Shown here: one piece after another, positions 1 to 64,000 of the stretch
How positions within the stretch are numbered: the first letter of the stretch is position 1
How the letters are laid out: each line of letters opens with the position of its first letter
Assembly: GCF_003574835.2 (NCBI RefSeq)
Contig: NZ_CP063196.1
Coordinates: 4,836,001-4,900,000 of the forward strand
Direction of reading: 5' to 3'
Length of the DNA: 64,000 nt
From: Thermobifida halotolerans
Lineage (GTDB): Bacteria > Actinomycetota > Actinomycetes > Streptosporangiales > Streptosporangiaceae
Notes under the pieces: model-generated
Told to the model about the DNA's origin: nothing
The model's database searches: none
Seen by the model: the letters and a program-made list of their open reading frames with translations, nothing else
Translations under genes and position numbers: made by a program

Positions 1-504
1 CGTGGTCCTGCCGTGCTCGGCCAGGTACCGCGGGAGCACGTAGAGCTTCTTGCCGTTGGGGGGACGGAAGGTGATCTCCCCCGAGTAGCCGGTCGCGCGG
101 ATCGCCTCGTCGGTGCGCTCGATCTCCGAGGCGACGAAGTCGGGGGAGTGGAACACCATCCGCCGGTGCGAGTAGGAGTGGTTGCCCAGCTCGTGCCCGG
201 CCCCGGCGATGAGCCGACCCGCACCGGGGTTCTCCTCCAGTTCCCGACCGGTCAGGTAGAAGGTGGCCGTGACGTCGAGTTCCGCCAGCGTGGCCAGAAC
301 CTCCTCGGTGTACTCGGTGGGACCGTCGTCGAAGGTCAGCGCCACGACGCGCGCGTCGGTCGCCACCCGGTGCACGAGGGTCCCGCCGAGCTGGAAGGTG
401 CGCGAGTTCACCAGGGTGTTCAGGCCCCACAGGACGAGAGAGAGGCAGAGCAGGACCGAGGCACCGACCAGGACGCGGCGGCGCCGGGCCGAACGTGGGG
501 ACAT
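1..504 (-). CDS. Polysaccharide deacetylase (NodB-type), C-terminus outside window
   Basis: 168 residues are visible; the stop lies beyond base 1. ATG at 504 is followed by a basic stretch and one hydrophobic segment (about residues 11-28), an uncleaved signal-anchor or signal peptide, so the enzyme should act outside the membrane. The NodB catalytic motifs are present: TFDDGP at 57-62 (catalytic base and metal Asp) and the metal-binding HSYSH at 109-113 after GHELGN. The family removes N- or O-acetyl groups from chitin oligomers, peptidoglycan or xylan; the substrate cannot be told. It lies 73 bases downstream of the XPB helicase gene on the same strand. Confidence 0.88.
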   Translation of the reverse strand, partial: MSPRSARRRRVLVGASVLLCLSLVLWGLNTLVNSRTFQLGGTLVHRVATDARVVALTFDDGPTEYTEEVLATLAELDVTATFYLTGRELEENPGAGRLIAGAGHELGNHSYSHRRMVFHSPDFVASEIERTDEAIRATGYSGEITFRPPNGKKLYVLPRYLAEHGRTT

Positions 505-577
505 GTCACTCCCGACCGGAACGAAGGGGGCGGCGGGAGCCTACCACCGTCCGTTCCCACCGGGGCGCGCGGCGAGA

Positions 578-2227
578 TCAGATCTCGCCGCCCGCCAGCA
601 CGTCGTCGGCGTCCACGATCCGGTAGGCGTAGCCCTGTTCGGCGAGGAAGCGCTGCCGGTGGGCCGCGTAGTCCTGGTCGAGGGTGTCGCGCGCCACCAC
701 CGCGTAGAACCGGGCGGCCCGGCGGTCGCCCTTGGGACGCAGCACCCGGCCCAGGCGCTGCGCCTCCTCCTGGCGGGAGCCGAAGGACCCCGAGACCTGG
801 ATGGCCACGGACGCCTCGGGCAGGTCGACGGAGAAGTTGGCGACCTTGGACACCACCAGGGTGTGCAGCCCACCCGACCGGAACGCGTCGAACAGCCGCT
901 CCCGCTCCCTCACCGGGGTCTCCCCCTTGATGACGGGCGTGTCCAGTTCCGCGCCGATCTCGTCCAACTGGTCGATGTAGGAGCCGATCACCAGCGTCCG
1001 CTCGCCCTCGTGCCGCTGCACCAGTTCCCGCACGACCGAGGTCTTGACGGGGGTGGAGGCGCAGAACCGGTAGCGGTCCTCCGGTTCGGCGGTGGCGTAG
1101 GCCAGCCGCTCGGACTCGGTGAGCGTGACCCGTACCTCCACGCAGTCGGCCGGGGCGATCCACCCCTGGTTCTCCATCTCCTTCCAGGGCGCGTCGTAGC
1201 GTTTGGGACCGATCAGCGAGAACACGTCGCCCTCGCGGCCGTCCTCGCGCACCAGCGTCGCCGTCAGTCCCAGACGGCGGCGCGCCTGGAGGTCCGCGGT
1301 CATGCGGAAGATCGGCGCGGGCAGCAGGTGCACCTCGTCGTAGACGATCAGCCCCCAGTCGCGCGCCTCGAACAGTTCCAGGTGGGTGTGGACGCCCTTC
1401 CGGCGCGACGCCATGACCTGGTAGGTGGCGATGGTGACCGGGCGGATCTCCTTGCGGGCGCCCGAGTACTCGCCGATCTCGTCCTCGGTGAGCGAGGTGC
1501 GGCGCAGCAGTTCGGAGCGCCACTGGTGCACCGAGACGGTGTTGGTGACCAGGATCAGCGTGGTGGCCCCGGTGCGGGCCATCGCCGCCGCGCCCACGAC
1601 GGTCTTGCCCGCCCCGCACGGCAGCACGACCACGCCCGAGCCGCCCGCGTCGAAGCTGTCGACCGCCGCGCGCTGGTAGTCGCGCAACCGCCAGCCGTTC
1701 TCCTCCAGGTCGATCCGGTGCGCCTCGCCGTCGACGTACCCGGCCAGGTCCTCGGCGGGCCAGCCGAGTTTGAGCAGGGCCTGTTTGAGGTTGCCGCGTT
1801 CGCTGGGGTGCACCGCGACGGTGTCGGACTCGATGCGCGCACCCAGCATCGGCCTGATCCGGCGGGAGCGCACCACCTCCTCCAGCACCGCCCGGTCCAG
1901 CGCCTGGAGCACCAGGCCGTGCGTCGGGTGGGAGAGCAGTTGCAGCCGCCCGTAGCGGCCCATCGTCTCGGCGACGTCCACCAGCAGTGAGTGCGGCACG
2001 GGGTAGCGCGAGTAGGTGAGGAACGCGTCTACGACCTGTTCGGCGTCGTGCCCGGCGGCCCGCGCGTTCCACAGCGCCAGCGGCGTCACCCGGTAGGTGT
2101 GCACGTGCTCGGGGGCGCGCTCCAGTTCCGCGAACGGCGAGATGGCCCTGCGGCACTCGTCGGCCAGTTCGTGGTCGACCTCCAGCAGCAGGGTCCTGTC
2201 GGACTGGACGATGAGCGGACCGGACAC
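578..2227 (-). CDS. DNA repair helicase XPB (Ercc3-like)
   Basis: 549-residue superfamily 2 DNA helicase of the bacterial XPB type, a 3'-5' helicase thought to serve DNA repair. The N-terminal third is the XPB damage-recognition-like region; next come Walker A PCGAGKT (about residue 207), a DEVH box (about 296), GLTATL, and the C-terminal helicase motif QRLGRVLRP. I start at GTG 2227, giving VSGPLIVQSD, because GAGG sits 7 bases upstream and bacterial XPBs begin this way; an upstream in-frame start at 2275 would add 16 atypical residues. The partner-like winged-helix protein is encoded upstream at 3560-6001. Confidence 0.93.
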   Translation of the reverse strand: MSGPLIVQSDRTLLLEVDHELADECRRAISPFAELERAPEHVHTYRVTPLALWNARAAGHDAEQVVDAFLTYSRYPVPHSLLVDVAETMGRYGRLQLLSHPTHGLVLQALDRAVLEEVVRSRRIRPMLGARIESDTVAVHPSERGNLKQALLKLGWPAEDLAGYVDGEAHRIDLEENGWRLRDYQRAAVDSFDAGGSGVVVLPCGAGKTVVGAAAMARTGATTLILVTNTVSVHQWRSELLRRTSLTEDEIGEYSGARKEIRPVTIATYQVMASRRKGVHTHLELFEARDWGLIVYDEVHLLPAPIFRMTADLQARRRLGLTATLVREDGREGDVFSLIGPKRYDAPWKEMENQGWIAPADCVEVRVTLTESERLAYATAEPEDRYRFCASTPVKTSVVRELVQRHEGERTLVIGSYIDQLDEIGAELDTPVIKGETPVRERERLFDAFRSGGLHTLVVSKVANFSVDLPEASVAIQVSGSFGSRQEEAQRLGRVLRPKGDRRAARFYAVVARDTLDQDYAAHRQRFLAEQGYAYRIVDADDVLAGGEI

Positions 2228-2489
2228 ACGTACCTCACAGCGGGTCCCGGAGACGATGATGCGCGAACACCTCACCGGGACCGCCCCGACGCGGGGGGAT
2301 GGACGACGACGGTGAGGGGGTGTTGTCTTCGGAGTCTATGTTCGGTCCGGAGGGCGCGGACCACGGTTCTTGGGGAGAACCGGGGGATTCCGGGGCCGTG
2401 CCCCTCACCGGACTCTGATGACGGGGTTCGCGTGGGGGCTGTGCGGCTGGAGTGCGGGTGGGTCGGCGTCGGGGCGCCTCCCCCCGCTG

Positions 2490-2526
2490 CCACCCCGGGG
2501 CCGTGTGGCCTCGGCCCCGGGGGTGG
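2490..2526 (-). terminator. Strong GC hairpin downstream of the small membrane protein genes
   Basis: Arms 2490-2502 and 2513-2526 pair over 13 bases with one extra G. It lies between the end of the 2585-2989 gene and XPB, so it probably terminates the membrane-protein transcript. The rest of the 357-base gap (2228-2584) holds no credible gene; bases about 2350-2480 loosely resemble the intergenic repeat family described at 61636. Confidence 0.6.
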
Positions 2527-2584
2527 TTTTCGGGTGGCCCTGACTCCAGGGGGCCGAGGCCGGGTGCCCTGGAAACTTCCTCTT

Positions 2585-2989
2585 CTAAACCGTGTCGAGT
2601 GCCACGAACAGCACGAGCAGCAGCACCAGGAAGCCGATGTGGATGAAGTTGCTCAGCCACGCCCAGCGGGTGTACCTGTCGAACTCCTCCGGGTCCTGGT
2701 CCTTGCTGAGTGCGACGGCGGCCAGCGCGATGCCGATGACGTCGGTGACTCCCACGCAGGTCAGGGTGAGGATGATCGCGATGATCAGCGCGAGGACCGC
2801 GTTGCCCTTGGCCAGCGGAGGGCCGGAGAGCGGCGGCTGGCCGGGGTGGGCGGGCGGTGGAAGGTCGGGTGGGGGGAAGGAGTGCCAGGGAACACCGGAA
2901 GCACCGTGGGCGCCACCGCCCGGGCTCGGGGGCTGGGGCCCGGTGCGGTCGCCCCACGAGTCGCCCGAGCCGGGCCACTGGCTGTTCAT
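2585..2989 (-). CDS. Small CD225/dispanin-like membrane protein
   Basis: 134 residues. A Pro/Gly-rich N-terminal tail (about 60 residues) precedes two hydrophobic segments. The loop between them contains ALSKDQDPEEF followed by a YTRWAW stretch, the layout of the CD225/dispanin family: a soluble disordered tail, a re-entrant or transmembrane helix, a short polar loop, and a second helix. Function in bacteria is unknown. ATG 2989 is chosen over an upstream in-frame ATG at 3025 because GGGCGGA precedes it and the tail then resembles its neighbour. It is the second of two tandem genes of the same design, 61 bases after 3051-3458. Confidence 0.75.
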   Translation of the reverse strand: MNSQWPGSGDSWGDRTGPQPPSPGGGAHGASGVPWHSFPPPDLPPPAHPGQPPLSGPPLAKGNAVLALIIAIILTLTCVGVTDVIGIALAAVALSKDQDPEEFDRYTRWAWLSNFIHIGFLVLLLVLFVALDTV

Positions 2990-3050
2990 GAGTTCCGCCC
3001 TCTCTTCAATCCACGTCATCCACATGGCGGAGCGTCGGCCGCGACGTCGG

Positions 3051-3458
3051 TCAGTAGTTCAGGTCCGGCGAGACCACTCCCTCCACCCAGGAGCCGGCCT
3101 GGGTGAGGAGCACGCCGAAGGAGATGACCATGACCAGGAGCATCACCGCGCCGGCGCCGAGGCAGTACCAGGAATACCTGGTCAGAGTTTCGGCCTGAGT
3201 GTAGAGCCCCTGGTCGCGTTTGTGTGCGGCGCGCACCGCGAAGACGATGCCGATGACCCCGAACAACCAGTTGGCGCAGCACAGGAAGGTGAGCGCGTGC
3301 AGGATGAGCGCCATCGTGGAGCTGCTCGACCCCGACGGACGGGGCCCTGTCCCGTCACCGGGGCGGTCCTCGTCCCGCTCGCCCGCGACCCGGCGGACCC
3401 GTGGCGGCGGCTCGTCGCGGGGGTCGGAGGCTCCGGGGGGCAGCGACGGGTTGCTCAT
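3051..3458 (-). CDS. Small CD225/dispanin-like membrane protein (tandem paralogue)
   Basis: 135 residues: an acidic, Pro/Arg-rich tail, then two hydrophobic helices. The first carries the LCCANW double-cysteine segment and GVIGIVFAVRAA, the loop is KRDQGLYTQAE, and a YSWYCLGAGAV helix follows. This is the CD225/dispanin plan (Cys pair, GIVF, A-x-K loop). Start: ATG 3458 has GAGG 11 bases upstream; ATG 3491 is in frame with GGGGAAG only 2 bases upstream and would add 11 residues, so the start is uncertain. Same orientation and architecture as the next gene, suggesting duplication or a pair that acts together. Confidence 0.75.
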   Translation of the reverse strand: MSNPSLPPGASDPRDEPPPRVRRVAGERDEDRPGDGTGPRPSGSSSSTMALILHALTFLCCANWLFGVIGIVFAVRAAHKRDQGLYTQAETLTRYSWYCLGAGAVMLLVMVISFGVLLTQAGSWVEGVVSPDLNY

Positions 3459-3559
3459 GGGGGAGAAACCTCGATTCCGTACACCGGACATGGCTTCCCC
3501 AATCTCATCAGAATCCACGGCGTGATGCCGAGTGGGCAGCCACCACGATCGTGTCGGGG

Positions 3560-6001
3560 TCAGGCCCCCGTCTCCGGGGCGAGGGCGGCGACCCCGGTGA
3601 TGCGGTGGACGGCGAACCGGCGCACCGCCGCCCGGGTCGCGTCGTAGGCGGTGAGATAGCCGCCGTCCACCCGGGAGGGTTCCACGATGCTGCCGCTGGC
3701 GACACCGTCGGAGTCCAGGTAGCCGATCCACACCCGCTCGCCGCGTTCGGCGGCGGAGGAGAGCGCCGCCAGTGTCGCCGCGGCCGGGGAGCGCGGCGGT
3801 GGGGCGTCGGGAACGCCGACGGACCGCCGCAGCGCGGACGCGGCCTCGTCGCCCGCGCGGATCGCGCGCACCGTCGCCGCCCGCAGCCGGGGTTCGAGCG
3901 GCCGGGGTTCGGTCAGGTGCGCGTCCTTCGGCGGCTCGGCCGCACGGCGGATCCGCGGCCGACTCAACTGCACCGACCCGTCGGTGGCCTCGGGAACCGG
4001 GTGGTAGCCCAGTTCGGCGAGCCGGTCCAGCAGGACCGGCCGACTCGCGCGGGATGCCACGACGGTCGGGGCGAGCGGGAACAGCATCAGGTCGGCGGCG
4101 CGGCGGTCGCTCAGCAGTTGGCCCAGCACGGCCGGATCGTCGCAGCGCAGGTAGCTGGAGGCGGTGCCCACGCGCAGCCGTCCGTGCCTGCGGGCCACGT
4201 CGGCCACCAGGTAGCGCAGGGGCTGCGGCAGCGGCGTGGCGGAGTGCCGCTCCAGCAGCGCGAGCACCTCGTCGGCGCCGCGGCCCGCGTCCAGGGCGCG
4301 GCGGATCGATGCCTCGCTGAACCGGTAGACGGTGGCACCTCCGGTCGACTCCACGTCGGCGAGCAGTGCCAACTCCCTGGCCAGCGAGGCGACCAGGGGG
4401 CCGGGGGCCACCGCGGTCAGGTCGCCCTGCACCAGGATGTGGTCGAGCGGTTCGGGGAGTTCGGCCGCGAGCGGGGCGAGCGAGGCGTCCGAGCCGTCGA
4501 CGCCGTGCTCGGCCAGCAGGGCGCGCGCGTAGGGGGCGAGCGCGTCGCGGCCGGTCACCCCCAGGACCGCCGCGTCGTCCAGGGTGTGGCGCACCAGTTC
4601 CGCGACGACCGGTCCGTGGCGGCGCGGTCGCAACCAGGCCAGCCGTTCGACCACCGACCCGGGGGACGGCGCGTGGCCCTCGGGAGGCTCGGCGAGCACC
4701 TCCAGCACGTCGCGGCGCACCTCGGGGGCCAGACGGTGCTCCAGGCCCTCGCCGAGGACGTTGCGGCTCCTGCCGCGCGCGTCCCTCTCGGCGCAGCGGC
4801 CCGCCACCCGCGGGGAGCGCAGCCACGCGTCGGCCAGTCGCAGCCAGCGGCGGGCGGGCCTGTCGGCCTGCCAGGCGTCGTAGTCCGCGGTGGGCAGCCA
4901 CTCGGCGTCCTCGTCGCCGCCGCAGCCGAGCAGTCCGGCCGCGTACGCGGTCTCCACCAGCACCGCCGCGCTCCGCTCGTCGGTGTCCAGCAGTCGGGCG
5001 GCGTCGCGGAGGTCGCGCACGCCCAGTCCGCCGTTGCGCAGCACCCCCGGCGGCTCGTCGGCCCACGCCTCCAGCAGTTCCCCGACCGCGCGGACCGCGG
5101 TGAACGCCTGGCCCGCGGCCGCGCGGACCACCAGCGTGGCGTCGCGTGTGGCGGTGGAGAGGGCGGGAGCGGCCGACTCGACCTTCGCGAACACCCGTCC
5201 GCCGCGCAGGTGCAGGGCCACCTCGCGGGGCAGCGTGATCGTGGTGTCGTCGGTGGCGACGACCAGTCCCAGCGCCAGCAGTCGGTCGATGGGGGAGGCG
5301 GCCGTGGCCAGTGACACGGCGCGTCGGGCGTTGGAGACGCTGCCGTGCGGCGGTCCCCACATCAGCCGGTCCAGTACGGCGCGGGCCTCCTCCCCCACCT
5401 CGGCGAGGAGTTCGTCCAGCCGTCCCGGGCGGACGACTTCGGCGGTGATCCGCGCCGCCGGTTCGCCTTCGGTGTACCCCGTGGACAGGCCGAGGTCGGC
5501 GGCCAGTCGGTTGAGCCGGTCCAGGGGGTAGCCGGTGAGCAGTGCGGCCAGCGGGGGGCCCAGTCCGGCGGGCCGGTCCAGGATGTCGCGGAGTACCGCG
5601 ACCGGCCGCAGCGTCTCGCCGTCCGTCCAGACCAGGGCGGCGGTGCGCAGCCGCTCCAACGCGGTGTCCAGGGCCGGGCCCGGCCGGCCCAGGGCCGTGG
5701 CCAGCGCGGTCCGGTCTGTGCCCACGGGGGGACCCGACCCCAGCGGGTCGCCCAGGGCCAGCAGGGCTTCCAGCACCTGCAGGCCGAACCGGTCCAGGCG
5801 GTCCAGGGCGCGCAGCACCGAGGGGCGGGCGGCGGCACGCGAGGCCAGCGCCACGAACCCGGTCGGCACGGGGGAGGCCAGATCGGGGCGTGCGTCCAGC
5901 AGCCCGTCCAGTTCGGCGTCCGACAGGCTCCGCAGCCAGGAGGTGTAGGTGGGGGCGCGCCCCGAATCCCGGCGCGTCACAGGCTCGGTGTCGTCGCTCA
6001 T
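3560..6001 (-). CDS. XPB/Ssl2-like helicase-associated winged-helix protein
   Basis: 813 residues without Walker motifs. The sequence matches the actinobacterial helicase-associated protein that carries the C-terminal domain named XPB/Ssl2-like (Helicase_C_3): an N-terminal SWLRSLSDAELDGLLDARPDL module, a winged-helix region, many Leu-rich helices, and a C-terminal WYL-like strand segment (RVWIGYLDSDG, GGYLTAYD). The role is inferred as a DNA-binding partner or regulator in repair, mainly from the nearby XPB helicase on the same strand. ATG at 6001 has no clear Shine-Dalgarno; TAGCGT 9 bases upstream could be a -10 box giving a very short leader. Confidence 0.8.
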   Translation of the reverse strand: MSDDTEPVTRRDSGRAPTYTSWLRSLSDAELDGLLDARPDLASPVPTGFVALASRAAARPSVLRALDRLDRFGLQVLEALLALGDPLGSGPPVGTDRTALATALGRPGPALDTALERLRTAALVWTDGETLRPVAVLRDILDRPAGLGPPLAALLTGYPLDRLNRLAADLGLSTGYTEGEPAARITAEVVRPGRLDELLAEVGEEARAVLDRLMWGPPHGSVSNARRAVSLATAASPIDRLLALGLVVATDDTTITLPREVALHLRGGRVFAKVESAAPALSTATRDATLVVRAAAGQAFTAVRAVGELLEAWADEPPGVLRNGGLGVRDLRDAARLLDTDERSAAVLVETAYAAGLLGCGGDEDAEWLPTADYDAWQADRPARRWLRLADAWLRSPRVAGRCAERDARGRSRNVLGEGLEHRLAPEVRRDVLEVLAEPPEGHAPSPGSVVERLAWLRPRRHGPVVAELVRHTLDDAAVLGVTGRDALAPYARALLAEHGVDGSDASLAPLAAELPEPLDHILVQGDLTAVAPGPLVASLARELALLADVESTGGATVYRFSEASIRRALDAGRGADEVLALLERHSATPLPQPLRYLVADVARRHGRLRVGTASSYLRCDDPAVLGQLLSDRRAADLMLFPLAPTVVASRASRPVLLDRLAELGYHPVPEATDGSVQLSRPRIRRAAEPPKDAHLTEPRPLEPRLRAATVRAIRAGDEAASALRRSVGVPDAPPPRSPAAATLAALSSAAERGERVWIGYLDSDGVASGSIVEPSRVDGGYLTAYDATRAAVRRFAVHRITGVAALAPETGA

Positions 6002-6341
6002 CGTGGTTTCACGCTATGCCATCACCGCGCGGAGGCGCGCCGGACGGGTATTCCGACGCCGCACTCGGTCAACCCAGGGCAAACGATCCGGAATATCCCC
6101 GTCCGCCCGCGGTTCGCGGTCGCGGGGCGCCGACGTGGCGGATGATGATGGTCATGCGTCCCAACTCTGGCGCGCGGTGGCTCCGGTAGGTCCATCCCGG
6201 GAAGCGCCGCCGCCGGTGGACGACGGTGCGACGGCCGTCGGTGGAGCCCGTCACCGCAGTGGTCGTCGGCCGTGGCGGCACCCCGGAACCGCCGGGTCCC
6301 GTCCCACAACTCCGCAACCAGCGGTACGCGGGGGCCGCGTG

Positions 6342-6379
6342 CGAGAGGCCCGGAACACAACGGTTTTCCGGGCCTCTCG
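6342..6379. terminator. Orphan 13-base-pair perfect hairpin
   Basis: Arms 6342-6354 and 6367-6379 (CGAGAGGCCCGGA and its complement) are perfect, with a 12-base loop. It looks like an intrinsic terminator without a T tract, yet no gene ends here on either strand. It may end an unannotated small RNA or block antisense reading. Confidence 0.5.
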
Positions 6380-6471
6380 GCAGATCTGCACGGCATGACC
6401 GAAAGACAAGTCCCCTAATCGGTTACCAACCGAATTAGCTTGCTTTTGTTTGTTTCGGGGCAGTTATCCAG

Positions 6472-6500
6472 TGGCTGTCCCGGACGGGCACGGTTAGCCT
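6472..6500 (+). promoter_or_regulatory. Possible promoter of the cold-shock gene
   Basis: TAGCCT at 6495-6500 fits an actinobacterial -10; TGGCTG at 6472-6477 with a 17-base spacer is a poor -35. This would give a leader of about 110 bases, common for cold-shock genes, but the call rests on short motifs only. Confidence 0.3.
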
Positions 6501-6617
6501 GAAAGACCCGTCCGATGTTGGACGGGCGAGAGGGCGGCCGTACCGCACGGTCCTGGCGAGGGGCGGTACGAGCGCGGTCCTCCCGGTGTTTCGACGGCGA
6601 AAGCGAAGAGGTCACAC

Positions 6618-7001
6618 GTGCCCACTGGCAAGGTCAAGTGGTACGACGCGGGCAAGGGTTTCGGTTTCCTCACCAAAGACGACGGCGGCGAGGTCTTCCT
6701 GCATGCCTCGGCGCTTCCGCCCGGCACGACCACGCTCCGTCCCGGGCAGCGGGTCGAGTTCGGGATCGTGGAAGGGCGCAAGGGCGCTCAGGCGCTCCAG
6801 GTCAGACTGCTCGAGGCGCCCCGGTCGGTGGCCAAGGCGCTGCGCAAGAAGCCGGACGAGATGGTTGTCATCATCGAAGACCTGATCAAGCTGCTTGACG
6901 GTGTGTCCAACACCTACCGCAGGAACAAGCATCCCGACCGCCGCGAGGCGGCCAAGATCGCTCAGGTCCTGCGCGTGGTCGCCGACGACCTGGAACTCTG
7001 A
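6618..7001 (+). CDS. Cold-shock domain protein with C-terminal extension
   Basis: 127 residues. Residues 1-65 form a cold-shock domain with RNP1 KGFGF and RNP2 VFLHAS, binding single-stranded RNA or DNA in the cytoplasm as an RNA chaperone. The following 60 residues, basic then helical (RSVAKALRKKPDEM, NKHPDRREAAKIAQ), are longer than in CspA (about 70 residues total) and typical of a second actinobacterial type. GTG start with GAAGAGG about 9 bases upstream. A terminator-like hairpin follows directly, so it is probably monocistronic. Confidence 0.92.
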   Translation: MPTGKVKWYDAGKGFGFLTKDDGGEVFLHASALPPGTTTLRPGQRVEFGIVEGRKGAQALQVRLLEAPRSVAKALRKKPDEMVVIIEDLIKLLDGVSNTYRRNKHPDRREAAKIAQVLRVVADDLEL

Positions 7002-7020
7002 ACACCTCCTCGCAGCAGCA

Positions 7021-7046
7021 CGCCCTGTGGCACACGCCACAGGGCG
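7021..7046 (+). terminator. Terminator of the cold-shock gene
   Basis: Perfect 10-base arms 7021-7030 and 7037-7046 with a 6-base loop, 19 bases after the stop codon. Confidence 0.75.
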
Positions 7047-7102
7047 TATCTGTGCTTCTCGAAGGCCGATAAGCGGGTAACGGTCGGCTATCGATCGCCG
7101 TC

Positions 7103-7960
7103 ATGGTCAAGCCGGTGCTGGTAATCAGCGAAAATGGAGTTGTGAGACGTACCCGTCGATCCCCCGTACCAGACAAGGCGTGCATCGAGGCTCAGGACCT
7201 CGCCCGCGCGGCGGCCGCCGAGATCGGACGTCCCGAGTGGGTGGGCGAGCACCTCGGAACCCAGGTTGAGGGTGACCGCCTGGTCACCCATCTCTTCAGG
7301 TGCCTCGACCCGGCCTACCCCGGTTGGCACTACGCGGTCACGGTCGTGCGCGCGGCCCGGGCCAAGTACGTCACCGTCAACGAGTCGGTGCTGCTGCCCG
7401 GGTCGGACGCGCTCACCGCGCCCGAGTGGCTGCCCTGGAAGGAGCGGCTGCGTCCGGGAGATCTCGGCGTGGGCGACCTGCTGCCCAGTTCCGCCGACGA
7501 CGAGCGGCTGATGCCGGGCTATGCCCAGATCGCCTCCGAGGAGATCACCGAGGACGGCGAGGACAAGCAGATGCTGTGGGAGTTGGGGCTGGGCCGGCCC
7601 CGCGTGCTCTCGGAGGTGGGACGCGAGGCCGCGGCCGAACGCTGGTACTCCGGCGAGTCCGGCCCCGACAGCCCGATCGCCACCGCGGCCCCGGCCAAGT
7701 GCGCCACCTGCGGGTTCATGGTTCCGCTGGCGGGTGAGCTGCGGCAGATGTTCGGGGTCTGCGCCAACGAGTACGCGCCCGACGACGGCCGGGTGGTCTC
7801 CCTCGACCACGGCTGCGGGGCGCACTCGGAGGCGGCGCTGCCCGAGAACGAGGCCGAACCGCTCACCCCGGTGGTCGACGAGATGGGCTATGACACCATC
7901 GTCTTCGACGACACCAGCGAACTGGAACTGGTCTCCTCGGACCAGTCGGCACAGCAGTGA
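7103..7960 (+). CDS. DUF3027 family protein
   Basis: 285 residues, cytoplasmic, no signal. It matches the actinobacterial DUF3027 family, usually found beside a cold-shock gene as here: ARAAAAEIGRPEWVGEHLG, a GWHYAVTVVRAARAKYVTVNE block, and LPWKERLRPGDLGVGDLLP. A C-terminal CATCGFMVP, then FGVCANEYAPDDGRVVSLDHGCGAHSE, supplies Cys/His ligands for one zinc site. Function is unknown; the RNA-binding neighbour suggests, without proof, a role in nucleic acid metabolism. Start ATG 7103; an alternative is GTG 7141. Confidence 0.85.
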   Translation: MVKPVLVISENGVVRRTRRSPVPDKACIEAQDLARAAAAEIGRPEWVGEHLGTQVEGDRLVTHLFRCLDPAYPGWHYAVTVVRAARAKYVTVNESVLLPGSDALTAPEWLPWKERLRPGDLGVGDLLPSSADDERLMPGYAQIASEEITEDGEDKQMLWELGLGRPRVLSEVGREAAAERWYSGESGPDSPIATAAPAKCATCGFMVPLAGELRQMFGVCANEYAPDDGRVVSLDHGCGAHSEAALPENEAEPLTPVVDEMGYDTIVFDDTSELELVSSDQSAQQ

Positions 7961-8030
7961 CACGGCGGGCCTGACCGGAAACGGTCGGGCCCCTGCTACC
8001 GCTGAACCGGTTTGGTTATGCTGCGATCCC

Positions 8031-8900
8031 ATGCCCTCCAGTGAGATCCGGGAACTCGTCGACCCGAGCCGACCGCACCACACGGATGCCGGGCCGCGCC
8101 CGGTCCGACTCCACCTGACCCGCCCGGACCGTCCGGGCCCCGCGCCGCTGGTGCTGCTGTCGCACGGCACCGGAAGCGCCGCCGACCAGATGGCCTGGCT
8201 GGCCGAGCCCCTGGCGGAGGCGGGTTTCCTGGTCGCCGCGGTGGACCACCACGGCAACAACTACCGCGACGGATACACCGCGATGGGGTTCGCCTGCTGG
8301 TGGGACCGTCCTTTGGACCTGGCCTTCGCGCTGGACCGCATCACCGCGGACGAACAGGTCGGCGCGGTGGGCGTGGCGGGATTCTCGCTGGGCGGCTACA
8401 CCGCCGCCGCCCTCGTGGGGGCGCGCCTGTCGAAGGAGGTGGTCGAGGGGCTGCTGAGCGGCGCACTCCGCATCCCGCCCCCTCCCGAGTACCCGACCCT
8501 GGTCGAGGAGATCGCGGCGCTGCCCGCCGAGACCGTCGCCTCCTGGGTGGATCTGGCGTCCGCCGACCACACCGACGAGCGGGTGCGCTGTGCCTTCCTG
8601 GTCGCCCCGGCGGTCGGGGAACTCCTCGACACCGACTCCCTCACCCGGATCCGCCGCCCGGTCGCGGTGCGCTGGGGTGACGCCGACGTCCTCGCGCCTC
8701 CCGACCGGAACGCCCGCAGGTACCTCGACCTGGTCCCCGGCGCGGAGGGGCGCTCCGTCGGCGCGCACGTCGGCCACTACGAGTTCCTGTGCCGCTCCAC
8801 GGAGGACAAGCCGTTCCACGCGGCGGTCCGGGCGGGCGGGCCGGTGCGCGCCGAGGTCGCGGCCGAGGCAGTGGAGTTCTTCCGGCAGCACCTGGGATGA
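8031..8900 (+). CDS. Alpha/beta hydrolase (dienelactone/PAF-acetylhydrolase-like)
   Basis: 289 residues. Alpha/beta-hydrolase fold: oxyanion segment LLSHGTGS, nucleophile elbow GFSLGG with Ser119, a later WGDADVLAPP acid segment, and catalytic His near the GAHVGHYEF segment. Overall it resembles the platelet-activating-factor acetylhydrolase/chlorophyllase group; no signal peptide is seen, so it should be a cytosolic esterase of unknown substrate. ATG 8031 has no Shine-Dalgarno; TATGCT at 8017-8022 sits 8 bases upstream, so the mRNA may be leaderless or nearly so. Confidence 0.85.
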   Translation: MPSSEIRELVDPSRPHHTDAGPRPVRLHLTRPDRPGPAPLVLLSHGTGSAADQMAWLAEPLAEAGFLVAAVDHHGNNYRDGYTAMGFACWWDRPLDLAFALDRITADEQVGAVGVAGFSLGGYTAAALVGARLSKEVVEGLLSGALRIPPPPEYPTLVEEIAALPAETVASWVDLASADHTDERVRCAFLVAPAVGELLDTDSLTRIRRPVAVRWGDADVLAPPDRNARRYLDLVPGAEGRSVGAHVGHYEFLCRSTEDKPFHAAVRAGGPVRAEVAAEAVEFFRQHLG

Positions 8901-8989
8901 TGGGCGGTCAGCGTCCGGACTGATCCCGGAGGGTCCGGGCCGCGTCCGGAAAGGTTCCACGGCGATCCGAGACCGCGAGGAGTGACCCA

Positions 8990-9655
8990 GTGCGCAGCGA
9001 ACTGTTCCACCAGGCCCAGGAGAACGACCTGCCGGGAATGGCCCTGCAGAACCCCAGGATGCTGCGGGTCGCCTGCGACGGGGAGTTCTACGCGCGCCAG
9101 GGGTCGATGGTGGCCTACCAGGGGAACGTCGACTTCGCCTACAAGGGCGCGGGCAGCGTCGGCCGGTTCTTCAAGAAGGCGTTCACCGGCGAGGGCCTGC
9201 CGCTCATGCGGGTCTCCGGGCAGGGCGACGTCTTCCTCGCCCGGGACGCCTGGGAGGTCCACCTCCTGGACCTCGAGGACGAGTCGATCACCGTCAGCGG
9301 CGAGAACGTGCTCGCCTTCGAGGCCGGGCTGGAATGGGACATCCACCGGCTCAGGGGGGTGGGAATGGTCGCGGGAGGACTGTTCAACACGGTCTTCACC
9401 GGCCGGGGACGGATTGCCGTCGCCTGCCACGGCACCCCGGTCCTGCTCAACGTCGACCAGCCGACCTTCGTCGACACCAAGGCGGCGGTCGCCTGGTCCA
9501 CCTCGCTGCGCACCAGCCTGCGCAGCACGGTCAAGGCGGGCGCGCTGATCGGCCGCGGCAGCGGCGAGGCGTTCCAACTCGCCCTGGAAGGCCAGGGGTT
9601 CGTCCTGGTCCAGGCCTCCGAGGGGCCGGTGCGGGCGGCCGTGCAGCAGGGGTGA
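8990..9655 (+). CDS. AIM24 family protein (DUF124)
   Basis: 221 residues rich in beta strands. The order MRVSGQGDVFLA, DESITVSGENVLAFE and LFNTVFTGRGRIAVACHG is that of the AIM24/DUF124 family, a TRAP-like beta fold found in bacteria and mitochondria. The molecular role is unsettled, often linked to membranes. GTG start with AGGAG about 8 bases upstream. It converges on the sacsin-like gene, leaving only 7 bases between stop codons. Confidence 0.88.
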   Translation: MRSELFHQAQENDLPGMALQNPRMLRVACDGEFYARQGSMVAYQGNVDFAYKGAGSVGRFFKKAFTGEGLPLMRVSGQGDVFLARDAWEVHLLDLEDESITVSGENVLAFEAGLEWDIHRLRGVGMVAGGLFNTVFTGRGRIAVACHGTPVLLNVDQPTFVDTKAAVAWSTSLRTSLRSTVKAGALIGRGSGEAFQLALEGQGFVLVQASEGPVRAAVQQG

Positions 9656-9662
9656 GCGGACG

Positions 9663-12600
9663 TCACTCCAGGTCGACTTCGGCGCGCAGCACCGGAAGGG
9701 TCTGCGGGTCGCGCAGCAGGGCGGCGATGAGGTGGCGGCGCGACCACTGGCCGGTGGCCCAGCACAGGGCGCGGGCCAGACCGTCGGTGGTCGAGGCGTG
9801 CAGGTGGCCGCCCACGGAACGCCACTCCACCTCGACGCCGTCCACCCGCAGCTCCGCGTGGTGCAGGTAGGTCAGCGGCGCGCCGCCGAGGAACACCCGC
9901 ACCTCGTCGGGGACCGGCCGGACCTCCCCGGAGGAGGTGATCCGGCCCTCGACCGTCTCGGAGGCCAGGTCCAGGTCGAGCACGTCGGCCAGGTCGGCGG
10001 CGCGGTCGACCGGTCCCAGCACCACCGGCTGGCCGGTGAACAGCGGGAGCAGGTCGGGCGCGTCCATCACCACGGTGTCCTCGGCGTCGGCGACCACCAC
10101 CGAGCCGTCCTGCACCGCCCGCACCCGCTCCGGCGGGGACACCCCGTCGGCGGGCACCTCGGCCAGCGCCGCCCACAGTCGGCGCAGCGACGCGCGGGAC
10201 ACCGACCGCCCGGAGTCGCCCAGCCGGTCCAGCAGGTCGTCGGGGCCGTCCGGGGCGGCGAGCAGTTCGGTCAGGTCGGTGCGGACCCCCAACGCGCGGG
10301 CGAACTCCCGGTCCAGTTCCGTGGGAATCTCGTCGTAGAGACCGGTCAGCGCCGGATCGGCGTCCGCGGCGCGCAGCTCCACGGGGACGTGGTCGCCCAG
10401 CAGAGCACCCGTGCGCAGCCACCACGCCGTGTACGAGGGCACGTCCACCGCGCGGCCGTCTCCGGTGAGCACCCGGGTCGGCTCGATCACGGCCGCGCGG
10501 GGGCCGGGGGCCGCCAGCAGTTCCAACGCCTGCGGCCAGCGGTCCTCGCGGACGAACTCCAGGTCGCGGACTCCCACCAGTTCGGGGACGACCGGAGGCA
10601 GTTCGGGGCGGCCCAGCAGCGCCGAGATCTCGGCGGCCCACTCCGCCACGCCGTCCAGCGGAACCTCGTCGAGGCTCTCCTCCAGTGCCGCGCCCAGGGT
10701 CACGTCGTGGGCGCGGTGCACGATGAACAGCCGGACCACGCCCACCGACTCCAGGACCTCGGCGTCGTAGGACTCCGCCAGGTCGTCGGCGAGCACCCCG
10801 AAGGGCGCGTCGTCGGTGAGGATGTCCAGCAGCGGGCTGTCGGGATGCAGCAGTTCGGCGGCGGGCGAGTAGTCGCCGTCGGCGTCGCGCAGCGCCAGTT
10901 CGGCCAGCCACGGCTCGTCCTCGATCGTCGTGGCCGACGCGGCGACCAGTTCCAGCACGGCCTGGGCGATCGCGTCGGGATCGTCGGAGTCCAGCGAGTG
11001 CTGCACCGCCGCCCTGGTCATCGGGTCGGTCAGGACCGCGCGTTCGTTCGCCTCGATCGCGCCGAGCCGGACCAGCAGCGGGTCGACCGCCTCGGGATGC
11101 GCGATCCGCAGTCCCAGCGGCACCAGCGCCTCCGCGTCCAGCGTCCCCGCCGTGAACGACGGTCCGGTGGGCAGCAGCAGCCCGCGCGGCCCGCGCACCA
11201 GCCGTCCGTCCCACAGCGGCACCGGGAGCGCCCCCAGTTCGCCGAGGTCCGCGCCGTGCCGCCCGGCCTCGCGCAGCGCCGCGTACAGCCGCGCCCACCA
11301 GGCGGGCTCCCGGTCCAGGTCGCCGAGCAGGTCGGCGAGATCGGCGAGGCCGATCCGGCGCAGCCGCAGCGCGCGCAGTCCGGGGTGGCGCAGGTTCCAG
11401 TCGCCGGGCAGCGCGTTGGGCACCAGGTCGCCCAGAACGTCCAGCAGGTCGCCGCCGCCTTCGACGACCACCGCGTCGCGGGGGCGGATGGGCGCGTCCG
11501 CGACGGTCCTCAAGAAGGGCGTGTCCGGCAGCAGCCGGGTCACGCGGGCCCGGAAACGGGCGTCGAACTCGCCGCCGCCGAGGCGTTCCAACGGGATCAG
11601 GTCCCAGGTGGCGGGAGCGTCCAGGTGGCACAGCAGTTCGGTGTAGGCGGCGGCCGCGGCATCGGTGAGGGTGTCGGCGGCGGTCCCGGGAGCGATGCGT
11701 CGGCGGTCCGGGGTCATCGGGAACGTTCCGATCAGCAGCGCCGGGACGTGCAGTTCCTCGTCGCTGGGAGTGGGCGCGTGCACCACGTGCGGCACGTCCG
11801 CGGGCAGCTCGGCCGCCCCTCCGGCCGAATCGAGCGCCACCGCCCAGGTCAGCGACCAGTCCCGGCGGTCGCGTTCCTCGGTGGGGCGGTCGGCCAGCTC
11901 CTCGGGCGTGAACCGGCCCGAACGGGTCAGGGTGTGCCAGTGGGTGACGTGCTCGCCCCCGGCGTCCACGCTGCGGACGGCCACCCGGCCGTCCGCGCCG
12001 GGCGAGGAGTGGAGTGAGCGGACCTGGCCGTCGGCGTCGATCTCCACCTCCGCCAGCCACGGCAGGGCCAGCAGCAGCGCCTGACCGGCCTCGGCGAGTT
12101 GCAGCGCCAGCCGCGCGCCCGCGTCGGCGTCGCGCAGCAGCAGCGTCACCGCGCTGTCGTAGCCCTCGGGCGGTCGGGCGTCGTCGGCGAACGGCAGCCG
12201 CAGCAGCGGCACCCGCCCGCCGCGCCGCACGAGTTCCTCGGCGAGTTCGGGACGGGCCCGCCCCGCGTCCACCAGTTCGCCGCGCACCGCGGCGGCGGCG
12301 AGCTCCCGGCTCCACCGGACCGCGCCGCCACGGGAGGCGATGACCACGTCGTCGCTGATCGACGCCACCGAGGTGAACCCGACCCCGAAGCGGCCCACGG
12401 CCGCGGCGTCGCGTTTGGCCGAGGCGCGCAGGGTGGATAGCGACTCCACCCCCTCGGGGGTGAGCGGGGCGCCGGTGTTGGCGGCGGTGAACTCCCGGCC
12501 GCGCAGGACCAGGCGCAGCCGCCCCCGGACCCCGGCGCGCTGGGCGGCGTCCGCCGCGTTCTGCGCCAACTCCACGACCACCCGGTCCCGGTAGCCGCCG

Positions 12601-12722
12601 AGCGCGTAGTCCTCCTCGGCGTTGGCGTCCTCGCGGAAGCGCGCGGGGGAGTCGGCCCAGCCGTCCAGGACCCTCCTGCGCAGTTCGGTCACGCCGAACG
12701 GGTCGGCCATCGTGTGTGTCAA
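9663..12722 (-). CDS. Giant sacsin-like N-terminal ATPase domain protein
   Basis: 1019 residues. The first 220 form a GHKL ATPase of the sacsin/Hsp90-like type: ELAQNAADAAQ (N box), TAANTGAPLTPEGVESL (G1), VGRFGVGFTSV (G2). The remaining 800 residues are acidic, Leu/Asp/Glu-rich repeats of unassigned fold. Actinobacterial relatives are annotated as molecular chaperone-like ATPases; the client is unknown. Start: TTG at 12722 (MTHTMADPF) has GGGAGG 7 bases upstream, while ATG at 12710 would be 19 bases from it, so the TTG is preferred. Divergent from nothing close; repeat copy A lies upstream. Confidence 0.82.
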   Translation of the reverse strand: MTHTMADPFGVTELRRRVLDGWADSPARFREDANAEEDYALGGYRDRVVVELAQNAADAAQRAGVRGRLRLVLRGREFTAANTGAPLTPEGVESLSTLRASAKRDAAAVGRFGVGFTSVASISDDVVIASRGGAVRWSRELAAAAVRGELVDAGRARPELAEELVRRGGRVPLLRLPFADDARPPEGYDSAVTLLLRDADAGARLALQLAEAGQALLLALPWLAEVEIDADGQVRSLHSSPGADGRVAVRSVDAGGEHVTHWHTLTRSGRFTPEELADRPTEERDRRDWSLTWAVALDSAGGAAELPADVPHVVHAPTPSDEELHVPALLIGTFPMTPDRRRIAPGTAADTLTDAAAAAYTELLCHLDAPATWDLIPLERLGGGEFDARFRARVTRLLPDTPFLRTVADAPIRPRDAVVVEGGGDLLDVLGDLVPNALPGDWNLRHPGLRALRLRRIGLADLADLLGDLDREPAWWARLYAALREAGRHGADLGELGALPVPLWDGRLVRGPRGLLLPTGPSFTAGTLDAEALVPLGLRIAHPEAVDPLLVRLGAIEANERAVLTDPMTRAAVQHSLDSDDPDAIAQAVLELVAASATTIEDEPWLAELALRDADGDYSPAAELLHPDSPLLDILTDDAPFGVLADDLAESYDAEVLESVGVVRLFIVHRAHDVTLGAALEESLDEVPLDGVAEWAAEISALLGRPELPPVVPELVGVRDLEFVREDRWPQALELLAAPGPRAAVIEPTRVLTGDGRAVDVPSYTAWWLRTGALLGDHVPVELRAADADPALTGLYDEIPTELDREFARALGVRTDLTELLAAPDGPDDLLDRLGDSGRSVSRASLRRLWAALAEVPADGVSPPERVRAVQDGSVVVADAEDTVVMDAPDLLPLFTGQPVVLGPVDRAADLADVLDLDLASETVEGRITSSGEVRPVPDEVRVFLGGAPLTYLHHAELRVDGVEVEWRSVGGHLHASTTDGLARALCWATGQWSRRHLIAALLRDPQTLPVLRAEVDLE

Positions 12723-12929
12723 GGCGGACCTCCCAGAGCCGGTGCGGCACCACCGTATGCGACGGTTCCGACGGATGGACCCCTACCGTGTCCCCGCTCG
12801 GTGAAAACCCCGAGGGCCCGGGGAAGCGGTGCGGGCCTCCGGGAGGGCCTGACTGAGGTTCGACGGCCGCCTCGGCGACGGACACCGGCTGTGCGGAGAA
12901 GACGGGTCGGCCGATCGGCCCAGGGTATT

Positions 12930-13036
12930 CCAGCCCTGTCCTCGGACGGGCCGGTGCGGAATGCCTCGCCTTCCCCCGGTTTCTCCGCGAAGACCCCCGC
13001 GCCCACCGCAGAACCCAGTACTCAAACCTCAGTGAG
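12930..13036 (-). repeat. Intergenic repeat family, copy A
   Basis: Read on the minus strand, this block (from about 13036 down to 12940) closely matches the first 95 bases of copy C at 61636: a CTGAGGT-TGAGT start, TTCTGCGGTGGGC, TCTTCGCGGAGAA, GGCGAGGCATTCC. It begins 25 bases after the methyltransferase stop, as copy C begins right after the kinase stop. The remainder of the 338-base gap (12723-12929) shows no gene. Confidence 0.75.
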
Positions 13037-13060
13037 CTGCGGCGCTGTCCCAGAAGGCGC

Positions 13061-14545
13061 TCAGCGGGCCACGCGGAAGAAGCCCTCCGCGATCAGGTCG
13101 CGCAGCACGGCGGGGGTCCGTTCCCGCAGCACCGCCGACTCCTGGCCGGTCAGTTCCGCGATCGCGTCCAGCAGCGGCCCGACCGGGATCGTGCCGTCGC
13201 ACACGCTCGCCAGCGCGGCCTCGACCGTGCCCACCTGGGCCGCGCGGCGCAGGCCCTCGGTCTGGCGGAGCAGAATCCGTTCCGGGTCGGGGGCGCCCGG
13301 GACGCTGATCCGCTCCTCGCGGACCCCCGGAGCGGGCGCCACCCGCGCCGACAGCAGGGCCGCGTCGGTGAGGCGGTGCGCGGTCATCGCCCCGTTCACC
13401 ACCTCCGGCAGGTACGGTCCCACCGGCTGGTCGATCTCGTGGCGCAACTCCTCCACGCGCACCGTGGCGTCCTGGGCCGCGTCGTTGCGCAGGCAGATCC
13501 ACCCGAAGCCGATGCCCTTGATGCCCCCGCGCTCGAAGTAGTCGAGCCAGGCGTCGTAGCGGGCCGTGTACTCGGCGCTGCCCTGCTCGCAGGAGTCGCG
13601 CAGCCACAGCTCCACGTACTCGGCCGGGTCCTGCACGTCGCGCTGGACCACCCAGCCCGAGCAGCCCGTCCCCGCGACCCAGCCGCCGACACGGTCGCGC
13701 CAGTCCTCGCCGTCGACGTGCATCCAGTTGGCGAGCAGTTGGCACCAGCCGCCTTCGGTCAGGTGCGCGGGGGCGTCCGCGACGATCTCGGCGCACACGG
13801 AGTCGCCGGGAAGGTCCGACTCCCGGTAGGTGTAGCGGGCCGAACCGGGGGTGATCACGAACGGCGGGTTGGAGACGATCAGGTCGAACCGCTCCTCTCC
13901 GACCGGTTCGTACAGCGACCCCTCACGTGTCTCGATGTTGTCCATGCCGGACAGTGCGCAGCTCACCCGCGTCATCCACAGGGCGCGCGGGTTGACGTCG
14001 GTGGCGTACACCCGGTTCGCCCGCTCGGCCAGGTGCAGCGACTGCACGCCGCAGCCCGAGCCCAGATCGAGCGCGCGTTCCATCGGGCCGTCGACGATGA
14101 GCCGGGCCAGGGTGGTCGACGCGCCGCCCGCCCCCACCACGTGGTCGGGGCGGGGGCGGCCCCGACCGGGGCGCACGGTCGGGTCGGAGACGACGTAGCC
14201 GGGGCGGCCGTCGGACAGCTCCCACGGTTTCAGATGCACCAGGGCGCGCACCCGGCCGTCGCGCACCGTCAGCAGGCGGGCCTCGGCGAGTTCGGCGAGG
14301 GGCAGGGCGCGCAGTGCGGTCTCCGGCACCGGCTCGCCCAGCCACCACAGGCGCAGCAGCACTCCGAGGCGCTCCTCGCCGCCGGTCGCGCGCAGCGCGG
14401 GGATCAACTGTTCCCGTGCCAGCGCCCGCGCCGCGGTGTCCCCGAGCCGGTCGCGGACACCGGAGACGGTGTAGTCGGCGTCGAGCAGGGTGCCGCGGAG
14501 CCGGTCGGCGAGGTGCGGTGGCAGAGGGCGGAGCGTTTCGGACAC
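13061..14545 (-). CDS. SAM-dependent methyltransferase (N5-glutamine/RsmC-like fold)
   Basis: 494 residues. A helical N-terminal domain (1-150) is followed by a class I Rossmann methyltransferase: motif I DLGSGCGVQ from Asp160, and SNPPFV with NPPF at 226-229, the signature of amino- and glutamine-directed methyltransferases such as PrmC. A C-terminal wing (360-494) has winged-helix-like character (LRDLIAEGFF). This three-part protein is conserved in actinobacteria; the substrate, protein or RNA, is not evident. ATG 14545 is the first start after the gap. Confidence 0.85.
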   Translation of the reverse strand: MSETLRPLPPHLADRLRGTLLDADYTVSGVRDRLGDTAARALAREQLIPALRATGGEERLGVLLRLWWLGEPVPETALRALPLAELAEARLLTVRDGRVRALVHLKPWELSDGRPGYVVSDPTVRPGRGRPRPDHVVGAGGASTTLARLIVDGPMERALDLGSGCGVQSLHLAERANRVYATDVNPRALWMTRVSCALSGMDNIETREGSLYEPVGEERFDLIVSNPPFVITPGSARYTYRESDLPGDSVCAEIVADAPAHLTEGGWCQLLANWMHVDGEDWRDRVGGWVAGTGCSGWVVQRDVQDPAEYVELWLRDSCEQGSAEYTARYDAWLDYFERGGIKGIGFGWICLRNDAAQDATVRVEELRHEIDQPVGPYLPEVVNGAMTAHRLTDAALLSARVAPAPGVREERISVPGAPDPERILLRQTEGLRRAAQVGTVEAALASVCDGTIPVGPLLDAIAELTGQESAVLRERTPAVLRDLIAEGFFRVAR

Positions 14546-14590
14546 CTGCTCATTATCGGGGACATTCCCGCTGCGGGGGAGCCCGTCCGG

Positions 14591-14944
14591 TCAGTGGCGG
14601 GGCTGCTCCGAGACCTCCCCGCGGGCTTCCTTCCGGGGCTCCTGCCGGTCCGGCCCCGGAAGAGCGGTGGAACCGGCGGGGAGTCCGGCGGAGTGCCGGT
14701 CGCGACGGCGCTCCTCGGCTTCGGCGCGTCTGCGCAGCAGGCGGGGGATGTAGAAGAAACCGAACACGCCCAGAGCGATTCCGGTCACGCAGACCCAGAT
14801 CCACCAGCGGTCGTCCGCGGGAAGCCGGTCGCCCCGGACGAGGAGCACGATCAGGGCGACGGTCCACGCCGCGGTCCCCACCGCCGCGGGAACGCGGTAG
14901 TCGGACTCGTGGACCTCGGGATCGGGCTTCCGGGGTTTGCGCAC
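14591..14944 (-). CDS. DUF2530 membrane protein
   Basis: 117 residues with two membrane helices (about 21-38 and 47-66) separated by RGDRLPADDRWW, then a basic and charged C-terminal tail. This is the actinobacterial DUF2530 plan, of unknown function. GTG 14944 lies 6 bases after TAGCCT (14951-14956 on the minus strand), so the mRNA is probably leaderless. It is divergent from the purine permease gene, an arrangement that may share regulation. Confidence 0.8.
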   Translation of the reverse strand: MRKPRKPDPEVHESDYRVPAAVGTAAWTVALIVLLVRGDRLPADDRWWIWVCVTGIALGVFGFFYIPRLLRRRAEAEERRRDRHSAGLPAGSTALPGPDRQEPRKEARGEVSEQPRH

Positions 14945-15076
14945 GCTTCCAGGCTAGACGATCGGCGAAGGGGGCGTCGCTGGCCGTGCGGCCTCTCGAC
15001 CGTGGGCCGCTGACATGTGAAGACTCGGAACTTATCCGATGTTTCACCGTGACCGGGGCCTGTCAGATTAGAGCGA

Positions 15077-16552
15077 GTGAGCGAAACCTCTGACACCGCC
15101 TCCCAGACGGTGCCTTCACCCAAGCGCACCGGTCTTCTCGCAACCCTCGACCGCTACTTCCACGTCAGCGAACGTGGCTCGGACTTCTCCCGTGAGATCC
15201 GCGGCGGGATGGCCACGTTCTTCGCGATGGTCTACATCGTCGTCCTCAATCCCCTGATCATCGGCAACGCTCCGGACGTCAACGGCGACACCCTGGGCAT
15301 TCCGCAGGTTGCCGCGGTGACCGCGCTGGTCGCCGCGGTCACGTCCATGCTGATGGGCGTCATCAGCCGCTACCCCTTCGCGATCGCCGCGGGCATGGGC
15401 CTCAACGCGATCGTCGCCTACGTCCTGGCGCCCGTGATGACCTGGGCCGACGTGATGGGCCTCATCGTCATCGAGGGCGTCATCATGCTGGTGCTCGTGC
15501 TCACCGGCTTCCGCAACGCGGTCTTCAACGCCGTCCCCGTGGGGATCAAGAGCGCGATCGCGGTCGGGGTGGGCCTGTTCCTCGCCCTGATCGGCTTCGT
15601 CAACGCCGGTTTTGTGCGCTCCGGCGCCGGCACCCCGGTCCAACTGGGGGTGGGATCGGGCTATCTGGACGGCTGGCCGATCCTGGTGTTCATCGTCGGA
15701 CTGGTGATCACCATCGCCCTGCTGGTGCTCCGGGTCAAGGGCGCAATGCTTCTGGGCATCGTCTTCGCCACGATTCTGGGCATCGTGATCGAGGTGTTCG
15801 CCAATGTCGGGCCCCGGGACGAGAACAACCCGCTGGGCTGGTCGCTGACCGTTCCCCAGGTGCCCACCTCGGCCGGTGACCTGGTGTCGCTGCCGGACCT
15901 CAGCCTGGTCGGCCAGTTCGACCTGCTCGGCAGTTGGCAGAACGTGAGCATCGCCACGGTCCTGATGCTGCTGCTCACCGTCCTGCTCGCGGACTTCTTC
16001 GACACCATGGGCACCATGGTCGGGGTGGCCAACCAGGCGGGGCTCACCGACGAGGAGGGCAACGTGCCCAACTCGCAGGGGGTGCTCGTGGCCGACGCTC
16101 TCGGCACCGTCGCGGGCGGTCTCGGCTCGGCCTCGGTGGCCACGACGTACGCCGAGTCCGCGGCCGGTGTCGGCGAGGGCGCCCGCACGGGCGTCGCGCC
16201 GATCGTCACGGGTCTGCTGTTCCTGGGGACCCTGTTCATCACGCCGCTGACCAGCCTGGTGCCCTTCGAGGCGGCCACCCCGGTGCTGATCGTCGTCGGT
16301 TTCATGATGATGACCCAGGTGGTCCGGGTGGACTTCACCGACCTGGGGATCGGCATCCCGGCCTTCCTGGCCGTCGTGGTCATGCCCTACACCTACTCGA
16401 TCGCCAACGGTATCGGCGTTGCGTTCATCGCCTACACGATCATCCGCCTGGTGCAGGGCCGCTGGCGCGACGTGCACCCGCTGATGCTGCTCGTCTCCGT
16501 GATCTTCCTGATCCACTTCGCCGAGGCCCCGATCCAGGACCTCATCGGCTGA
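15077..16552 (+). CDS. NCS2-type purine (xanthine/guanine/hypoxanthine) permease
   Basis: 491 residues with about 13 hydrophobic segments. AzgA/PbuG group signatures: REIRGGMATFFAMVYIVVLN at the N-terminus, GMGLNAIVAY, LLADFFDTMGTMVG, and ESAAGVGEGARTG, which holds the substrate-binding Glu. It imports purine bases with protons across the cytoplasmic membrane. GTG 15077 is the first start, with only a weak GAG upstream. A perfect 40-base palindromic terminator follows the stop, so it is a single-gene transcript. Confidence 0.92.
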   Translation: MSETSDTASQTVPSPKRTGLLATLDRYFHVSERGSDFSREIRGGMATFFAMVYIVVLNPLIIGNAPDVNGDTLGIPQVAAVTALVAAVTSMLMGVISRYPFAIAAGMGLNAIVAYVLAPVMTWADVMGLIVIEGVIMLVLVLTGFRNAVFNAVPVGIKSAIAVGVGLFLALIGFVNAGFVRSGAGTPVQLGVGSGYLDGWPILVFIVGLVITIALLVLRVKGAMLLGIVFATILGIVIEVFANVGPRDENNPLGWSLTVPQVPTSAGDLVSLPDLSLVGQFDLLGSWQNVSIATVLMLLLTVLLADFFDTMGTMVGVANQAGLTDEEGNVPNSQGVLVADALGTVAGGLGSASVATTYAESAAGVGEGARTGVAPIVTGLLFLGTLFITPLTSLVPFEAATPVLIVVGFMMMTQVVRVDFTDLGIGIPAFLAVVVMPYTYSIANGIGVAFIAYTIIRLVQGRWRDVHPLMLLVSVIFLIHFAEAPIQDLIG

Positions 16553-16570
16553 CCCCGGTGTCATGCCGAC

Positions 16571-16610
16571 GTCCGGCGTTCCGCCTCTCCGGAGAGGCGG
16601 AACGCCGGAC
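16571..16610 (+). terminator. Terminator of the purine permease
   Basis: A 20-base arm (16571-16590) is followed immediately by its perfect complement (16591-16610), giving an unusually long stem 18 bases after the stop. Confidence 0.85.
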
Positions 16611-16686
16611 GCGTGTCCGCACCCCCCGCGGCAGCGGGTCGGGTTTCTCACAGAGCCTCGTGGAAACGACTCCCCACGAGATATCG

Positions 16687-16712
16687 TTAGCAAGAGTAAT
16701 GAGCCATGCTAA
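16687..16712 (+). promoter_or_regulatory. Probable MarR autoregulatory operator
   Basis: TTAGCA (16687-16692) and TGCTAA (16707-16712) are perfect inverted half sites, centres 20 bases apart (two helical turns), overlapping the start of the marR gene. Position and symmetry fit autorepression of the marR-MFS-thpR operon. Confidence 0.55.
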
Positions 16713-17164
16713 TGAACCATCCCGACACTTCCCCGCAGACCGGAACCGACGCCGGTCTGGCCGCGGTGCTGCGCATGGCCGTGGGGCGACTGGCCCGGCG
16801 GCTGCGCGCGCAGCGGCCCGACTCCTCCCTGTCCCTTGGACAGGGGTCGGTGCTGTTCACCCTGGCCCGACACGGACAACCGATGACGCCCGGCGCGCTC
16901 GCCGACCACGAGAAGGTGCAGCCGCCGTCGATGACCCGGATCGTCGCCGCGCTGGAGGCGCGCGGGCTGGTCCGCAGGATGCGGCACCCCGAGGACGGCC
17001 GCCAGCAACTGGTGGAGATCACCGAGGAGGGCACCCGCCTGGTGAACTCCGACCACCAGCGCCGGGAGGCGTGGCTGACCCAGCGCCTCACGGAGCTGAG
17101 TCCGGAGGAGAAGGACGTCCTGCGCAGGGCGGCGGAGATCATGGACCGGTTGAGTCAGTCGTGA
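16706..17164 (+). CDS. MarR family transcriptional regulator
   Basis: 152 residues. Winged helix-turn-helix with the MarR layout: SLGQGSVLFTLARHGQPMTP, GALADHEKVQPPSMTRIVAALE (recognition helix), wing RMRHPEDGRQQLVEIT, and C-terminal dimerisation helices. Probably represses its own operon until a ligand, perhaps a substrate of the MFS pump, binds. The start could also be ATG 16712; neither has a clear ribosome site. Its stop overlaps the GTG of the transporter (GTGA), so the two are translationally coupled. Confidence 0.9.
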   Translation: MLMNHPDTSPQTGTDAGLAAVLRMAVGRLARRLRAQRPDSSLSLGQGSVLFTLARHGQPMTPGALADHEKVQPPSMTRIVAALEARGLVRRMRHPEDGRQQLVEITEEGTRLVNSDHQRREAWLTQRLTELSPEEKDVLRRAAEIMDRLSQS

Positions 17165-18573
17165 CCGGGGATGAGGGGACGTGTGACGACGCGGAGGAGG
17201 GACACGCCACGACCACCAGCACACCCGCTTCGGACACCCGTACGGAACAGGACACCCACACCGGCGGCGCGGAGGAGACCGGACGCCGCCACAGCATGTT
17301 CCGGTCGCTGCGCATCCGCAACTACCGCCTCTTCGCGGTCGGCCAGGTCATCTCCAACAGCGGCACCTGGATGCAGCGCATCGCCCAGGAATGGCTGGTC
17401 CTGCAACTCAGCGGCGGCAGCGGCGTGGCGCTCGGCATCGCCACCGCCCTGCAGTTTCTGCCCATGCTCGTTCTCGGCCTGTGGGGCGGCGCGCTCGCCG
17501 ACCGGTTCCCCAAGCGTCGCCTGCTCCTCGCCACCCAGATCCTGATGGGCCTGCTCGCCCTCGGCCTCGGCGTGCTCGCCACGCTCGGCACCGCCGAGGT
17601 GTGGCACGTCTACGTGTTCGCACTGGGACTCGGCCTGGTCACCGTGGTGGACAACCCGGTCCGCCAGAGTTTTGTGATCGAAATGGTGGGACGGCAGGAC
17701 CTGCCCAACGCGGTCGCGTTGAACAGCGCCGGCTTCCAACTCGGCCGGGTCGTCGGTCCCGCCGTCGCGGGACTGCTCATCGGCCTCGTCGGCAGCGGTC
17801 CGGTCTTCCTGATCAACGCGGCCTCCTTCGTCGCCGTCATCACGGGCCTGCTCATGATGCGGCCCGAGGAACTCCACACCGGTGATCCCGCGTCCCGGTC
17901 CAAGGGCCAGGTCCGCGAGGGGCTGCGCTACATCGCCGGCCGCCGCGACCTGACGCTGCTGCTCGCCATGATCGCCTTCGTGCAGTTGTTCGGCTCCAAC
18001 GTCCAGACCCAGCTCGCGCTCATGGTCAACAACGTCTTCCGGACGGGCGCGGAGGCGTTCGGCCTGGCCGCGACCTTCCTCGCGGTGGGCGCGCTCAGCG
18101 GGGCGCTCCTCGCGGCCCGGCGCGAGGCCCCCCGGCTGCGCACCGTGGTCCTGGGCGCGTTCCTGTTCGGGGTGCTCCAGATCGTCGCCGGGTTCATGCC
18201 CGGCTACGTGCCCTTCCTCCTGGCGCTGGTGCCGATGGGCATCTGCTTCATGACCTTCACCACCTCGATGAACGCCTATTTCCAGCTCAACGTGGAGCCC
18301 GGGATGCGCGGCCGGGTCATGGCCATGTACATGCTGGTGTTCCTCGGGGTCTCGCCCATCGGCGCACCCATCGTGGGCGTGCTCGCCGACGTCTTCGGCC
18401 CCGCGGTCAGCATGGTCGTCGGCGGTGCGGTGAGTGCCCTGGTCGCCGCCGCGGTCACCGCCATCCTGGGACGTAGGCTCGGGGTCGGGGTGCGCCTCAC
18501 CGCGCACCGACCCTTCGTCGAGGTGACCCGGAGGAGCGCCGCCGAGTCACCGCGGTCCGACCAGGAGGCATGA
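17161..18573 (+). CDS. MFS transporter (MFS_3/EntS-like exporter)
   Basis: 470 residues. A 45-residue hydrophilic, Thr/Glu-rich N-terminal tail precedes about 12 membrane helices. Features of the MFS_3 exporter group: RIRNYRLFAVGQVISNSGTWMQ at helix 1, the loop motif A variant GGALADRFPKRR, and VDNPVRQSFVIEMVG. It likely exports small molecules and is controlled by the upstream MarR. GTG 17161 overlaps the marR stop; ThpR follows with a 1-4 base overlap, giving a three-gene operon. Confidence 0.9.
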   Translation: MTGDEGTCDDAEEGHATTTSTPASDTRTEQDTHTGGAEETGRRHSMFRSLRIRNYRLFAVGQVISNSGTWMQRIAQEWLVLQLSGGSGVALGIATALQFLPMLVLGLWGGALADRFPKRRLLLATQILMGLLALGLGVLATLGTAEVWHVYVFALGLGLVTVVDNPVRQSFVIEMVGRQDLPNAVALNSAGFQLGRVVGPAVAGLLIGLVGSGPVFLINAASFVAVITGLLMMRPEELHTGDPASRSKGQVREGLRYIAGRRDLTLLLAMIAFVQLFGSNVQTQLALMVNNVFRTGAEAFGLAATFLAVGALSGALLAARREAPRLRTVVLGAFLFGVLQIVAGFMPGYVPFLLALVPMGICFMTFTTSMNAYFQLNVEPGMRGRVMAMYMLVFLGVSPIGAPIVGVLADVFGPAVSMVVGGAVSALVAAAVTAILGRRLGVGVRLTAHRPFVEVTRRSAAESPRSDQEA

Positions 18574-19121
18574 TGCGCCTGTTCACCGCTGTCGTCCCGC
18601 CCGCCGCCGCACTCGACGAGCTGAGCGCGGCGGTGGAGTCCGCGCGCCCCACGGCACGCAGCCTGCGCTGGACTCCCCGCGAGCAGTGGCACGTGACCCT
18701 GCTGTTCCTCGGGGAGGTGCCCGACGAGCAGGTCGACACGGTGGCCGGGGCGCTGTCGCGCGTGGTCGCCCGCCACCCGGCGATGACCCTCAGCCTGACC
18801 GGCGGCGGCACCTTCCCCACGAAGCCGGTCCGCTCCCACGTGCTGTGGGCGGGACTGGGCGGCGACACCGAGGAGCTGACCGCGCTGGCGACCGACCTGC
18901 GCGACGCCGCCGCCGAACTCGGCGTCCCGGTGGAGAAGCGCCGCTTCACCCCGCACGTGACCGTGGCCCGCGCCCGGATCACCACGAACCTCACCGCCCC
19001 GCGCGCCCGCCTGGACGCGCTGGCCACCGACCCCTGGGAGGCGGGTGAGGTGCACCTGGTGCGCAGCCGACTGGGCGGCACCCCCCGGTACCAGACCATC
19101 GCCACCTGGGAACTAGCCTGA
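18573..19121 (+). CDS. thpR: RNA 2',3'-cyclic phosphodiesterase (LigT/2H family)
   Basis: 182 residues with the two HxT motifs of the 2H phosphoesterase fold: HVTL near residue 40 and HVTV near 128, plus RLFTAVVPP at the start and FTPHVTVARAR. It hydrolyses 2',3'-cyclic phosphodiester ends of RNA. ATG 18573 is chosen over ATG 18570 because AGGAGG (18563-18568) is then 4 rather than 1 base away. It overlaps the stop of the MFS gene. Confidence 0.9.
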   Translation: MRLFTAVVPPAAALDELSAAVESARPTARSLRWTPREQWHVTLLFLGEVPDEQVDTVAGALSRVVARHPAMTLSLTGGGTFPTKPVRSHVLWAGLGGDTEELTALATDLRDAAAELGVPVEKRRFTPHVTVARARITTNLTAPRARLDALATDPWEAGEVHLVRSRLGGTPRYQTIATWELA

Positions 19122-19175
19122 AGGGCACCGGCCCGGCCGGTCCGAGGACCAGAGTTCGCAGAAAGCAGCCGCCCC

Positions 19176-19277
19176 ATGAGCATGCTCACCAACAATCGGA
19201 AGCAGCGCTGGCTCCTGCCCACGGTGCTCGCGGTGATCGTGCTGATCGTGGTTGTCGGGTCGCTGCTGCAGTCCTGA
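19176..19277 (+). CDS. Tiny single-pass membrane protein, 33 residues
   Basis: ATG 19176 (or 19182) to TGA 19277. The sequence is a basic start (NNRKQRW) followed by one hydrophobic helix of about 17 residues (VLAVIVLIVVVGSLLQS at the end), the design of a small membrane protein with cytoplasmic N-terminus. Function unknown. The ribosome site is weak (AGAAAG about 11 bases upstream). It lies 54 bases after thpR. Confidence 0.5.
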   Translation: MSMLTNNRKQRWLLPTVLAVIVLIVVVGSLLQS

Positions 19278-19329
19278 CAGCGGCGCGGGGTCCTCGCGGG
19301 TGCGCGGGGCGTCCTCGCCCCCGTCCCTC

Positions 19330-19470
19330 CGTGGGGGCGCGTGCGGATCCGGCGCTCCGGCGCCTCGACCGCACGCGGCCGATCCGGGGTTTCTCGTCCC
19401 TGGGGGGTTCCGTGGAACGCCCTGCTCCCTCCGGGGGGTTGTGGGAGGTGTCTTCCGCGCGGAACCGGGT
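19330..19470 (-). repeat. Intergenic repeat family, diverged copy D
   Basis: On the minus strand this resembles copies B and C: a GCGCGGAAG-like segment, GGGCGTTCCAC, and then GGTCGAGGCGCCGG-GCGCCGGATCCG-CGCGCCC. The second half matches best. More decayed than A-C. Confidence 0.45.
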
Positions 19471-19485
19471 GGCAGGATGGGCCCC

Positions 19486-20541
19486 ATGACAAGAGGCGTC
19501 CGCGTGTGGCTGGCAGCCGTGCTCCTGGGGGCTCCCGTGGTCACCGGGGCCGCCGCCCCCGAGCAGATCGACCCGGCGTCGCCCGACGTCTCGGCGGGTG
19601 AACAGGTCCCCGCGGGAACCGGGGTCGCCTTCACCCTCAGCGACCCGCGGATCGCCGAATCCAGCGGGCTCGCCGCCTCCCACCGCCACGAGGACGTGTA
19701 CTGGACGCACAACGACAGCGGCCCCGACTACGGCCCCGTCCTGTACGCCGTGGACAGCGACGGCGACACCGTCGCCACCGTCCGACTCGTCGGGGACGGC
19801 GTGGCGATCCGCGACTGGGAGGCCGTCGCGATCGGCGCCGACGACGAGGGGGAGCCCGCGATCTTCGTCGCCGACATCGGCGACAACTTCCAGGGCGGCT
19901 GGCCCGAGGTGCGCGTCTACCGGATTCCCGAACCGCGCGACCTCGTCGACCAGACCGTCACCGCCACCACGTTCACCCTCACCTACGAGGACGGCGGCCG
20001 GGACGCCGAGGGGCTGCTCGTCGACCCGCGCGACAACCGGCTCTACGTCGTCTCCAAGGAGGTCGCGGGCAGCCTGTACGCGGCCCCCGAACAACCGGAC
20101 CCCGACGGCGCCAACACCCTCACCCGTGTCGGCACGGCCCCGCTGTTCGCCACCGACGCCGCGTTCTCCCCCGACGGCTCCCGCTACGCCATCCGCACCT
20201 ACTGGAACGTGACCGTCTACGACGCCTCCGGCGGGGTGCCCGGGCGGCGCATCGCCACCCTGACGCTTCCCGAGAGCGACCAGGGCGAGTCGCTGACCTT
20301 CACCCGAGACGGCAACGCGCTGCTGGTCGGCAGCGAAGGCGTGCACAGCCCGGTGTGGCGGATGCCGCTGCCCGAGGCGATGCCGGTACCGGTCTCCTCC
20401 ACCGAGCCCGAGAGCACCCCCACCGTCGCGCAGCAGGCCGCCGAACCCCGCACAGGCGGCGCGGGCAGCCTCATTCTCCTCGGTGCGGGCGTGGCGGGCG
20501 TGGTCATCCTCGCCATCGTCTGGCTGGCGCGCAGGGGCTAG
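19486..20541 (+). CDS. Secreted, membrane-anchored propeller-like protein
   Basis: 351 residues. Signal peptide MTRGVRVWLAAVLLGAPVV with a small-residue cleavage region (TGAAA), an exported domain with repeated strand motifs (DVYWTHNDSGPDYG, YAVDSDGDTVATVRL, RDAEGLLVDPRDNRLYVVSK, AAFSPDGSRYAIRTYWNVTVYD) typical of a WD/SMP-30-like beta propeller, then a Pro/Glu/Thr-rich linker and a C-terminal membrane helix ending in ARRG. It probably faces the cell exterior; ligand unknown. ATG 19486 is preferred to 19477 because GGCAGG is then 9 bases upstream. Confidence 0.75.
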   Translation: MTRGVRVWLAAVLLGAPVVTGAAAPEQIDPASPDVSAGEQVPAGTGVAFTLSDPRIAESSGLAASHRHEDVYWTHNDSGPDYGPVLYAVDSDGDTVATVRLVGDGVAIRDWEAVAIGADDEGEPAIFVADIGDNFQGGWPEVRVYRIPEPRDLVDQTVTATTFTLTYEDGGRDAEGLLVDPRDNRLYVVSKEVAGSLYAAPEQPDPDGANTLTRVGTAPLFATDAAFSPDGSRYAIRTYWNVTVYDASGGVPGRRIATLTLPESDQGESLTFTRDGNALLVGSEGVHSPVWRMPLPEAMPVPVSSTEPESTPTVAQQAAEPRTGGAGSLILLGAGVAGVVILAIVWLARRG

Positions 20542-20637
20542 CCGCTACCGGTCCGCGCCGGGCGGGAACTCGGCGGAACGGGAGAGCGCCGACCCGGCGA
20601 CCAGGTCGGCGCTTGGGAACGGGCCGTTTCCCGGAGG

Positions 20638-21633
20638 TCAGCCCTGTTCCAGGAACACCTCCCGGGCCAGGAACGCGTGCCGGGAGTGGTCGGTGAACAC
20701 CCCGTCGACGCCCGCCGCGAAGAACGCCTCGTACTCGGCGGCGAAGGACCCGTAGGCGGTCGGGTCGTCGCCGGAGCGCAGCGCCGGAGGCAGGAAGTGG
20801 TTCTCGCTGCGGAAGGTGTACGGATGCACCAGCAGGCCCGCCTCGTGGGCGTCGGCGACCAGGGAGGTGGGATCGCCCAGCGTCCCCTCGTCGGTGACCG
20901 GTACGACGAGGGACTTGACCGGGCCGATCGCGTCGGCGAAGGACGCGACCTCGGCCAGGCCCCCGGGGGTGGTGTAGGGCAGCCACGGTTCCCGCGCGCC
21001 CATGAGGAACACCAGCGGCACCTCCAGTTCCCGCAGCTTGCGCAGGCTGTCGGCCTCGAAGGACTGGAGGAACACCGGAACGCGCGGCTCGGGACCGCTC
21101 AGGCCGCGCTCGCGCAGCAGTCGGACCAGCGGCGGCTCCAACTCCAGGCCGACCGACTCGTGGTAGGCGGGGTGCTTGGTCTCCGGGTAGATCCCGATCG
21201 GCCGACCCAGTTCCGCGGTCAGCTCCACGGCCAGGTCGATGATCTCCTCCAGGGTCGGGATCCCGTACTCGCCGTCGTGCTCGGCGCTGTACGGGCGCAC
21301 CTCGGGCAGCCGCTCCACCGCGCGCAGCGTCCTGATCTCCGCGAGCGTGAAGTCCTGGGCGAAGAACCCGGTGACCTCCTCGCCGTCGATGGTCAGGGTG
21401 CGGCGGCGGTCGGCGAACTCGGGGCGGGACGCCACGTCGGTGGAGTGCCCGATCTCCGGTTCGTGCCGGGCGATGAGGTGTCCGTCCTTGGTGGCGACCA
21501 GGTCCACCTCGATGAAGTCGCCGCCGTAGCGCGCTCCCAGCGCGTAGGAGGCCAGCGTGTGCTCGGGGCGGTGCCCCGACGCGCCCCGGTGCGAGATGAT
21601 CTTGATGTGCGGAAGCCGCTTGTTCCTGCGCAT
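20638..21633 (-). CDS. Glycerophosphodiester phosphodiesterase
   Basis: 331 residues, no signal peptide, GDPD TIM barrel. Catalytic signatures: ISHRGASGHRPEHTLASY (catalytic His and Arg near residues 15-16), DFIEVDLVATKDG (metal Glu and Asp), ARHEP with the second His, then YPETKHP and FLQSFE barrel strands and VDGVFTDH at the end. It hydrolyses glycerophosphodiesters to glycerol-3-phosphate plus alcohol. The start MRRNKRLPH (21633) lacks a strong ribosome site. It lies downstream of serC but is separated by a hairpin. Confidence 0.92.
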   Translation of the reverse strand: MRRNKRLPHIKIISHRGASGHRPEHTLASYALGARYGGDFIEVDLVATKDGHLIARHEPEIGHSTDVASRPEFADRRRTLTIDGEEVTGFFAQDFTLAEIRTLRAVERLPEVRPYSAEHDGEYGIPTLEEIIDLAVELTAELGRPIGIYPETKHPAYHESVGLELEPPLVRLLRERGLSGPEPRVPVFLQSFEADSLRKLRELEVPLVFLMGAREPWLPYTTPGGLAEVASFADAIGPVKSLVVPVTDEGTLGDPTSLVADAHEAGLLVHPYTFRSENHFLPPALRSGDDPTAYGSFAAEYEAFFAAGVDGVFTDHSRHAFLAREVFLEQG

Positions 21634-21673
21634 GACCGAGACCGTTCCTGAATCCGTGCTGCGGAAACGCCGA

Positions 21674-21698
21674 CCGGCCCGGACATCTTCCGGACCGG
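21674..21698 (-). terminator. Terminator between serC and GDPD
   Basis: Arms 21674-21683 and 21689-21698 pair over 10 positions with one G-U, 31 bases after the serC stop and 41 bases before the GDPD start. Confidence 0.6.
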
Positions 21699-21728
21699 CT
21701 GACAGGGACTGCGGTGTGGTGGGTCGGC

Positions 21729-22859
<1,131 letters not shown>

Positions 22860-23047
22860 CTACTCGGCCGGACCGTCTCCGCGCAGGCGAGGGGCCGAAC
22901 CGGGAGGGACCCCTCGGCGGCGGTGACCGTCCGGACGTTTTGCGAGAAAACGTAGAGTTGCAATTCCGTCACCGGTCTGGTGTGGAACGCGCCGTGCGAG
23001 AAGAATTGGCTTTTCCGGAAAGCGCGTCCCAGAAAGGGCACGTATTC

Positions 23048-26000
23048 GTGACCTCGGACCAGTCCCGGTCGGACACTCCCGTGGGAGACGAGGGATACAG
23101 ACCCGAGTTTCTCGACCTCTACGACGACCTCCGCGCTCCGCTCGACAGCCGCCGACTGTTCGGCAACCGGACAAGGGCCGGCCGACTGATCCGGCGCCGC
23201 CGCCCCTGGAAACACCTGTCGACCGGCGAAACGGTCAGGGAGCAGCGTCCGCTTCCGGTGATCGAACTGCGGACGGCGTCGGAGGCGGACGCCGAGACCG
23301 TCACCGCGATGCTGGTGGAGCGCAGCGGAAACCAGCCTGTCGCGGTGCTCTCCCGCTGCGAGACCGGGGAGGGGAGCGCGGAACCGGACGCGGCCCCCGC
23401 CGCCTACGCCGCAGTGCGGCGGACCGAGGACGACGTGGCGAAGCTGGTCAACGGGCTGCGGGAGCACCGCGGCAGGAAGGTTGACGACCCTCACCGACGT
23501 TCTCCCGGGCCGCTGGAGTTTCCCCGCACCGAGTCCCTGCTCACCCTGTTCGAGGTGTTCCGCGAGGACGGCAGGTGGGGATGGCAGCGGAAACAGGACC
23601 GGGAAGGGGAGCAGGAGGACACCGGACCGCCCGCCAACTATCTGAACCCCCTGGACATCACCGAAGCCCTGTGGGAGAGAACCGAGAGAAGACGCGATGA
23701 CCGAAGACACACGCCGGTCGGCGCGGACCGGAGTTCCCCGGAGTCGCCGCGGTCGGTTCTGCGCTGGTTCGGCGAACCGGGCGGAAAGGGGTTGGACGGT
23801 GTCGTCCGACTGGCTCGCGGAGGCTACACGGGGCTGTACAACCTGATCAACGGCCTGCTGCGGCGGCTGGGCGCGAACGGCGCGGGCAACGGGATCAGCT
23901 TCGACCGGTTCGACCAGTGGGTGGTGACACCGCTGGGCCTGTGCATCAACTTCCTCCTCGGCCTGTCCCTGCTGCTCGGGGTGCAGAACATCCCCGACCT
24001 GGAGGCCCTGGAGCAGGTCTTCACCGTTCTGATCCTGCTGTTCCTGGTGTTGCTGCGTGCTCTGGTCCACCTGTGCCTGAGCCGGCCGTGGCGGCCCTAC
24101 CGGTGGCTGACCCGTCAGCCCTACCTCCGCTACGAGGGGGACTCGCACTTCCTGGTGGGCCACCGCGCCGTCGCCCAGCACATCGGGCTCACCTACCGGC
24201 GGCTGAGGTCCGCGCACTCGGGGAGCGGCTTCGGAGCGGACCGGATCGACACGCTCCGCGACGACGCGCGGGCCCTGCGGTTGCTCCTGGTCAACGCGGT
24301 CCTGGAGGACCTGACCGCGGCCTACCCCGAACGGCACCGCTACCGCACGAGGTTCCACCGTCCGGTCCTGATCGCGGACCGGTACGCCACCCGCTGGAAG
24401 GGCGGGCGGGACACCTCCGCCCGGGAGGCCGACCTCGTCCACCTGATCGAGCGGGTCCGCGCCGAGCAGTACGCCCCGGATCCCCTGGTCGTCGTCGCGG
24501 TCGTCCCCGACCCCACCCCGTTGGCCGACCGCGACACCGGTTCCGCCAGGGAAGCGGTCACCACCTGGGTCGAGCGACGCCGTCGGTGCACCCACCTGGG
24601 GCCGGAGCGGACGGTCTCCGTCGACATCGGACCCGAGGCCGGCGACCGGGAACGCCACCACCGGAATGTCAGGGGGGTCGTGCAGGGGGAGCCCACCCCC
24701 GGCAAACGGTGGCGGGAGGCCCTGACCACCACGGTCGCCGGGCTGCTCGTCCTGCTGCTCCTGGCGGGCACGGCCACCCTGATGGACCTGTTCAACGGCA
24801 GGTGCTGGCGCCCGCTGCTGACCGATCCCGGAGTGTGGGAGGTCCGGGGCGAGAACGGCCGCCGGGACTGCGTCGGCTACACCGACGGGTCCTTCGTCTT
24901 CCACGAGCGCCTCGCAGCGGTCCAGGGCCGCATCAAGGAGCAGAACGACGGGGTCGTCACCGCGAGGACCCCCTACGTCACGGTGGTCTACCTCGGCCAA
25001 CTGTCGGTGAGCGACACCGAGGCGAGCAACAGCAGACTCGCCGGGGTCCTGGGAGAGCTGACCGGCCTGGCACTGCGGCAGAAACGCCACAACGCCGACG
25101 CCCCGGACAAGGGCAGCCCGCGCATCCGCCTGCTGATCGCCAACACCGGCCCCGGATGGCGGCACGGAACGGCGGTCGCCGAGCGGATCGGCCGCCGGGC
25201 GCGCGAGGAGAACATCGTGGCGGCCGTCGGCTTCGGGCAGAGTCTGACCACGACCACGGAGACGATCGAGGTGCTCTCCAGGTACGCGCTGCCGATGGTC
25301 TCCAGCACCGCGACCTTCGACGACATCGCCGCGCTGCACGGCTCCTACAGCGACTTCTTCTTCCCCATCGCGCCCTCCAACACCCGGCTGGGCAGCCAGG
25401 CCGCCGAATGGGCGCTGCGGGGAGCGTCGAGCACCGACGCGGACGGCACGTGGGAACTGCCCGCGACCGGGACGGCGGTCGCGGTCGCGGACACGACCAG
25501 CACCGAGAGCTACGGGGAGGACCTGGCGAACAAGTTCATGGACCACTTCCTCGCCGGGGGAGGCCGGGCCGGGACGGAGGCCCTCGGCGCACTGGCCTAC
25601 AGGGCCAACGGCGTCATCCCCTACGAGCGGAACGGCGGGCAGTCCCTGGACACCGTGGTCGAGCGGATCTGCGCCGACCCGCCCGACCTCGTCTACTACG
25701 CCGGACGCTCCGCCAACTTCGGAGTCCTCCTCGACCGGCTCTACGACGAGAACAGGTGCGCCGACGGGATCACGGTGCTCGGCGGCGACGACGTCGCCCA
25801 GTACGTCACCGACAACGCGGACCGGCTGAGCGGCGTCCACGACCGGATCTCCGTCTACTACACGCCCCTGGCCGCGGACGGGGTCTGGGGCAGCCCCGGG
25901 GCGCAGAACGACGAGGTTCCCGCCTTCTACGAGAACCTGGCGGACCTGACCGAGGAACTCGACGCCGACACCCCCTCCATCGCCCACGCCGTGATGGCCC

Positions 26001-26308
26001 ACGACACCCTGGACGTGGTCTCGCGCGCCCTCGACAGCACCGATCTGCCGTGGGGCGACCCGGGGAGGGCCGGGGAGGCGGCGGCGGTGGTGTTCCCCGC
26101 GATCCAGCAGACCGGCAGGCAGGTCGGGATCAGCGGGGCGCTGGACTTCGGGGAGGTCGGCACCGGGTACTGGTACGAGGACAAGCTCGTGCAGTTGGTC
26201 CAGGTGGACGCCGAGGGGCGACCGCACGTGGTCGCGGCGTGCGGGTCGATCACCTACCAGCGGCGGGGCGGGGGGCCCAACTGCCTGGAGACCCCCGAAA
26301 CGGAGTGA
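23048..26308 (+). CDS. Multidomain membrane receptor with extracellular periplasmic-binding-protein-like domain
   Basis: 1086 residues from GTG 23048 (AAAGGG 9 bases upstream; earlier in-frame GTG codons at 22981 and 22993 are possible). Layout: a charged cytosolic N-terminal region (1-290), a helical hairpin in the membrane (about 294-314 and 320-342), a cytosolic middle domain (345-555), a third membrane helix (about 557-579), and an exported C-terminal half. Residues about 638-1085 match the type 1 periplasmic-binding fold of LivK-like ABC substrate receptors (YVTVVYLGQLS, VAAVGFGQSLT, PMVSSTATFDD, FFPIAPSNTRLGSQAA, DLVYYAGRS). Not a transporter by itself; a sensor of an external ligand is likely. 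No ABC partner genes adjoin. Confidence 0.75.
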   Translation: MTSDQSRSDTPVGDEGYRPEFLDLYDDLRAPLDSRRLFGNRTRAGRLIRRRRPWKHLSTGETVREQRPLPVIELRTASEADAETVTAMLVERSGNQPVAVLSRCETGEGSAEPDAAPAAYAAVRRTEDDVAKLVNGLREHRGRKVDDPHRRSPGPLEFPRTESLLTLFEVFREDGRWGWQRKQDREGEQEDTGPPANYLNPLDITEALWERTERRRDDRRHTPVGADRSSPESPRSVLRWFGEPGGKGLDGVVRLARGGYTGLYNLINGLLRRLGANGAGNGISFDRFDQWVVTPLGLCINFLLGLSLLLGVQNIPDLEALEQVFTVLILLFLVLLRALVHLCLSRPWRPYRWLTRQPYLRYEGDSHFLVGHRAVAQHIGLTYRRLRSAHSGSGFGADRIDTLRDDARALRLLLVNAVLEDLTAAYPERHRYRTRFHRPVLIADRYATRWKGGRDTSAREADLVHLIERVRAEQYAPDPLVVVAVVPDPTPLADRDTGSAREAVTTWVERRRRCTHLGPERTVSVDIGPEAGDRERHHRNVRGVVQGEPTPGKRWREALTTTVAGLLVLLLLAGTATLMDLFNGRCWRPLLTDPGVWEVRGENGRRDCVGYTDGSFVFHERLAAVQGRIKEQNDGVVTARTPYVTVVYLGQLSVSDTEASNSRLAGVLGELTGLALRQKRHNADAPDKGSPRIRLLIANTGPGWRHGTAVAERIGRRAREENIVAAVGFGQSLTTTTETIEVLSRYALPMVSSTATFDDIAALHGSYSDFFFPIAPSNTRLGSQAAEWALRGASSTDADGTWELPATGTAVAVADTTSTESYGEDLANKFMDHFLAGGGRAGTEALGALAYRANGVIPYERNGGQSLDTVVERICADPPDLVYYAGRSANFGVLLDRLYDENRCADGITVLGGDDVAQYVTDNADRLSGVHDRISVYYTPLAADGVWGSPGAQNDEVPAFYENLADLTEELDADTPSIAHAVMAHDTLDVVSRALDSTDLPWGDPGRAGEAAAVVFPAIQQTGRQVGISGALDFGEVGTGYWYEDKLVQLVQVDAEGRPHVVAACGSITYQRRGGGPNCLETPETE

Positions 26309-26334
26309 ACCCCGTGTCCTGGCGGCCACGGGGT
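26309..26334. terminator. Bidirectional terminator between convergent genes
   Basis: Perfect 8-base arms ACCCCGTG (26309-26316) and CACGGGGT (26327-26334) sit in the 43-base gap between the receptor gene and the citrate synthase gene. Confidence 0.65.
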
Positions 26335-26351
26335 CCAGCGGAACGGCGGGG

Positions 26352-27458
26352 CTACACGCCCGCGGAGAGGGCCTCCTGCGCGCCTTCGACGGTGTTGATG
26401 TCGCGCTGGGCGGGACCGATGTAGTTGGCGCTGGGACGCACGAGGCGGCCGGTGCGCTTCTGCTCCAGGATGTGCGCCGACCATCCCGCGGTGCGGGCGC
26501 TGGTGAACATGGAGGTGAACATCGACGCCGGGATCTCGGCGAAGTCCAGCACGACCGCGGCCCAGTACTCCACGTTGGTGGCGAGCACCCGGTCGGGCTT
26601 GCGGGCGTGCAGCTCCTCCAGCGCGGCCGTCTCCAGGGCGCTGGCCACCTCGAAGCGGGGCGCGTTCAGTTCCTTCGCGGTGCGGCGCAGGACGCGGGCC
26701 CGGGGGTCCTCCGCGCGGTAGACGCGGTGGCCGAAGCCCATCAGACGCTCGCCCCTGTCGAGAGCCTGGGTGACGTACTTGCGCGCGTCGCCGATGCGCT
26801 CGGTCTCGTCCAGCATGTGCAGGACGCGGGCCGGAGCGCCGCCGTGCAGCGGACCCGACATGGCGCCGACCGCTCCGGAGAGGGCCGCGGCCACGTCGGC
26901 GCCGGTGGAGGCGATGACGCGGGCGGTGAACGTGGACGCGTTCATGCCGTGTTCGGCGGCGGACGTCCAGTAGGCGTCCACGGCCTTGACGTGGCGGGGG
27001 TCGGGCTCGCCACGGAGTTGGATCATGAACCGTTCGACGACGGTCTTTCCCTCGTCGACACGGCTCTGGGGAACCTTGGGCTGGTCCCCCCGGGCGGACT
27101 GGGCGATCACCGACAGGGCAGCGGAGGCGGCGCGGGCGACGTTGTCGCGCGCTTCCGCGTCGTCGATGTCCAGAAGCGGCTTGAAGCCCCACAGCGGTGC
27201 CAGGGTCGCCAGCGTGCTCTGGACGTCGACGCGCACGTCGCCGGTCGAGACCGGAATGTTGATCGGGTCCGCGAAGGGAAGTCCGGGGGCGAAGCTGTTG
27301 TCGACCAACAGCCCCCACACGCGCCCGAAGGTGACATGGCCGACGAGGTTCTCGATGTCGACGCCCCGGTAGCGGAGAGCACCGCCCTCCTTGTCCGGTT
27401 CGGCGATCTCGGTCTCGAACGCCACGACTCCTTCGAGCCCGGGTTTGAAGTCCGACAT
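26352..27458 (-). CDS. Citrate synthase 2
   Basis: 368 residues, the short bacterial citrate/methylcitrate synthase type rather than the 430-residue hexamer. Active-site signatures: AAEHGMNASTFTARV (His), SGPLHGGAPARVL (His) and MGFGHRVYRAEDPRA (His/Arg), plus a distal Asp segment. It condenses acyl-CoA with oxaloacetate; citrate versus 2-methylcitrate cannot be decided here, and no prp genes are nearby. Start ATG 27458 (MSDFKPGLEG) has GGAGGAAG 6 bases upstream; a 36-residue extension to 27566 is not credible. Confidence 0.92.
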   Translation of the reverse strand: MSDFKPGLEGVVAFETEIAEPDKEGGALRYRGVDIENLVGHVTFGRVWGLLVDNSFAPGLPFADPINIPVSTGDVRVDVQSTLATLAPLWGFKPLLDIDDAEARDNVARAASAALSVIAQSARGDQPKVPQSRVDEGKTVVERFMIQLRGEPDPRHVKAVDAYWTSAAEHGMNASTFTARVIASTGADVAAALSGAVGAMSGPLHGGAPARVLHMLDETERIGDARKYVTQALDRGERLMGFGHRVYRAEDPRARVLRRTAKELNAPRFEVASALETAALEELHARKPDRVLATNVEYWAAVVLDFAEIPASMFTSMFTSARTAGWSAHILEQKRTGRLVRPSANYIGPAQRDINTVEGAQEALSAGV

Positions 27459-27598
27459 ACCGGCTTCCTCCGTCTCCTCGGTCCTCGGATTGGTAATCCA
27501 TTGAACCGGTCCGGGATTCTTTACTGACATGCGAGGTGCCGTTAACGGTCCGCCCACTGCTGGCAACTACCCCACAGATCGTGTGAGGATGCACCACT

Positions 27599-28264
27599 GT
27601 GGACTATTCTGACCCCGCTGAGCTGCGCGAATCGTACGGTGGCCGCCCGTTGCGCCGTCGTGACCTCGCTCCGCACCCCATGGAACAGTTTCACACCTGG
27701 TTCACACAGGCGCGCAGGTCAGGGCTGGCGGAGCCCAACGCGATGGTGCTGTCGACGGTGGAGCCCACCGGCATGCCGCGCGCCAGGACCGTGCTCATGA
27801 AGGGGTACGACCGTCACGGCCTGCGGTTCTTCACGAACTACCGGTCGCGCAAGGGGCGGGCGCTCACCGAGGAGCCGCGTGCCTGCGTGGTCTTCCCGTG
27901 GCATCCGATCAGGCGTCAGGTCATCGTGGGCGGGTGTGCCGAACGGCTCACCGACGAGGAGAACGACGCGTACTTCGCGCGGCGTCCCCACGGGTCGCAG
28001 CTCGGCGCGTGGGCGAGTGAGCACCAGTCGTCGCCGGTCGCCGGCCGGGAGGAACTCGACCGGCTGTACGCGCGGTTCGCGGAGGTCTGGCCCCCCGGCA
28101 GCGCGGTGCCCCGGCCCGCCTACTGGGGCGGGTTCCGGCTGGTGCCGCAGGAGGTGGAGTTCTGGCAGGGGCAGAGCGACCGGATGCACGACCGCTTCCG
28201 CTACCTGCTGACCTCGGGGACCGCGGCCGACGGGGAGTGGCGGATCGACCGGCTCTCCCCCTGA
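27599..28264 (+). CDS. pdxH: Pyridoxamine 5'-phosphate oxidase
   Basis: 221 residues, the usual PNPOx length. FMN- and PLP-binding signatures: EPNAMVLSTVEPTGMPRART, VLMKGYDRHGLRFFTNYRSRKG, WHPIRRQVIVGG, ASEHQSSPVAGREEL, and the C-terminal VEFWQGQSDRMHDRFRY. It oxidises pyridoxine or pyridoxamine 5'-phosphate to pyridoxal phosphate. GTG start 27599, with GAGGAT 9 bases upstream. Divergent from citrate synthase 2. Confidence 0.94.
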   Translation: MDYSDPAELRESYGGRPLRRRDLAPHPMEQFHTWFTQARRSGLAEPNAMVLSTVEPTGMPRARTVLMKGYDRHGLRFFTNYRSRKGRALTEEPRACVVFPWHPIRRQVIVGGCAERLTDEENDAYFARRPHGSQLGAWASEHQSSPVAGREELDRLYARFAEVWPPGSAVPRPAYWGGFRLVPQEVEFWQGQSDRMHDRFRYLLTSGTAADGEWRIDRLSP

Positions 28265-28317
28265 CAAACACCGCTCTGCCGGGGAATTCACCAATTTGTT
28301 AAGTGGTATAGGTCACG

Positions 28318-28354
28318 TTTTTCGAAAAAGTGGTGGAGCCTGTCACGCTATGAT
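28318..28354 (+). promoter_or_regulatory. Promoter region of the IdeR-type gene
   Basis: TATGAT at 28349-28354 is a near-consensus -10; a 12-base perfect palindrome of T tract, TCGA, A tract (28318-28329) overlaps the -35 position. This does not match the usual DtxR iron box. The transcript would have a leader of about 155 bases. Confidence 0.45.
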
Positions 28355-28518
28355 TGACGTGGACGGTGGCCGTTTCCACGGTCAGATGCGTGTTTCAGGC
28401 TCACGGCTGGCATACACCCTCACTTGAGCGTGCGATCCCGGAACAGGCGCGCACTGGCCCGTGTTGAGACAACTGCCGTTGGCCGCTCTCAACCGGGCCC
28501 AGAAGGGGAGAGGGAGCC

Positions 28519-29229
28519 TTGACCGCACACGGACTCATCGACACCACGGAGATGTACCTCCGCACGATCTTCGAACTCGAGGAAGAGGGGATCGTGCCGC
28601 TGCGCGCTCGTATCGCGGAGCGTCTTCGCCAGAGCGGCCCCACCGTCAGCCAGACGGTCGCGCGCATGGAACGCGACGGCCTGCTCCGCGTGGAGAACGA
28701 CCGGCACCTGGTCATGACGGAGAAGGGACGCCGTCTGGCCACCCATGTCATGCGCAAGCACCGGCTGGCCGAACGGCTGCTGGTGGACGTCATCGGCCTG
28801 CCCTGGGAGGACGTCCACGTCGAGGCGTGCCGGTGGGAGCACGTGATCTCCGAGGCCGTGGAGGAGCGCCTGATCGGGCTCCTCAAGGCCCCGTGGACCT
28901 GCGCGCACGGCAACCCGATTCCCGGCCTGGACGAACTGGGGGTCGAGGACTACTCGCCCGAACCGTTCGCGAGCCACTCCATCGTCCCCATGACCGAGGT
29001 GCTGTCCGAGGCGCCCGCCACGGTGACGGTCCGCCGCATCAGCGAACAGGTGCAGAGTGATACCGATGTCATGCTCGCCCTCAAACGCGCCGGGGTACAA
29101 CCCGAGAGAGAAGTGACGCTCGTCGCGAGCGATGACGGTGTGCGAGTGATTGGTGGTAGCCGCGAGGATGGCGAGTCGACCGAACTGTCCCGGCAGGTCG
29201 CCACTCATATTTTCGTCACCAGGTCCTAG
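28519..29229 (+). CDS. Iron-dependent repressor of the DtxR/IdeR family
   Basis: 236 residues with the full three-domain DtxR build: an N-terminal winged helix (LIDTTEMYLRTIFELEEEG, LRQSGPTVSQTVARMERDG), a metal-binding and dimer domain (RKHRLAERLLVDVIG, then Cys104, Glu107, His108 in ACRWEHVISE), and a C-terminal SH3-like domain (160-236). It should sense Fe(II) and repress siderophore and iron-uptake genes in trans; no iron genes adjoin it. TTG 28519 follows GGGAG by about 2-4 bases. Confidence 0.93.
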   Translation: MTAHGLIDTTEMYLRTIFELEEEGIVPLRARIAERLRQSGPTVSQTVARMERDGLLRVENDRHLVMTEKGRRLATHVMRKHRLAERLLVDVIGLPWEDVHVEACRWEHVISEAVEERLIGLLKAPWTCAHGNPIPGLDELGVEDYSPEPFASHSIVPMTEVLSEAPATVTVRRISEQVQSDTDVMLALKRAGVQPEREVTLVASDDGVRVIGGSREDGESTELSRQVATHIFVTRS

Positions 29230-29418
29230 TCGGAGCGCGGATCCCGCGTACGGTCCACGAGATCGCCCATTGCTCTGCGGATACTTCCCCGCAGTTGCTA
29301 CCCTCGCCACATGGCGTGGACCGGAAAGAACCAAGCCGGGTGTGCTTGTCCAACGGAGGACGATGCGGGTCTCGTCGGTCATTGTCAGTACGGTCCGTGA
29401 CGGCGAGGTGGCTGCGCG

Positions 29419-31674
29419 ATGAAGCGGTGGGGGGAAGCCTTCTACGACGACGCACTGTCCGGGGCCGAGGTGCTGGACCAGGTGCAGATCGCCGTGGTGG
29501 TGACGGACCGCTTCAGTAATCTCCGGTACTGGAACGCCTACGCCGGCAAGCTCTTCGGTCTCGACGGGGGAAGCCGACACCTCGGAGTTCCCCTCGTGGA
29601 CATCGGCATCCACGAGGCCGACCACGAACAGTTGGCCCAACTCGCGCGCAGGGTCCTCAAGGGCGACACCTGGGAGGGCGCCTTCGCCGTACTGCGCGGC
29701 GACTCCACCTGGGTGCACCTCCGAGCCAGCGCGGTCCCCCTGAAGCACCCCTCCGGAGCGGTGGACGGAGTGGTCATCCTCGCCAACGAGGCCCTGCGCA
29801 GCGGGCGGGTCGAGGAGCAGTACGGCCTGCTGGACCGCATCGGACGGCGGCTGGCCAGTTCGTTGGAGTTCGAGGCCACGGTGAAGGCCGTCGCCGAGAT
29901 CCTGGTCCCCCAGTTCGCCGACCACTGCTTCGTCGACCTGTACGACCGCAAGCGGATGATCCGCCGCGTCTCGGTGCACGCAGAGGGATGGACCCCGCCT
30001 CCGGGCAGTTGGCCCGACGTCGGCGAGGAGGTCCACTACCCGGAGCGGCACTTCGTCAGCAAGGCACTGCGCCGCATGGAGACGGTGGTCGTCAGCGACT
30101 ACTCGAATCCCGGCGGGGTCTTTCCCAACCGGCGTTCGGTGCGGGTCTCCGAACAGGTGGGGGTGACGTCGGTCATCGCCGCGCCGCTGCGCGCCCGGGG
30201 CGAGACGCTGGGCGTGCTCACCCTCGCCCTGTCCGGTCTCACCTCGCGGGACAAGACCGACTACGACAGCTTCGACCGTGACCTGGTCGGCGCGATCGCC
30301 TCCCGGGTGGCCGTGGCCATCGACAACGCCCGCCTGTTCGAGGAGGAGCGCGACACCGCGCTGGCCTTCCAGAGCAGTCTGCTCCCCAGGGACTTCCCCC
30401 AGTTCGACGGGTTGTCCATCGCGCACGACTACCTCCCCGCCAAACCACTGGAGTCCTACGGCCAGGGCATCCAGACCCAGGTCGGCGGGGACTTCTACGA
30501 CGTGATCCCGCTGTCGGCCGGGCGGGTCGGGATCGTCATCGGCGACGTCGAGGGACGCGGTCCGCACGCGGCGGCGGTCATGAGTCAGCTTCGGGCGGCG
30601 CTGCGGGCGTTCGCGCAGGCCGACCGGGAGCCCGCCGAGATCCTGCGGGAACTCGACGAATGGGTGCGTCGACTCGGCCGCCCCGACGACGAGGGCGGCA
30701 CCTGGGTGCCCAGCGTCAGTTGCCTGTACATGGCCTACGACGCCTGGTCGCGGGAGCTGTCCTATGCCAACGCGGGCCACCAGCCTCCGCTGCTGATCTG
30801 CGACGGCAAGGTCGACGACCTGGAACTGGCGATCCGGGACAAACTGCTGGGAGTCAGACCCAAGGGTGTGCCGGGTGACTCGGTGTACCGGCAGGACGTC
30901 CTCACCCTCCCCCCGGGGGCCACCCTGCTGCTGTACACCGACGGTCTGGTGGCGCGCCGACCGCTCGGCGGCGTGGTGGACGTGACCGAGGGACTGCAGC
31001 GGTTGCAGGCGCGGATCCGCGAGGTCGCCGACAAGGACGTCCAACAGATCGTCGAGGCGGCCGAGAAGGCCGTCCCCGGTGAGACCGACGACGACACCGC
31101 CCTGCTGGTGGTGCGCTCCCACTCCGAGGAGTTGGCGCTGAAGCAGGAGTGGTTCGCCGCCGAGGCGCCCACGGTGGCCGAGGCGCGGCACCTGGCCGCG
31201 GACACCTTCAAGGAGTGGGGGATGGACCGCGACCAGGCCGAGCTGGCCTGCCTGCTGGTCTCGGAGATCGTCACCAACGTGGTTATCCACGCCACGCCGC
31301 ACCCGGTGACCCGCGAGTTCACCGACGAGGGCGTCAAGGACTCCGACGACCAGCTCTCGCTGGACGGGTTCGACGAGTTCGACGAGGACTGGTCGGACCT
31401 GCTGGAGGAGGCCGAGCAGGCCGAGGAGCCCGCGCCGGTCAGCCGCGAGTTCCTGCTGCGGCTGCGCAGGGGCGCGTCCTCGGTGTGGGTGGAGGTCTTC
31501 GACCACGACCTGAGACTGCCGCGCATCCGCACCGCGGGAGCCGACGACGAGGGCGGCCGCGGCCTCTACCTGGTCGACCAGTTGGCCGAACGCTGGGGCT
31601 CCCGGCCCACCCCCGACGGCAAGGCGGTGTGGTTCCAGATGCCCATGCACCGGACGGAGAACGACGGCGGGTGA
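29419..31674 (+). CDS. PAS-GAF-SpoIIE phosphatase with C-terminal HATPase kinase-like domain
   Basis: 751 residues. Domain order: PAS (about 12-130, VLDQVQIAVVVTDRFSN), GAF (about 140-305), PP2C/SpoIIE phosphatase (about 330-555; GGDFYD near 356, GDVEGRGPHAA, DGLVARR, ETDDDTALL), then a GHKL anti-sigma-type ATPase (about 575-751; SEIVTNVVIHA at 615-625, DDEGGRGLYLVDQLAERWG). It probably both dephosphorylates an anti-sigma-factor antagonist and binds or phosphorylates partners, as in RsbU/RsbW-type switches. Odd: an acidic insert of about 35 residues (638-673, rich in Asp/Glu) splits the ATPase domain. ATG 29419 with GAGGTGG upstream. Confidence 0.9.
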   Translation: MKRWGEAFYDDALSGAEVLDQVQIAVVVTDRFSNLRYWNAYAGKLFGLDGGSRHLGVPLVDIGIHEADHEQLAQLARRVLKGDTWEGAFAVLRGDSTWVHLRASAVPLKHPSGAVDGVVILANEALRSGRVEEQYGLLDRIGRRLASSLEFEATVKAVAEILVPQFADHCFVDLYDRKRMIRRVSVHAEGWTPPPGSWPDVGEEVHYPERHFVSKALRRMETVVVSDYSNPGGVFPNRRSVRVSEQVGVTSVIAAPLRARGETLGVLTLALSGLTSRDKTDYDSFDRDLVGAIASRVAVAIDNARLFEEERDTALAFQSSLLPRDFPQFDGLSIAHDYLPAKPLESYGQGIQTQVGGDFYDVIPLSAGRVGIVIGDVEGRGPHAAAVMSQLRAALRAFAQADREPAEILRELDEWVRRLGRPDDEGGTWVPSVSCLYMAYDAWSRELSYANAGHQPPLLICDGKVDDLELAIRDKLLGVRPKGVPGDSVYRQDVLTLPPGATLLLYTDGLVARRPLGGVVDVTEGLQRLQARIREVADKDVQQIVEAAEKAVPGETDDDTALLVVRSHSEELALKQEWFAAEAPTVAEARHLAADTFKEWGMDRDQAELACLLVSEIVTNVVIHATPHPVTREFTDEGVKDSDDQLSLDGFDEFDEDWSDLLEEAEQAEEPAPVSREFLLRLRRGASSVWVEVFDHDLRLPRIRTAGADDEGGRGLYLVDQLAERWGSRPTPDGKAVWFQMPMHRTENDGG

Positions 31675-31680
31675 TCTCGA

Positions 31681-31718
31681 CCCCAGGGGCCGGTTCTCCG
31701 TGACGCCGGGCCCCGGGG
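31681..31718 (+). terminator. Weak terminator after the SpoIIE gene; gene-free stretch follows
   Basis: Arms 31681-31693 and 31706-31718 pair at 11 of 13 positions, 6 bases after the stop. Bases 31719-32108 hold no recognisable gene; they lead into a lysyl-tRNA synthetase remnant. Confidence 0.4.
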
Positions 31719-31946
31719 CCATCGCGTTGTCGCAAGTGTCGGCGACCGACCCAACCGAGCGGGCCACTCCGCCCTCTTCCAGGTGCTCGCTGTAACGGAT
31801 CGACAGGCACTGCGCCCCGCGGCGGTGAAACACCGGTCCACCAGGTCGGGCGGGCGGGACCTGTCAGGTGGCACGTGACCTTTGGCCGGGAGGCCCGGCA
31901 CCCTCCAGGTGGGCTTGGGGGATTGGAAGGCTCTGCGTGCGCTTAA

Positions 31947-32261
<315 letters not shown>

Positions 32262-32275
32262 CTCCGACAGTGGGG

Positions 32276-32301
32276 GAGCCCCGGGTCACCTCCCGGGGCT
32301 C
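32276..32301. terminator. Terminator after the LysRS remnant
   Basis: Perfect 10-base arms GAGCCCCGGG (32276-32285) and its complement (32292-32301), between the remnant and the convergent YihY gene. Confidence 0.75.
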
Positions 32302-32348
32302 GCCTGTCCCTGACGCCACGACGCGGTTCGGTGTTCCCGGTGTCGAGG

Positions 32349-33356
32349 TCACCCCGGACTGTCGTGGGGACCGCCGTGGAACGGTCGGGGCTTGGGCACG
32401 TCACGCGGCTCGACGTAGGGTTCCACCGTGATCGGCTGCCCGGTCTCCAGCGCCCGGCTCCGCTCGATCTCCGCGTTGTACTCGCTGCCCAGCAGGATCG
32501 CGATGTTGGAGATCCACAGCCAGATGAGGAAGATGACCACACCGGCGAGGCTGCCGTAGGTGCGGTTGTAGTTGCCGAAGTTCGCCACGTAGAAGGCGAA
32601 CCCCGCCGACGCCACCAGCCAGATCAGGACGGCCAGCAGACCGCCCGGGCTGATCCAGCGGAAGGGCCGTTTGGCGTTGGGCGCGGCCCAGTACAGCACC
32701 GAGATCATGAAGCTCACGAGGAGCACCAGGACCGGCCACTTGGCGATGTCCCAGACGGTGACGGCCACCGGGCCGAGTCCCAGGAGACCGCCCACCCACT
32801 CGGCGATTCCGCCGGTGAGGATCACGGCGAGCGCGCTGATGGTCACCAGCACCAGCAGGAGCAGGGTGACGCCGACCCGGATGGGCAGGGTCTTCCAGAA
32901 CGGCCGTCCTTCGCGGATGTCGTAGACCACGTTGGAGGCCCGCATGAAGGCGGCGATGTAGGCGGAGGCCGACCACACCGCCAGGGCGAGGCTGACCAGA
33001 CCGAACAGTCCGGCGGCGGCCTGGTTGGCCTGGAGGTTCTGCATCACACCGGTGATGATGTCCACGGTCGCCTCGGGCGCCACCGCGCTCACCTCGCCCA
33101 CGATGGCGTTGGTGGCCTCCTGCCCGGCCAGGCCCAGCAGCGACACCAGGACCAGCAACGCGGGGAAGACCGACAGCACCGCGTAGTAGGTCAGTCCCGC
33201 GGCCAGGTCGGTCAGGTTGTCCTCCTTGAACTCCACGACCGTGCGTTTCAGCGACGCCCACCACGACGTCGCCGGAAGCTTGGCCAACGAGTCAGGTTTG
33301 GCGGCGCCGTCCGAGGTGGTCGAGGGCTTGTTCGTTGCGGAGGTGCGCTCGCTCAT
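32349..33356 (-). CDS. YihY/BrkB family membrane protein
   Basis: 335 residues. Six hydrophobic segments after a Ser/Thr/Lys-rich tail, and the YihY family blocks: EFKEDNLTDLAAGLTYYAVLSVFPALL, GLFGLVSLALAVWSASAYIAA, RPFRWISPGGLLAVLIWLVAS, and YNRTYGSLAGVVIFLIWLWIS. Once called ribonuclease BN, the family is now treated as membrane proteins of unclear function, possibly transport. Start ATG 33356 with GGGGAG 6 bases upstream; the longer frame to 33437 is not supported. Confidence 0.9.
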   Translation of the reverse strand: MSERTSATNKPSTTSDGAAKPDSLAKLPATSWWASLKRTVVEFKEDNLTDLAAGLTYYAVLSVFPALLVLVSLLGLAGQEATNAIVGEVSAVAPEATVDIITGVMQNLQANQAAAGLFGLVSLALAVWSASAYIAAFMRASNVVYDIREGRPFWKTLPIRVGVTLLLLVLVTISALAVILTGGIAEWVGGLLGLGPVAVTVWDIAKWPVLVLLVSFMISVLYWAAPNAKRPFRWISPGGLLAVLIWLVASAGFAFYVANFGNYNRTYGSLAGVVIFLIWLWISNIAILLGSEYNAEIERSRALETGQPITVEPYVEPRDVPKPRPFHGGPHDSPG

Positions 33357-33458
33357 CCCAGCTCCCCTGTCCTCTCGTCCTGTAAGCGACGACTGCCCCG
33401 GGAGGAACCGATGAATCACGAGGTGGGGGCGGGACAACCCCCGGGGACGCGCCCCCGG

Positions 33459-33629
33459 TCAGGTGGTGGTCTGGTAGGCCCACAGCAGCAGGACCAGGAC
33501 CACGAAGAACACCGCGATCCCACTTGTGGTCCAGGGGATCTGCACGCGCTTGCGGAGCCAGCGGACTCCGAGGACGACGAAGATGACCAGCAGCCCGAGG
33601 AGGATCGCGCCGTCGTACGCGCCGCTCAT
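33459..33629 (-). CDS. Small two-helix membrane protein, 56 residues
   Basis: Two hydrophobic helices (about 8-22 and 36-52) linked by a basic turn RWLRKRVQIPW, so the loop should face the cytoplasm. ATG 33629 has GGAAGGG 8 bases upstream, a good ribosome site. Located 102 bases upstream of the YihY gene on the same strand; function unknown. Confidence 0.7.
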   Translation of the reverse strand: MSGAYDGAILLGLLVIFVVLGVRWLRKRVQIPWTTSGIAVFFVVLVLLLWAYQTTT

Positions 33630-33904
33630 GAGGTGACCCTTCCGCTGAGTTCCGTAGGGGGTGTGGCGTTCGCCGACCCGGACGGTGACCCGCGGTCCCC
33701 TTCCCGGTTCGGCGAGAACCCCCGGGACGACCGTATCCGGTGTCCCGCTGGGGCTTCTGCCACGGAGGCGGTCCACCGCGGATTCATACCCACCGGACGC
33801 GGTCGGCGACGACCGGTGAAGAGGCACGTCACCGGGGCTTGCCCCGCCACCAGAACCGAATATCGTTCGGTACAGAGGTCTCACCGCGCCGACAAGGAGG
33901 AACC

Positions 33905-35047
33905 GTGGCCGAGGCATACATCGTCGGAGCCGTACGCACCCCGGTTGGAACCAGGAAGGGGGCGCTCGCGGCGGTGCACCCGGCCGACCTGGGGGCCCAC
34001 GTGCTCAGGGAGCTCGTCACACGCACCGGAGTCGACCCGTCCGCGGTCGAGGACGTGATCATGGGCTGCGTCACCCAGGTCGGACCGCAGGCGCTCGATC
34101 TGGCCCGTACCGCGTGGCTGTCCGCGGGGCTGCCGGAGAGCACGCCGGGCGTCACCATCGACCGGCAGTGCGGCTCCTCGCAGCAGGCCGTGCACTTCGC
34201 CGCCCAGGGCGTCATGTCCGGCACCCAGGATCTTGTCGTCGCCGCGGGCGTGGAGAACATGGGCATGGTCCCTATGGGGGCCAACGCGCAGTTCGCCGTC
34301 GACAACGGGCTGGCGGTCTACGGGGAGGGCTGGACCGAGCGGTACGGCACCCAGGAGATCTCCCAGTTCCGTGGCGCGCAGCTGATGTGCGAGAAGTGGG
34401 GGTACACGCGCGGGGAACTGGAGCGCTACGCGCTGGAGAGCCACCGCCGCGCCGCGGCCGCGATCGAGGAGGGCCGCTTCGATGCCGAGATCGCGCCACT
34501 GGCCGGAGTCAGCCGGGACGAGGGCGTGCGCCCCGACACCTCCCTGGAGAAGATGGCCGCCCTCCCACCGCTGCGGGAGGGCTGGGCGCTGACCGCCGCC
34601 GTGGCCAGCCAGATCTCGGTCGGTGCGAGCGCGCTGCTCATCGCCTCCGAACAGGCCGTCGCCGAGCACAACCTCACCCCGCTGGCGCGGATCGTGCAAC
34701 TGGCCCTGACCGGGGACGACCCGGTGTACATGCTCACCGCCCCCATCCCCGCCACCCGCATCGCGCTGCGGAAGGCCGGACTGGGCATCGACGACGTCGA
34801 CGTCACCGAGATCAACGAGGCGTTCGCCCCGGTCCCGATGGCCTGGACGGCGGAACTCGGCGCCGATCCCGCCAAGGTCAACCCCAACGGCGGCGCCATC
34901 GCGCTGGGCCATCCGCTGGGTGCCACCGGAGCCGTCCTCATGACCAAACTCGTCCACGAACTGCACCGCACCGGCGGACGCTACGGACTGCAGACCATGT
35001 GTGAGGGCGGCGGACAGGCCAACGTCACCATCGTCGAGCGGGTCTGA
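33905..35047 (+). CDS. Acetyl-CoA acetyltransferase (thiolase)
   Basis: 380 residues with the thiolase catalytic set: nucleophile Cys89 in RQCGSSQQAVH, His336 in GHPLGATG, and second Cys366 in TMCEGGGQAN; NEAFAPVPMAW also present. It cleaves or forms 3-ketoacyl-CoA; the exact chain length is unknown, and closest in style are the steroid/fatty-acid thiolases of actinobacteria. GTG 33905 has AAGGAGG 4 bases upstream. Single gene; a bidirectional terminator separates it from the convergent YcaQ gene. Confidence 0.93.
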   Translation: MAEAYIVGAVRTPVGTRKGALAAVHPADLGAHVLRELVTRTGVDPSAVEDVIMGCVTQVGPQALDLARTAWLSAGLPESTPGVTIDRQCGSSQQAVHFAAQGVMSGTQDLVVAAGVENMGMVPMGANAQFAVDNGLAVYGEGWTERYGTQEISQFRGAQLMCEKWGYTRGELERYALESHRRAAAAIEEGRFDAEIAPLAGVSRDEGVRPDTSLEKMAALPPLREGWALTAAVASQISVGASALLIASEQAVAEHNLTPLARIVQLALTGDDPVYMLTAPIPATRIALRKAGLGIDDVDVTEINEAFAPVPMAWTAELGADPAKVNPNGGAIALGHPLGATGAVLMTKLVHELHRTGGRYGLQTMCEGGGQANVTIVERV

Positions 35048-35056
35048 CCCCGCGTC

Positions 35057-35091
35057 CCTTCCGGGGCGGCCGCCGGAGCCGTCCCGGAAGG
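35057..35091. terminator. Bidirectional terminator
   Basis: Perfect 9-base arms CCTTCCGGG (35057-35065) and CCCGGAAGG (35083-35091) between convergent thiolase and glycosylase genes. Confidence 0.65.
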
Positions 35092-35107
35092 AGCCCTCCG
35101 GGGCTCC

Positions 35108-36319
35108 TCAGCCCGCGGAGTGCGCCACGCCCCGCTCCAGGCCCAGCCACGCCGCCATCCGGGCGAGTTCGGCCGCCAGTTCGGACGCGGTCTCGGCGGG
35201 CGCGTCCGGTTCGACCGTGGTACGCCGCACCAGCAACGTGCCCGACGCGCGGTCGGCCTTCAGGTCGACCCGCGCCACCAGGCGGTCGCCCAGCAGGAAC
35301 GGCAGCACGTAGTAGCCGTGAACCCGTTTGGGCGCGGGAACGTAGATCTCCAGGCGGTAGCGGAACCCGAACAGCGCCTCGGTGCGGGCGCGCTCCCAGA
35401 TCAGCGAGTCGAACGGGCTGAGCAGGGCGCGAGCCGCCACCCGGCGCGGAAAACGCGCGTCGCGGTGCAGGTAGGCGGGCTGCCGCCAGCCCTCGACACG
35501 CACCGGAACCAGTTCCCCCGAATCCACCAGGTCGCGGACTGCCGCACGGCACTGGGCCGCGCTCAGCCGGAAGTAGTCGCGCAGGCACCTCTCGGTGGCC
35601 ACGCCGTGCGCGCGGGCCGCGATGGCCACCAGGTCCCGGCGGGCGTCGTCCGGATCGGGGTCGGGCGCCCGGTGCACCTCCGCGGGCAGCACCCTGCGGG
35701 TCAGGTCGTAGCGGCGCTCGAACTGCTGGTTGCGTCCGTCCGCGGTGATCTCGCCGCACCAGAACAGGTACGCCAGCGCCGCCTTCACCGCGGACCAGTT
35801 CCACCCCCACTGCTTCTCGGTGCGCGGCGCGTCGTGTGCCAGCGCCGCCTCGACCTGCCGCGCGGTGGCCGGACCGATCCGGGTCACCTCTTCCAGCACC
35901 GTCCGGACCAGGTCGGGTTGGTCGTCGGCGATCCGCCGCACGACTCCCCACGCGTCCTCGACCCGCGCCATCCGCCAGCGCAGCAGTCGGTGCGTGGTGG
36001 GCGGGACGAGACTGGCCTCGTGCGCCCAGTACTCCACCAGGGGCCGGTCGCGTGCGGTGGTGGCCCGGTCCAGCAGCGCCCGGTCGTAGGGCCCCAGCCG
36101 GGCGTACACCGGCAGGTACTGGCTGCGGCACAGCACGTTCACGCTGTCGATCTGGATGACGCCGACCCGGTCGACCACCCGCCGCAGGTGCCGCATGGTG
36201 GCCGCGCCGGTGGGGCGGCGGTCGGTGAAGCCCTGGGCGGCCAGCGCCACCCGCCGGGCCTGGGCGAGGGAGAGGGCGGAATCGCGTCGAGGATGGGGAA
36301 GTGTCGCCGATTCGTACAC
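35108..36319 (-). CDS. YcaQ/AlkZ-type winged-helix DNA glycosylase
   Basis: 403 residues of the HTH_42 superfamily (AlkZ/YcaQ). The catalytic Q-hydrophobic-D motif is [10 protein letters not shown] (Gln56, Asp58), followed by [15 protein letters not shown], and WAHEASLVP. This variant belongs to the YcaQ side, which removes alkylated bases and unhooks interstrand crosslinks in DNA, giving resistance to alkylating natural products. GTG 36319 lies 6 bases after TAGGTT (36326-36331, minus strand), so the mRNA looks leaderless. Confidence 0.88.
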
Positions 36320-36366
36320 ACGTACAACCTAGCGGATGGCGGCTTCGGGGACAGCGCGTCCGTCGC

Positions 36367-36900
36367 TCAGTTCCCGCGCTCCTCCGGGCAGTCGGGCCAC
36401 AGGGTGAGGAAGGAACCGTCGCACCGTTCCTCCTCGGAGGGCGTGTCCGAAACGCCCTCCTGCTCCGCGGGGCGCTGGGGGGACCAGCGGTCGGGGCTGG
36501 ACTGCTCGGTCGCCTCGGAGGTGTCGGGGGAGTCGTCGGCCGCCGCGGCGGGTGAGGGGGACGGCGCCCCCGCCTCCGAGAGCGCCGCGGTCCGCACGAC
36601 CACGGTGCGCGTGAGGGGGCGGGCAGCGGGAACGGCGCCGGAAGCCGGCGTCGCGGTGCGGGACGGCGCGAAGTAGGTGGCTGCGGACGAGGGCACGGCG
36701 GCGGCCGTGGGCTGTGCGGCGGGCTGCTCGGGGTGCGGCGACAGCAGGGCCGCCATGCCGCCGAGGGCCAGCACGACCAGGGAGGCCACCAGCCAGCGCG
36801 GCGACAGGGGAACGCGTGTGACGCGTGTGACGCGTGTGATCCGCGACGGAAGCGCGTGCCGCGGCCGGTAGCCCTGTCGACGGAAGAGGCCTGGAAGCAT
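36367..36900 (-). CDS. Membrane-anchored Ala/Pro/Ser-rich protein
   Basis: 177 residues. A basic cytosolic start with three consecutive VTR-type tripeptides, one membrane helix (about residues 39-55, WLVASLVVLALGG), then a low-complexity extracytoplasmic tail rich in Ala, Pro, Ser and Thr that ends in RCDGSFLTLWPDC, where two cysteines could form a disulphide. No family recognised. ATG 36900 has AGGAGG about 12 bases upstream; a longer frame to 37086 would overlap the preceding small zinc-protein gene. Confidence 0.6.
   Translation of the reverse strand: MLPGLFRRQGYRPRHALPSRITRVTRVTRVPLSPRWLVASLVVLALGGMAALLSPHPEQPAAQPTAAAVPSSAATYFAPSRTATPASGAVPAARPLTRTVVVRTAALSEAGAPSPSPAAAADDSPDTSEATEQSSPDRWSPQRPAEQEGVSDTPSEEERCDGSFLTLWPDCPEERGN
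36812..36838. repeat. Three tandem 9-base repeats within the membrane protein gene
   Basis: Three copies of ACGCGTGTG (plus strand) encode the VTR repeats just before the membrane helix. In-frame unit length means copy-number change would not break the gene. Confidence 0.8.
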
Positions 36901-37034
36901 GAGGGGACGTCTCCTCCTGAACAAAACGGTGGTGGAAGCCACCGGAAATTGTGGAAGTGAGAGGAGGTCCGCGACGGGGAGGGCACTCGTTCGCTTCCCG
37001 GACAGTTCCCGCAAAGCGCTCCAGGGGGTGAAGG

Positions 37035-37205
37035 TCAGTCCTTCGCGGACCAGCCCGGGAGCAGTATGCGCCCCGAGCCGCTGCATGGCGCGCAGTCACG
37101 GGGAACGAGGACTTCGGCATGACCCTCAGTAGCGGAGAAGAAGCCGTAGACCCGAACCCGGTAACCACTGCCGTGGCAATCCTGACACACGATCGCGATG
37201 TCCAT
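37035..37205 (-). CDS. Small DnaJ-type zinc-binding protein, 56 residues
   Basis: ATG 37205 to TGA 37035. It has two Cys-x2-Cys-x-Gly-x-Gly modules: CQDCHGSG at residues 7-14 and CAPCSGSG at 38-45, joined by a beta-like linker (YRVRVYGFFSATEG). This is one zinc centre of the kind found in DnaJ and other ribbon chaperone or RNA-linked proteins. TAGATT (37212-37217, minus strand) ends 6 bases before the ATG, with CTGCCA 18 bases further upstream, so it should be a leaderless transcript. Divergence from the downstream gene's start is 134 bases. Function unknown. Confidence 0.7.
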   Translation of the reverse strand: MDIAIVCQDCHGSGYRVRVYGFFSATEGHAEVLVPRDCAPCSGSGRILLPGWSAKD

Positions 37206-37278
37206 GGCCCAAATCTAAAGGTTGGCCGCTGTTTTTGGCAGACCGGCGGGACGTGGGACGGTCCCGGGGACGACGGGG

Positions 37279-38706
37279 TCAGTCCGGGGGTCGGTCCGCC
37301 GCGGGGATACGTACGGTGATCGTTGTCCCCTCGCCGGGACGGGAGTCGAGGGTGACCGTGCCGCCGTGGGCGACGGCGATGGCCTGGACGATGGGCAGCC
37401 CCAGGCCGCTGCCTCCCCCCGGTGCCCGGGTCCCCCGGTAGAAGCGGTCGAACACCCGGGCGGCGTCCTCGGAAGACATGCCCGGTCCGGCGTCGGCCAC
37501 CTCCAGAACCACCTCGCCGTCGTCGTCGGAGTGCAGCCGGACCGTCACCGGCGTCTGCGGAGGGGTGTGCTCACGCACGTTCGCCAGCAGGTTCGCGAGG
37601 ATCTGCCGGAACCGGGTCTCGTCGACCTCCCAGAGGAGCCGGTCCGGCACGTCCAGGGTGAACTCCCGGTCCGGTTCCAGGGACGCGGCGTCCCCGGTCA
37701 TCTCCCGCACCAGCGCGGCCAGGTCGCAGGTGGCCAGTTCCAGCGAACCGGCACGGTCCAGCCGGGCCAGCTCCAGCAGTTCCCCCACCAACCTCGACAT
37801 GCGGGAGGCCTCGTCCTCGACGCGGCGCATGGCCTCGGGCAGTTCGTCGTCCGGGATCGCGCCCTGCCGGTACAGTTCGGCGTAACCCAGGATCGTGGTC
37901 AGCGGGGTCCGCAGTTCGTGCGAGGCGTCGGCGGCGAACTCCCGCACCCGGCGCTCCGACTCCGCCTTGGCCCTGAAGGCGTTCTCCAGGCGGCCCAGCA
38001 TCGTGTTGATCGCTATCCCGAGCCGTCCCACCTCGCTGTAGGGGTCGGCGTCGGGCATCCGGTCGGCCAGGTCGGAGCCGGTGCTGATCTGTCCGGCGGT
38101 GGTCGCCATCCGGTCCAGCGGCGCCAGCGCCCGCACGATCAGCCGTCCGCCGATCAGCAGCAGGCCGCCCAGCAGCAGAACCGCGGTGAGCAGCTGCACG
38201 GTGATCAACTGGCGCGGGTACTCCTCCCGCTCCTCGGTGGGCACCCCGCTGATCAGGATGGAGTCGGCGCGCATCCGCACGGTCACCATGTGCGGGGGCA
38301 CCGACTCGTCGGGGGTGTCCAACTCCACGATCTCCTGGGAGGAGGCGTAGGAGCGCAGTTGGGCCAGCGACAGCCGGGCGATTCGGCTCAGCACCACGTC
38401 CTCGCGGAAGGTGTCGCCGTAGATCTGGTTGACCTCGCCGGTGTCCGGATTGATCAGCACCACGAAGTACGGGGACGGGCTGGGCGCGTCGACGCCCACC
38501 GGCGGGGTGTCGTTGTCCAGCCGGACCATGGCCCGCTCGGTGGTGAGCAGCAGTTGCGCCTCAAGCCGCTCGGTGATGAAGGAGCGCAGGGTCAGCACGC
38601 TCACCAGCGCGCTGACGAGCAGGCCCACGCCGGTCACGACGAGCAGCCCGACCAGCAGCCGGGAACGCAGCGTTCCGGGGGGAGCCGGGGGGCCGCTAAT
38701 GGTCAT
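37279..38706 (-). CDS. Two-component sensor histidine kinase (HAMP type)
   Basis: 475 residues. Transmembrane helix 1 (about 17-40), an extracytoplasmic sensor loop of about 120 residues, helix 2 (about 168-190), HAMP (190-245), HisKA with phospho-acceptor His263 in [10 protein letters not shown], and a GHKL domain ([27 protein letters not shown]). It pairs with the response regulator upstream, whose last codons overlap this start (ATG inside the regulator's final codons). Start could also be GTG 38715; no Shine-Dalgarno supports either. Ligand unknown. Confidence 0.93.
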
Positions 38707-39418
38707 CCTTGGCACGCAGCGCGTAGCCCACCCCGCGCTGGGTGTGGATCAGGCTGGGACCGAAGGGCTCCAGTTTGCGCCGCAGGTAGCTGACGTAGGT
38801 CTCCACGATCTGGGACTGGCCCGCGTAGTCCCATCCCCAGACGTTCTCCAGGAGTTGGGCGCGGGTCAGGACCCGTCCGGCGTTGCTCATCATGTAGGCC
38901 AGCAGTCGGAACTCGGTGGGGGACAGGTCGATGGGCACGCCGCCGCGGCGCACCGTCCAGGTCTTCTCGTCCAGTTCCAGGTCGGCGACCCGCAGTACCC
39001 CGTCGGAGGAGTTCGGTGCCGCCGGGTCGCGTTTGACGCGGCGCAGCAGGGCGCGCACCCGGGCGATGAGGGCCTCGACGGAGAAGGGCTTGGTGACGTA
39101 GTCGTCGCCGCCCAGGGACAGACCGGTGACCGTGTCGGAGGGGGTGTCTCTGGCGGTGAGGTAGATGACCGGGACGTCGTCGTCCTCCTCACGCAGTCGG
39201 CGGCACACGTCGAAGCCGTTGATGTCGGGCAGCAGCACGTCCAGCAGGATCAGGTCCGGCCGCTTCGTCCGGGCGAGCGAGAGACCCTCCCCTCCGGAGC
39301 CGGCCGTGCTCACCTCGAAGCCGTGGAAGCGCAGCGCAGCCTGAACCAGGTCGCGTATGTTGGGCTCGTCGTCGATCACGAGCACATGGGGTCGCGTCGT
39401 GGTCTCTGCTTCCGTCAT
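38696..39418 (-). CDS. OmpR-type response regulator
   Basis: 240 residues. Receiver domain with acidic pocket [10 protein letters not shown], phospho-acceptor Asp60 in [18 protein letters not shown] and KPFS conserved Thr/Lys; a C-terminal winged helix ([41 protein letters not shown]). It is activated by the kinase encoded downstream and coupled by overlap of 11 bases. Start ATG 39418 (MTEAETTT) follows AGGTGG by 6 bases; the 40-residue upstream extension is rejected. Confidence 0.94.
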
Positions 39419-39520
39419 CGATCCACCTAGCGGAGACATCGGGGGCTGCTGCCATGGTAGTTCGCGCCGCTCCGGGGCGGGGCATCCCTGTTCCGGACGG
39501 CTGACGGCACGGAAAGAGCA

Positions 39521-39557
39521 CGGGGGCGGTGGACGCACGCCTCGTCCACCGCCCCCG
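39521..39557. terminator. Orphan 15-base-pair hairpin in a divergent region
   Basis: Arms 39521-39535 and 39543-39557 (CGGGGGCGGTGGACG and complement) are perfect. It lies in the 353-base gap between the response regulator (minus) and exonuclease III (plus), where no gene ends; no small gene is evident in the gap. Confidence 0.5.
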
Positions 39558-39771
39558 CTGACGTCCCGCCACCGCTACTGCCCCACGAGACGGGATCGAT
39601 GAGGTGAGCCGGTCGTTTGTGGAGAATCGACCCGACAGCCCTCATACAACCGGCAGATCCTGTGATGTTGGCTGGTACACGCTGGGAAAACCCTGAGTCC
39701 TGACTCCGGGGCGGCCCCGTCGGCGGAGGACGCGCGCCGGGCTGTCGGGCGGAAGGCGCTAGCCTTGCGGT

Positions 39772-40566
39772 GTGCGATTGGCGACGTGGAATGTGAACAG
39801 TGTGCGGGCGCGCAGTGAGCGCGTCGCCGCCTGGCTGCGGCGCAGCGACGTGGACGTCGTCGCCCTCCAGGAGACGAAGTGCCGGGACGCCCAGTTCCCG
39901 GTCGAGGTCTTCACCGAACTCGGCTACGAGGTCGCCCACCACGGGCTGTCGCAGTGGAACGGGGTCGCGATCGCCTCGCGGGTGGGACTTTCCGACGTAC
40001 GGGTCGGTTTCCCCGGGCAGCCGGGCTGGGGCGACCCCGCGGAGGCCGAGGCCCGCGCGATCGGAGCCGTGTGCGGCGGGGTGCGGGTGTGGAGCCTCTA
40101 CGTTCCCAACGGCCGCGAGATCGACAACCCGCACTACGTCTACAAGCTGCACTGGCTGGACCGGCTCCGCGAGGCCGGGGAGAGCTGGCTGGCCGAGGAG
40201 CCCGAGGCGCAGATCGCGCTGTGCGGTGACTGGAACATCGCCCCCCAGGACGACGACGTGTGGGACATCGCGGAGTTCGAGGGGCGCACGCACGTCACCA
40301 AGTCCGAGCGGGACGCCTTCCAGGCGATGGTCGACGCCGGTTACGCCGACGTGGTGCGTCCGCACGCGCCCGGCCCCGGCGTCTACACCTACTGGGACTA
40401 CAAGGGCCTGTCCTTCCCCAAACGCAAGGGCATGCGGATCGACTTCGTGCTCGCCTCGCCCGCGCTGTCCGCCCGGGTCACGGGCGCGCTGGTCGACCGT
40501 GAGGAGCGCAAGGGCAAGGGCGCCTCCGACCACGCCCCCGTCATCGTCGACCTGCGGCCGCAGTGA
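39772..40566 (+). CDS. xth: Exodeoxyribonuclease III (AP endonuclease)
   Basis: 264 residues of the exonuclease III/APE1 fold. Signatures: ATWNVNSVRAR, VALQETKCRD (metal Glu), SLYVPNGRE, LCGDWNIAPQDDDVWD (catalytic Asp-Asn), and GKGASDHAPVIVDL with the final His. It cuts DNA at abasic sites and degrades 3' ends. GTG 39772 comes 6 bases after TAGCCT (39760-39765), so leaderless. Followed at 25 bases by ribokinase. Confidence 0.94.
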   Translation: MRLATWNVNSVRARSERVAAWLRRSDVDVVALQETKCRDAQFPVEVFTELGYEVAHHGLSQWNGVAIASRVGLSDVRVGFPGQPGWGDPAEAEARAIGAVCGGVRVWSLYVPNGREIDNPHYVYKLHWLDRLREAGESWLAEEPEAQIALCGDWNIAPQDDDVWDIAEFEGRTHVTKSERDAFQAMVDAGYADVVRPHAPGPGVYTYWDYKGLSFPKRKGMRIDFVLASPALSARVTGALVDREERKGKGASDHAPVIVDLRPQ

Positions 40567-40591
40567 CCGCCGCCCCGGTAGCGTGAGGGGC

Positions 40592-41491
40592 GTGAACCGA
40601 GCATCGGCGCCGCGGATCGCGGTATTCGGCAGTGTCAACATGGACCTGGTGGCCTATGTGGACGTCGCGCCCGCCAGCGGGGAGACCGTCCAGGGGCGGG
40701 AGTTCCGCCAGATCCCCGGAGGCAAGGGAGCCAACCAGGCGGTCGCCGCCGCCAGGGCCGGGGCCGAGGTGGCCTTCCTCGGCGCGGTGGGCGACGACGC
40801 CTTCGGGGTCCAGTTGCGCACCACGCTGGTCGACCACGGGATCGAGGTGTCGGGCCTGCGCACGGTCGCGGGGACCTCGGGGGTGGCGCACATCGTCGTG
40901 GAGGGCGACGGGGCCAACTCCATCATCGTCGTCCCGGGCGCCAACGGCACGGTCACGGCACTTCGGGAGGGCGACATCCAGTTGCTCGACGGCGTGCGGG
41001 CGCTGCTGTTGCAGTTGGAGACGCCGATGTCCGGTGTGGTCGCGGCGGCACGGGCGGGACGCTCGCTGGGGGCGACCACCGTGCTGACGCCCGCTCCGGC
41101 CCGGCCGCTGCCGCCGGAGCTGCTGGAGTGCGTGGACGTGATCCTGCCCAACCAGCACGAGGCGGCGGCGATCACCGGGCAGGACGATCCCGAGCGGGCG
41201 CTGGCCGCGCTGCTGGAGACGGTGCCCGAGGCGGTCGTCACGCTCGGCGCCGACGGGGTGCTGTACGGGCGCCGGGGCGCCGACCCGGTCCGGGTTCCGG
41301 CGGTGCGGGTGGAGCCGGTCGACACCACCGGGGCGGGCGACACCTTCTGCGGCGCGTTCGCGGTCGCCCGGGCCGAGGGCCGCGACCCGGAGACGGCGCT
41401 GCGGTTCGCGGCGAAGGCGGCGGCCCTGTCGGTGCGGCGGCACGGGGCGAGCACGTCGATGCCGACCCGGGCCGAGATCGACGCGTTCTGA
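40592..41491 (+). CDS. rbsK: PfkB family ribokinase
   Basis: 299 residues. PfkB sugar kinase signatures: GSVNMDLV, GGKGANQAVAAARAGA near residue 40, and DTTGAGDTFCGAFA with catalytic Asp250, the order and length of ribokinase. It phosphorylates ribose at O5. GTG 40592 has GAGGGG 1 base upstream but TAGCGT (40579-40584) 7 bases upstream, so it may be leaderless; GTG 40583 is a less likely start. A bidirectional terminator follows. Confidence 0.88.
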   Translation: MNRASAPRIAVFGSVNMDLVAYVDVAPASGETVQGREFRQIPGGKGANQAVAAARAGAEVAFLGAVGDDAFGVQLRTTLVDHGIEVSGLRTVAGTSGVAHIVVEGDGANSIIVVPGANGTVTALREGDIQLLDGVRALLLQLETPMSGVVAAARAGRSLGATTVLTPAPARPLPPELLECVDVILPNQHEAAAITGQDDPERALAALLETVPEAVVTLGADGVLYGRRGADPVRVPAVRVEPVDTTGAGDTFCGAFAVARAEGRDPETALRFAAKAAALSVRRHGASTSMPTRAEIDAF

Positions 41492-41516
41492 GCGAGGCCG
41501 GTCCCCGCCGGGGAGC

Positions 41517-41551
41517 GCGGCCACTCCCGCCCCCTCCACGGGAGTGACCGC
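41517..41551. terminator. Bidirectional terminator
   Basis: Arms 41517-41529 and 41539-41551 pair at 12 of 13 positions between the convergent ribokinase and DUF4352 genes. Confidence 0.65.
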
Positions 41552-41566
41552 GGGACTGTGCGGTGG

Positions 41567-42214
41567 TCAGGACAGCGAGACGGTGACGCCGCCGCTGAAC
41601 ATCGAGTCGTGCAGTTCGATCGACGCGGGCTCCACGCCTTCGGGGATGTCGAAGACCACCTGGGCGTCGACCTTGTTGCCGGGGTTGATGTCGGTGAGGA
41701 ACGCGTCGGAGTTGTCCAGGGCGATCTCGGCGGAGGAGTCGTTGGAGTACTCCTTGCCGTCGGCGTCGAAGAGCTTCTGGTTGGAGCCGTCGAACATCTG
41801 GGCCTGGTCGCCGATGTTCTCGACGGTGACGTGCACGATCACGTACTGGCCCTGGGCCTCTTCCGCCAGGAAGCTGTCGCCGATGCTGGACACGCCGGTC
41901 TCGACGTCGGTGACGGTGAAGGCGAACGCGCCGTCCTCGACGGTGTCGCCGACTCCGGCCTCGGCTTCGCCTTCGGAGTCCTCTTCGGTCTCCGCGCTCT
42001 CGTCGCCGCCGCCGTCCTCCGCGTTCTCGCTGTCGTCGGAGGAGGAGGCGCTCTGACCGGAGTCGGAGGAGCCGGTGTCGACGCTGGCGACGAGCGCGAC
42101 GCAGCCGACGAACCCGAAGAGCATGAAGAGGCCCAGGGCGATCAGCGCGGCCCACAGGCAGCCGCGGCTCTTCCTCGGCTGCGGCTGGGGAGCCTGGGGT
42201 GCGGGGTAGGTCAT
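41567..42214 (-). CDS. DUF4352 membrane-anchored protein
   Basis: 215 residues. A Pro/Gln-rich cytosolic start, one membrane helix (about 20-42), an acidic Ser/Asp/Glu linker (about 45-90), and a DUF4352 beta-sandwich (about 90-215; FAFTVTDVETGVSS, YVIVHVTVENIGDQAQMF, DAFLTDINPGNKVDAQVVFD). The fold is immunoglobulin-like and usually faces outside; function unknown. ATG 42214 has AAAGGA 8 bases upstream. It lies 105 bases downstream of the DUF6119 gene. Confidence 0.88.
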   Translation of the reverse strand: MTYPAPQAPQPQPRKSRGCLWAALIALGLFMLFGFVGCVALVASVDTGSSDSGQSASSSDDSENAEDGGGDESAETEEDSEGEAEAGVGDTVEDGAFAFTVTDVETGVSSIGDSFLAEEAQGQYVIVHVTVENIGDQAQMFDGSNQKLFDADGKEYSNDSSAEIALDNSDAFLTDINPGNKVDAQVVFDIPEGVEPASIELHDSMFSGGVTVSLS

Positions 42215-42319
42215 GGTTTTTTCCTTTGTTGACGGGAGTTGGCCGCTGCCCGGACTTCCCCGGGCAGCGCGGACGGAGCGGACGGTGTCCACCGGGGCGC
42301 GGATGCGGGGAAGCGGTGG

Positions 42320-43993
42320 TCAGGTGCCGTGGCGAATGCCGACGACCTGGACGTCGATGCCGTACCTTTCGAGGGCCACGGCGGTGCGGTAAAGCTCCAC
42401 CCGCGCCATCGGGTAGAGGGTGTCGACGGTGACTTCGGAGTGCGCCGACAGTCGGATGCCGAAGACGACCGTCTTCGGCGGCAGCACGGGGGGAGTGCGG
42501 TCGGGAGCGATTGCGGCGACCTGTTCGCGGAACCACTCCCGGGCCTCCGGTTCGTACTGGAGACTTTCGACGGCGGACCTGACCTGGATGAAGAGGTGGC
42601 TCAGCTTCGACGCGCCCGCTGCCTGTTTGACGTGGACGAGTTCGTCGTTCGGGCCGAGCAGGTCGCACAGTTCGATGCCCTTGCCGTCGTGCATGGGGGT
42701 GGAGGCCAGGTCCGTGTCCAGGCAGAGGAAGCGGGAATCGCTCTTGGGGACCGTTTTCTCGTTGTAGAAGCCCTCGGAGGCGGGTTTGCCGTCTGAGCGC
42801 GGCCAAGCGGGAAATTCGATGGAGGAGCCCTTCTCCAGCAGTTCCGTGACCTTGGTGCGCACCTTGTCCAGGAAGCGCTTCCCGTACTCGTACCAGTGCC
42901 CCTCGCGCAGAATGTAGGTCTTCTGCCCGTCGTGGACGGTGGCCTCGATCCAGGGGCGCAGGTCGCGGCACACCGCGATCTGCTCGCGGCCGTCGGAGTC
43001 TCCGTACAGCCGGATCTCCGCGCGGCGCAGGCGTGTCTCCAGCGTTTCCGGCTGGATGCTCTGGAGACGGTCCGCGAACAGGTCGGACAGGGTCTCGTAG
43101 TCGGGAGCCGGGAGCTTTTCGCCGAGGTGGAGGGTGAACGAACACGCCTCGCCGAGAACGGTGAGGACGTCCGAGGGCGGTGCGATCTCCGGTCCGCCTC
43201 CCGCGCTTTGGCCGCCGGATTCGGTTCCGACGAGAGACCACAGTCTGGTCTTGGTGGCGGAGTCCCGGACTTCCTTCTGGTCCTCCAGGTCGCCGAACAG
43301 TTCGTGGGGCGTGCCCTCTTTGATGGCTGCGGCGATGAAGCGGATGTCGTTGACCAGGTCGCGGGGTTCGACGCCCAGGTGAGTGCGGATTCCGTCGCTG
43401 CAGTACGCGAATCTGGGGGTGCGGCCGTCCCGTGACGCGGTCAGGCCCGGGATGCCGCACCTCGCCCTGATCCGGCCGACGAGTTCTCGCTCGTGGCGCA
43501 GGGCGTAGGTACGCATGGAGCCGCCCTTGATGATGGTGGTGTTCACATAGCGGCCGTGGGAGTCGAGGGAGCGGGTGTGAACCGTCTGCACCGTTTCGGG
43601 GTTGAGTGCACGCGCGGCGAACAGGCGTCCGAAGTCGGGGTCACGGCGGTCGTAGGGGATCAGCCAGTGTCCCATTCCGTAGCTGAACGCGTAGACGTCG
43701 CCGTCCACGTCGACCAGGACGGCGACGGCCGGGCTCCTCGTGGTCAGTTCCAGGGGCAGGCCGGTCGATGTGCGTGCGTCTCGCAGCCAGTCGGGCGGGC
43801 GCTCGCCCCAGCGCGTTCCTTCGAGTACGACAGCGGGCCGGTCGTCGATGCGCGTGGTCCTGAGGTTCAGGTTCTGCTGGGCGGTCTCGTCGATGGCGAA
43901 GACGTCGCGCATCTCCTGTTCGGTTGGGGCAACACCGGCGAGCCGGTACAGCGTGACCTCGCGGACTCTGGGTGCTGCGGATCGGTAGGGCAT
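42320..43993 (-). CDS. DUF6119 (TIGR04141) sporadically distributed protein
   Basis: 557 residues, no membrane segment. The sequence fits the sporadically distributed TIGR04141/DUF6119 family: an N-terminal VTLYRL-type start, a VLVDVDGDVYAFSYGMGHWLI segment, IIKGGSMRTYAL, and a C-terminal IEFPAW-LCLDTDLA-GIELCDLL-HVKQAAGASKLSHLFIQ stretch. Members often sit beside restriction genes, as here, and a DNA-directed defence role is plausible but unproven. ATG 43993 with AGGAGG 5 bases upstream. Divergent from the methylase at 44171, sharing an AT-rich promoter region. Confidence 0.78.
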   Translation of the reverse strand: MPYRSAAPRVREVTLYRLAGVAPTEQEMRDVFAIDETAQQNLNLRTTRIDDRPAVVLEGTRWGERPPDWLRDARTSTGLPLELTTRSPAVAVLVDVDGDVYAFSYGMGHWLIPYDRRDPDFGRLFAARALNPETVQTVHTRSLDSHGRYVNTTIIKGGSMRTYALRHERELVGRIRARCGIPGLTASRDGRTPRFAYCSDGIRTHLGVEPRDLVNDIRFIAAAIKEGTPHELFGDLEDQKEVRDSATKTRLWSLVGTESGGQSAGGGPEIAPPSDVLTVLGEACSFTLHLGEKLPAPDYETLSDLFADRLQSIQPETLETRLRRAEIRLYGDSDGREQIAVCRDLRPWIEATVHDGQKTYILREGHWYEYGKRFLDKVRTKVTELLEKGSSIEFPAWPRSDGKPASEGFYNEKTVPKSDSRFLCLDTDLASTPMHDGKGIELCDLLGPNDELVHVKQAAGASKLSHLFIQVRSAVESLQYEPEAREWFREQVAAIAPDRTPPVLPPKTVVFGIRLSAHSEVTVDTLYPMARVELYRTAVALERYGIDVQVVGIRHGT

Positions 43994-44055
43994 AGTGGCC
44001 TCCTGGGGACAACCCGGGGTGTGTTCACATCCAGGTGGATGTCTGATGCGGGTCT

Positions 44056-44085
44056 AATGTAAACACTGTCTGTGTACATAGTCAA
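44056..44085 (-). promoter_or_regulatory. Promoter of the DUF6119 gene in an AT-rich divergent region
   Basis: On the minus strand TTGACT (44080-44085) and TACATT (44056-44061) are 18 bases apart, close to sigma-70 consensus. The 43994-44170 spacer is strikingly AT-rich for this chromosome and contains repeated CAACAT elements (CATAG-TCAACATAG, TTATCAACATTC), possible operator sites for both divergent genes. Confidence 0.5.
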
Positions 44086-44170
44086 CATAGATATTTCTGT
44101 CTGTCATTATCAACATTCATACGCATGTGCGATAGAGTGCACGGAGAAGCCCCGGAGTACAGGAGCCGCG

Positions 44171-46219
44171 ATGTCGAACACCCAGTTCGGGACCACCGTG
44201 AACTCGGTAGGTATCGCCCGCCTGGCGGGCGTGGGACGGGCCGCCGTCAGCAACTGGCGGCGGCGCTATCCGGACTTCCCCGACCCCGTGGACGGCGCCG
44301 AGGGCAGCCCGCTCTTCGACCTGGCCGAGGTCAGGGCCTGGCTGCGGAGGATGGGCAAACTCGCCGCCGACGAGAGCCCGGACGCGGTGGTCGAAGCCGT
44401 CTGGAACGTGCTCGACCCGCTCCGGGAGCACCTGGACGGCGTCGACGCCGTCGCACTGCTGGGCGCGGCTCTGGCGGCGCGCGAGGAGGGCGCGGACCTG
44501 GCGGCGCTGCCCGAGGAGCGACTACGCGACCGACTGCTGGCCTCCCTCGACGTGGGCGCCCCGCCACCGGACCTGCCCGACGCCGCCCCGCTGCGCCGCG
44601 TCCTGGTCGACGCGGCCGACCGGCTGGACGCGGTCGGCGGCGCGCCGGACGCCTTCGAACGCCTCCACCAGCGCTACCTCACCTCGGTCTCCCGCCACTT
44701 CTTCGCCGACACCCCCGAGATCGGCGCACTGATGCTGCGACTGGTGGACGACTCCGCCGCCACGGTCCTCGACCCGGTGTGCGGTACCGGGACACTGCTG
44801 CGCGAGGCGGCCCGCCGCATCCCGGGCGTCGCGGTCCTCGGACAGGAACTCGACCCGGGAGCCGCCCGACTGGCCAGGGTCCGCCTCCTCCTGGCGGGCG
44901 CCCGGCCCGACATCCGCTGCGGCGACTCGCTGCGTGCGGATACGTTCGGCGGTCCCGCCGCCGACGCGGTGGTCGCCCACCCGCCGTTCAACCAGACCGA
45001 CTGGGGTTTCGAGGAACTCAACCTCGACCCGCGGTGGCGCTACGGGGTCCCGGCCCGCAAGGAGCCCGAACTCGCGTGGGTGCAGCACGCCCTGGCGCGC
45101 GTGCGGCCGGGCGGCACGGTGGTCATGGTGCTGCCCCCGACCGTGGCGTCACGCGGCAGCGGCCGACGGGTGCGCCGCGAACTGATCCGGCGCGGGGCGC
45201 TGCGCGCGGTGATCGCCCTGCCCGCCGGACTCACCCCGCCGATGGGGGTGCCGCTGACGCTGTGGGTGCTGCGCAGCCCCGAGAACGGCAGCGCTCCGCC
45301 GGACGGGGTGCTGCTGTTCGACGCGTCCGACGGCCGGGCCGACGACTCCAGGGGAGAGGCCGCCCGGTCGTGGCCCGCCACGGCCGAGAGCGTGGTCTCC
45401 GTCTACCGGGCGTTCACGAAGGCCCCGGAATCGGTCGCGGAGAGCCCCGGCCGCTACCGGGTCATGTCGCTGGCCGATCTGCTGGACGAGGCGGTGGACG
45501 TCTCCCCGGGGCGCCACGTGCGGCGGCCCGGCCTCGACCTCGACAGCCTGGCCGACACCCGCGGCGATCTGCTGCGGCTGTCGGAGGACCTGGCCGCCTC
45601 CCTGCCCGGGCTGCGGCCCGCCACGGGGACGCTGCACCAGGCGATGACCACGCTCGGGGAACTGAACCGGATGGGCGGTCTGGAGATCGTGTACCGGCGC
45701 TCCGGCGACGACCCCGGCGAGGGCGAGCCGTCCCTGCCCGCCCTCACCGGGGAGGACATCGAGCGCGAGACCGCGCCGTCGGGCCGGGGCCGCCTGGACG
45801 AGCACACGGTCCGACTCCGCCCCGGCGACGTCGTGCTGCCCCGGATCGCGCGCCGTCCGGTGGCGCGCGTCGTCACCGACGAGGAGGCGGCCCTGCACGG
45901 CACCACCTACCTGCTGCGCCCCGATCCCGAGGTGGTCGATCCGTGGTTCCTGGCCGGGTTCCTCACCGGCTCGGGCGCCTGCGCCGCGGCAGCCTCCACG
46001 AGCCGCCCGGGGGTCACCCGCATCACGGAACTGCGCAAGGTGCGGGTGCCCCGCCTGCCACTGGCCGACCAGCGCGCCTACGGTGTGGCGTACCGCCGGT
46101 TGACGGAGTTCCGCCGCACCCTGCGCCGCACCACCGAGGTCGGCGACCGCCTGTGGTGGCTGCTGACGGAGGGGCTGGCGGTGGGCACGCTGCGTCCCGA
46201 AAACGGGAAAGAGGCTTGA
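44171..46219 (+). CDS. Fused N6-adenine methylase with HsdS-like C-terminal half
   Basis: 682 residues. An N-terminal winged or MerR-like helix-turn-helix (about 10-60, GIARLAGVGRAAVSNWRRRYP), a helical linker, a methylase core (about 165-415; motif I DPVCGTGTL from Asp201), and a C-terminal region (about 480-660) resembling an HsdS target-recognition domain with a VPRLPLADQRAYG-type conserved end. Odd: catalytic motif IV, NPPF in active enzymes, reads HPPF (His270), so methylation may be impaired. ATG 44171 has AGGAG 5 bases upstream. 128 bases upstream of hsdM. Confidence 0.8.
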   Translation: MSNTQFGTTVNSVGIARLAGVGRAAVSNWRRRYPDFPDPVDGAEGSPLFDLAEVRAWLRRMGKLAADESPDAVVEAVWNVLDPLREHLDGVDAVALLGAALAAREEGADLAALPEERLRDRLLASLDVGAPPPDLPDAAPLRRVLVDAADRLDAVGGAPDAFERLHQRYLTSVSRHFFADTPEIGALMLRLVDDSAATVLDPVCGTGTLLREAARRIPGVAVLGQELDPGAARLARVRLLLAGARPDIRCGDSLRADTFGGPAADAVVAHPPFNQTDWGFEELNLDPRWRYGVPARKEPELAWVQHALARVRPGGTVVMVLPPTVASRGSGRRVRRELIRRGALRAVIALPAGLTPPMGVPLTLWVLRSPENGSAPPDGVLLFDASDGRADDSRGEAARSWPATAESVVSVYRAFTKAPESVAESPGRYRVMSLADLLDEAVDVSPGRHVRRPGLDLDSLADTRGDLLRLSEDLAASLPGLRPATGTLHQAMTTLGELNRMGGLEIVYRRSGDDPGEGEPSLPALTGEDIERETAPSGRGRLDEHTVRLRPGDVVLPRIARRPVARVVTDEEAALHGTTYLLRPDPEVVDPWFLAGFLTGSGACAAAASTSRPGVTRITELRKVRVPRLPLADQRAYGVAYRRLTEFRRTLRRTTEVGDRLWWLLTEGLAVGTLRPENGKEA

Positions 46220-46347
46220 GTACAGTCCTGTACCCGCGATAATGGACGGTCACGGGCGCACTGCGCGCCCGTTCGTCGCACCGCCTCTGGCCGTGGAGAT
46301 ACCGGGGGCGGTTTTCACGTGCCGGGAACAGAGACGAAGGGCGGCCG

Positions 46348-48327
46348 TTGACCGCGGATCAGGGACAACTCGAACAGTTCATCTGGCAGGTGGCCGACCT
46401 GCTGCGGGGCAGCTACTCCCAGGCCGACTACCGGAAGGTGATCCTGCCCTTCACGGTGCTGCGCCGCCTGGAGTGCGTGCTGGAGCCGACCCGCGACGCG
46501 GTGCTGGCCGAGAAGGAGGAGTTGCAGCGCCTGGGCATCCAGGACATGGACCTCATGCTCACCCAGGCCAGCGGCTGCGGCTTCTACAACAGGACCGGCC
46601 TGACCCTCAAGCGGATCGCGGTCAACACCGACCAGCGGATCGTCGCCACGAACCTTCGCACCTACCTGGCGGCCTTCTCCGAGAACGCCCGGGAGATCTT
46701 CGAGTACTACGAGTTCGACAACCAGATCGAGAAGCTGCGCAAGGCCGACCTGCTCTACCAGGTGGTGACGGCATTCGCCGGGATCGACCTCAGCCCCGAA
46801 CGGGTGAGCAACCACCAGATGGGCTACCTGTTCGAGAACCTGATCCGGCGCTTCTCGGAGTTGTCCAACGAGACCGCCGGCGAGCACTTCACCCCCCGCG
46901 AGGTGGTGGAGCTGATGGTGAACCTGCTCCTGGGGCCGGACGAGGAGCGGCTGCGCGACGAACTGGTGGTCCGTATCCTGGACCCGGCGTGCGGTACCGG
47001 GGGGATGCTCACCGCCGCCGAGGAGTTCATCAAGGAGCGCAGCGACGCCAAGGTCGACGTGTTCGGCCAGGAGATCAACCCCGAGTCCTACGCGATCAGC
47101 CGCTCCGACCTGCTGATCAAGGGCGAGGACGTCGGCCACATCGAGTTCGGCAACTCCTTCACCGAGGACCGGCACGCCGGGGAGCGCTTCCACTACCTGC
47201 TCGCCAACCCGCCGTTCGGGGTGAACTGGAAGCAGTTCAAGGACGTGGTGGAGACCGAGCACAAGGTGCAGGGCTTCGACGGCCGGTTCGGCGCCGGACT
47301 GCCCCGGGTCAGCGACGGCTCGCTGCTGTTCCTCCAGCACATGGTCCACCACATGCGCAAGCCCGAGGAGGGCGGTGCGCGCATGGCGATCGTCTTCAAC
47401 GGCTCGCCGCTGTTCACCGGCGGCGCGGACTCCGGCGAGTCGAACATCCGCCGCTGGATTCTGGAGAACGACCTGCTGGAGGGCATCGTCGCGCTGCCCG
47501 AGCAACTCTTCTACAACACCGGGATCGCGACGTACTTCTGGATTCTGTCCAACCGCAAGGACGAGGCGCACCGCAACCGGGTGGTCCTGCTGGACGCCCG
47601 CGACCACTGGGAGCGGATGCGCAAGAGTCTGGGCGAGAAGCGCAGGCACATCACCCCCGCGCAGATCCGGGAACTGACCGACCTGTACCTGAACGCGCTG
47701 GAGAAGGGCGAGGAACACCCGAAGGTGAAGGTGTTCGCGCCCTCGGACTTCGGCTACCGGCGCATCACCGTGGAACGGCCGCTGAAGCTGCGGTTCGAGG
47801 TCACCGAGGAGGCGCTGGCCGAACTGGAGGCCAACAGGACGCTCGCCGGAGCCAAGTACGAGAAGCTCCGCCCGAGCCTGCTGGCGGCACTGCGCGCTCT
47901 GCTGGGGCGCGAGCCGGTGTTCGCCAAGGCCGACTTCGACGCGCTGCTGAAGAAGATGTACGCGAACGAGGGAATCGCGAGCGTGCCCGCGCCGGTGAGC
48001 AAGCAGGTGTGGAACGCGGTGAGCGTGCCCGATCCCCACGGCGAGGTGCAGAAGGACGGGAAGGGCCGGACACTGCCCGACCCGGACCTGCGCGACCACG
48101 AGAACGTGCCGCTGGACGAGGACATCCACGCCTACCTGGAGCGCGAGGTGCTGCCGCACGTCCCCGACGCCTGGATCGACGAGGAGAAGACGAAGGTCGG
48201 CTACGAGATCCCGTTTACCCGGTACTTCTACGAGTACGTCCCGCCCAGGCCGCTGGAGGAGATCGACGCGGAGCTGAAGGGACTTGAGAAGGAGATCCAG
48301 CGGCTTCTGTCGGAGGTGACGGAGTGA
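46348..48327 (+). CDS. hsdM: Type I restriction-modification methylase subunit HsdM
   Basis: 659 residues. N-terminal helical HsdM domain (QLEQFIWQVADLLRGSYSQADYRK with RLE), then an N6-adenine methylase domain with motif I DPACGTGGM from Asp212, motif IV NPPF at 287-290, and an ITRR-type C-terminal portion (to 660) larger than usual that contains PFTRYFYEYVPPRPL, a segment typical of HsdM subunits in this subgroup. It methylates adenine in target sites and is required for restriction with HsdS and HsdR. TTG 46348 has GAAGGG about 6 bases upstream. hsdS overlaps its stop by 4 bases. Confidence 0.95.
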   Translation: MTADQGQLEQFIWQVADLLRGSYSQADYRKVILPFTVLRRLECVLEPTRDAVLAEKEELQRLGIQDMDLMLTQASGCGFYNRTGLTLKRIAVNTDQRIVATNLRTYLAAFSENAREIFEYYEFDNQIEKLRKADLLYQVVTAFAGIDLSPERVSNHQMGYLFENLIRRFSELSNETAGEHFTPREVVELMVNLLLGPDEERLRDELVVRILDPACGTGGMLTAAEEFIKERSDAKVDVFGQEINPESYAISRSDLLIKGEDVGHIEFGNSFTEDRHAGERFHYLLANPPFGVNWKQFKDVVETEHKVQGFDGRFGAGLPRVSDGSLLFLQHMVHHMRKPEEGGARMAIVFNGSPLFTGGADSGESNIRRWILENDLLEGIVALPEQLFYNTGIATYFWILSNRKDEAHRNRVVLLDARDHWERMRKSLGEKRRHITPAQIRELTDLYLNALEKGEEHPKVKVFAPSDFGYRRITVERPLKLRFEVTEEALAELEANRTLAGAKYEKLRPSLLAALRALLGREPVFAKADFDALLKKMYANEGIASVPAPVSKQVWNAVSVPDPHGEVQKDGKGRTLPDPDLRDHENVPLDEDIHAYLEREVLPHVPDAWIDEEKTKVGYEIPFTRYFYEYVPPRPLEEIDAELKGLEKEIQRLLSEVTE

Positions 48328-49601
48328 GGTGGTCTTCCCTCCCGCTGCGACGTATATTCCGTGTGATCAATGGCGGGACACCAACAGCAGACCCTAAGAA
48401 CTGGGGTGGAGATATTCCGTGGGCGACGCCAGTGGACCTCGGTAAAGCTAACGGGGAGATCTCCCGAACCGGACGCACACTTACCAAGAAAGGTGTCGAT
48501 AGCGGATCTCAGATAGTTCCTAGTGGATCGATTATCATTTCTACACGTGCGCCGATCGGGTACCTTGCTTTAACAAAGGTTCCTATGGCGTTCAACCAGG
48601 GATGCCGCGCCCTCGTTCCCACCGCTGACGCGGATGTAAGGTACTTCGCGTATCAGTTGTCTGCACTTACAGAACCATTGCAGGCACAAGGTTTGGGAAC
48701 GACTTTTGTTGAGCTTTCTTCTAGCTCATTGTCAGACTTCAAAGTGCATGTTCCTCCTCTGGAGGAACAACGGAGGATCGCGGAATACCTCGATGCTGAG
48801 ACGGGGCGGATCGATGCGGTCTCGTCAGCTTACTCAGATATCAAGATCCTTGCTCTTCAGAGAAGGGGGGTGGCTGTCCATTCCCTGGTTACCGGAGCGT
48901 TCGCCCTTGATCAAAAACCTTCCTCGCTTTCGTGGACGGAGAGTATCCCCAGCCATTGGGCTGAGGTGAGGCTGGGTCTTGTAGCCACGATGGGAAGCGG
49001 GCACACTCCCAGTCGCTTGCGTTCCGATTGGTGGGTTGACTGTGATATTCCGTGGATCACCACGGGCGAGGTCAGCCAGGTCCGGGACGACCGCCGGGAG
49101 GTGATCACCGAGACCAGGGAGAAGATCAGCAAGCTTGGTCTGGCGAACAGTTCCGCTGAGTTGAAACCGGCGGGAACGGTGGTGCTGTGCCGCACGGCTT
49201 CGGCTGGTTACTCGGCGATCATGGGCACGAACATGGCCACGAGCCAAGACTTCGTTACGTGGACCTGCGGACCGGACCTTGACCCCGCCTATCTGCTGTG
49301 GGTGCTTCGTGCCATGCGTCCGGACCTCTTGGGACGTCTCGCGATGGGGTCCACTCACAAGACCATCTATGTGCCGGATCTGCAATCCCTTCGCATCCCG
49401 CTTCCTCCGGTTGAAGAGCAGCGGAAGATCGTGGAGAAGATCCGTGCCAGTAACAGGCGGATTGACGAACTGGTAGACAAGTTGGACCGCCAGATCGACC
49501 TCTTAGCCGAACGCCGACAGGCGCTCATCACGGCCGCGGTCACCGGGCAGTTCGACGTGACCACGGCTGGGCGGGCCGGGAAGGCTGAGGCTTCGGTATG
49601 A
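48324..49601 (+). CDS. hsdS: Type I restriction specificity subunit HsdS
   Basis: 425 residues with two target recognition domains (about 1-150 and 205-360), each followed by a conserved spacer: VPPLEEQRRIAEYLDAETGRID and LPPVEEQRKIVEKIRASNRRID. It sets the DNA sequence recognised by the HsdM2S methylase and HsdR. GTG 48324 overlaps the hsdM stop. Odd: the first recognition domain uses A/T-ending codons far more than neighbours (for example around 48360-48720), a typical trace of domain exchange by horizontal transfer. Confidence 0.93.
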   Translation: MRWSSLPLRRIFRVINGGTPTADPKNWGGDIPWATPVDLGKANGEISRTGRTLTKKGVDSGSQIVPSGSIIISTRAPIGYLALTKVPMAFNQGCRALVPTADADVRYFAYQLSALTEPLQAQGLGTTFVELSSSSLSDFKVHVPPLEEQRRIAEYLDAETGRIDAVSSAYSDIKILALQRRGVAVHSLVTGAFALDQKPSSLSWTESIPSHWAEVRLGLVATMGSGHTPSRLRSDWWVDCDIPWITTGEVSQVRDDRREVITETREKISKLGLANSSAELKPAGTVVLCRTASAGYSAIMGTNMATSQDFVTWTCGPDLDPAYLLWVLRAMRPDLLGRLAMGSTHKTIYVPDLQSLRIPLPPVEEQRKIVEKIRASNRRIDELVDKLDRQIDLLAERRQALITAAVTGQFDVTTAGRAGKAEASV

Positions 49602-49619
49602 GTCCAGGGAAAGCAGCGA

Positions 49620-49641
49620 CCCCCGAATCTGGTTCCGGGGG
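49620..49641. terminator. Terminator between hsdS and DUF397
   Basis: CCCCCG (from 49620) pairs with CGGGGG (to 49641), with a bulged extension of two bases; it separates convergent genes. Confidence 0.5.
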
Positions 49642-49658
49642 CCGCGGTGTGTTGCCTG

Positions 49659-49850
49659 CTACAGATGCCCTGACTTGATGTCCGTGAGGAAGGCAGCCCA
49701 CGCCTCCGGAGTGAACCTTAGGTGTCCCAACTCCCGGTGTTGGGTGTCGCGTACGAGCACGTTGTCCGGGGTCTCCGCGACCTCGACGCAGGCCCCGCCG
49801 GTGTCATTGCTGTAGCTGGACTTGTGCCAGTTCAGGTCTTGGGCGGTCAT
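49659..49850 (-). CDS. DUF397 domain protein (WhiJ-system partner)
   Basis: 63 residues. The DUF397 signature is clear: WHKSSYSNDTGGACVEVAE, VLVRDTQH, LRFTPEAWAAFL. These small proteins pair with the upstream XRE regulator, and act as antagonists or partners of it in the WhiJ/BldB group. ATG 49850 overlaps the regulator's stop by 4 bases (ATGA), giving translational coupling. Confidence 0.93.
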   Translation of the reverse strand: MTAQDLNWHKSSYSNDTGGACVEVAETPDNVLVRDTQHRELGHLRFTPEAWAAFLTDIKSGHL

Positions 49851-50656
49851 GAGAATTCTCCTTGGATCTGCTCGATCAGCTTCCGGGAGGCGGCCGGGGG
49901 CAGCGCGACCCCGAGGAGGTCCCCGAACAGCCGCATGTGGTCGCTCACCCTCTCGGTATCGTCCGTGGCCATACCTGTACCTCGCGTCTCCACGTACAGC
50001 ACGCTGCCCCGGTTGGAGATCTCATACAGGATGAATGCATTGGACAGGCCAGGGTGGTGCTCGGTGTCGTAGGGAACCACCTGGATGGAGATGTGCTGTT
50101 CGTCCGATGCCTCCAGGAGTCGGGCGATCTGCCGCTTCATGATCCCACGGCCCCCCAGTGGGCGGCGGAGCACGCCTTCGTCAACCACCACCAACAGCCG
50201 TGGGGGTCGATCCGAAGTGAGAAGGGTCTGTCGGTCCATTCGACCGCGCACCAGGTCTTCGATCTCGGCGGGGGTGCTGTGCGGCAGTCCCACCCGCAGT
50301 AGTGCGCGCGCGTACTCTTCGGTCTGGAGCAGTCCCGGTACAACCAGCGGATGGTATTCGCGGATCTCGAAGGCCATTCGCTCGCGTTCCGCGCCGTCCT
50401 GGTACCACTCGGGAAGCCCTGAGTCGGAGGAGCGATCCCAGGCATCCGCGAGGACACCGCCGGTGCCGAGCGCCTTGTCGATTCGTTCCAGATGTTCCCT
50501 TTTGATTCCCCGTGCTCCGCGTTCCATAGCACTGAACATGGTGGGTGACAGTGCCACCCTCCGTGCCAGTTCTCGCTGTGAGATCCCAGCCCGTTCCCGG
50601 CAGCCCTTGATCTGACGGCCGAGCTTGACCCAACGTCCTTTGACTGTGTGCACCAT
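49847..50656 (-). CDS. XRE-family regulator with DUF5753 (WhiJ-like)
   Basis: 269 residues. N-terminal helix-turn-helix (LGRQIKGCRERAGISQRELA, SPTMFSAMERGARGIKREHLERID) and a C-terminal DUF5753 domain (WYQDGAERERMAFEIREYHPLVVPGLLQTEEYARALL, IQVVPYDTEHHPG). Such regulators control development and antibiotics in filamentous actinobacteria with DUF397 and AbaA-like ATP-binding partners, all present here. Start ATG 50656 (MVHTVKG) has GGGGA about 4 bases upstream; a 13-residue longer frame is unlikely. Confidence 0.93.
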   Translation of the reverse strand: MVHTVKGRWVKLGRQIKGCRERAGISQRELARRVALSPTMFSAMERGARGIKREHLERIDKALGTGGVLADAWDRSSDSGLPEWYQDGAERERMAFEIREYHPLVVPGLLQTEEYARALLRVGLPHSTPAEIEDLVRGRMDRQTLLTSDRPPRLLVVVDEGVLRRPLGGRGIMKRQIARLLEASDEQHISIQVVPYDTEHHPGLSNAFILYEISNRGSVLYVETRGTGMATDDTERVSDHMRLFGDLLGVALPPAASRKLIEQIQGEFS

Positions 50657-50810
50657 AGTTCCCCAGTTGAGCACAGGATGTGCTCCCATTGCCACAGGAA
50701 TGGACTTTTCTGTGGATTAAAGTCAAAGGAATAGCGAAGAAGACTGGGTGTTGGCAGGGTGTACACCGAGAGCATAGAGCTGACCATGCTTCTGTCTCTC
50801 ACACGCAAGC

Positions 50811-50846
50811 GGCCCTGGCCCGGTGCTGGCACACCGAACCAGGGCC
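50811..50846 (+). promoter_or_regulatory. Nested hairpin in the leader of the peptide-ATPase operon
   Basis: Outer arms GGCCCTGG (50811-50818) and CCAGGGCC (50839-50846) are perfect and enclose CGGTG (50821-50825) and CACCG (50832-50836). It sits 36 bases before the 39-residue ORF and could be an attenuator or a dyad operator for the WhiJ-like regulator. Confidence 0.45.
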
Positions 50847-50881
50847 TTAGCTCCCAACCTGATCAACCCAGGTGGTGACTC

Positions 50882-51001
50882 ATGCGCAAGGCTACTGCCC
50901 CGCCCATGCCCGGATCGCGGCGAACGTCCCGCGTCCGGCCCTACGTCCTTCTCGCCCTGGCCGACCACATCGGCCCGTCCGGGCAGGCGGTGACCCGGTG
51001 A
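50882..51001 (+). CDS. Small basic peptide (39 residues) coupled to the ATP-binding protein
   Basis: ATG 50882 has GGTGG 6-7 bases upstream, and TGA 50999-51001 overlaps the GTG start of the next gene (GTGA). The peptide is rich in Arg, Pro and Ala (SRRTSRVRPYVLLALADHIG). Both the ribosome site and the stop-start overlap argue that it is translated. No family recognised; it could be a leader peptide or a genuine small partner. Confidence 0.55.
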   Translation: MRKATAPPMPGSRRTSRVRPYVLLALADHIGPSGQAVTR

Positions 51002-51432
51002 CCGTCGCCTTCACGTCCTTTCCCGGAATCCCGGACAGCGTGGCCGCCGCTCGTCGGTTCGTGGTCGGCGCGATCCGGTTGTGCCCCCGCTCCACCGCCC
51101 CCGACGAGGTGGTGGGCCGGGCCGAGTTGATCGTGTCCGAGCTGGCCACGAATGCGATCCGACACACTCGGTCCAGCGACCCCGGCGAGTCCTTCATGGT
51201 TCGGGTCCGTGTGGATGACCGGGGAGTGTGGGCCGAGGTGTGCACCCGGGAACCCCGCCTGTGGAACTCCGTTCCCCGCGTCGTCAAGTCCGACGACCCA
51301 TTCAGCGAGCACGGTCGCGGCCTGCTGCTGGTCGAACAGCTCGCCACCCGGTGGGGTCGCCTGGCCCCGTGGGAGGACGGCGTGTTCTTCCACCTCGCCT
51401 GGAACGACGGCCCGCCCGACCTCGCAGCCTGA
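50998..51432 (+). CDS. ATP-binding anti-sigma-like protein (AbaA/RsbW type)
   Basis: 144 residues, a single GHKL ATPase domain: N box SELATNAIRHT, VWAEVCTREPRLWN in the G1 region, and G2 EHGRGLLLVEQLATRWG. It is the third partner of the XRE-DUF397 type WhiJ locus, here divergent from the other two. Odd: the G1 strand lacks the usual Asp (EVCT instead of EV-D), so ATP binding may be altered. GTG 50998 is coupled to the peptide ORF; a strong terminator follows. Confidence 0.88.
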   Translation: MTVAFTSFPGIPDSVAAARRFVVGAIRLCPRSTAPDEVVGRAELIVSELATNAIRHTRSSDPGESFMVRVRVDDRGVWAEVCTREPRLWNSVPRVVKSDDPFSEHGRGLLLVEQLATRWGRLAPWEDGVFFHLAWNDGPPDLAA

Positions 51433-51436
51433 CCCT

Positions 51437-51464
51437 GGGTGGGCGCGCGGGGGCGCGCCCACCC
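51437..51464 (+). terminator. Terminator after the ATP-binding protein
   Basis: Perfect 12-base arms 51437-51448 and 51453-51464 (GGGTGGGCGCGC and complement), 4 bases after the stop. Confidence 0.8.
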
Positions 51465-51581
51465 GCACTTTCCAGCCCCTCCCGCGCTGGTGGGGTGGTG
51501 AAGGCTGCCGCGCCTCGCGGCCGAAGCGCGTCCCGCACCCGCCCGGCCCGTCCCAGCCCCTCGACCCACGGAAAGCCCGCC

Positions 51582-51890
51582 TTGACCGCGACCGCACCGC
51601 ACCGGCCCCGGATGCGCCCGCCGCGCCCCTGGGTGCCCGGCGACCAGCCCGAAACCGTCCTGCCCGCCTGGATGTACGCCCGCCGGGAACCCCGCTTCCC
51701 GCACCTGGTCATCCACCCGGCCGAGCCCCGCCCCGGCCGGGACCACCGTCCCGCGTCCCTCCGGCCCCGGCGACCGCACCGCACCGGCTCCCGGCCGCAC
51801 ACCGCCTTGGCCGTGCTGATCGCCGCGGCGCTGGTTCTCGGCGCAGCCCTCCACGGCTGCGTCTCCCTCACCGCGGCCTGCTCCCTGTGA
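51582..51890 (+). CDS. Basic Pro/Arg-rich protein with C-terminal membrane helix
   Basis: 102 residues from TTG 51582, which has GGAAAG 6 bases upstream. About 70 residues rich in Arg, Pro and His (RRPHRTGSRPHT near the end) lead to one hydrophobic helix (about 78-98, ALAVLIAAALVLGAALHGCV) and end at CSL. No family recognised. Base composition is extreme GC, which favours spurious frames, so confidence is limited by that. Confidence 0.5.
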   Translation: MTATAPHRPRMRPPRPWVPGDQPETVLPAWMYARREPRFPHLVIHPAEPRPGRDHRPASLRPRRPHRTGSRPHTALAVLIAAALVLGAALHGCVSLTAACSL

Positions 51891-51993
51891 ACCCTCCACG
51901 AGATCGACACCAGGGACCTATTTCCCGCGTTTTTCGGCCTCTGGTGCCGATCCAGACGCTCCCCGTCCGCTCCGACCCCCGGGAAAGCCAGCC

Positions 51994-52506
51994 GTGTCCC
52001 AGCAGTCCGCTCCGCTGATCACCTCCACCGCGATCGAGGCCGCCATTACCGCCCGGGAACTCGACCCCGCCCACCCGGTGCTGCCCGAGCGGTTCTGGAC
52101 CCGTCCCGACGTGGCCGACGCCGTGGCGCGCCTCGACGTCACCGCCCTCATCCGCCGGATGCGCGCCCTGACCCCCATCACCCAGGACCAGATTGCCCGG
52201 CTGACCGGCCTCACCCAGTCCACGATCTCGCGCATCGAGACCGGCCGCAGCCGACTGCGCGACCTCGCCCGCGTCAGAACAGTCCTGACCGCCCTCGGCG
52301 CCCCCGAACTCCCGAAACGGCGCAGACCCAACCGGCTGACCGACTACACCATCCGCGCCGTCATCGCCGACACCCCCGAAGGGCAGACCGTCGTCCTGCA
52401 CGCCTCCGCCCAGGACGTTGCCGAAGTCTTCATCTACACCGAAGACACCGAAACCGCCCCGCTGCCGCCCCAACCCACCCACCCGGTGTGGCCCCCGCCC
52501 AGGTGA
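51994..52506 (+). CDS. XRE-type helix-turn-helix regulator
   Basis: 170 residues with an XRE domain in the middle (about 45-95): TPITQDQIARLTGLTQSTISRIETGRSRLRDLAR. The N-terminal 45 residues and the C-terminal RAVIADTPEGQTVVLHASAQDVAEVFIY are not a known effector domain. GTG 51994 follows GGGAAAG by about 6 bases. It may regulate the defence island, but its target is unknown. Confidence 0.82.
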   Translation: MSQQSAPLITSTAIEAAITARELDPAHPVLPERFWTRPDVADAVARLDVTALIRRMRALTPITQDQIARLTGLTQSTISRIETGRSRLRDLARVRTVLTALGAPELPKRRRPNRLTDYTIRAVIADTPEGQTVVLHASAQDVAEVFIYTEDTETAPLPPQPTHPVWPPPR

Positions 52507-52589
52507 TGACAGTCGGCCCCGCCCAGCCGGGTGACGGACCTGGCAGGTCAGCAGTCCGTGGCGGAGGTGACCGGTTAGCGGCTCTCACA

Positions 52590-52826
52590 CCGAGTCCGGC
52601 CCACCCGTCCGCGCCTCAGGACGCTGCCCCACTGGGGTGGCTGGTGTTCTTTTGGCTGGTCTGTCTGTGGGGCGCGCCTGGGCTCGGCGCTGGGGGCGCC
52701 TCGACCAGTCGCGGCCAGCCCGTGGTGGCTCGTCCCGGACGGCTGGGGTGGAATGCCGTGCCTTTCCCAGGGGCTCCGCGAAGACTCCCGCGTCCATCGC
52801 AGAAGCGAACACCCACACTCAGTCAG
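52590..52826 (-). repeat. Intergenic repeat family, copy B; rest of the gap is gene-free
   Basis: Minus-strand reading from about 52826 matches copy C over about 230 bases, including CTGACTGAG, GTTCGCTTCTGCG, TCTTCGCGGAG, GGCATTCCACCCC, GGGCTGGCCG, GGTCGAGGCGC and the inner CCAGCCACCCCAG-GGGGCAGC block. The repeat fills much of the gap between 52507 and 53128. Bases 52827-53110 carry no gene. Confidence 0.8.
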
Positions 52827-53128
52827 ACAGTATTCGGACACGCGCGAACTCGGTGCCGTCGGAATCCTTTTCCTCTGAGAATCCTCATGGCCAACAGGGC
52901 CACCGGTCCTGCGACCGCTCAATCTCCTCCTGGCCATCTCCAGTGTTCACGAACAGGAATTCAACTGGTCGGTCCGGGGCCTACCGCCTCTCCTGCCGAG
53001 GAAGCCCCGAGTCCCAGCGAAATCCGAATGTGAAAAATCAGCCCTCTTTTTCAGGAGTGCGCTACTGGGTTGCGGTGAGGTTCCCGAAAAAGGATGAAAG
53101 CAGTATTTCCGGCGACTACGGTTGGAGC

Positions 53129-55261
53129 ATGCCCGAGATCACTCCGCTGCCCGTGCTGCGAGTCCGCAACTTCCTGCTGCGCGAGTACCAGGAACTCATC
53201 GATCTCAGTAACCTCCGAAAGGGCTGCTCCGAACACGAACGGAACCAGAACCTCCTGTCTCGGGCACTGGCCGCCCTCACCATTCGCCACCTGAGCGGAT
53301 GTAGTAAGGAGCAGGCAGCCGCCGCCGTCATCGACGGGGACAAGGACCAGGGGATCGACGCGCTCCGGGTGGACAGCGACGCCCAGGACCAGCCTCGCCT
53401 CCTCCTCGTGCAGAGCAAATGGAGTGACAAGGGCAGAGGCTCATTCGATCAGAACGATGCGCGTACCCTGAACGACGGACTCAGGTACCTGACCAACACC
53501 GAGTACGAACAGTTCAACGACCGCTTCCGACTCTTCGTCAACCAGGTGCACCGGGCCATCATGACACCGGGAGCGCGCATCGTTCTGGTGGTCACCGTGA
53601 TGCGGGAGGCCCCCCTCGACCCCACGGTGCTCGGCAAGCTGGAGAAGCTGTGCCAGGACCTCGGTGGTGAGGAGACCGTCCATCTCAGGGTCCTGTACTT
53701 GAGAGACATCGAGGCGATGGTCCGCGAAGAACTCGCGGGACCGGTGGTCAACCTGGATACCCGCCTGGAGACGTGGGCGCCGCACGCCAGCCCGTACCAG
53801 GCGTTCCACGGCACCGTCCGGGCAGCCGAGATCGCCGACTGGTACAAGAAGGAGGGCGAGAGGCTCTTCCGGAGCAACATCCGCCAGTCACTCGGCATCA
53901 CCCCGGTCAACCAGGAGATCACCGACACCCTGCTCACCAACCCGAGCCACTTCTTCTACCTCAACAACGGCATCACCGTCCTGTGCGAACGGATCGTCAA
54001 GGGGGTGCGCAGCTCCATGGAGGTGGGGGGCAGCGGAGACTTCGAGCTGACCGGGGTGAGCATCGTCAACGGCGCGCAGACCGTCGCCGCGATCGCCCGT
54101 GCCATGGAACAGGACCCCCAGCAGACCGCACGGGCCTACGTCGGGATCAAGCTGATCTCCCTGGAAGGCTGCCCACCGGACTTCGCGGAACTGGTCACGC
54201 AGGGCACGAACACGCAGAACGAGGTGAAACCGCAGGACTTCGTCGCCCTGGACCCGCTCCAGCGCGGCCTGCGCGACGACTTCTACACCCTTCTCGACAA
54301 GACCTACGTCATCAAACGCGGGGAGATGGCGCCGCCCCCGGGCGAAGGCTGCACCGTGATCGAGGCCGCGCAGGCGCTGGCCTGCGCACAGCCCAAAGCC
54401 GAATTGGTCGCCCGGATCAAGAAGAACCCCGACCTGCTCTGGGACGAGCATCAGGGCGTCTACGCCGCGCTCTTCGGCAAGGGCAGGAGAGCGGTTCAGG
54501 CGATGCGGGTGTGGAGCGACGTGCTCCTCCTCCGCACGATCAAGGAGCAGCTCGGCAGAGAACGGGCGAAGCGCGAGGGCAGGGCACAGGCCGTCGCGGA
54601 ACGGGGAGACCTGCTCACCGCGCACGTCATCTTCCAGTGGCTGGCCTCCGAACGTTCCACCGACTCCGACCGGGAGCACGACTGGCACACCGTCATCGAG
54701 GACCTGCCCAAACTGGTCACGACCGTGCTCGACTGGCTGACCCACCACGTCGACGCGGAGTTCACCAAGAACAGCTTCATCCAGAGCACCTTCACCAGCC
54801 CCGAACGCTGCTCCCTCCTCACCGAACGCGTCCTGGCGAGCCTGCACGACGGCGGTGAGATCCCCGAACTCCCCGACACCTACCGGCCGCCCGCGAAAAC
54901 CGGCAAACGCAGGCCGAAAGCCGTGGCCACCCTCCTCGACAGCGGACGCATCCCATCGGGAACCTCCCTGGTGTTCCAGGCCCAGACCGGCCCCGAACGC
55001 CGCACACTCGCCGCGTGGCTGCAACAGGACGCCCGGCGCGGCCGAGCGGTCTGGAACAGCGGCAGCCGGTCCAAACCCCTGATCTGGGAGGCCGACGGGA
55101 AACGCTACTCACCCAGCGGACTGGTCCAGCACATGCTCGACCTGGCCAGCAGGGAACGCAAGGACCGGCCGCTCCAGGGAACCACCCGCTGGTTCGTTCC
55201 CGGTGAGGGCTCCCTCGCCGACCTGGCCGAGCAGGTGCGTCGCGAGGACGAGGAGAACTGA
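53129..55261 (+). CDS. AIPR abortive-infection protein with PD-(D/E)xK-like N-terminus and RAMA-like tail
   Basis: 710 residues. Residues about 30-120 look like a restriction-type nuclease fold: D77 in QGIDALRVD and Gln95-Ser-Lys97 in VQSKW. The AIPR domain (about 230-470) has FFYLNNGITVLCERI and GVSIVNGAQTVAAI. The C-terminus (about 596-691) resembles RAMA, the restriction-enzyme and methylase-associated domain: LLDSGRIPSGTSLVF, WEADGKRYSPSGLVQHML. A phage-defence nuclease is likely. ATG 53129 is 6 bases after TACGGT (53117-53122), so leaderless. In the defence island between hsdS and hsdR. Confidence 0.82.
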   Translation: MPEITPLPVLRVRNFLLREYQELIDLSNLRKGCSEHERNQNLLSRALAALTIRHLSGCSKEQAAAAVIDGDKDQGIDALRVDSDAQDQPRLLLVQSKWSDKGRGSFDQNDARTLNDGLRYLTNTEYEQFNDRFRLFVNQVHRAIMTPGARIVLVVTVMREAPLDPTVLGKLEKLCQDLGGEETVHLRVLYLRDIEAMVREELAGPVVNLDTRLETWAPHASPYQAFHGTVRAAEIADWYKKEGERLFRSNIRQSLGITPVNQEITDTLLTNPSHFFYLNNGITVLCERIVKGVRSSMEVGGSGDFELTGVSIVNGAQTVAAIARAMEQDPQQTARAYVGIKLISLEGCPPDFAELVTQGTNTQNEVKPQDFVALDPLQRGLRDDFYTLLDKTYVIKRGEMAPPPGEGCTVIEAAQALACAQPKAELVARIKKNPDLLWDEHQGVYAALFGKGRRAVQAMRVWSDVLLLRTIKEQLGRERAKREGRAQAVAERGDLLTAHVIFQWLASERSTDSDREHDWHTVIEDLPKLVTTVLDWLTHHVDAEFTKNSFIQSTFTSPERCSLLTERVLASLHDGGEIPELPDTYRPPAKTGKRRPKAVATLLDSGRIPSGTSLVFQAQTGPERRTLAAWLQQDARRGRAVWNSGSRSKPLIWEADGKRYSPSGLVQHMLDLASRERKDRPLQGTTRWFVPGEGSLADLAEQVRREDEEN

Positions 55262-55287
55262 CCGCCTCGGCGCCGCGTTTTGCGCAG

Positions 55288-56664
55288 TCAGGATGCGTCT
55301 CGGTGGGCGGACCCCCTGCGGCGGTCGAACGTGGTCTCCCGTGACCCGTGCTTCCTAGCACGGTTGTCGTCCTCCCCGCCGTCACGCACCGCCGCGTCGA
55401 ACTGGCTGTCGACGACCTCGGGGACTGCGCCGTAGCGCCCGGTCAGGTACCACAGCATCGGGTTCTCGTCGCTACCCTCTTCCTCCTCGTACTCGGCCAG
55501 GGAGAAGAGTTGGGTCGCCCCGTGCTGGTCCTTCTCGGTGAACCAGATCTCCTCGCGCCCGAGCACGTCCCTGCCGCGAATCCACCCCAGCAGTGCGGCG
55601 TCGTGGCTGGAGAACAGGAGTTGCGCGCGCCGGGGGTTGGTCTCCGGGTCTTTGAAAAGCTCAATGATCTTGGTCGACAGCAGGGGATGCAGGTTGGCGT
55701 CCAGTACGTCGACGACCATGAGGGACCCCGTGCGCAGAGCGGAGATGACCTGGTATCCCAGGTTTAACAGGGCGATCGTGCCCTGCGACTGCTGCCGGAT
55801 GCCGAGAGGCCGGACGCTGCTGTCCGCCGAACGGTGGTGGAAGAGCAGATCCACCCGGTCGAGCGTCCGGATTCGATGGCGGCGAAGAACCTCCGGAGCG
55901 TCGGCGTACCGCTCCTCCACCTCGGCGATCTCGCTCTCGGTGGGGCGGTGTCGTTTGAGTTCCAGGCGCTCGATTCCGGTGTCGGCCGCACGCAGCAGTT
56001 CCTCCAGCTTCGGAAGCCACCGTTCATCCGTGCTGCGAAGCCGACGCAGCAGCAGTTGCGCCCCATGCCATAGTCCGGGGTCGGTGGAGCGAAACCTGAG
56101 GCGCTGCGCGAACCAGTCGTACACCGGTCGGACGACGTGCTGTTTGGAACGGGCCGCCACCGTCAGGAAGAGGGTGTTGTCGTCGGTGATCTCCTCGACC
56201 TGGGTCACCGAGTCGGGAAGATCCGGCCCGAAGCGGTAGCCGTCCGCGTCGCGTTCGAAGACGACCTGCTTCCCGTCCAGGGGATAGCAGTACAGCCACT
56301 CCTCGACCACCCGCACGTCGTCGATCGCGAAGCCGTAGGTGTAGCGCAGGCCGTTGGTCCACAGGTCCACGACGTAGCTGGACGGTTCCGCCAGACTTCG
56401 CGAATCCAGGGTGAAGGGGTCCCGCTCGATTCCGGCGTCCGGCTCGTGGTCGGCCATCGACGTGCGCACCATGTGCTGCATGAACCCCAGCGCGTTCAGG
56501 ACGTTGCTCTTGCCGGAGGCGTTCGAGCCGAAGATCCCTGCCACCCGCAGTGACTCGGGCTCCACCGGGTCGGGGCCTTCGGGCGCATCCTGCGCGGGGA
56601 CCAGCAGGAGTTGCTGCTCCTCCTTCAGGGATCGGTGGTTGGCGGCCCGGAAACTCAGCAGCAT
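55288..56664 (-). CDS. AAA15-family ATPase (RloA/OLD-like)
   Basis: 458 residues, an ABC/SMC-type ATPase: Walker A GSNASGKSN with Lys52, IRQQSQGTIALLNLGYQ as the ABC signature, VVDVLDANLHPLLS as Walker B, and a final SSHDAAL H-loop. This is the COG1106 type, typical of phage exclusion or Rlo-style accessory genes at hsd loci; its usual partner RloB is not next to it. ATG 56664 is chosen with GGGG about 9 bases upstream; ATG 56673 is also possible. Convergent with the AIPR gene and divergent from hsdR. Confidence 0.85.
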   Translation of the reverse strand: MLLSFRAANHRSLKEEQQLLLVPAQDAPEGPDPVEPESLRVAGIFGSNASGKSNVLNALGFMQHMVRTSMADHEPDAGIERDPFTLDSRSLAEPSSYVVDLWTNGLRYTYGFAIDDVRVVEEWLYCYPLDGKQVVFERDADGYRFGPDLPDSVTQVEEITDDNTLFLTVAARSKQHVVRPVYDWFAQRLRFRSTDPGLWHGAQLLLRRLRSTDERWLPKLEELLRAADTGIERLELKRHRPTESEIAEVEERYADAPEVLRRHRIRTLDRVDLLFHHRSADSSVRPLGIRQQSQGTIALLNLGYQVISALRTGSLMVVDVLDANLHPLLSTKIIELFKDPETNPRRAQLLFSSHDAALLGWIRGRDVLGREEIWFTEKDQHGATQLFSLAEYEEEEGSDENPMLWYLTGRYGAVPEVVDSQFDAAVRDGGEDDNRARKHGSRETTFDRRRGSAHRDAS

Positions 56665-56969
56665 GTGCCGCATCCCCTTCCCAGTCCGCTCCCGCCGTCG
56701 ACATCCGACCGTGAGGATTCGGAACTCGGCGTAGTCACGGTGACCGGATGGTTTTTGTTCCTTTTCGCGCTTTCTCAAATTTTCTCGAATTGAGAACCGT
56801 ACCGACAGCCTATAGATCACCTTTGGCGGCCCGGCTCCCGGCTCGCGCGGACGAACTGCCAGCTCCCCGCCCAAGGTCCTCGGACTGCGGGAAATCCCGC
56901 CCGGCCCGACCGTGCGATTGGCCATACTGGAGAGGACCCCAGCAGCGCCACGCCCCCGGGAGCCGCCCC
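56665..56969. other. Divergent control region between the ATPase and hsdR
   Basis: 305 bases. It is relatively AT-rich near 56745-56795 (TTTTTGTTCC, TTTCTCAAATTTTC) and carries no gene of its own. Promoters for both genes should lie here, but no clear box can be named. Confidence 0.5.
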
Positions 56970-59900
56970 GTGAGTCACGCCCCCGCCTACTTCGAATCCG
57001 CCTTCGAAAACACGATCGTTGCGGAGCTGGTGAAACACAGCGGCTGGCGGGCCGTGCCCGAGGACGGCGGCTACGACCCCGAGCGCGCCATCGACACCAC
57101 GCGGCTCTTCGAGTTCCTCGGCCGACCCTCCCAACGCGACCAGGTCGAGCGGCTCACCGACCGCTACGGCGGAGTCGAGGAGTTCCAGAGAGGCTTCCTG
57201 CGCAGACTCACCGACCAGCTCGACCGGTACGGCACCCTGCACGTGCTGCGCAACGGGGTCAGGGACCAGGGAGTGGAGATCGCACTCGCCCACTTCAAAC
57301 CCGAAGGGGCCGAAGCCGTCGACGCCCTGGCGCACTACGAGGAGAACATCCTCAGCGTCACCCCGCAACTCCACTACTCCACCCGCAACCGCAACTCCCT
57401 CGACCTGGTGTTCTTCGTCAACGGGCTGCCGGTGGCCACCGCCGAGCTGAAGAACCCGCCGACCGGGCAGACCGTCGCCCACGCCATGCGCCAGTACCGC
57501 GACGACCGCGACCCCCGCGAGACGCTGTTCGCGGGCCGCGCGCTCGTGCACTTCGCCGTGGACACCGACGAGGTGTACACGACCACCCGGCTGGCCCGCC
57601 GCGACACCGTGTTCCTGCCCTTCAACCAGGGCTCCAACGGCCCCAACGCGCCCGGAGGCAAGGGCAACCGCAGGGCCGTCCCCAAACGGGAGGGCGGCTA
57701 CCCCACCGCCTACCTGTGGCGCGAGGTGCTGCGGCGGGACAACTTCATGGAGATCCTGGAGCGCTTCCTCGCGGAGAAGAAGACCGACCGCGGCACAGAA
57801 CTGATCTTCCCCCGCTACCACCAGTGGCACGCCGTGCGCACCCTCGCCGACCACGTCCAACGCCACGGCAGCGGCGAGAAGTACCTCGTCCAGCACTCCG
57901 CGGGCTCCGGCAAGTCCAACACCATCGCCTGGCTCGCGCTGCGCCTGCTCGACCTGCACACCCTCGCCGACCCCCGGAAACTGGAAGGACGCGCCCGCGA
58001 ACTCGGCCCCGCCACGCCCGTCTTCGACAAGATCCTCGTCGTCACCGACCGGACCGTCCTGGACGACCAGCTCAGGAAGACCGTGGAGGGCTTCGTACGC
58101 ACCCCCGGCGCCTTCAGGGCCATCACCGGTGAGGGCGGCAGCAAGTCCGCCGAGCTGGCGGCGGCACTCAAGGACTCCACCACCCGGGTCCTCACCGTCA
58201 CCGTGCAGACCTTCCCCTACGCGCTCAAACTCCTCCAGGATCTGCCCGAGAAGCGGTGCGCGATCCTGGCCGACGAGGCGCACTCCTCGCAGAGCGGCGA
58301 CACCTCGGACCAGTTGCGCAGGGCGCTGGACGCCATGGAACGGAACGCGGCCGACGACCGAGCTGAAGACGACGGAGTGCCCGAAGCCGCCGAGCAGCTC
58401 GGCGAGCGCGACCACCCCAACCTGTCCTTCTTCGCCTTCACCGCCACCCCCAAGACCAAAACCCTCAACCTGTTCGGGGTCAGACGCGACGACGGCACGC
58501 GCGGCCCCTTCCACCTGTACTCGATGCGGCAGGCCATCGAAGAGGGCTTCATCCTCGACGTGCTCGGCCGCTACATCACCTACGACCGCAGCTTCCGACT
58601 GGTCAACGAAGCCGTGTTCGACGACGACCCCGAAGTCGACAAGAAGCGGGCCAAGGCCGCGCTGATGCGGATGGTAGACCTCAGCGACACCCGCATCACC
58701 GAACTCGCCGACCTGATCGTCCGACACTTCCACCGCTACATCGCCCCGCAGATGGGCGGACGCTCCAAAGCCATGGTCGTCACCGGCGGCCGGGAGCACG
58801 CGGTGCGGCTGCACCGCGCCATCGAACGCCGCCGCAAGCGGCTGGGGTGGGACGACTGCCGCGCGCTCGTCGCGTTCTCCGGTTCGCTCAACCTCGACGG
58901 AGAAGACCTCACCGAGGCGGGAATCAACGGGTTCGGGGAGAAGCAGTTGCCCGCACGGTTCGGCTACACCAGGGCCGACGACCCCCACGCCGTCACCAAC
59001 CAGCAGGACGAGTACCGCATCCTCGTCGTCGCCGACAAGTACCAGACCGGCTTCGACCAGCCGTTGCTCACCGCGATGTACGTGGACAAGCGGCTCGGCG
59101 GCGTGCAGGCGGTGCAGACGCTGTCGCGCCTCAACCGCACCCACCCCCTCAAGGACGCCAACGACCTGTTCGTCCTGGACTTCCGCAACACCGCCGACGA
59201 GATCACCGCCGCGTTCCAGGACTACTACACCACCACGCTCGCCGACGAGACCGACCCGAACGCCCTCTACGACAAGCACACCGAACTCCTGGGCTTCGGT
59301 GTCCTCGACCGCGACGAGATCGCCGAGTTCGACCGCTGCTGCCTGCCCGGCGAGGACACGCCCCCGCACCAGGACATGATTCGGCTGACCGGGCCGGCGC
59401 TGCACCGCTACGAGGAACTGCTCGACTCCGACCCCAAAAACGCCGAGGCGTTCCGCGGCGGCCTCGACGGCTACCAGCGCGCCTACGGGTTCCTGCAACT
59501 TCTCGCTCGATGGGTGCGACAGGACGAGGAGTTGCGCGGTCTCTACCGTTTCGGCAAGGTGCTGCTCAAACGGCTGCCGCGTCGCCCCGAAGAACGCGGG
59601 GTGGACCTGTCCGGGACCGAGGTCGCCGAGTACCGCGCCTACAAGACCTCCGAGAGCGCACTGAAACTCGACGGAGACCAGTCCAGCCGCCTCGGCGGGA
59701 CTACCGTCGGTGAGAGCGCCCCTGCCGGTGAGGCCACCGTCGAGACCGGACGGCTTTCCGACATCATCGACGAGATCAACGAACGCTTCGGGGTCGGCCT
59801 GCGCGCCGAACACCTCGACGACCCCATCGCCGAGGTGGGCGAGCGCAGCCCGCATCTGAAACGGGCGGCGGGCAAGGCCACCCCCGAGGAGTTCCGGCGC

Positions 59901-60059
59901 CTGTTCGTCGAGGAGTTCCGCCCCGACTTCCTGAAGAAGGTCCGCAACCCCGAGGACATCGAACTCTTCCGCGCCTACAACGACAACCGGGACCTGCGCG
60001 ACGTCATCGACTCCGAAGCGGCCCGGCGGGCGCAGAAGGACTGGGGAACGGCCGCCTGA
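56970..60059 (+). CDS. hsdR: Type I restriction endonuclease subunit HsdR
   Basis: 1029 residues. N-terminal PD-(D/E)xK nuclease: Asp145 in NSLDLVFF, Glu159 and Lys161 in ATAELKNP. SF2 translocase: Walker A SAGSGKSN with Lys315, DEAH at 435-438 (ADEAHSSQSG), FTATP, and the C-terminal VADKYQTGFDQP, QTLSRLNR. A helical C-terminal domain follows. With HsdM and HsdS it cuts unmethylated DNA far from its site. GTG 56970 has GGGAG 8 bases upstream. Unusually, hsdR is 7.4 kb from hsdS with unrelated genes between, and the STK gene follows 43 bases later. Confidence 0.95.
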   Translation: MSHAPAYFESAFENTIVAELVKHSGWRAVPEDGGYDPERAIDTTRLFEFLGRPSQRDQVERLTDRYGGVEEFQRGFLRRLTDQLDRYGTLHVLRNGVRDQGVEIALAHFKPEGAEAVDALAHYEENILSVTPQLHYSTRNRNSLDLVFFVNGLPVATAELKNPPTGQTVAHAMRQYRDDRDPRETLFAGRALVHFAVDTDEVYTTTRLARRDTVFLPFNQGSNGPNAPGGKGNRRAVPKREGGYPTAYLWREVLRRDNFMEILERFLAEKKTDRGTELIFPRYHQWHAVRTLADHVQRHGSGEKYLVQHSAGSGKSNTIAWLALRLLDLHTLADPRKLEGRARELGPATPVFDKILVVTDRTVLDDQLRKTVEGFVRTPGAFRAITGEGGSKSAELAAALKDSTTRVLTVTVQTFPYALKLLQDLPEKRCAILADEAHSSQSGDTSDQLRRALDAMERNAADDRAEDDGVPEAAEQLGERDHPNLSFFAFTATPKTKTLNLFGVRRDDGTRGPFHLYSMRQAIEEGFILDVLGRYITYDRSFRLVNEAVFDDDPEVDKKRAKAALMRMVDLSDTRITELADLIVRHFHRYIAPQMGGRSKAMVVTGGREHAVRLHRAIERRRKRLGWDDCRALVAFSGSLNLDGEDLTEAGINGFGEKQLPARFGYTRADDPHAVTNQQDEYRILVVADKYQTGFDQPLLTAMYVDKRLGGVQAVQTLSRLNRTHPLKDANDLFVLDFRNTADEITAAFQDYYTTTLADETDPNALYDKHTELLGFGVLDRDEIAEFDRCCLPGEDTPPHQDMIRLTGPALHRYEELLDSDPKNAEAFRGGLDGYQRAYGFLQLLARWVRQDEELRGLYRFGKVLLKRLPRRPEERGVDLSGTEVAEYRAYKTSESALKLDGDQSSRLGGTTVGESAPAGEATVETGRLSDIIDEINERFGVGLRAEHLDDPIAEVGERSPHLKRAAGKATPEEFRRLFVEEFRPDFLKKVRNPEDIELFRAYNDNRDLRDVIDSEAARRAQKDWGTAA

Positions 60060-60102
60060 CCAGTATCCCCAACGACACCGGCACAGAAACGGAGCCGTGC
60101 GC

Positions 60103-61635
60103 GTGACCGACGGGCGCGTCATCGCTGACAGGTACGAACTCACGGTGCCCCTCGGCCGAGGCGGCATGGGCCAGGTATGGGAGGCCTACGACCGCCGCCT
60201 CGACCGCAGGGTCGCGGTCAAACTGCTCAACCGTGACCTCCTCTCCGACTCCGGAGACGGCGACGAGGTCGGTGAGAAGCGGTTCCGCCGCGAGAGCCAG
60301 GCCACGGCCCGGGTCGAGCACCCCGGTGTGCCCGCCGTCTACGACGTGGGCTCCCACGAGGACACGCTGTACCTGGCGATGCAGTTCGTCGAGGGGCACC
60401 TGCTGGGCGACGTGATCGCCGAGGAGGCGCCTCTGCCCGTGTCGTGGGCGGCGGCGATCGCGGCGCAGCTCGCGTCCATCCTGTCCGCCGCGCACGAGCG
60501 CGCACTCGTCCACCGCGACCTCAAGCCGTCCAACGTCATCCTGTGTCCCGACGGCTCGGTCAAACTGTTGGACTTCGGCATCGCCGCCGTACTCGACGCC
60601 AAGACCCGGCTGACGCGGGGCGCGACCCCCGGCACGCCGCTGTACATGGCCCCCGAACAGATCGAGGACCGGCCCGCGACCCCGCGCAGCGACCTGTACG
60701 CGCTGGGCTGCCTACTCCACGAACTGCTGACCGGGGAGCCGCCCTTCACCGGGACGCTGCCCTCGGTCACCTACCAGCACGTCCACACCGCGCCCGAACC
60801 ACTGGACGCGCTCCGTGACGACGTTCCCGAAGCACTCACCGGCCTGGTGGCCGAACTGCTGGCCAAACGGCCCGAAGACCGCCCGGCCGACGCGCGCGAG
60901 GTGTACGGACGGCTGGTTCCGCTGCTGCCCGCCCCCAGTGGTACGACCGAACCCGGAGGGTACGACCCGACACGGCCCTACCGGGAGCCGATGGCGCCGC
61001 CTCCGGTGCGAACCGCACCCCGCCAGCGCGACGGCGCCGTGCGCTCACGTCCCCGAGGCGACTCCCGGGAACGGATCGACGTGGCGGCGCTACGGGCCGA
61101 AGCGGAACGGCTCCGGGCCGCCGAACGCTACACGCAGGCCGGTGACGTCCTCGACCGGCTGCTCGACGGCGCGGACGACCTCCCCGAGAACGAGCGGCTG
61201 GGGCTGATGTGGCGGCGGGCCGGGTTGGCGATGAGCGCGCGGGACCACCGCGACGCGCTGCGACGCTACCGGGCGCTGCTGCCTCGGGCGGTCGACCACT
61301 TCGGGGAGGGCAGCGAACCGGTCGTCGACTGCCGCCGCCAGATCGTGGACTGCCTCGCTTTGCTCGGGCAGTTCACCGACGCCGCCGACGAACTGCGGAC
61401 CCTCTACCGGGACCACTACGCGGCCCAGCCGTACGACCGGGAAGCACTGGAGGTCGGCAGGCGCATCGGCGCCATCCTCGCGGCGGCGCGCCACCACGAG
61501 CAGGCCGAGCGGTGGCTGCGCGGCCAGGCCGACCGGGCGGCCGAGGCGTTGGGGCTCGACGACAACCTCAGCAGGGGAATCATCGCCGACTGGATACGGG
61601 TCCGGGACGCGTTGGAGGAAACACCACGCGACTGA
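60103..61635 (+). CDS. Soluble Hanks-type Ser/Thr protein kinase with C-terminal TPR-like region
   Basis: 510 residues. Kinase domain 1-270: glycine loop LGRGGMGQVWEA, Lys40 in VAVKLL, catalytic HRD at 137-139 (VHRDLKPSN), DFG at 157-159, APEQ. A Pro/Arg-rich linker (about 285-330) leads to helical repeats (about 330-505, TPR-like with LRAAERYTQAGDVLDRLL and RDALRRYRALLPRA). No transmembrane helix, unlike PknB-type kinases, so it is cytosolic. Start: GTG 60103 has GGAG 8 bases upstream, better than GTG 60097. Position after hsdR suggests a phage-defence or regulatory role, as with other island kinases. Confidence 0.88.
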   Translation: MTDGRVIADRYELTVPLGRGGMGQVWEAYDRRLDRRVAVKLLNRDLLSDSGDGDEVGEKRFRRESQATARVEHPGVPAVYDVGSHEDTLYLAMQFVEGHLLGDVIAEEAPLPVSWAAAIAAQLASILSAAHERALVHRDLKPSNVILCPDGSVKLLDFGIAAVLDAKTRLTRGATPGTPLYMAPEQIEDRPATPRSDLYALGCLLHELLTGEPPFTGTLPSVTYQHVHTAPEPLDALRDDVPEALTGLVAELLAKRPEDRPADAREVYGRLVPLLPAPSGTTEPGGYDPTRPYREPMAPPPVRTAPRQRDGAVRSRPRGDSRERIDVAALRAEAERLRAAERYTQAGDVLDRLLDGADDLPENERLGLMWRRAGLAMSARDHRDALRRYRALLPRAVDHFGEGSEPVVDCRRQIVDCLALLGQFTDAADELRTLYRDHYAAQPYDREALEVGRRIGAILAAARHHEQAERWLRGQADRAAEALGLDDNLSRGIIADWIRVRDALEETPRD

Positions 61636-61975
61636 CTGAGGTATGAGTGTTCGCTTCTGCGGTGGGCACGGGGTCTTCGCGGAGAACCCGGAGAAAGGCG
61701 AGGCATTCCACCCCGGCCGTCCAGGGGGGTACCACGGGCTGGCCGTGCCTGGTCGAGGCGCTCTGGCGCCGAGTCCGGGCGCGCCCTGCGGGCGGATCGG
61801 CCGAAAGAACGCCGGCCACCCCAGGGGGCAGCACCCTGGGGGGCGGGATTGTCGTCGAAGGTGCGGGTGGGCGAGCCGTGTCCGGACTCGGCGTCGGGGC
61901 GCCTCGACCGGCCACTGGCAGTCGGTGGTGGCCCGCTTCTGGAGGTTTTTTGTGGAATACCTCACCTCGCCAGGA
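61636..61975 (+). repeat. Intergenic repeat family, copy C: large imperfect palindrome
   Basis: Begins at the kinase stop with CTGAGGT-TGAGTGTTCGCTTC. Arm 1 (61702-61778, GGCATTCC to GAGTCCGG) and arm 2 (61882-61961) are inverted copies of each other, about 77-80 bases each, including GGTCGAGGCG and GCGCCGAGTCCGG. The centre holds smaller hairpins (CCACCCCAG with GGGGCAGC). The structure fits a palindromic non-autonomous element. Bases 61976-62160 show nothing recognisable. Confidence 0.75.
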
Positions 61976-62161
61976 ATGGCGGTGCAACCGTATTCGCCGC
62001 GGAATCCGACCATCAAACCTCGATGAGTTTCAGCATCCATGCCCCAGGCTCCTCAGGATCAATTCCGCCCACCAGCGGTCACTCCAGACAACTTGTGTCA
62101 CTTGGTGCCGCGAATTCAACACCGGATCCGGTAAATCGTGCTGGTCGTATTTTGTGGTGTA

Positions 62162-62190
62162 TTGACAATGCTTGTCGGCGTTGGAAGACT
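62162..62190 (+). promoter_or_regulatory. Promoter of the peptide operon
   Basis: TTGACA (62162-62167) is a perfect -35; AAGACT (62185-62190) 17 bases later is a modest -10. It predicts a leader of about 45 bases ahead of the peptide start at 62244. Confidence 0.5.
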
Positions 62191-62243
62191 CCGGGTGGGC
62201 GATCAGAATATTTCATGCCCAGTCGTGCCCCAGGGAGCCAACC

Positions 62244-62405
62244 ATGGATACCGTGACAATCACGGCCGCAGGACAAGAGTCCGTTATCGACATTCCCCTG
62301 CCCACCGAAGCCTGGCACGAGACCGTGGACGAGTCGGTCCAGTTCGAAGTGCAGCAGGCGTCCCTCGCTGAAGGCCACTTCGGAACCAACTTCCGTCGCT
62401 GCTGA
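62244..62405 (+). CDS. Candidate RiPP precursor peptide, 53 residues
   Basis: ATG 62244 has AGGGAG 7 bases upstream. The peptide has a leader-like acidic and hydrophobic part (TVTITAAGQESVIDIPLP), a TEAWHETVDES middle, a QFEVQQASLAEG segment, and a short C-terminal HFGTNFRRC. A single Cys at the very end and aromatic Phe residues flanking Asn are possible modification sites. No known precursor family was recognised; the call depends on the next genes, a 2-oxoglutarate/iron enzyme and a radical SAM enzyme. A longer frame from 62172 is less likely, lacking a ribosome site of this quality. Confidence 0.6.
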   Translation: MDTVTITAAGQESVIDIPLPTEAWHETVDESVQFEVQQASLAEGHFGTNFRRC

Positions 62406-62419
62406 TCGCTGAGGGCGGC

Positions 62420-62457
62420 GGACGGTGCCTCGCAAAGCGAGGTGTCGTACGCCGTCC
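62420..62457 (+). terminator. Nested hairpin after the precursor, possible partial terminator
   Basis: Inner arms CCTCGC (62428-62433) and GCGAGG (62437-62442) with loop AAA, inside outer GGACGG (62420-62425) and CCGTCC (62452-62457). RiPP operons often have such a stem to make more precursor than enzymes. Confidence 0.55.
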
Positions 62458-62502
62458 TAGGCATGGAACCGGCTTCATCGGTGCCAATGGGTCCGACCCG
62501 AC

Positions 62503-63312
62503 ATGCGGGGAGCGATGGGATTAGCGGGTGACGTAAGTTTTGTGCTGGCCAAGGCGAAGCAGGCCAGGCGCCGACGAATATCACCAGGACTGACGGAGGA
62601 CAAGCATGTCCTCAAGATGCTTCTCCGTGATGGCATCGTGGTCATTCCACAGTTTTTGGATATCGAGACCGTGCGCGCCATCGCAGAAGAGACGCACAGC
62701 AGTACGGATCTGCTGGCCGATGCCCTACACCCAGACATTGTGAAGCGGAACGCGCGGCGGTTGCTTCTCAATCCGCGCAAACATGTCCCCAGTTCGGTGC
62801 GGGTATTCGACGACGGGCGGATCCGGAACCTAGCGAGAGCGTACCTTTCGCCCGAAGCGGTGCCCGACAGGGAGGCAGTCCAGGTCAAGAAGGGAGTCGG
62901 AGAGCAGAGTATTGTCGATTTTTACCACATCGACGAGTGGCGTCCGCTGCTCTCCGTCTTCTTTTACCTGACGGACGTCGGCTCCGATAACGCCCCGATG
63001 GAATACCTTGTCGGCAGTCACCGTGGGGCTCTGTGGAGAGCCCGACTCGAACAGGACTTTTTTGAGTACTACCGCAAGGATGCTCAGGGCCGATACGCCA
63101 ATGAGGAGAGCGCGTATGCTGGCTGCATACTTCCGACACAGGCGAGGCGCCTTCGTGAGCGCTATAAATGGCGATCGATGTCCTGCGAGGGCGCGGCGGG
63201 CACCCTGGTCATCTTCGACAACCTCGGTCTGCATAGAGCCCGGCCGCTGAAGGCTGGCACACGACTGCTGCTGTCGGCGTACTGGCAGTTGCCGGACGGA
63301 GATATGGAGTGA
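62503..63312 (+). CDS. Phytanoyl-CoA dioxygenase (PhyH) family 2-oxoglutarate/iron enzyme
   Basis: 269 residues. The PhyH jelly roll: DGIVVIPQFLD at the start of the domain, facial triad H142-x-D144 in FYHIDEW and distal His244 in LGLHRARPL, then an Arg-containing TRLLLSAYWQL strand binding 2-oxoglutarate; also FFYLTDVGSDNAPMEYLVGSHRG. It should hydroxylate a peptide or small substrate. Start uncertain: ATG 62503 has no ribosome site; ATG 62515 has GGGGAG only 2 bases upstream. Lies between the candidate precursor and the radical SAM gene, so peptide tailoring is inferred. Confidence 0.85.
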   Translation: MRGAMGLAGDVSFVLAKAKQARRRRISPGLTEDKHVLKMLLRDGIVVIPQFLDIETVRAIAEETHSSTDLLADALHPDIVKRNARRLLLNPRKHVPSSVRVFDDGRIRNLARAYLSPEAVPDREAVQVKKGVGEQSIVDFYHIDEWRPLLSVFFYLTDVGSDNAPMEYLVGSHRGALWRARLEQDFFEYYRKDAQGRYANEESAYAGCILPTQARRLRERYKWRSMSCEGAAGTLVIFDNLGLHRARPLKAGTRLLLSAYWQLPDGDME

Positions 63313-63403
63313 ACGGGCCGGATGGCTTGGACATTCCCAATGACGGCCAGTGACGTGAGCAGCGTGCTGGCGTAGATGCAGCGCCCGACAGGAGCGGACT
63401 GAC

Positions 63404-64000
63404 ATGGGGACCACCGAATCTCACGACTCGGACGGACAACTCCGGCAGAAGCTGATCAACCGGATCACTCGCCGAGCATGGCTCGACAAGGATTTCCGGC
63501 AGCTTCTCATCGATGATCCGCAGGCGGCAGTGCTGACAGAGTTTGGCGAGATTCCCGCCTTGATCCGAGGTTTCACGGTCCGCCCCGCGCCGGTCGATCG
63601 GGCAGCCCTGCGCCCCTTGGAAGGACGTCGGACTCTGCGTATCAAGCCGAAGCCCGGCGGTCGCCCGATTAGCGTCGTGCTGCGCCACTTCCTTGGTGAC
63701 CAGGAGCTGATCGTTGTCCTCTACACTCGGCGGTGCGCCTTCAGTTGCTCCTTCTGCACCCTGCCGTCAGCCGGGGCGATCACGGACGTGAAGACGGAGG
63801 AGATAGCGGCCCAGTTTGGAGCAGTGAACGACTTCGTCCGGGCGAAGGCGAAAGGCGACGTCACACGGGTCGCCCTCGGCAATGAGGGTTCCATACTCGA
63901 CGAACGCACCCTCCCCGTGGACCAGTTGCACATGGTGATGGCTGCGGCGCGCAGCCTGCCCGGAGTCCGGGAGATCGTCCTGGAGACCAGACCTGAATTC
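63404..64000 (+). CDS. Radical SAM enzyme with NHLP-like N-terminus, C-terminus outside window
   Basis: 199 residues visible; open at the edge. Iron-sulphur motif C111-x3-C115-x2-C118 (RRCAFSCSFC) binds the 4Fe-4S cluster, followed by LGNEGSILDERTLP, which recalls Elp3/archaeosine-type radical SAM enzymes. The first 60 residues read RRAWLDKDFRQLLIDDPQAA then TEFGEIPALIRGF and resemble nitrile-hydratase-like leader peptides (NHLP) of RiPPs, unusual as part of an enzyme. ATG 63404 has AGGAG 9 bases upstream. Peptide modification is likely from context; the reaction is unknown. Confidence 0.85.
   Translation, partial: MGTTESHDSDGQLRQKLINRITRRAWLDKDFRQLLIDDPQAAVLTEFGEIPALIRGFTVRPAPVDRAALRPLEGRRTLRIKPKPGGRPISVVLRHFLGDQELIVVLYTRRCAFSCSFCTLPSAGAITDVKTEEIAAQFGAVNDFVRAKAKGDVTRVALGNEGSILDERTLPVDQLHMVMAAARSLPGVREIVLETRPEF

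Follow-up and report, generated by a model that had tools for sequence, protein, structure and literature searches.

What is encoded by the short peptide gene and the redox enzyme genes at the end of a 64-kb stretch of Thermobifida halotolerans DNA, and what would their product act on? The whole stretch of 64,000 nucleotides is here called the window, and the candidate locus occupies positions 4898162-4900000 of contig C1 in a genome of 5.5 Mb and two contigs (G000). The original prediction described a peptide, a hairpin, a PhyH-type oxygenase and a radical SAM enzyme running past the window edge, and this observation was confirmed as a whole. After 33 kb of downstream sequence were added (L013; window position = 61000 + L013 position), the operon was indeed seen to continue (Table 1). 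The reading developed below, to which we assign a probability of about 0.42, is that of a new azol(in)e-type RiPP family targeting arginyl-tRNA synthetase (ArgRS), with a divergent argS gene as the immune copy of the target.

Layout of the operon and its candidate precursor

The genes follow one another on one strand in the order 53-aa peptide, PhyH, NHLP-fused radical SAM enzyme, Asp/Asn-hydroxylase-like oxygenase, TruD-like YcaO and sulfotransferase, and the genes from the radical SAM enzyme to the sulfotransferase overlap or sit 4 bases apart. Beyond the sulfotransferase gene, on the opposite strand and convergent with the operon, is the divergent argS. Catalytic motifs are intact in both oxygenases, in the radical SAM enzyme and, by what we take to be its motif, in the sulfotransferase. 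The promoter originally claimed holds in part: a TTGACA is present at 62162, but this part of the claim is weak because a consensus scan of 61600-62600 reports no promoter. Upstream of the operon, an intergenic repeat of ~290 bp with 61-nt imperfect inverted arms is found at 61635-61915. Similar stretches at 52609-52826, at 12940-13033 and, beyond the window in the same numbering, at 89296-89584 are 80-85% identical to it over 94-293 bp.

Table 1. Features of the candidate RiPP locus and its surroundings, in window numbering.
Feature	Position	Strand	Basis or remark
Left part of non-syntenic block: HTH, AIPR/AbiU-like, AbiLi-like AAA, HsdR-like and kinase genes	51788-61635		
Possible promoter, TTGACA, 17 nt, AAGACT (weak -10)	62162-62190	+	by eye
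Ribosome-binding region CCCCAGGGAGC	62228-62238	+	11 bases
53-aa candidate RiPP precursor	62244-62405	+	ATG, RBS, codon score
Nested hairpin in precursor/enzyme gap, possible attenuator or processing site	62408-62462	+	folding
PhyH-type 2-oxoglutarate/Fe oxygenase	62503-63312	+	PF05721, motif residues
NHLP-fused radical SAM enzyme, 400 aa	63404-64606 (L013 2404-3606)	+	crosses window end at 64000
Asp/Asn hydroxylase family protein, 198 aa	64603-65199	+	PF05118, E 7.4e-11
YcaO, 657 aa	65204-67177	+	PF02624, E 3.2e-39
Sulfotransferase, 288 aa	67132-67998	+	PF13469, E 6.1e-13
Divergent argS, 681-aa product	68174-70219	-	

The peptide (MDTVTITAAGQESVIDIPLPTEAWHETVDESVQFEVQQASLAEGHFGTNFRRC) ends in EGHFGTNFRRC, its single Cys being the last residue, directly after Arg-Arg. 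Its open reading frame, the AGGGAG closely 5′ of its ATG and its coding character agree with the predicted gene and its good ribosome site. The codon score, from a model built on ten neighbouring genes, is 0.349, the best among its six frames and a value reached by none of 31 false-frame open reading frames of 40-80 aa (highest 0.071). As predicted, the peptide belongs to no family that we could match, protein family models including those for NHLP giving nothing up to E 10. A homologous peptide upstream of related PhyH/radical SAM pairs, which the original prediction proposed to look for, was not found in the sets searched. The window itself is the one clear match among 60 genomes, the ten others (E 0.27-0.94) falling in open frames of 137-1685 aa; plasmids gave none, and the genome that carries the related cluster described below had no match at E 10, although a negative from so short a query carries little weight.

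The nested hairpin predicted after the peptide agrees with folding against shuffles: the stretch 62400-62502 folds at -52.7 kcal/mol (z -3.1), and only 1 of 200 shuffles is equally stable. Rfam gave no match to it at E 0.1. Two other possible precursors in the operon gaps, the overlapping frames 61950-62165 and 61952-62026 with a ribosome-binding site on the operon strand, were considered and are not favoured. The 53-aa peptide is likely the precursor of the pathway.

Maturation enzymes and a related cluster

The PhyH-type enzyme (PF05721, E 7.9e-10) has H142-x-D144 and H244, the intact H-x-D...H originally read from it. The radical SAM enzyme has the cluster motif C111xxxC115xxC118, and the predicted NHLP fusion is borne out by matches to TIGR03793 (E 2.3e-5) and PF14407 (E 2.8e-4), both under the curated cut-offs, and by an AlphaFold model with three helices at residues 9-47 (pLDDT about 73-76), a disordered linker at 57-81 and a barrel from residue 90. 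No NHLP structure appears in the Foldseek match list of the whole model, and the NHLP leader of known structure (8tb1) matches by sequence at E 0.76 only. The core belongs to a RaSEA/Elp3-like branch, the best Foldseek matches being Elp3 structures. The likeness to the RaSEA archaeosine synthase subunit lies in a TIGR01210 match (E 8e-21) at 74.6 bits against a cut-off of 212.15, and the enzyme differs from RaSEA and Elp3-like proteins by its operon of RiPP-type enzymes and its extra N-terminal module.

The YcaO resembles TruD (E 4.4e-19), LynD and MusD. It aligns with TruD and LynD over the CWxCL region and the catalytic YcaO domain, and its Glu/Arg motifs are conserved among 17 aligned YcaOs, in an alignment that took in 15 of the 28 matches from other genomes and that of the related cluster. 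By homology to TruD and LynD, it is therefore predicted to be of the azoline-forming kind. The C-terminal PxPxP motif typical of many cyclodehydratases is absent, the protein ending in GRGELPW. TruD-like enzymes carry a leader-binding domain in their N-terminal part; residues 1-44 of our YcaO are modelled as strands and then a helix at a pLDDT of about 50-60, in a model that is poor overall (53.5). Across 297 genomes of the family, the YcaO has 28 matches in other genomes and the hydroxylase has 13, and no other relative of the operon was found in the flanks (~1.5 kb) of either set.

A related cluster is found in a Pseudonocardiaceae MAG (locus L070, genome G1094), in which genes for the NHLP-fused radical SAM enzyme, hydroxylase, YcaO and sulfotransferase stand in the identical order. 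The radical SAM enzyme is 48%, the hydroxylase 42% and the sulfotransferase 44% identical to ours, and the NHLP segment is retained. The YcaO frame is broken there, with a start at ~9811 and a change near 10,200 by eye; the longer of its two pieces is 27% identical to ours over 525 columns (E 3e-30), and the first matches no Pfam family. Our PhyH has no match in L070 and therefore lies outside the shared core, a point of difference from the original prediction. No peptide resembling ours was found upstream of the L070 radical SAM gene. On the 3′ side of the L070 sulfotransferase gene is TTGACG-17-TAGCGT, which we take to be an actinobacterial promoter pattern, followed by CCCCAGGGAGCGATCATG. 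Here the 11 bases CCCCAGGGAGC recur before an ATG; the 64-kb window has one copy of them and L070 has two, and an alignment of the short stretches around them (E 0.15) is suggestive only. This could possibly be a precursor start, unreadable as the contig runs into its end repeat within about two codons. At 7718-7767 of L070, a short reading ending in MILAADRYELHYELPRD resembles a Ser/Thr kinase N-terminus by eye and may be chance; the window has a whole Ser/Thr kinase gene (60097-61635) on the upstream side of the operon.

The NHLP segment is confined, among the radical SAM relatives fetched, to our enzyme and that of L070. A scan of genome contigs with a radical SAM alignment confirmed 16 loci from 144 pattern matches; in 14 of the 15 others the match begins at residue 82 or later, and in L080, where it begins at 31, the sequence 5′ of the start codon is not NHLP-like by eye. 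An earlier contig scan with an incomplete query found no relative among 172 pattern matches. The radical SAM alignment A5 excludes L082, whose sequence has unknown residues. Among 396 genomes of the phylum, the enzyme's own copy was the only match at E 1e-20; 392 genomes of the genus of G057 gave four at E 1e-8, matching from residue 85 or later, and 249 genomes of the family of G1094 gave the L070 copy and two without the NHLP part. Plasmids yielded two partial matches (26-27%), and searches of phage and viral contigs found nothing.

By eye, the NHLP-less relatives sit in NRPS-type clusters, those of L066, L071, L074, L076, L067 and L080 being in NRPS/carbamoyltransferase-type clusters or adjoining an alcohol dehydrogenase, and the chemistry of the radical SAM enzyme therefore need not act on a peptide. 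L066, L071, L074 and L076 share a recurring cluster (also by eye) in which an NHLP-less enzyme of the same branch is accompanied by some or all of an IPNS-like oxygenase, a deaminase-like gene, a carbamoyltransferase and NRPS genes, and which looks like a small-molecule pathway. L067 holds, on the minus strand at 2663-6634, a small peptide gene (MNLNHEESAQ...ALLQDGADN) followed by a cobalamin-type radical SAM enzyme and a JmjC-like protein, as judged by eye. The peptide has no NCBIfam match, and the locus is a candidate for a separate RiPP pathway near a related radical SAM enzyme.

A divergent ArgRS gene in place of the ordinary one

The argS gene that faces the operon is, we think, the main clue to its function. 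Its product scores 250.6 on TIGR00456 (cut-off 261.65), and its identity with two ordinary actinobacterial ArgRS is about 28.5-29%. The HAGH signature and the Asn, Tyr and Asp of the arginine site, to which we presume the same roles as in other ArgRS, align with yeast ArgRS, and the divergent enzyme should therefore be active, as far as its residues tell. A PF00750 search of eight genomes returned from T. halotolerans two pieces of one gene, the divergent argS alone. In G1094 there are two ArgRS, an ordinary one and a second that shares 48% identity with ours over 443 columns. This second enzyme and ours are each 28-30% identical to ordinary ArgRS, and a tree with a long-branch warning and two odd rows groups them apart from nine other ArgRS (support 100/100). 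Both cluster-bearing genomes thus have a divergent ArgRS (2/2); of the other six, five (G001, G002, G003, G009 and G015) show one ordinary ArgRS each and one (G004) shows none, and the cluster's hydroxylase has no match in any of these six.

In G1094, the divergent argS lies on contig C16 and breaks off at codon 442, at a repeat that also ends contig C17, which carries L070. A search of that assembly for the C-terminal part returned not this part but the ordinary ArgRS and a match at E 0.23. Joining the two contigs was rejected, the ends sharing about 144 bp in reverse-complemented orientation. The shared end had by eye been taken for that of an IS, a guess that did not hold up, as Pfam recognizes no transposase in the 39 residues read from it. 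Physical linkage of cluster and argS is therefore seen in T. halotolerans alone, and the ArgRS link rests on two genomes.

The ordinary argS of a genome of the same genus (G002) lies at the same syntenic spot as the divergent argS. The two genomes are 89% identical in DNA from just beyond argS rightwards; on the left they match at 50803-51406 and 51577-51787 (79-82%), the former stretch also matching elsewhere in T. halotolerans, more weakly. None of the 20 DNA matches between the genomes covers the argS of G002. From the flanking matches, a stretch of ~4.7 kb with argS in G002 thus corresponds to 18.8 kb in T. halotolerans (51788 to about 70613), a block that holds defence-type genes, the RiPP operon and the divergent argS. 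In this strain, the divergent argS stands where the ordinary one is found in the relative. The AIPR/AbiU-like, AbiLi-like AAA, HsdR-like and Ser/Thr kinase genes form, together with the RiPP operon and argS, a block that is missing at the same place in the same-genus genome. That the argS swap belongs to a larger island, which also holds defence-type genes, counts against reading ArgRS as the target.

A proposed pathway and its alternatives

A compact RiPP pathway is very probably encoded here, because a TruD/LynD-like YcaO, a third oxygenase and a sulfotransferase lie downstream and the core is retained in a second genome. The pathway originally proposed is to this extent upheld and the downstream extension did bring further maturases, but PhyH is not in the shared core, a peptide homologue was not found, and neither a transporter (or other exporter) nor a protease was recognized in the 18.8-kb block. 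No azoline oxidase was recognized in the block either, and these gaps count against the reading with ArgRS as target. So do, for the YcaO, the absent PxPxP motif, the poor model and the low identity and broken frame of its L070 counterpart.

We propose that the peptide would be made in excess, with the hairpin after it damping read-through into the enzyme genes. The TruD-like YcaO would bind the leader and form an azoline from the C-terminal Cys (or from a Ser/Thr). The NHLP-like module might dock the radical SAM enzyme on the YcaO or on a complex that includes both, a guess based on a published NHLP leader whose first helix, along with an L(X)4L motif, mediates binding to a YcaO RRE (Wakeel et al., PMC12455567). 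The radical SAM enzyme would alter a core residue, perhaps an Arg, and, to judge by enzyme class, the hydroxylase, plus PhyH in T. halotolerans, would hydroxylate side chains, one of which the sulfotransferase may sulfate. The finished Arg-rich C-terminal fragment (around FRRC) would inhibit ArgRS, and the linked divergent ArgRS, which sits where relatives have the ordinary argS, would be the insensitive copy.

Biosynthetic clusters can carry a resistant copy of their target, and because of this the linkage suggests by analogy that the peptide product poisons ArgRS; that the Arg-Arg end fits an ArgRS inhibitor is suggestive only. Whether the divergent ArgRS is the immunity factor we regard as nearly an even call, leaning slightly against. 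Alternatively, the RiPP operon could be real and the argS swap incidental, the island occupying a hot spot in which a foreign argS restored a displaced essential gene and the product having another target. The AIPR, AbiLi-like, HsdR-like and kinase genes of the 18.8-kb block, with their look of a defence island, fit such an origin, but a related unusual ArgRS in the only other genome found to bear the cluster, beside an ordinary ArgRS that makes it unnecessary, does not, and we hold this explanation to be doubtful while taking it seriously.

It is improbable that the locus is not a RiPP pathway at all and that the enzymes make or modify a small molecule or some other protein, with the peptide regulatory or unrelated. 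Such a role would suit the small-molecule setting of the NHLP-less radical SAM branch in several actinobacteria and the failure to find peptide homologues; however, the TruD-like YcaO and the NHLP-like segment are hallmarks of RiPPs, and the peptide gene, whose codon use is that of coding DNA, opens the operon and has a strong hairpin behind it. That argS is linked to the cluster and that the peptide ends with Arg-Arg before its Cys would also fit a biosynthetic ArgRS, supplying Arg-tRNA to an aminoacyl-tRNA-dependent step. We consider this very improbable: no aminoacyl-tRNA-using enzyme was recognized in the operon, and if the gene is the sole copy, as the PF00750 search indicates, it must serve all translation in T. 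halotolerans.

The locus stands apart from the systems that it most resembles. The cyanobactin-type TruD/LynD/MusD heterocyclases share the homology and Glu/Arg motifs of our YcaO, whose partners are instead the NHLP-fused radical SAM enzyme, hydroxylase and sulfotransferase; ours has no recognized oxidase or PxPxP tail, its peptide has a single Cys at the extreme C-terminus, and the class was rejected for want of a PatA/PatG-type protease and macrocyclase among the operon and five upstream genes. Proteusins and other NHLP RiPPs share the link between an NHLP-type segment and a YcaO, but here the segment is on a maturase and not on the precursor, which matches no NHLP model, and for want of an NHLP leader on the precursor that class was rejected as well. 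YcaO-TfuA thioamide RiPPs also combine a YcaO with other tailoring enzymes; a mycobacterial YcaO-TfuA cluster is usually located close to a sulfotransferase (PMC6511847), and the std cluster (PMC13174530) was compared as well. Ours has no recognized TfuA, MNIO or carbamoyltransferase, and the class was rejected as no TfuA was found among the operon genes.

Antibiotic clusters with a resistant aminoacyl-tRNA synthetase are a known kind. Microcin C, itself a RiPP, acts on AspRS (PMC7136475). Like these, our locus joins an atypical synthetase to a biosynthetic cluster; it differs in that the enzyme is an ArgRS, the copy replaces the ordinary gene in this strain and resistance is putative. Self-resistance by an alternative target is foreshadowed in T. 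halotolerans by the linkage between the cluster and an essential gene of atypical type, with ArgRS as the putative target. No ArgRS inhibitor from a gene cluster and no cluster-linked ArgRS was found among the open-access PMC matches listed, one of which gives the enzyme's name once, and the matching passages of two reviews name no such natural product, only hemin for a malaria ArgRS.

The full picture, which we put forward tentatively, is of an Arg-rich, azoline-bearing, hydroxylated and sulfated ArgRS inhibitor, made with a perhaps leader-mimicking NHLP module that docks in trans on the YcaO, and of an island that puts an insensitive ArgRS in the place of the single one on which the host relies. 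If true, the target of an uncharacterized RiPP would have been named from genome data alone, that target being ArgRS, and a leader fold would have moved from precursor to enzyme. Self-resistance would come from swapping, not duplicating, an essential gene, and, the sole ArgRS having been replaced, loss of the island would kill the host.
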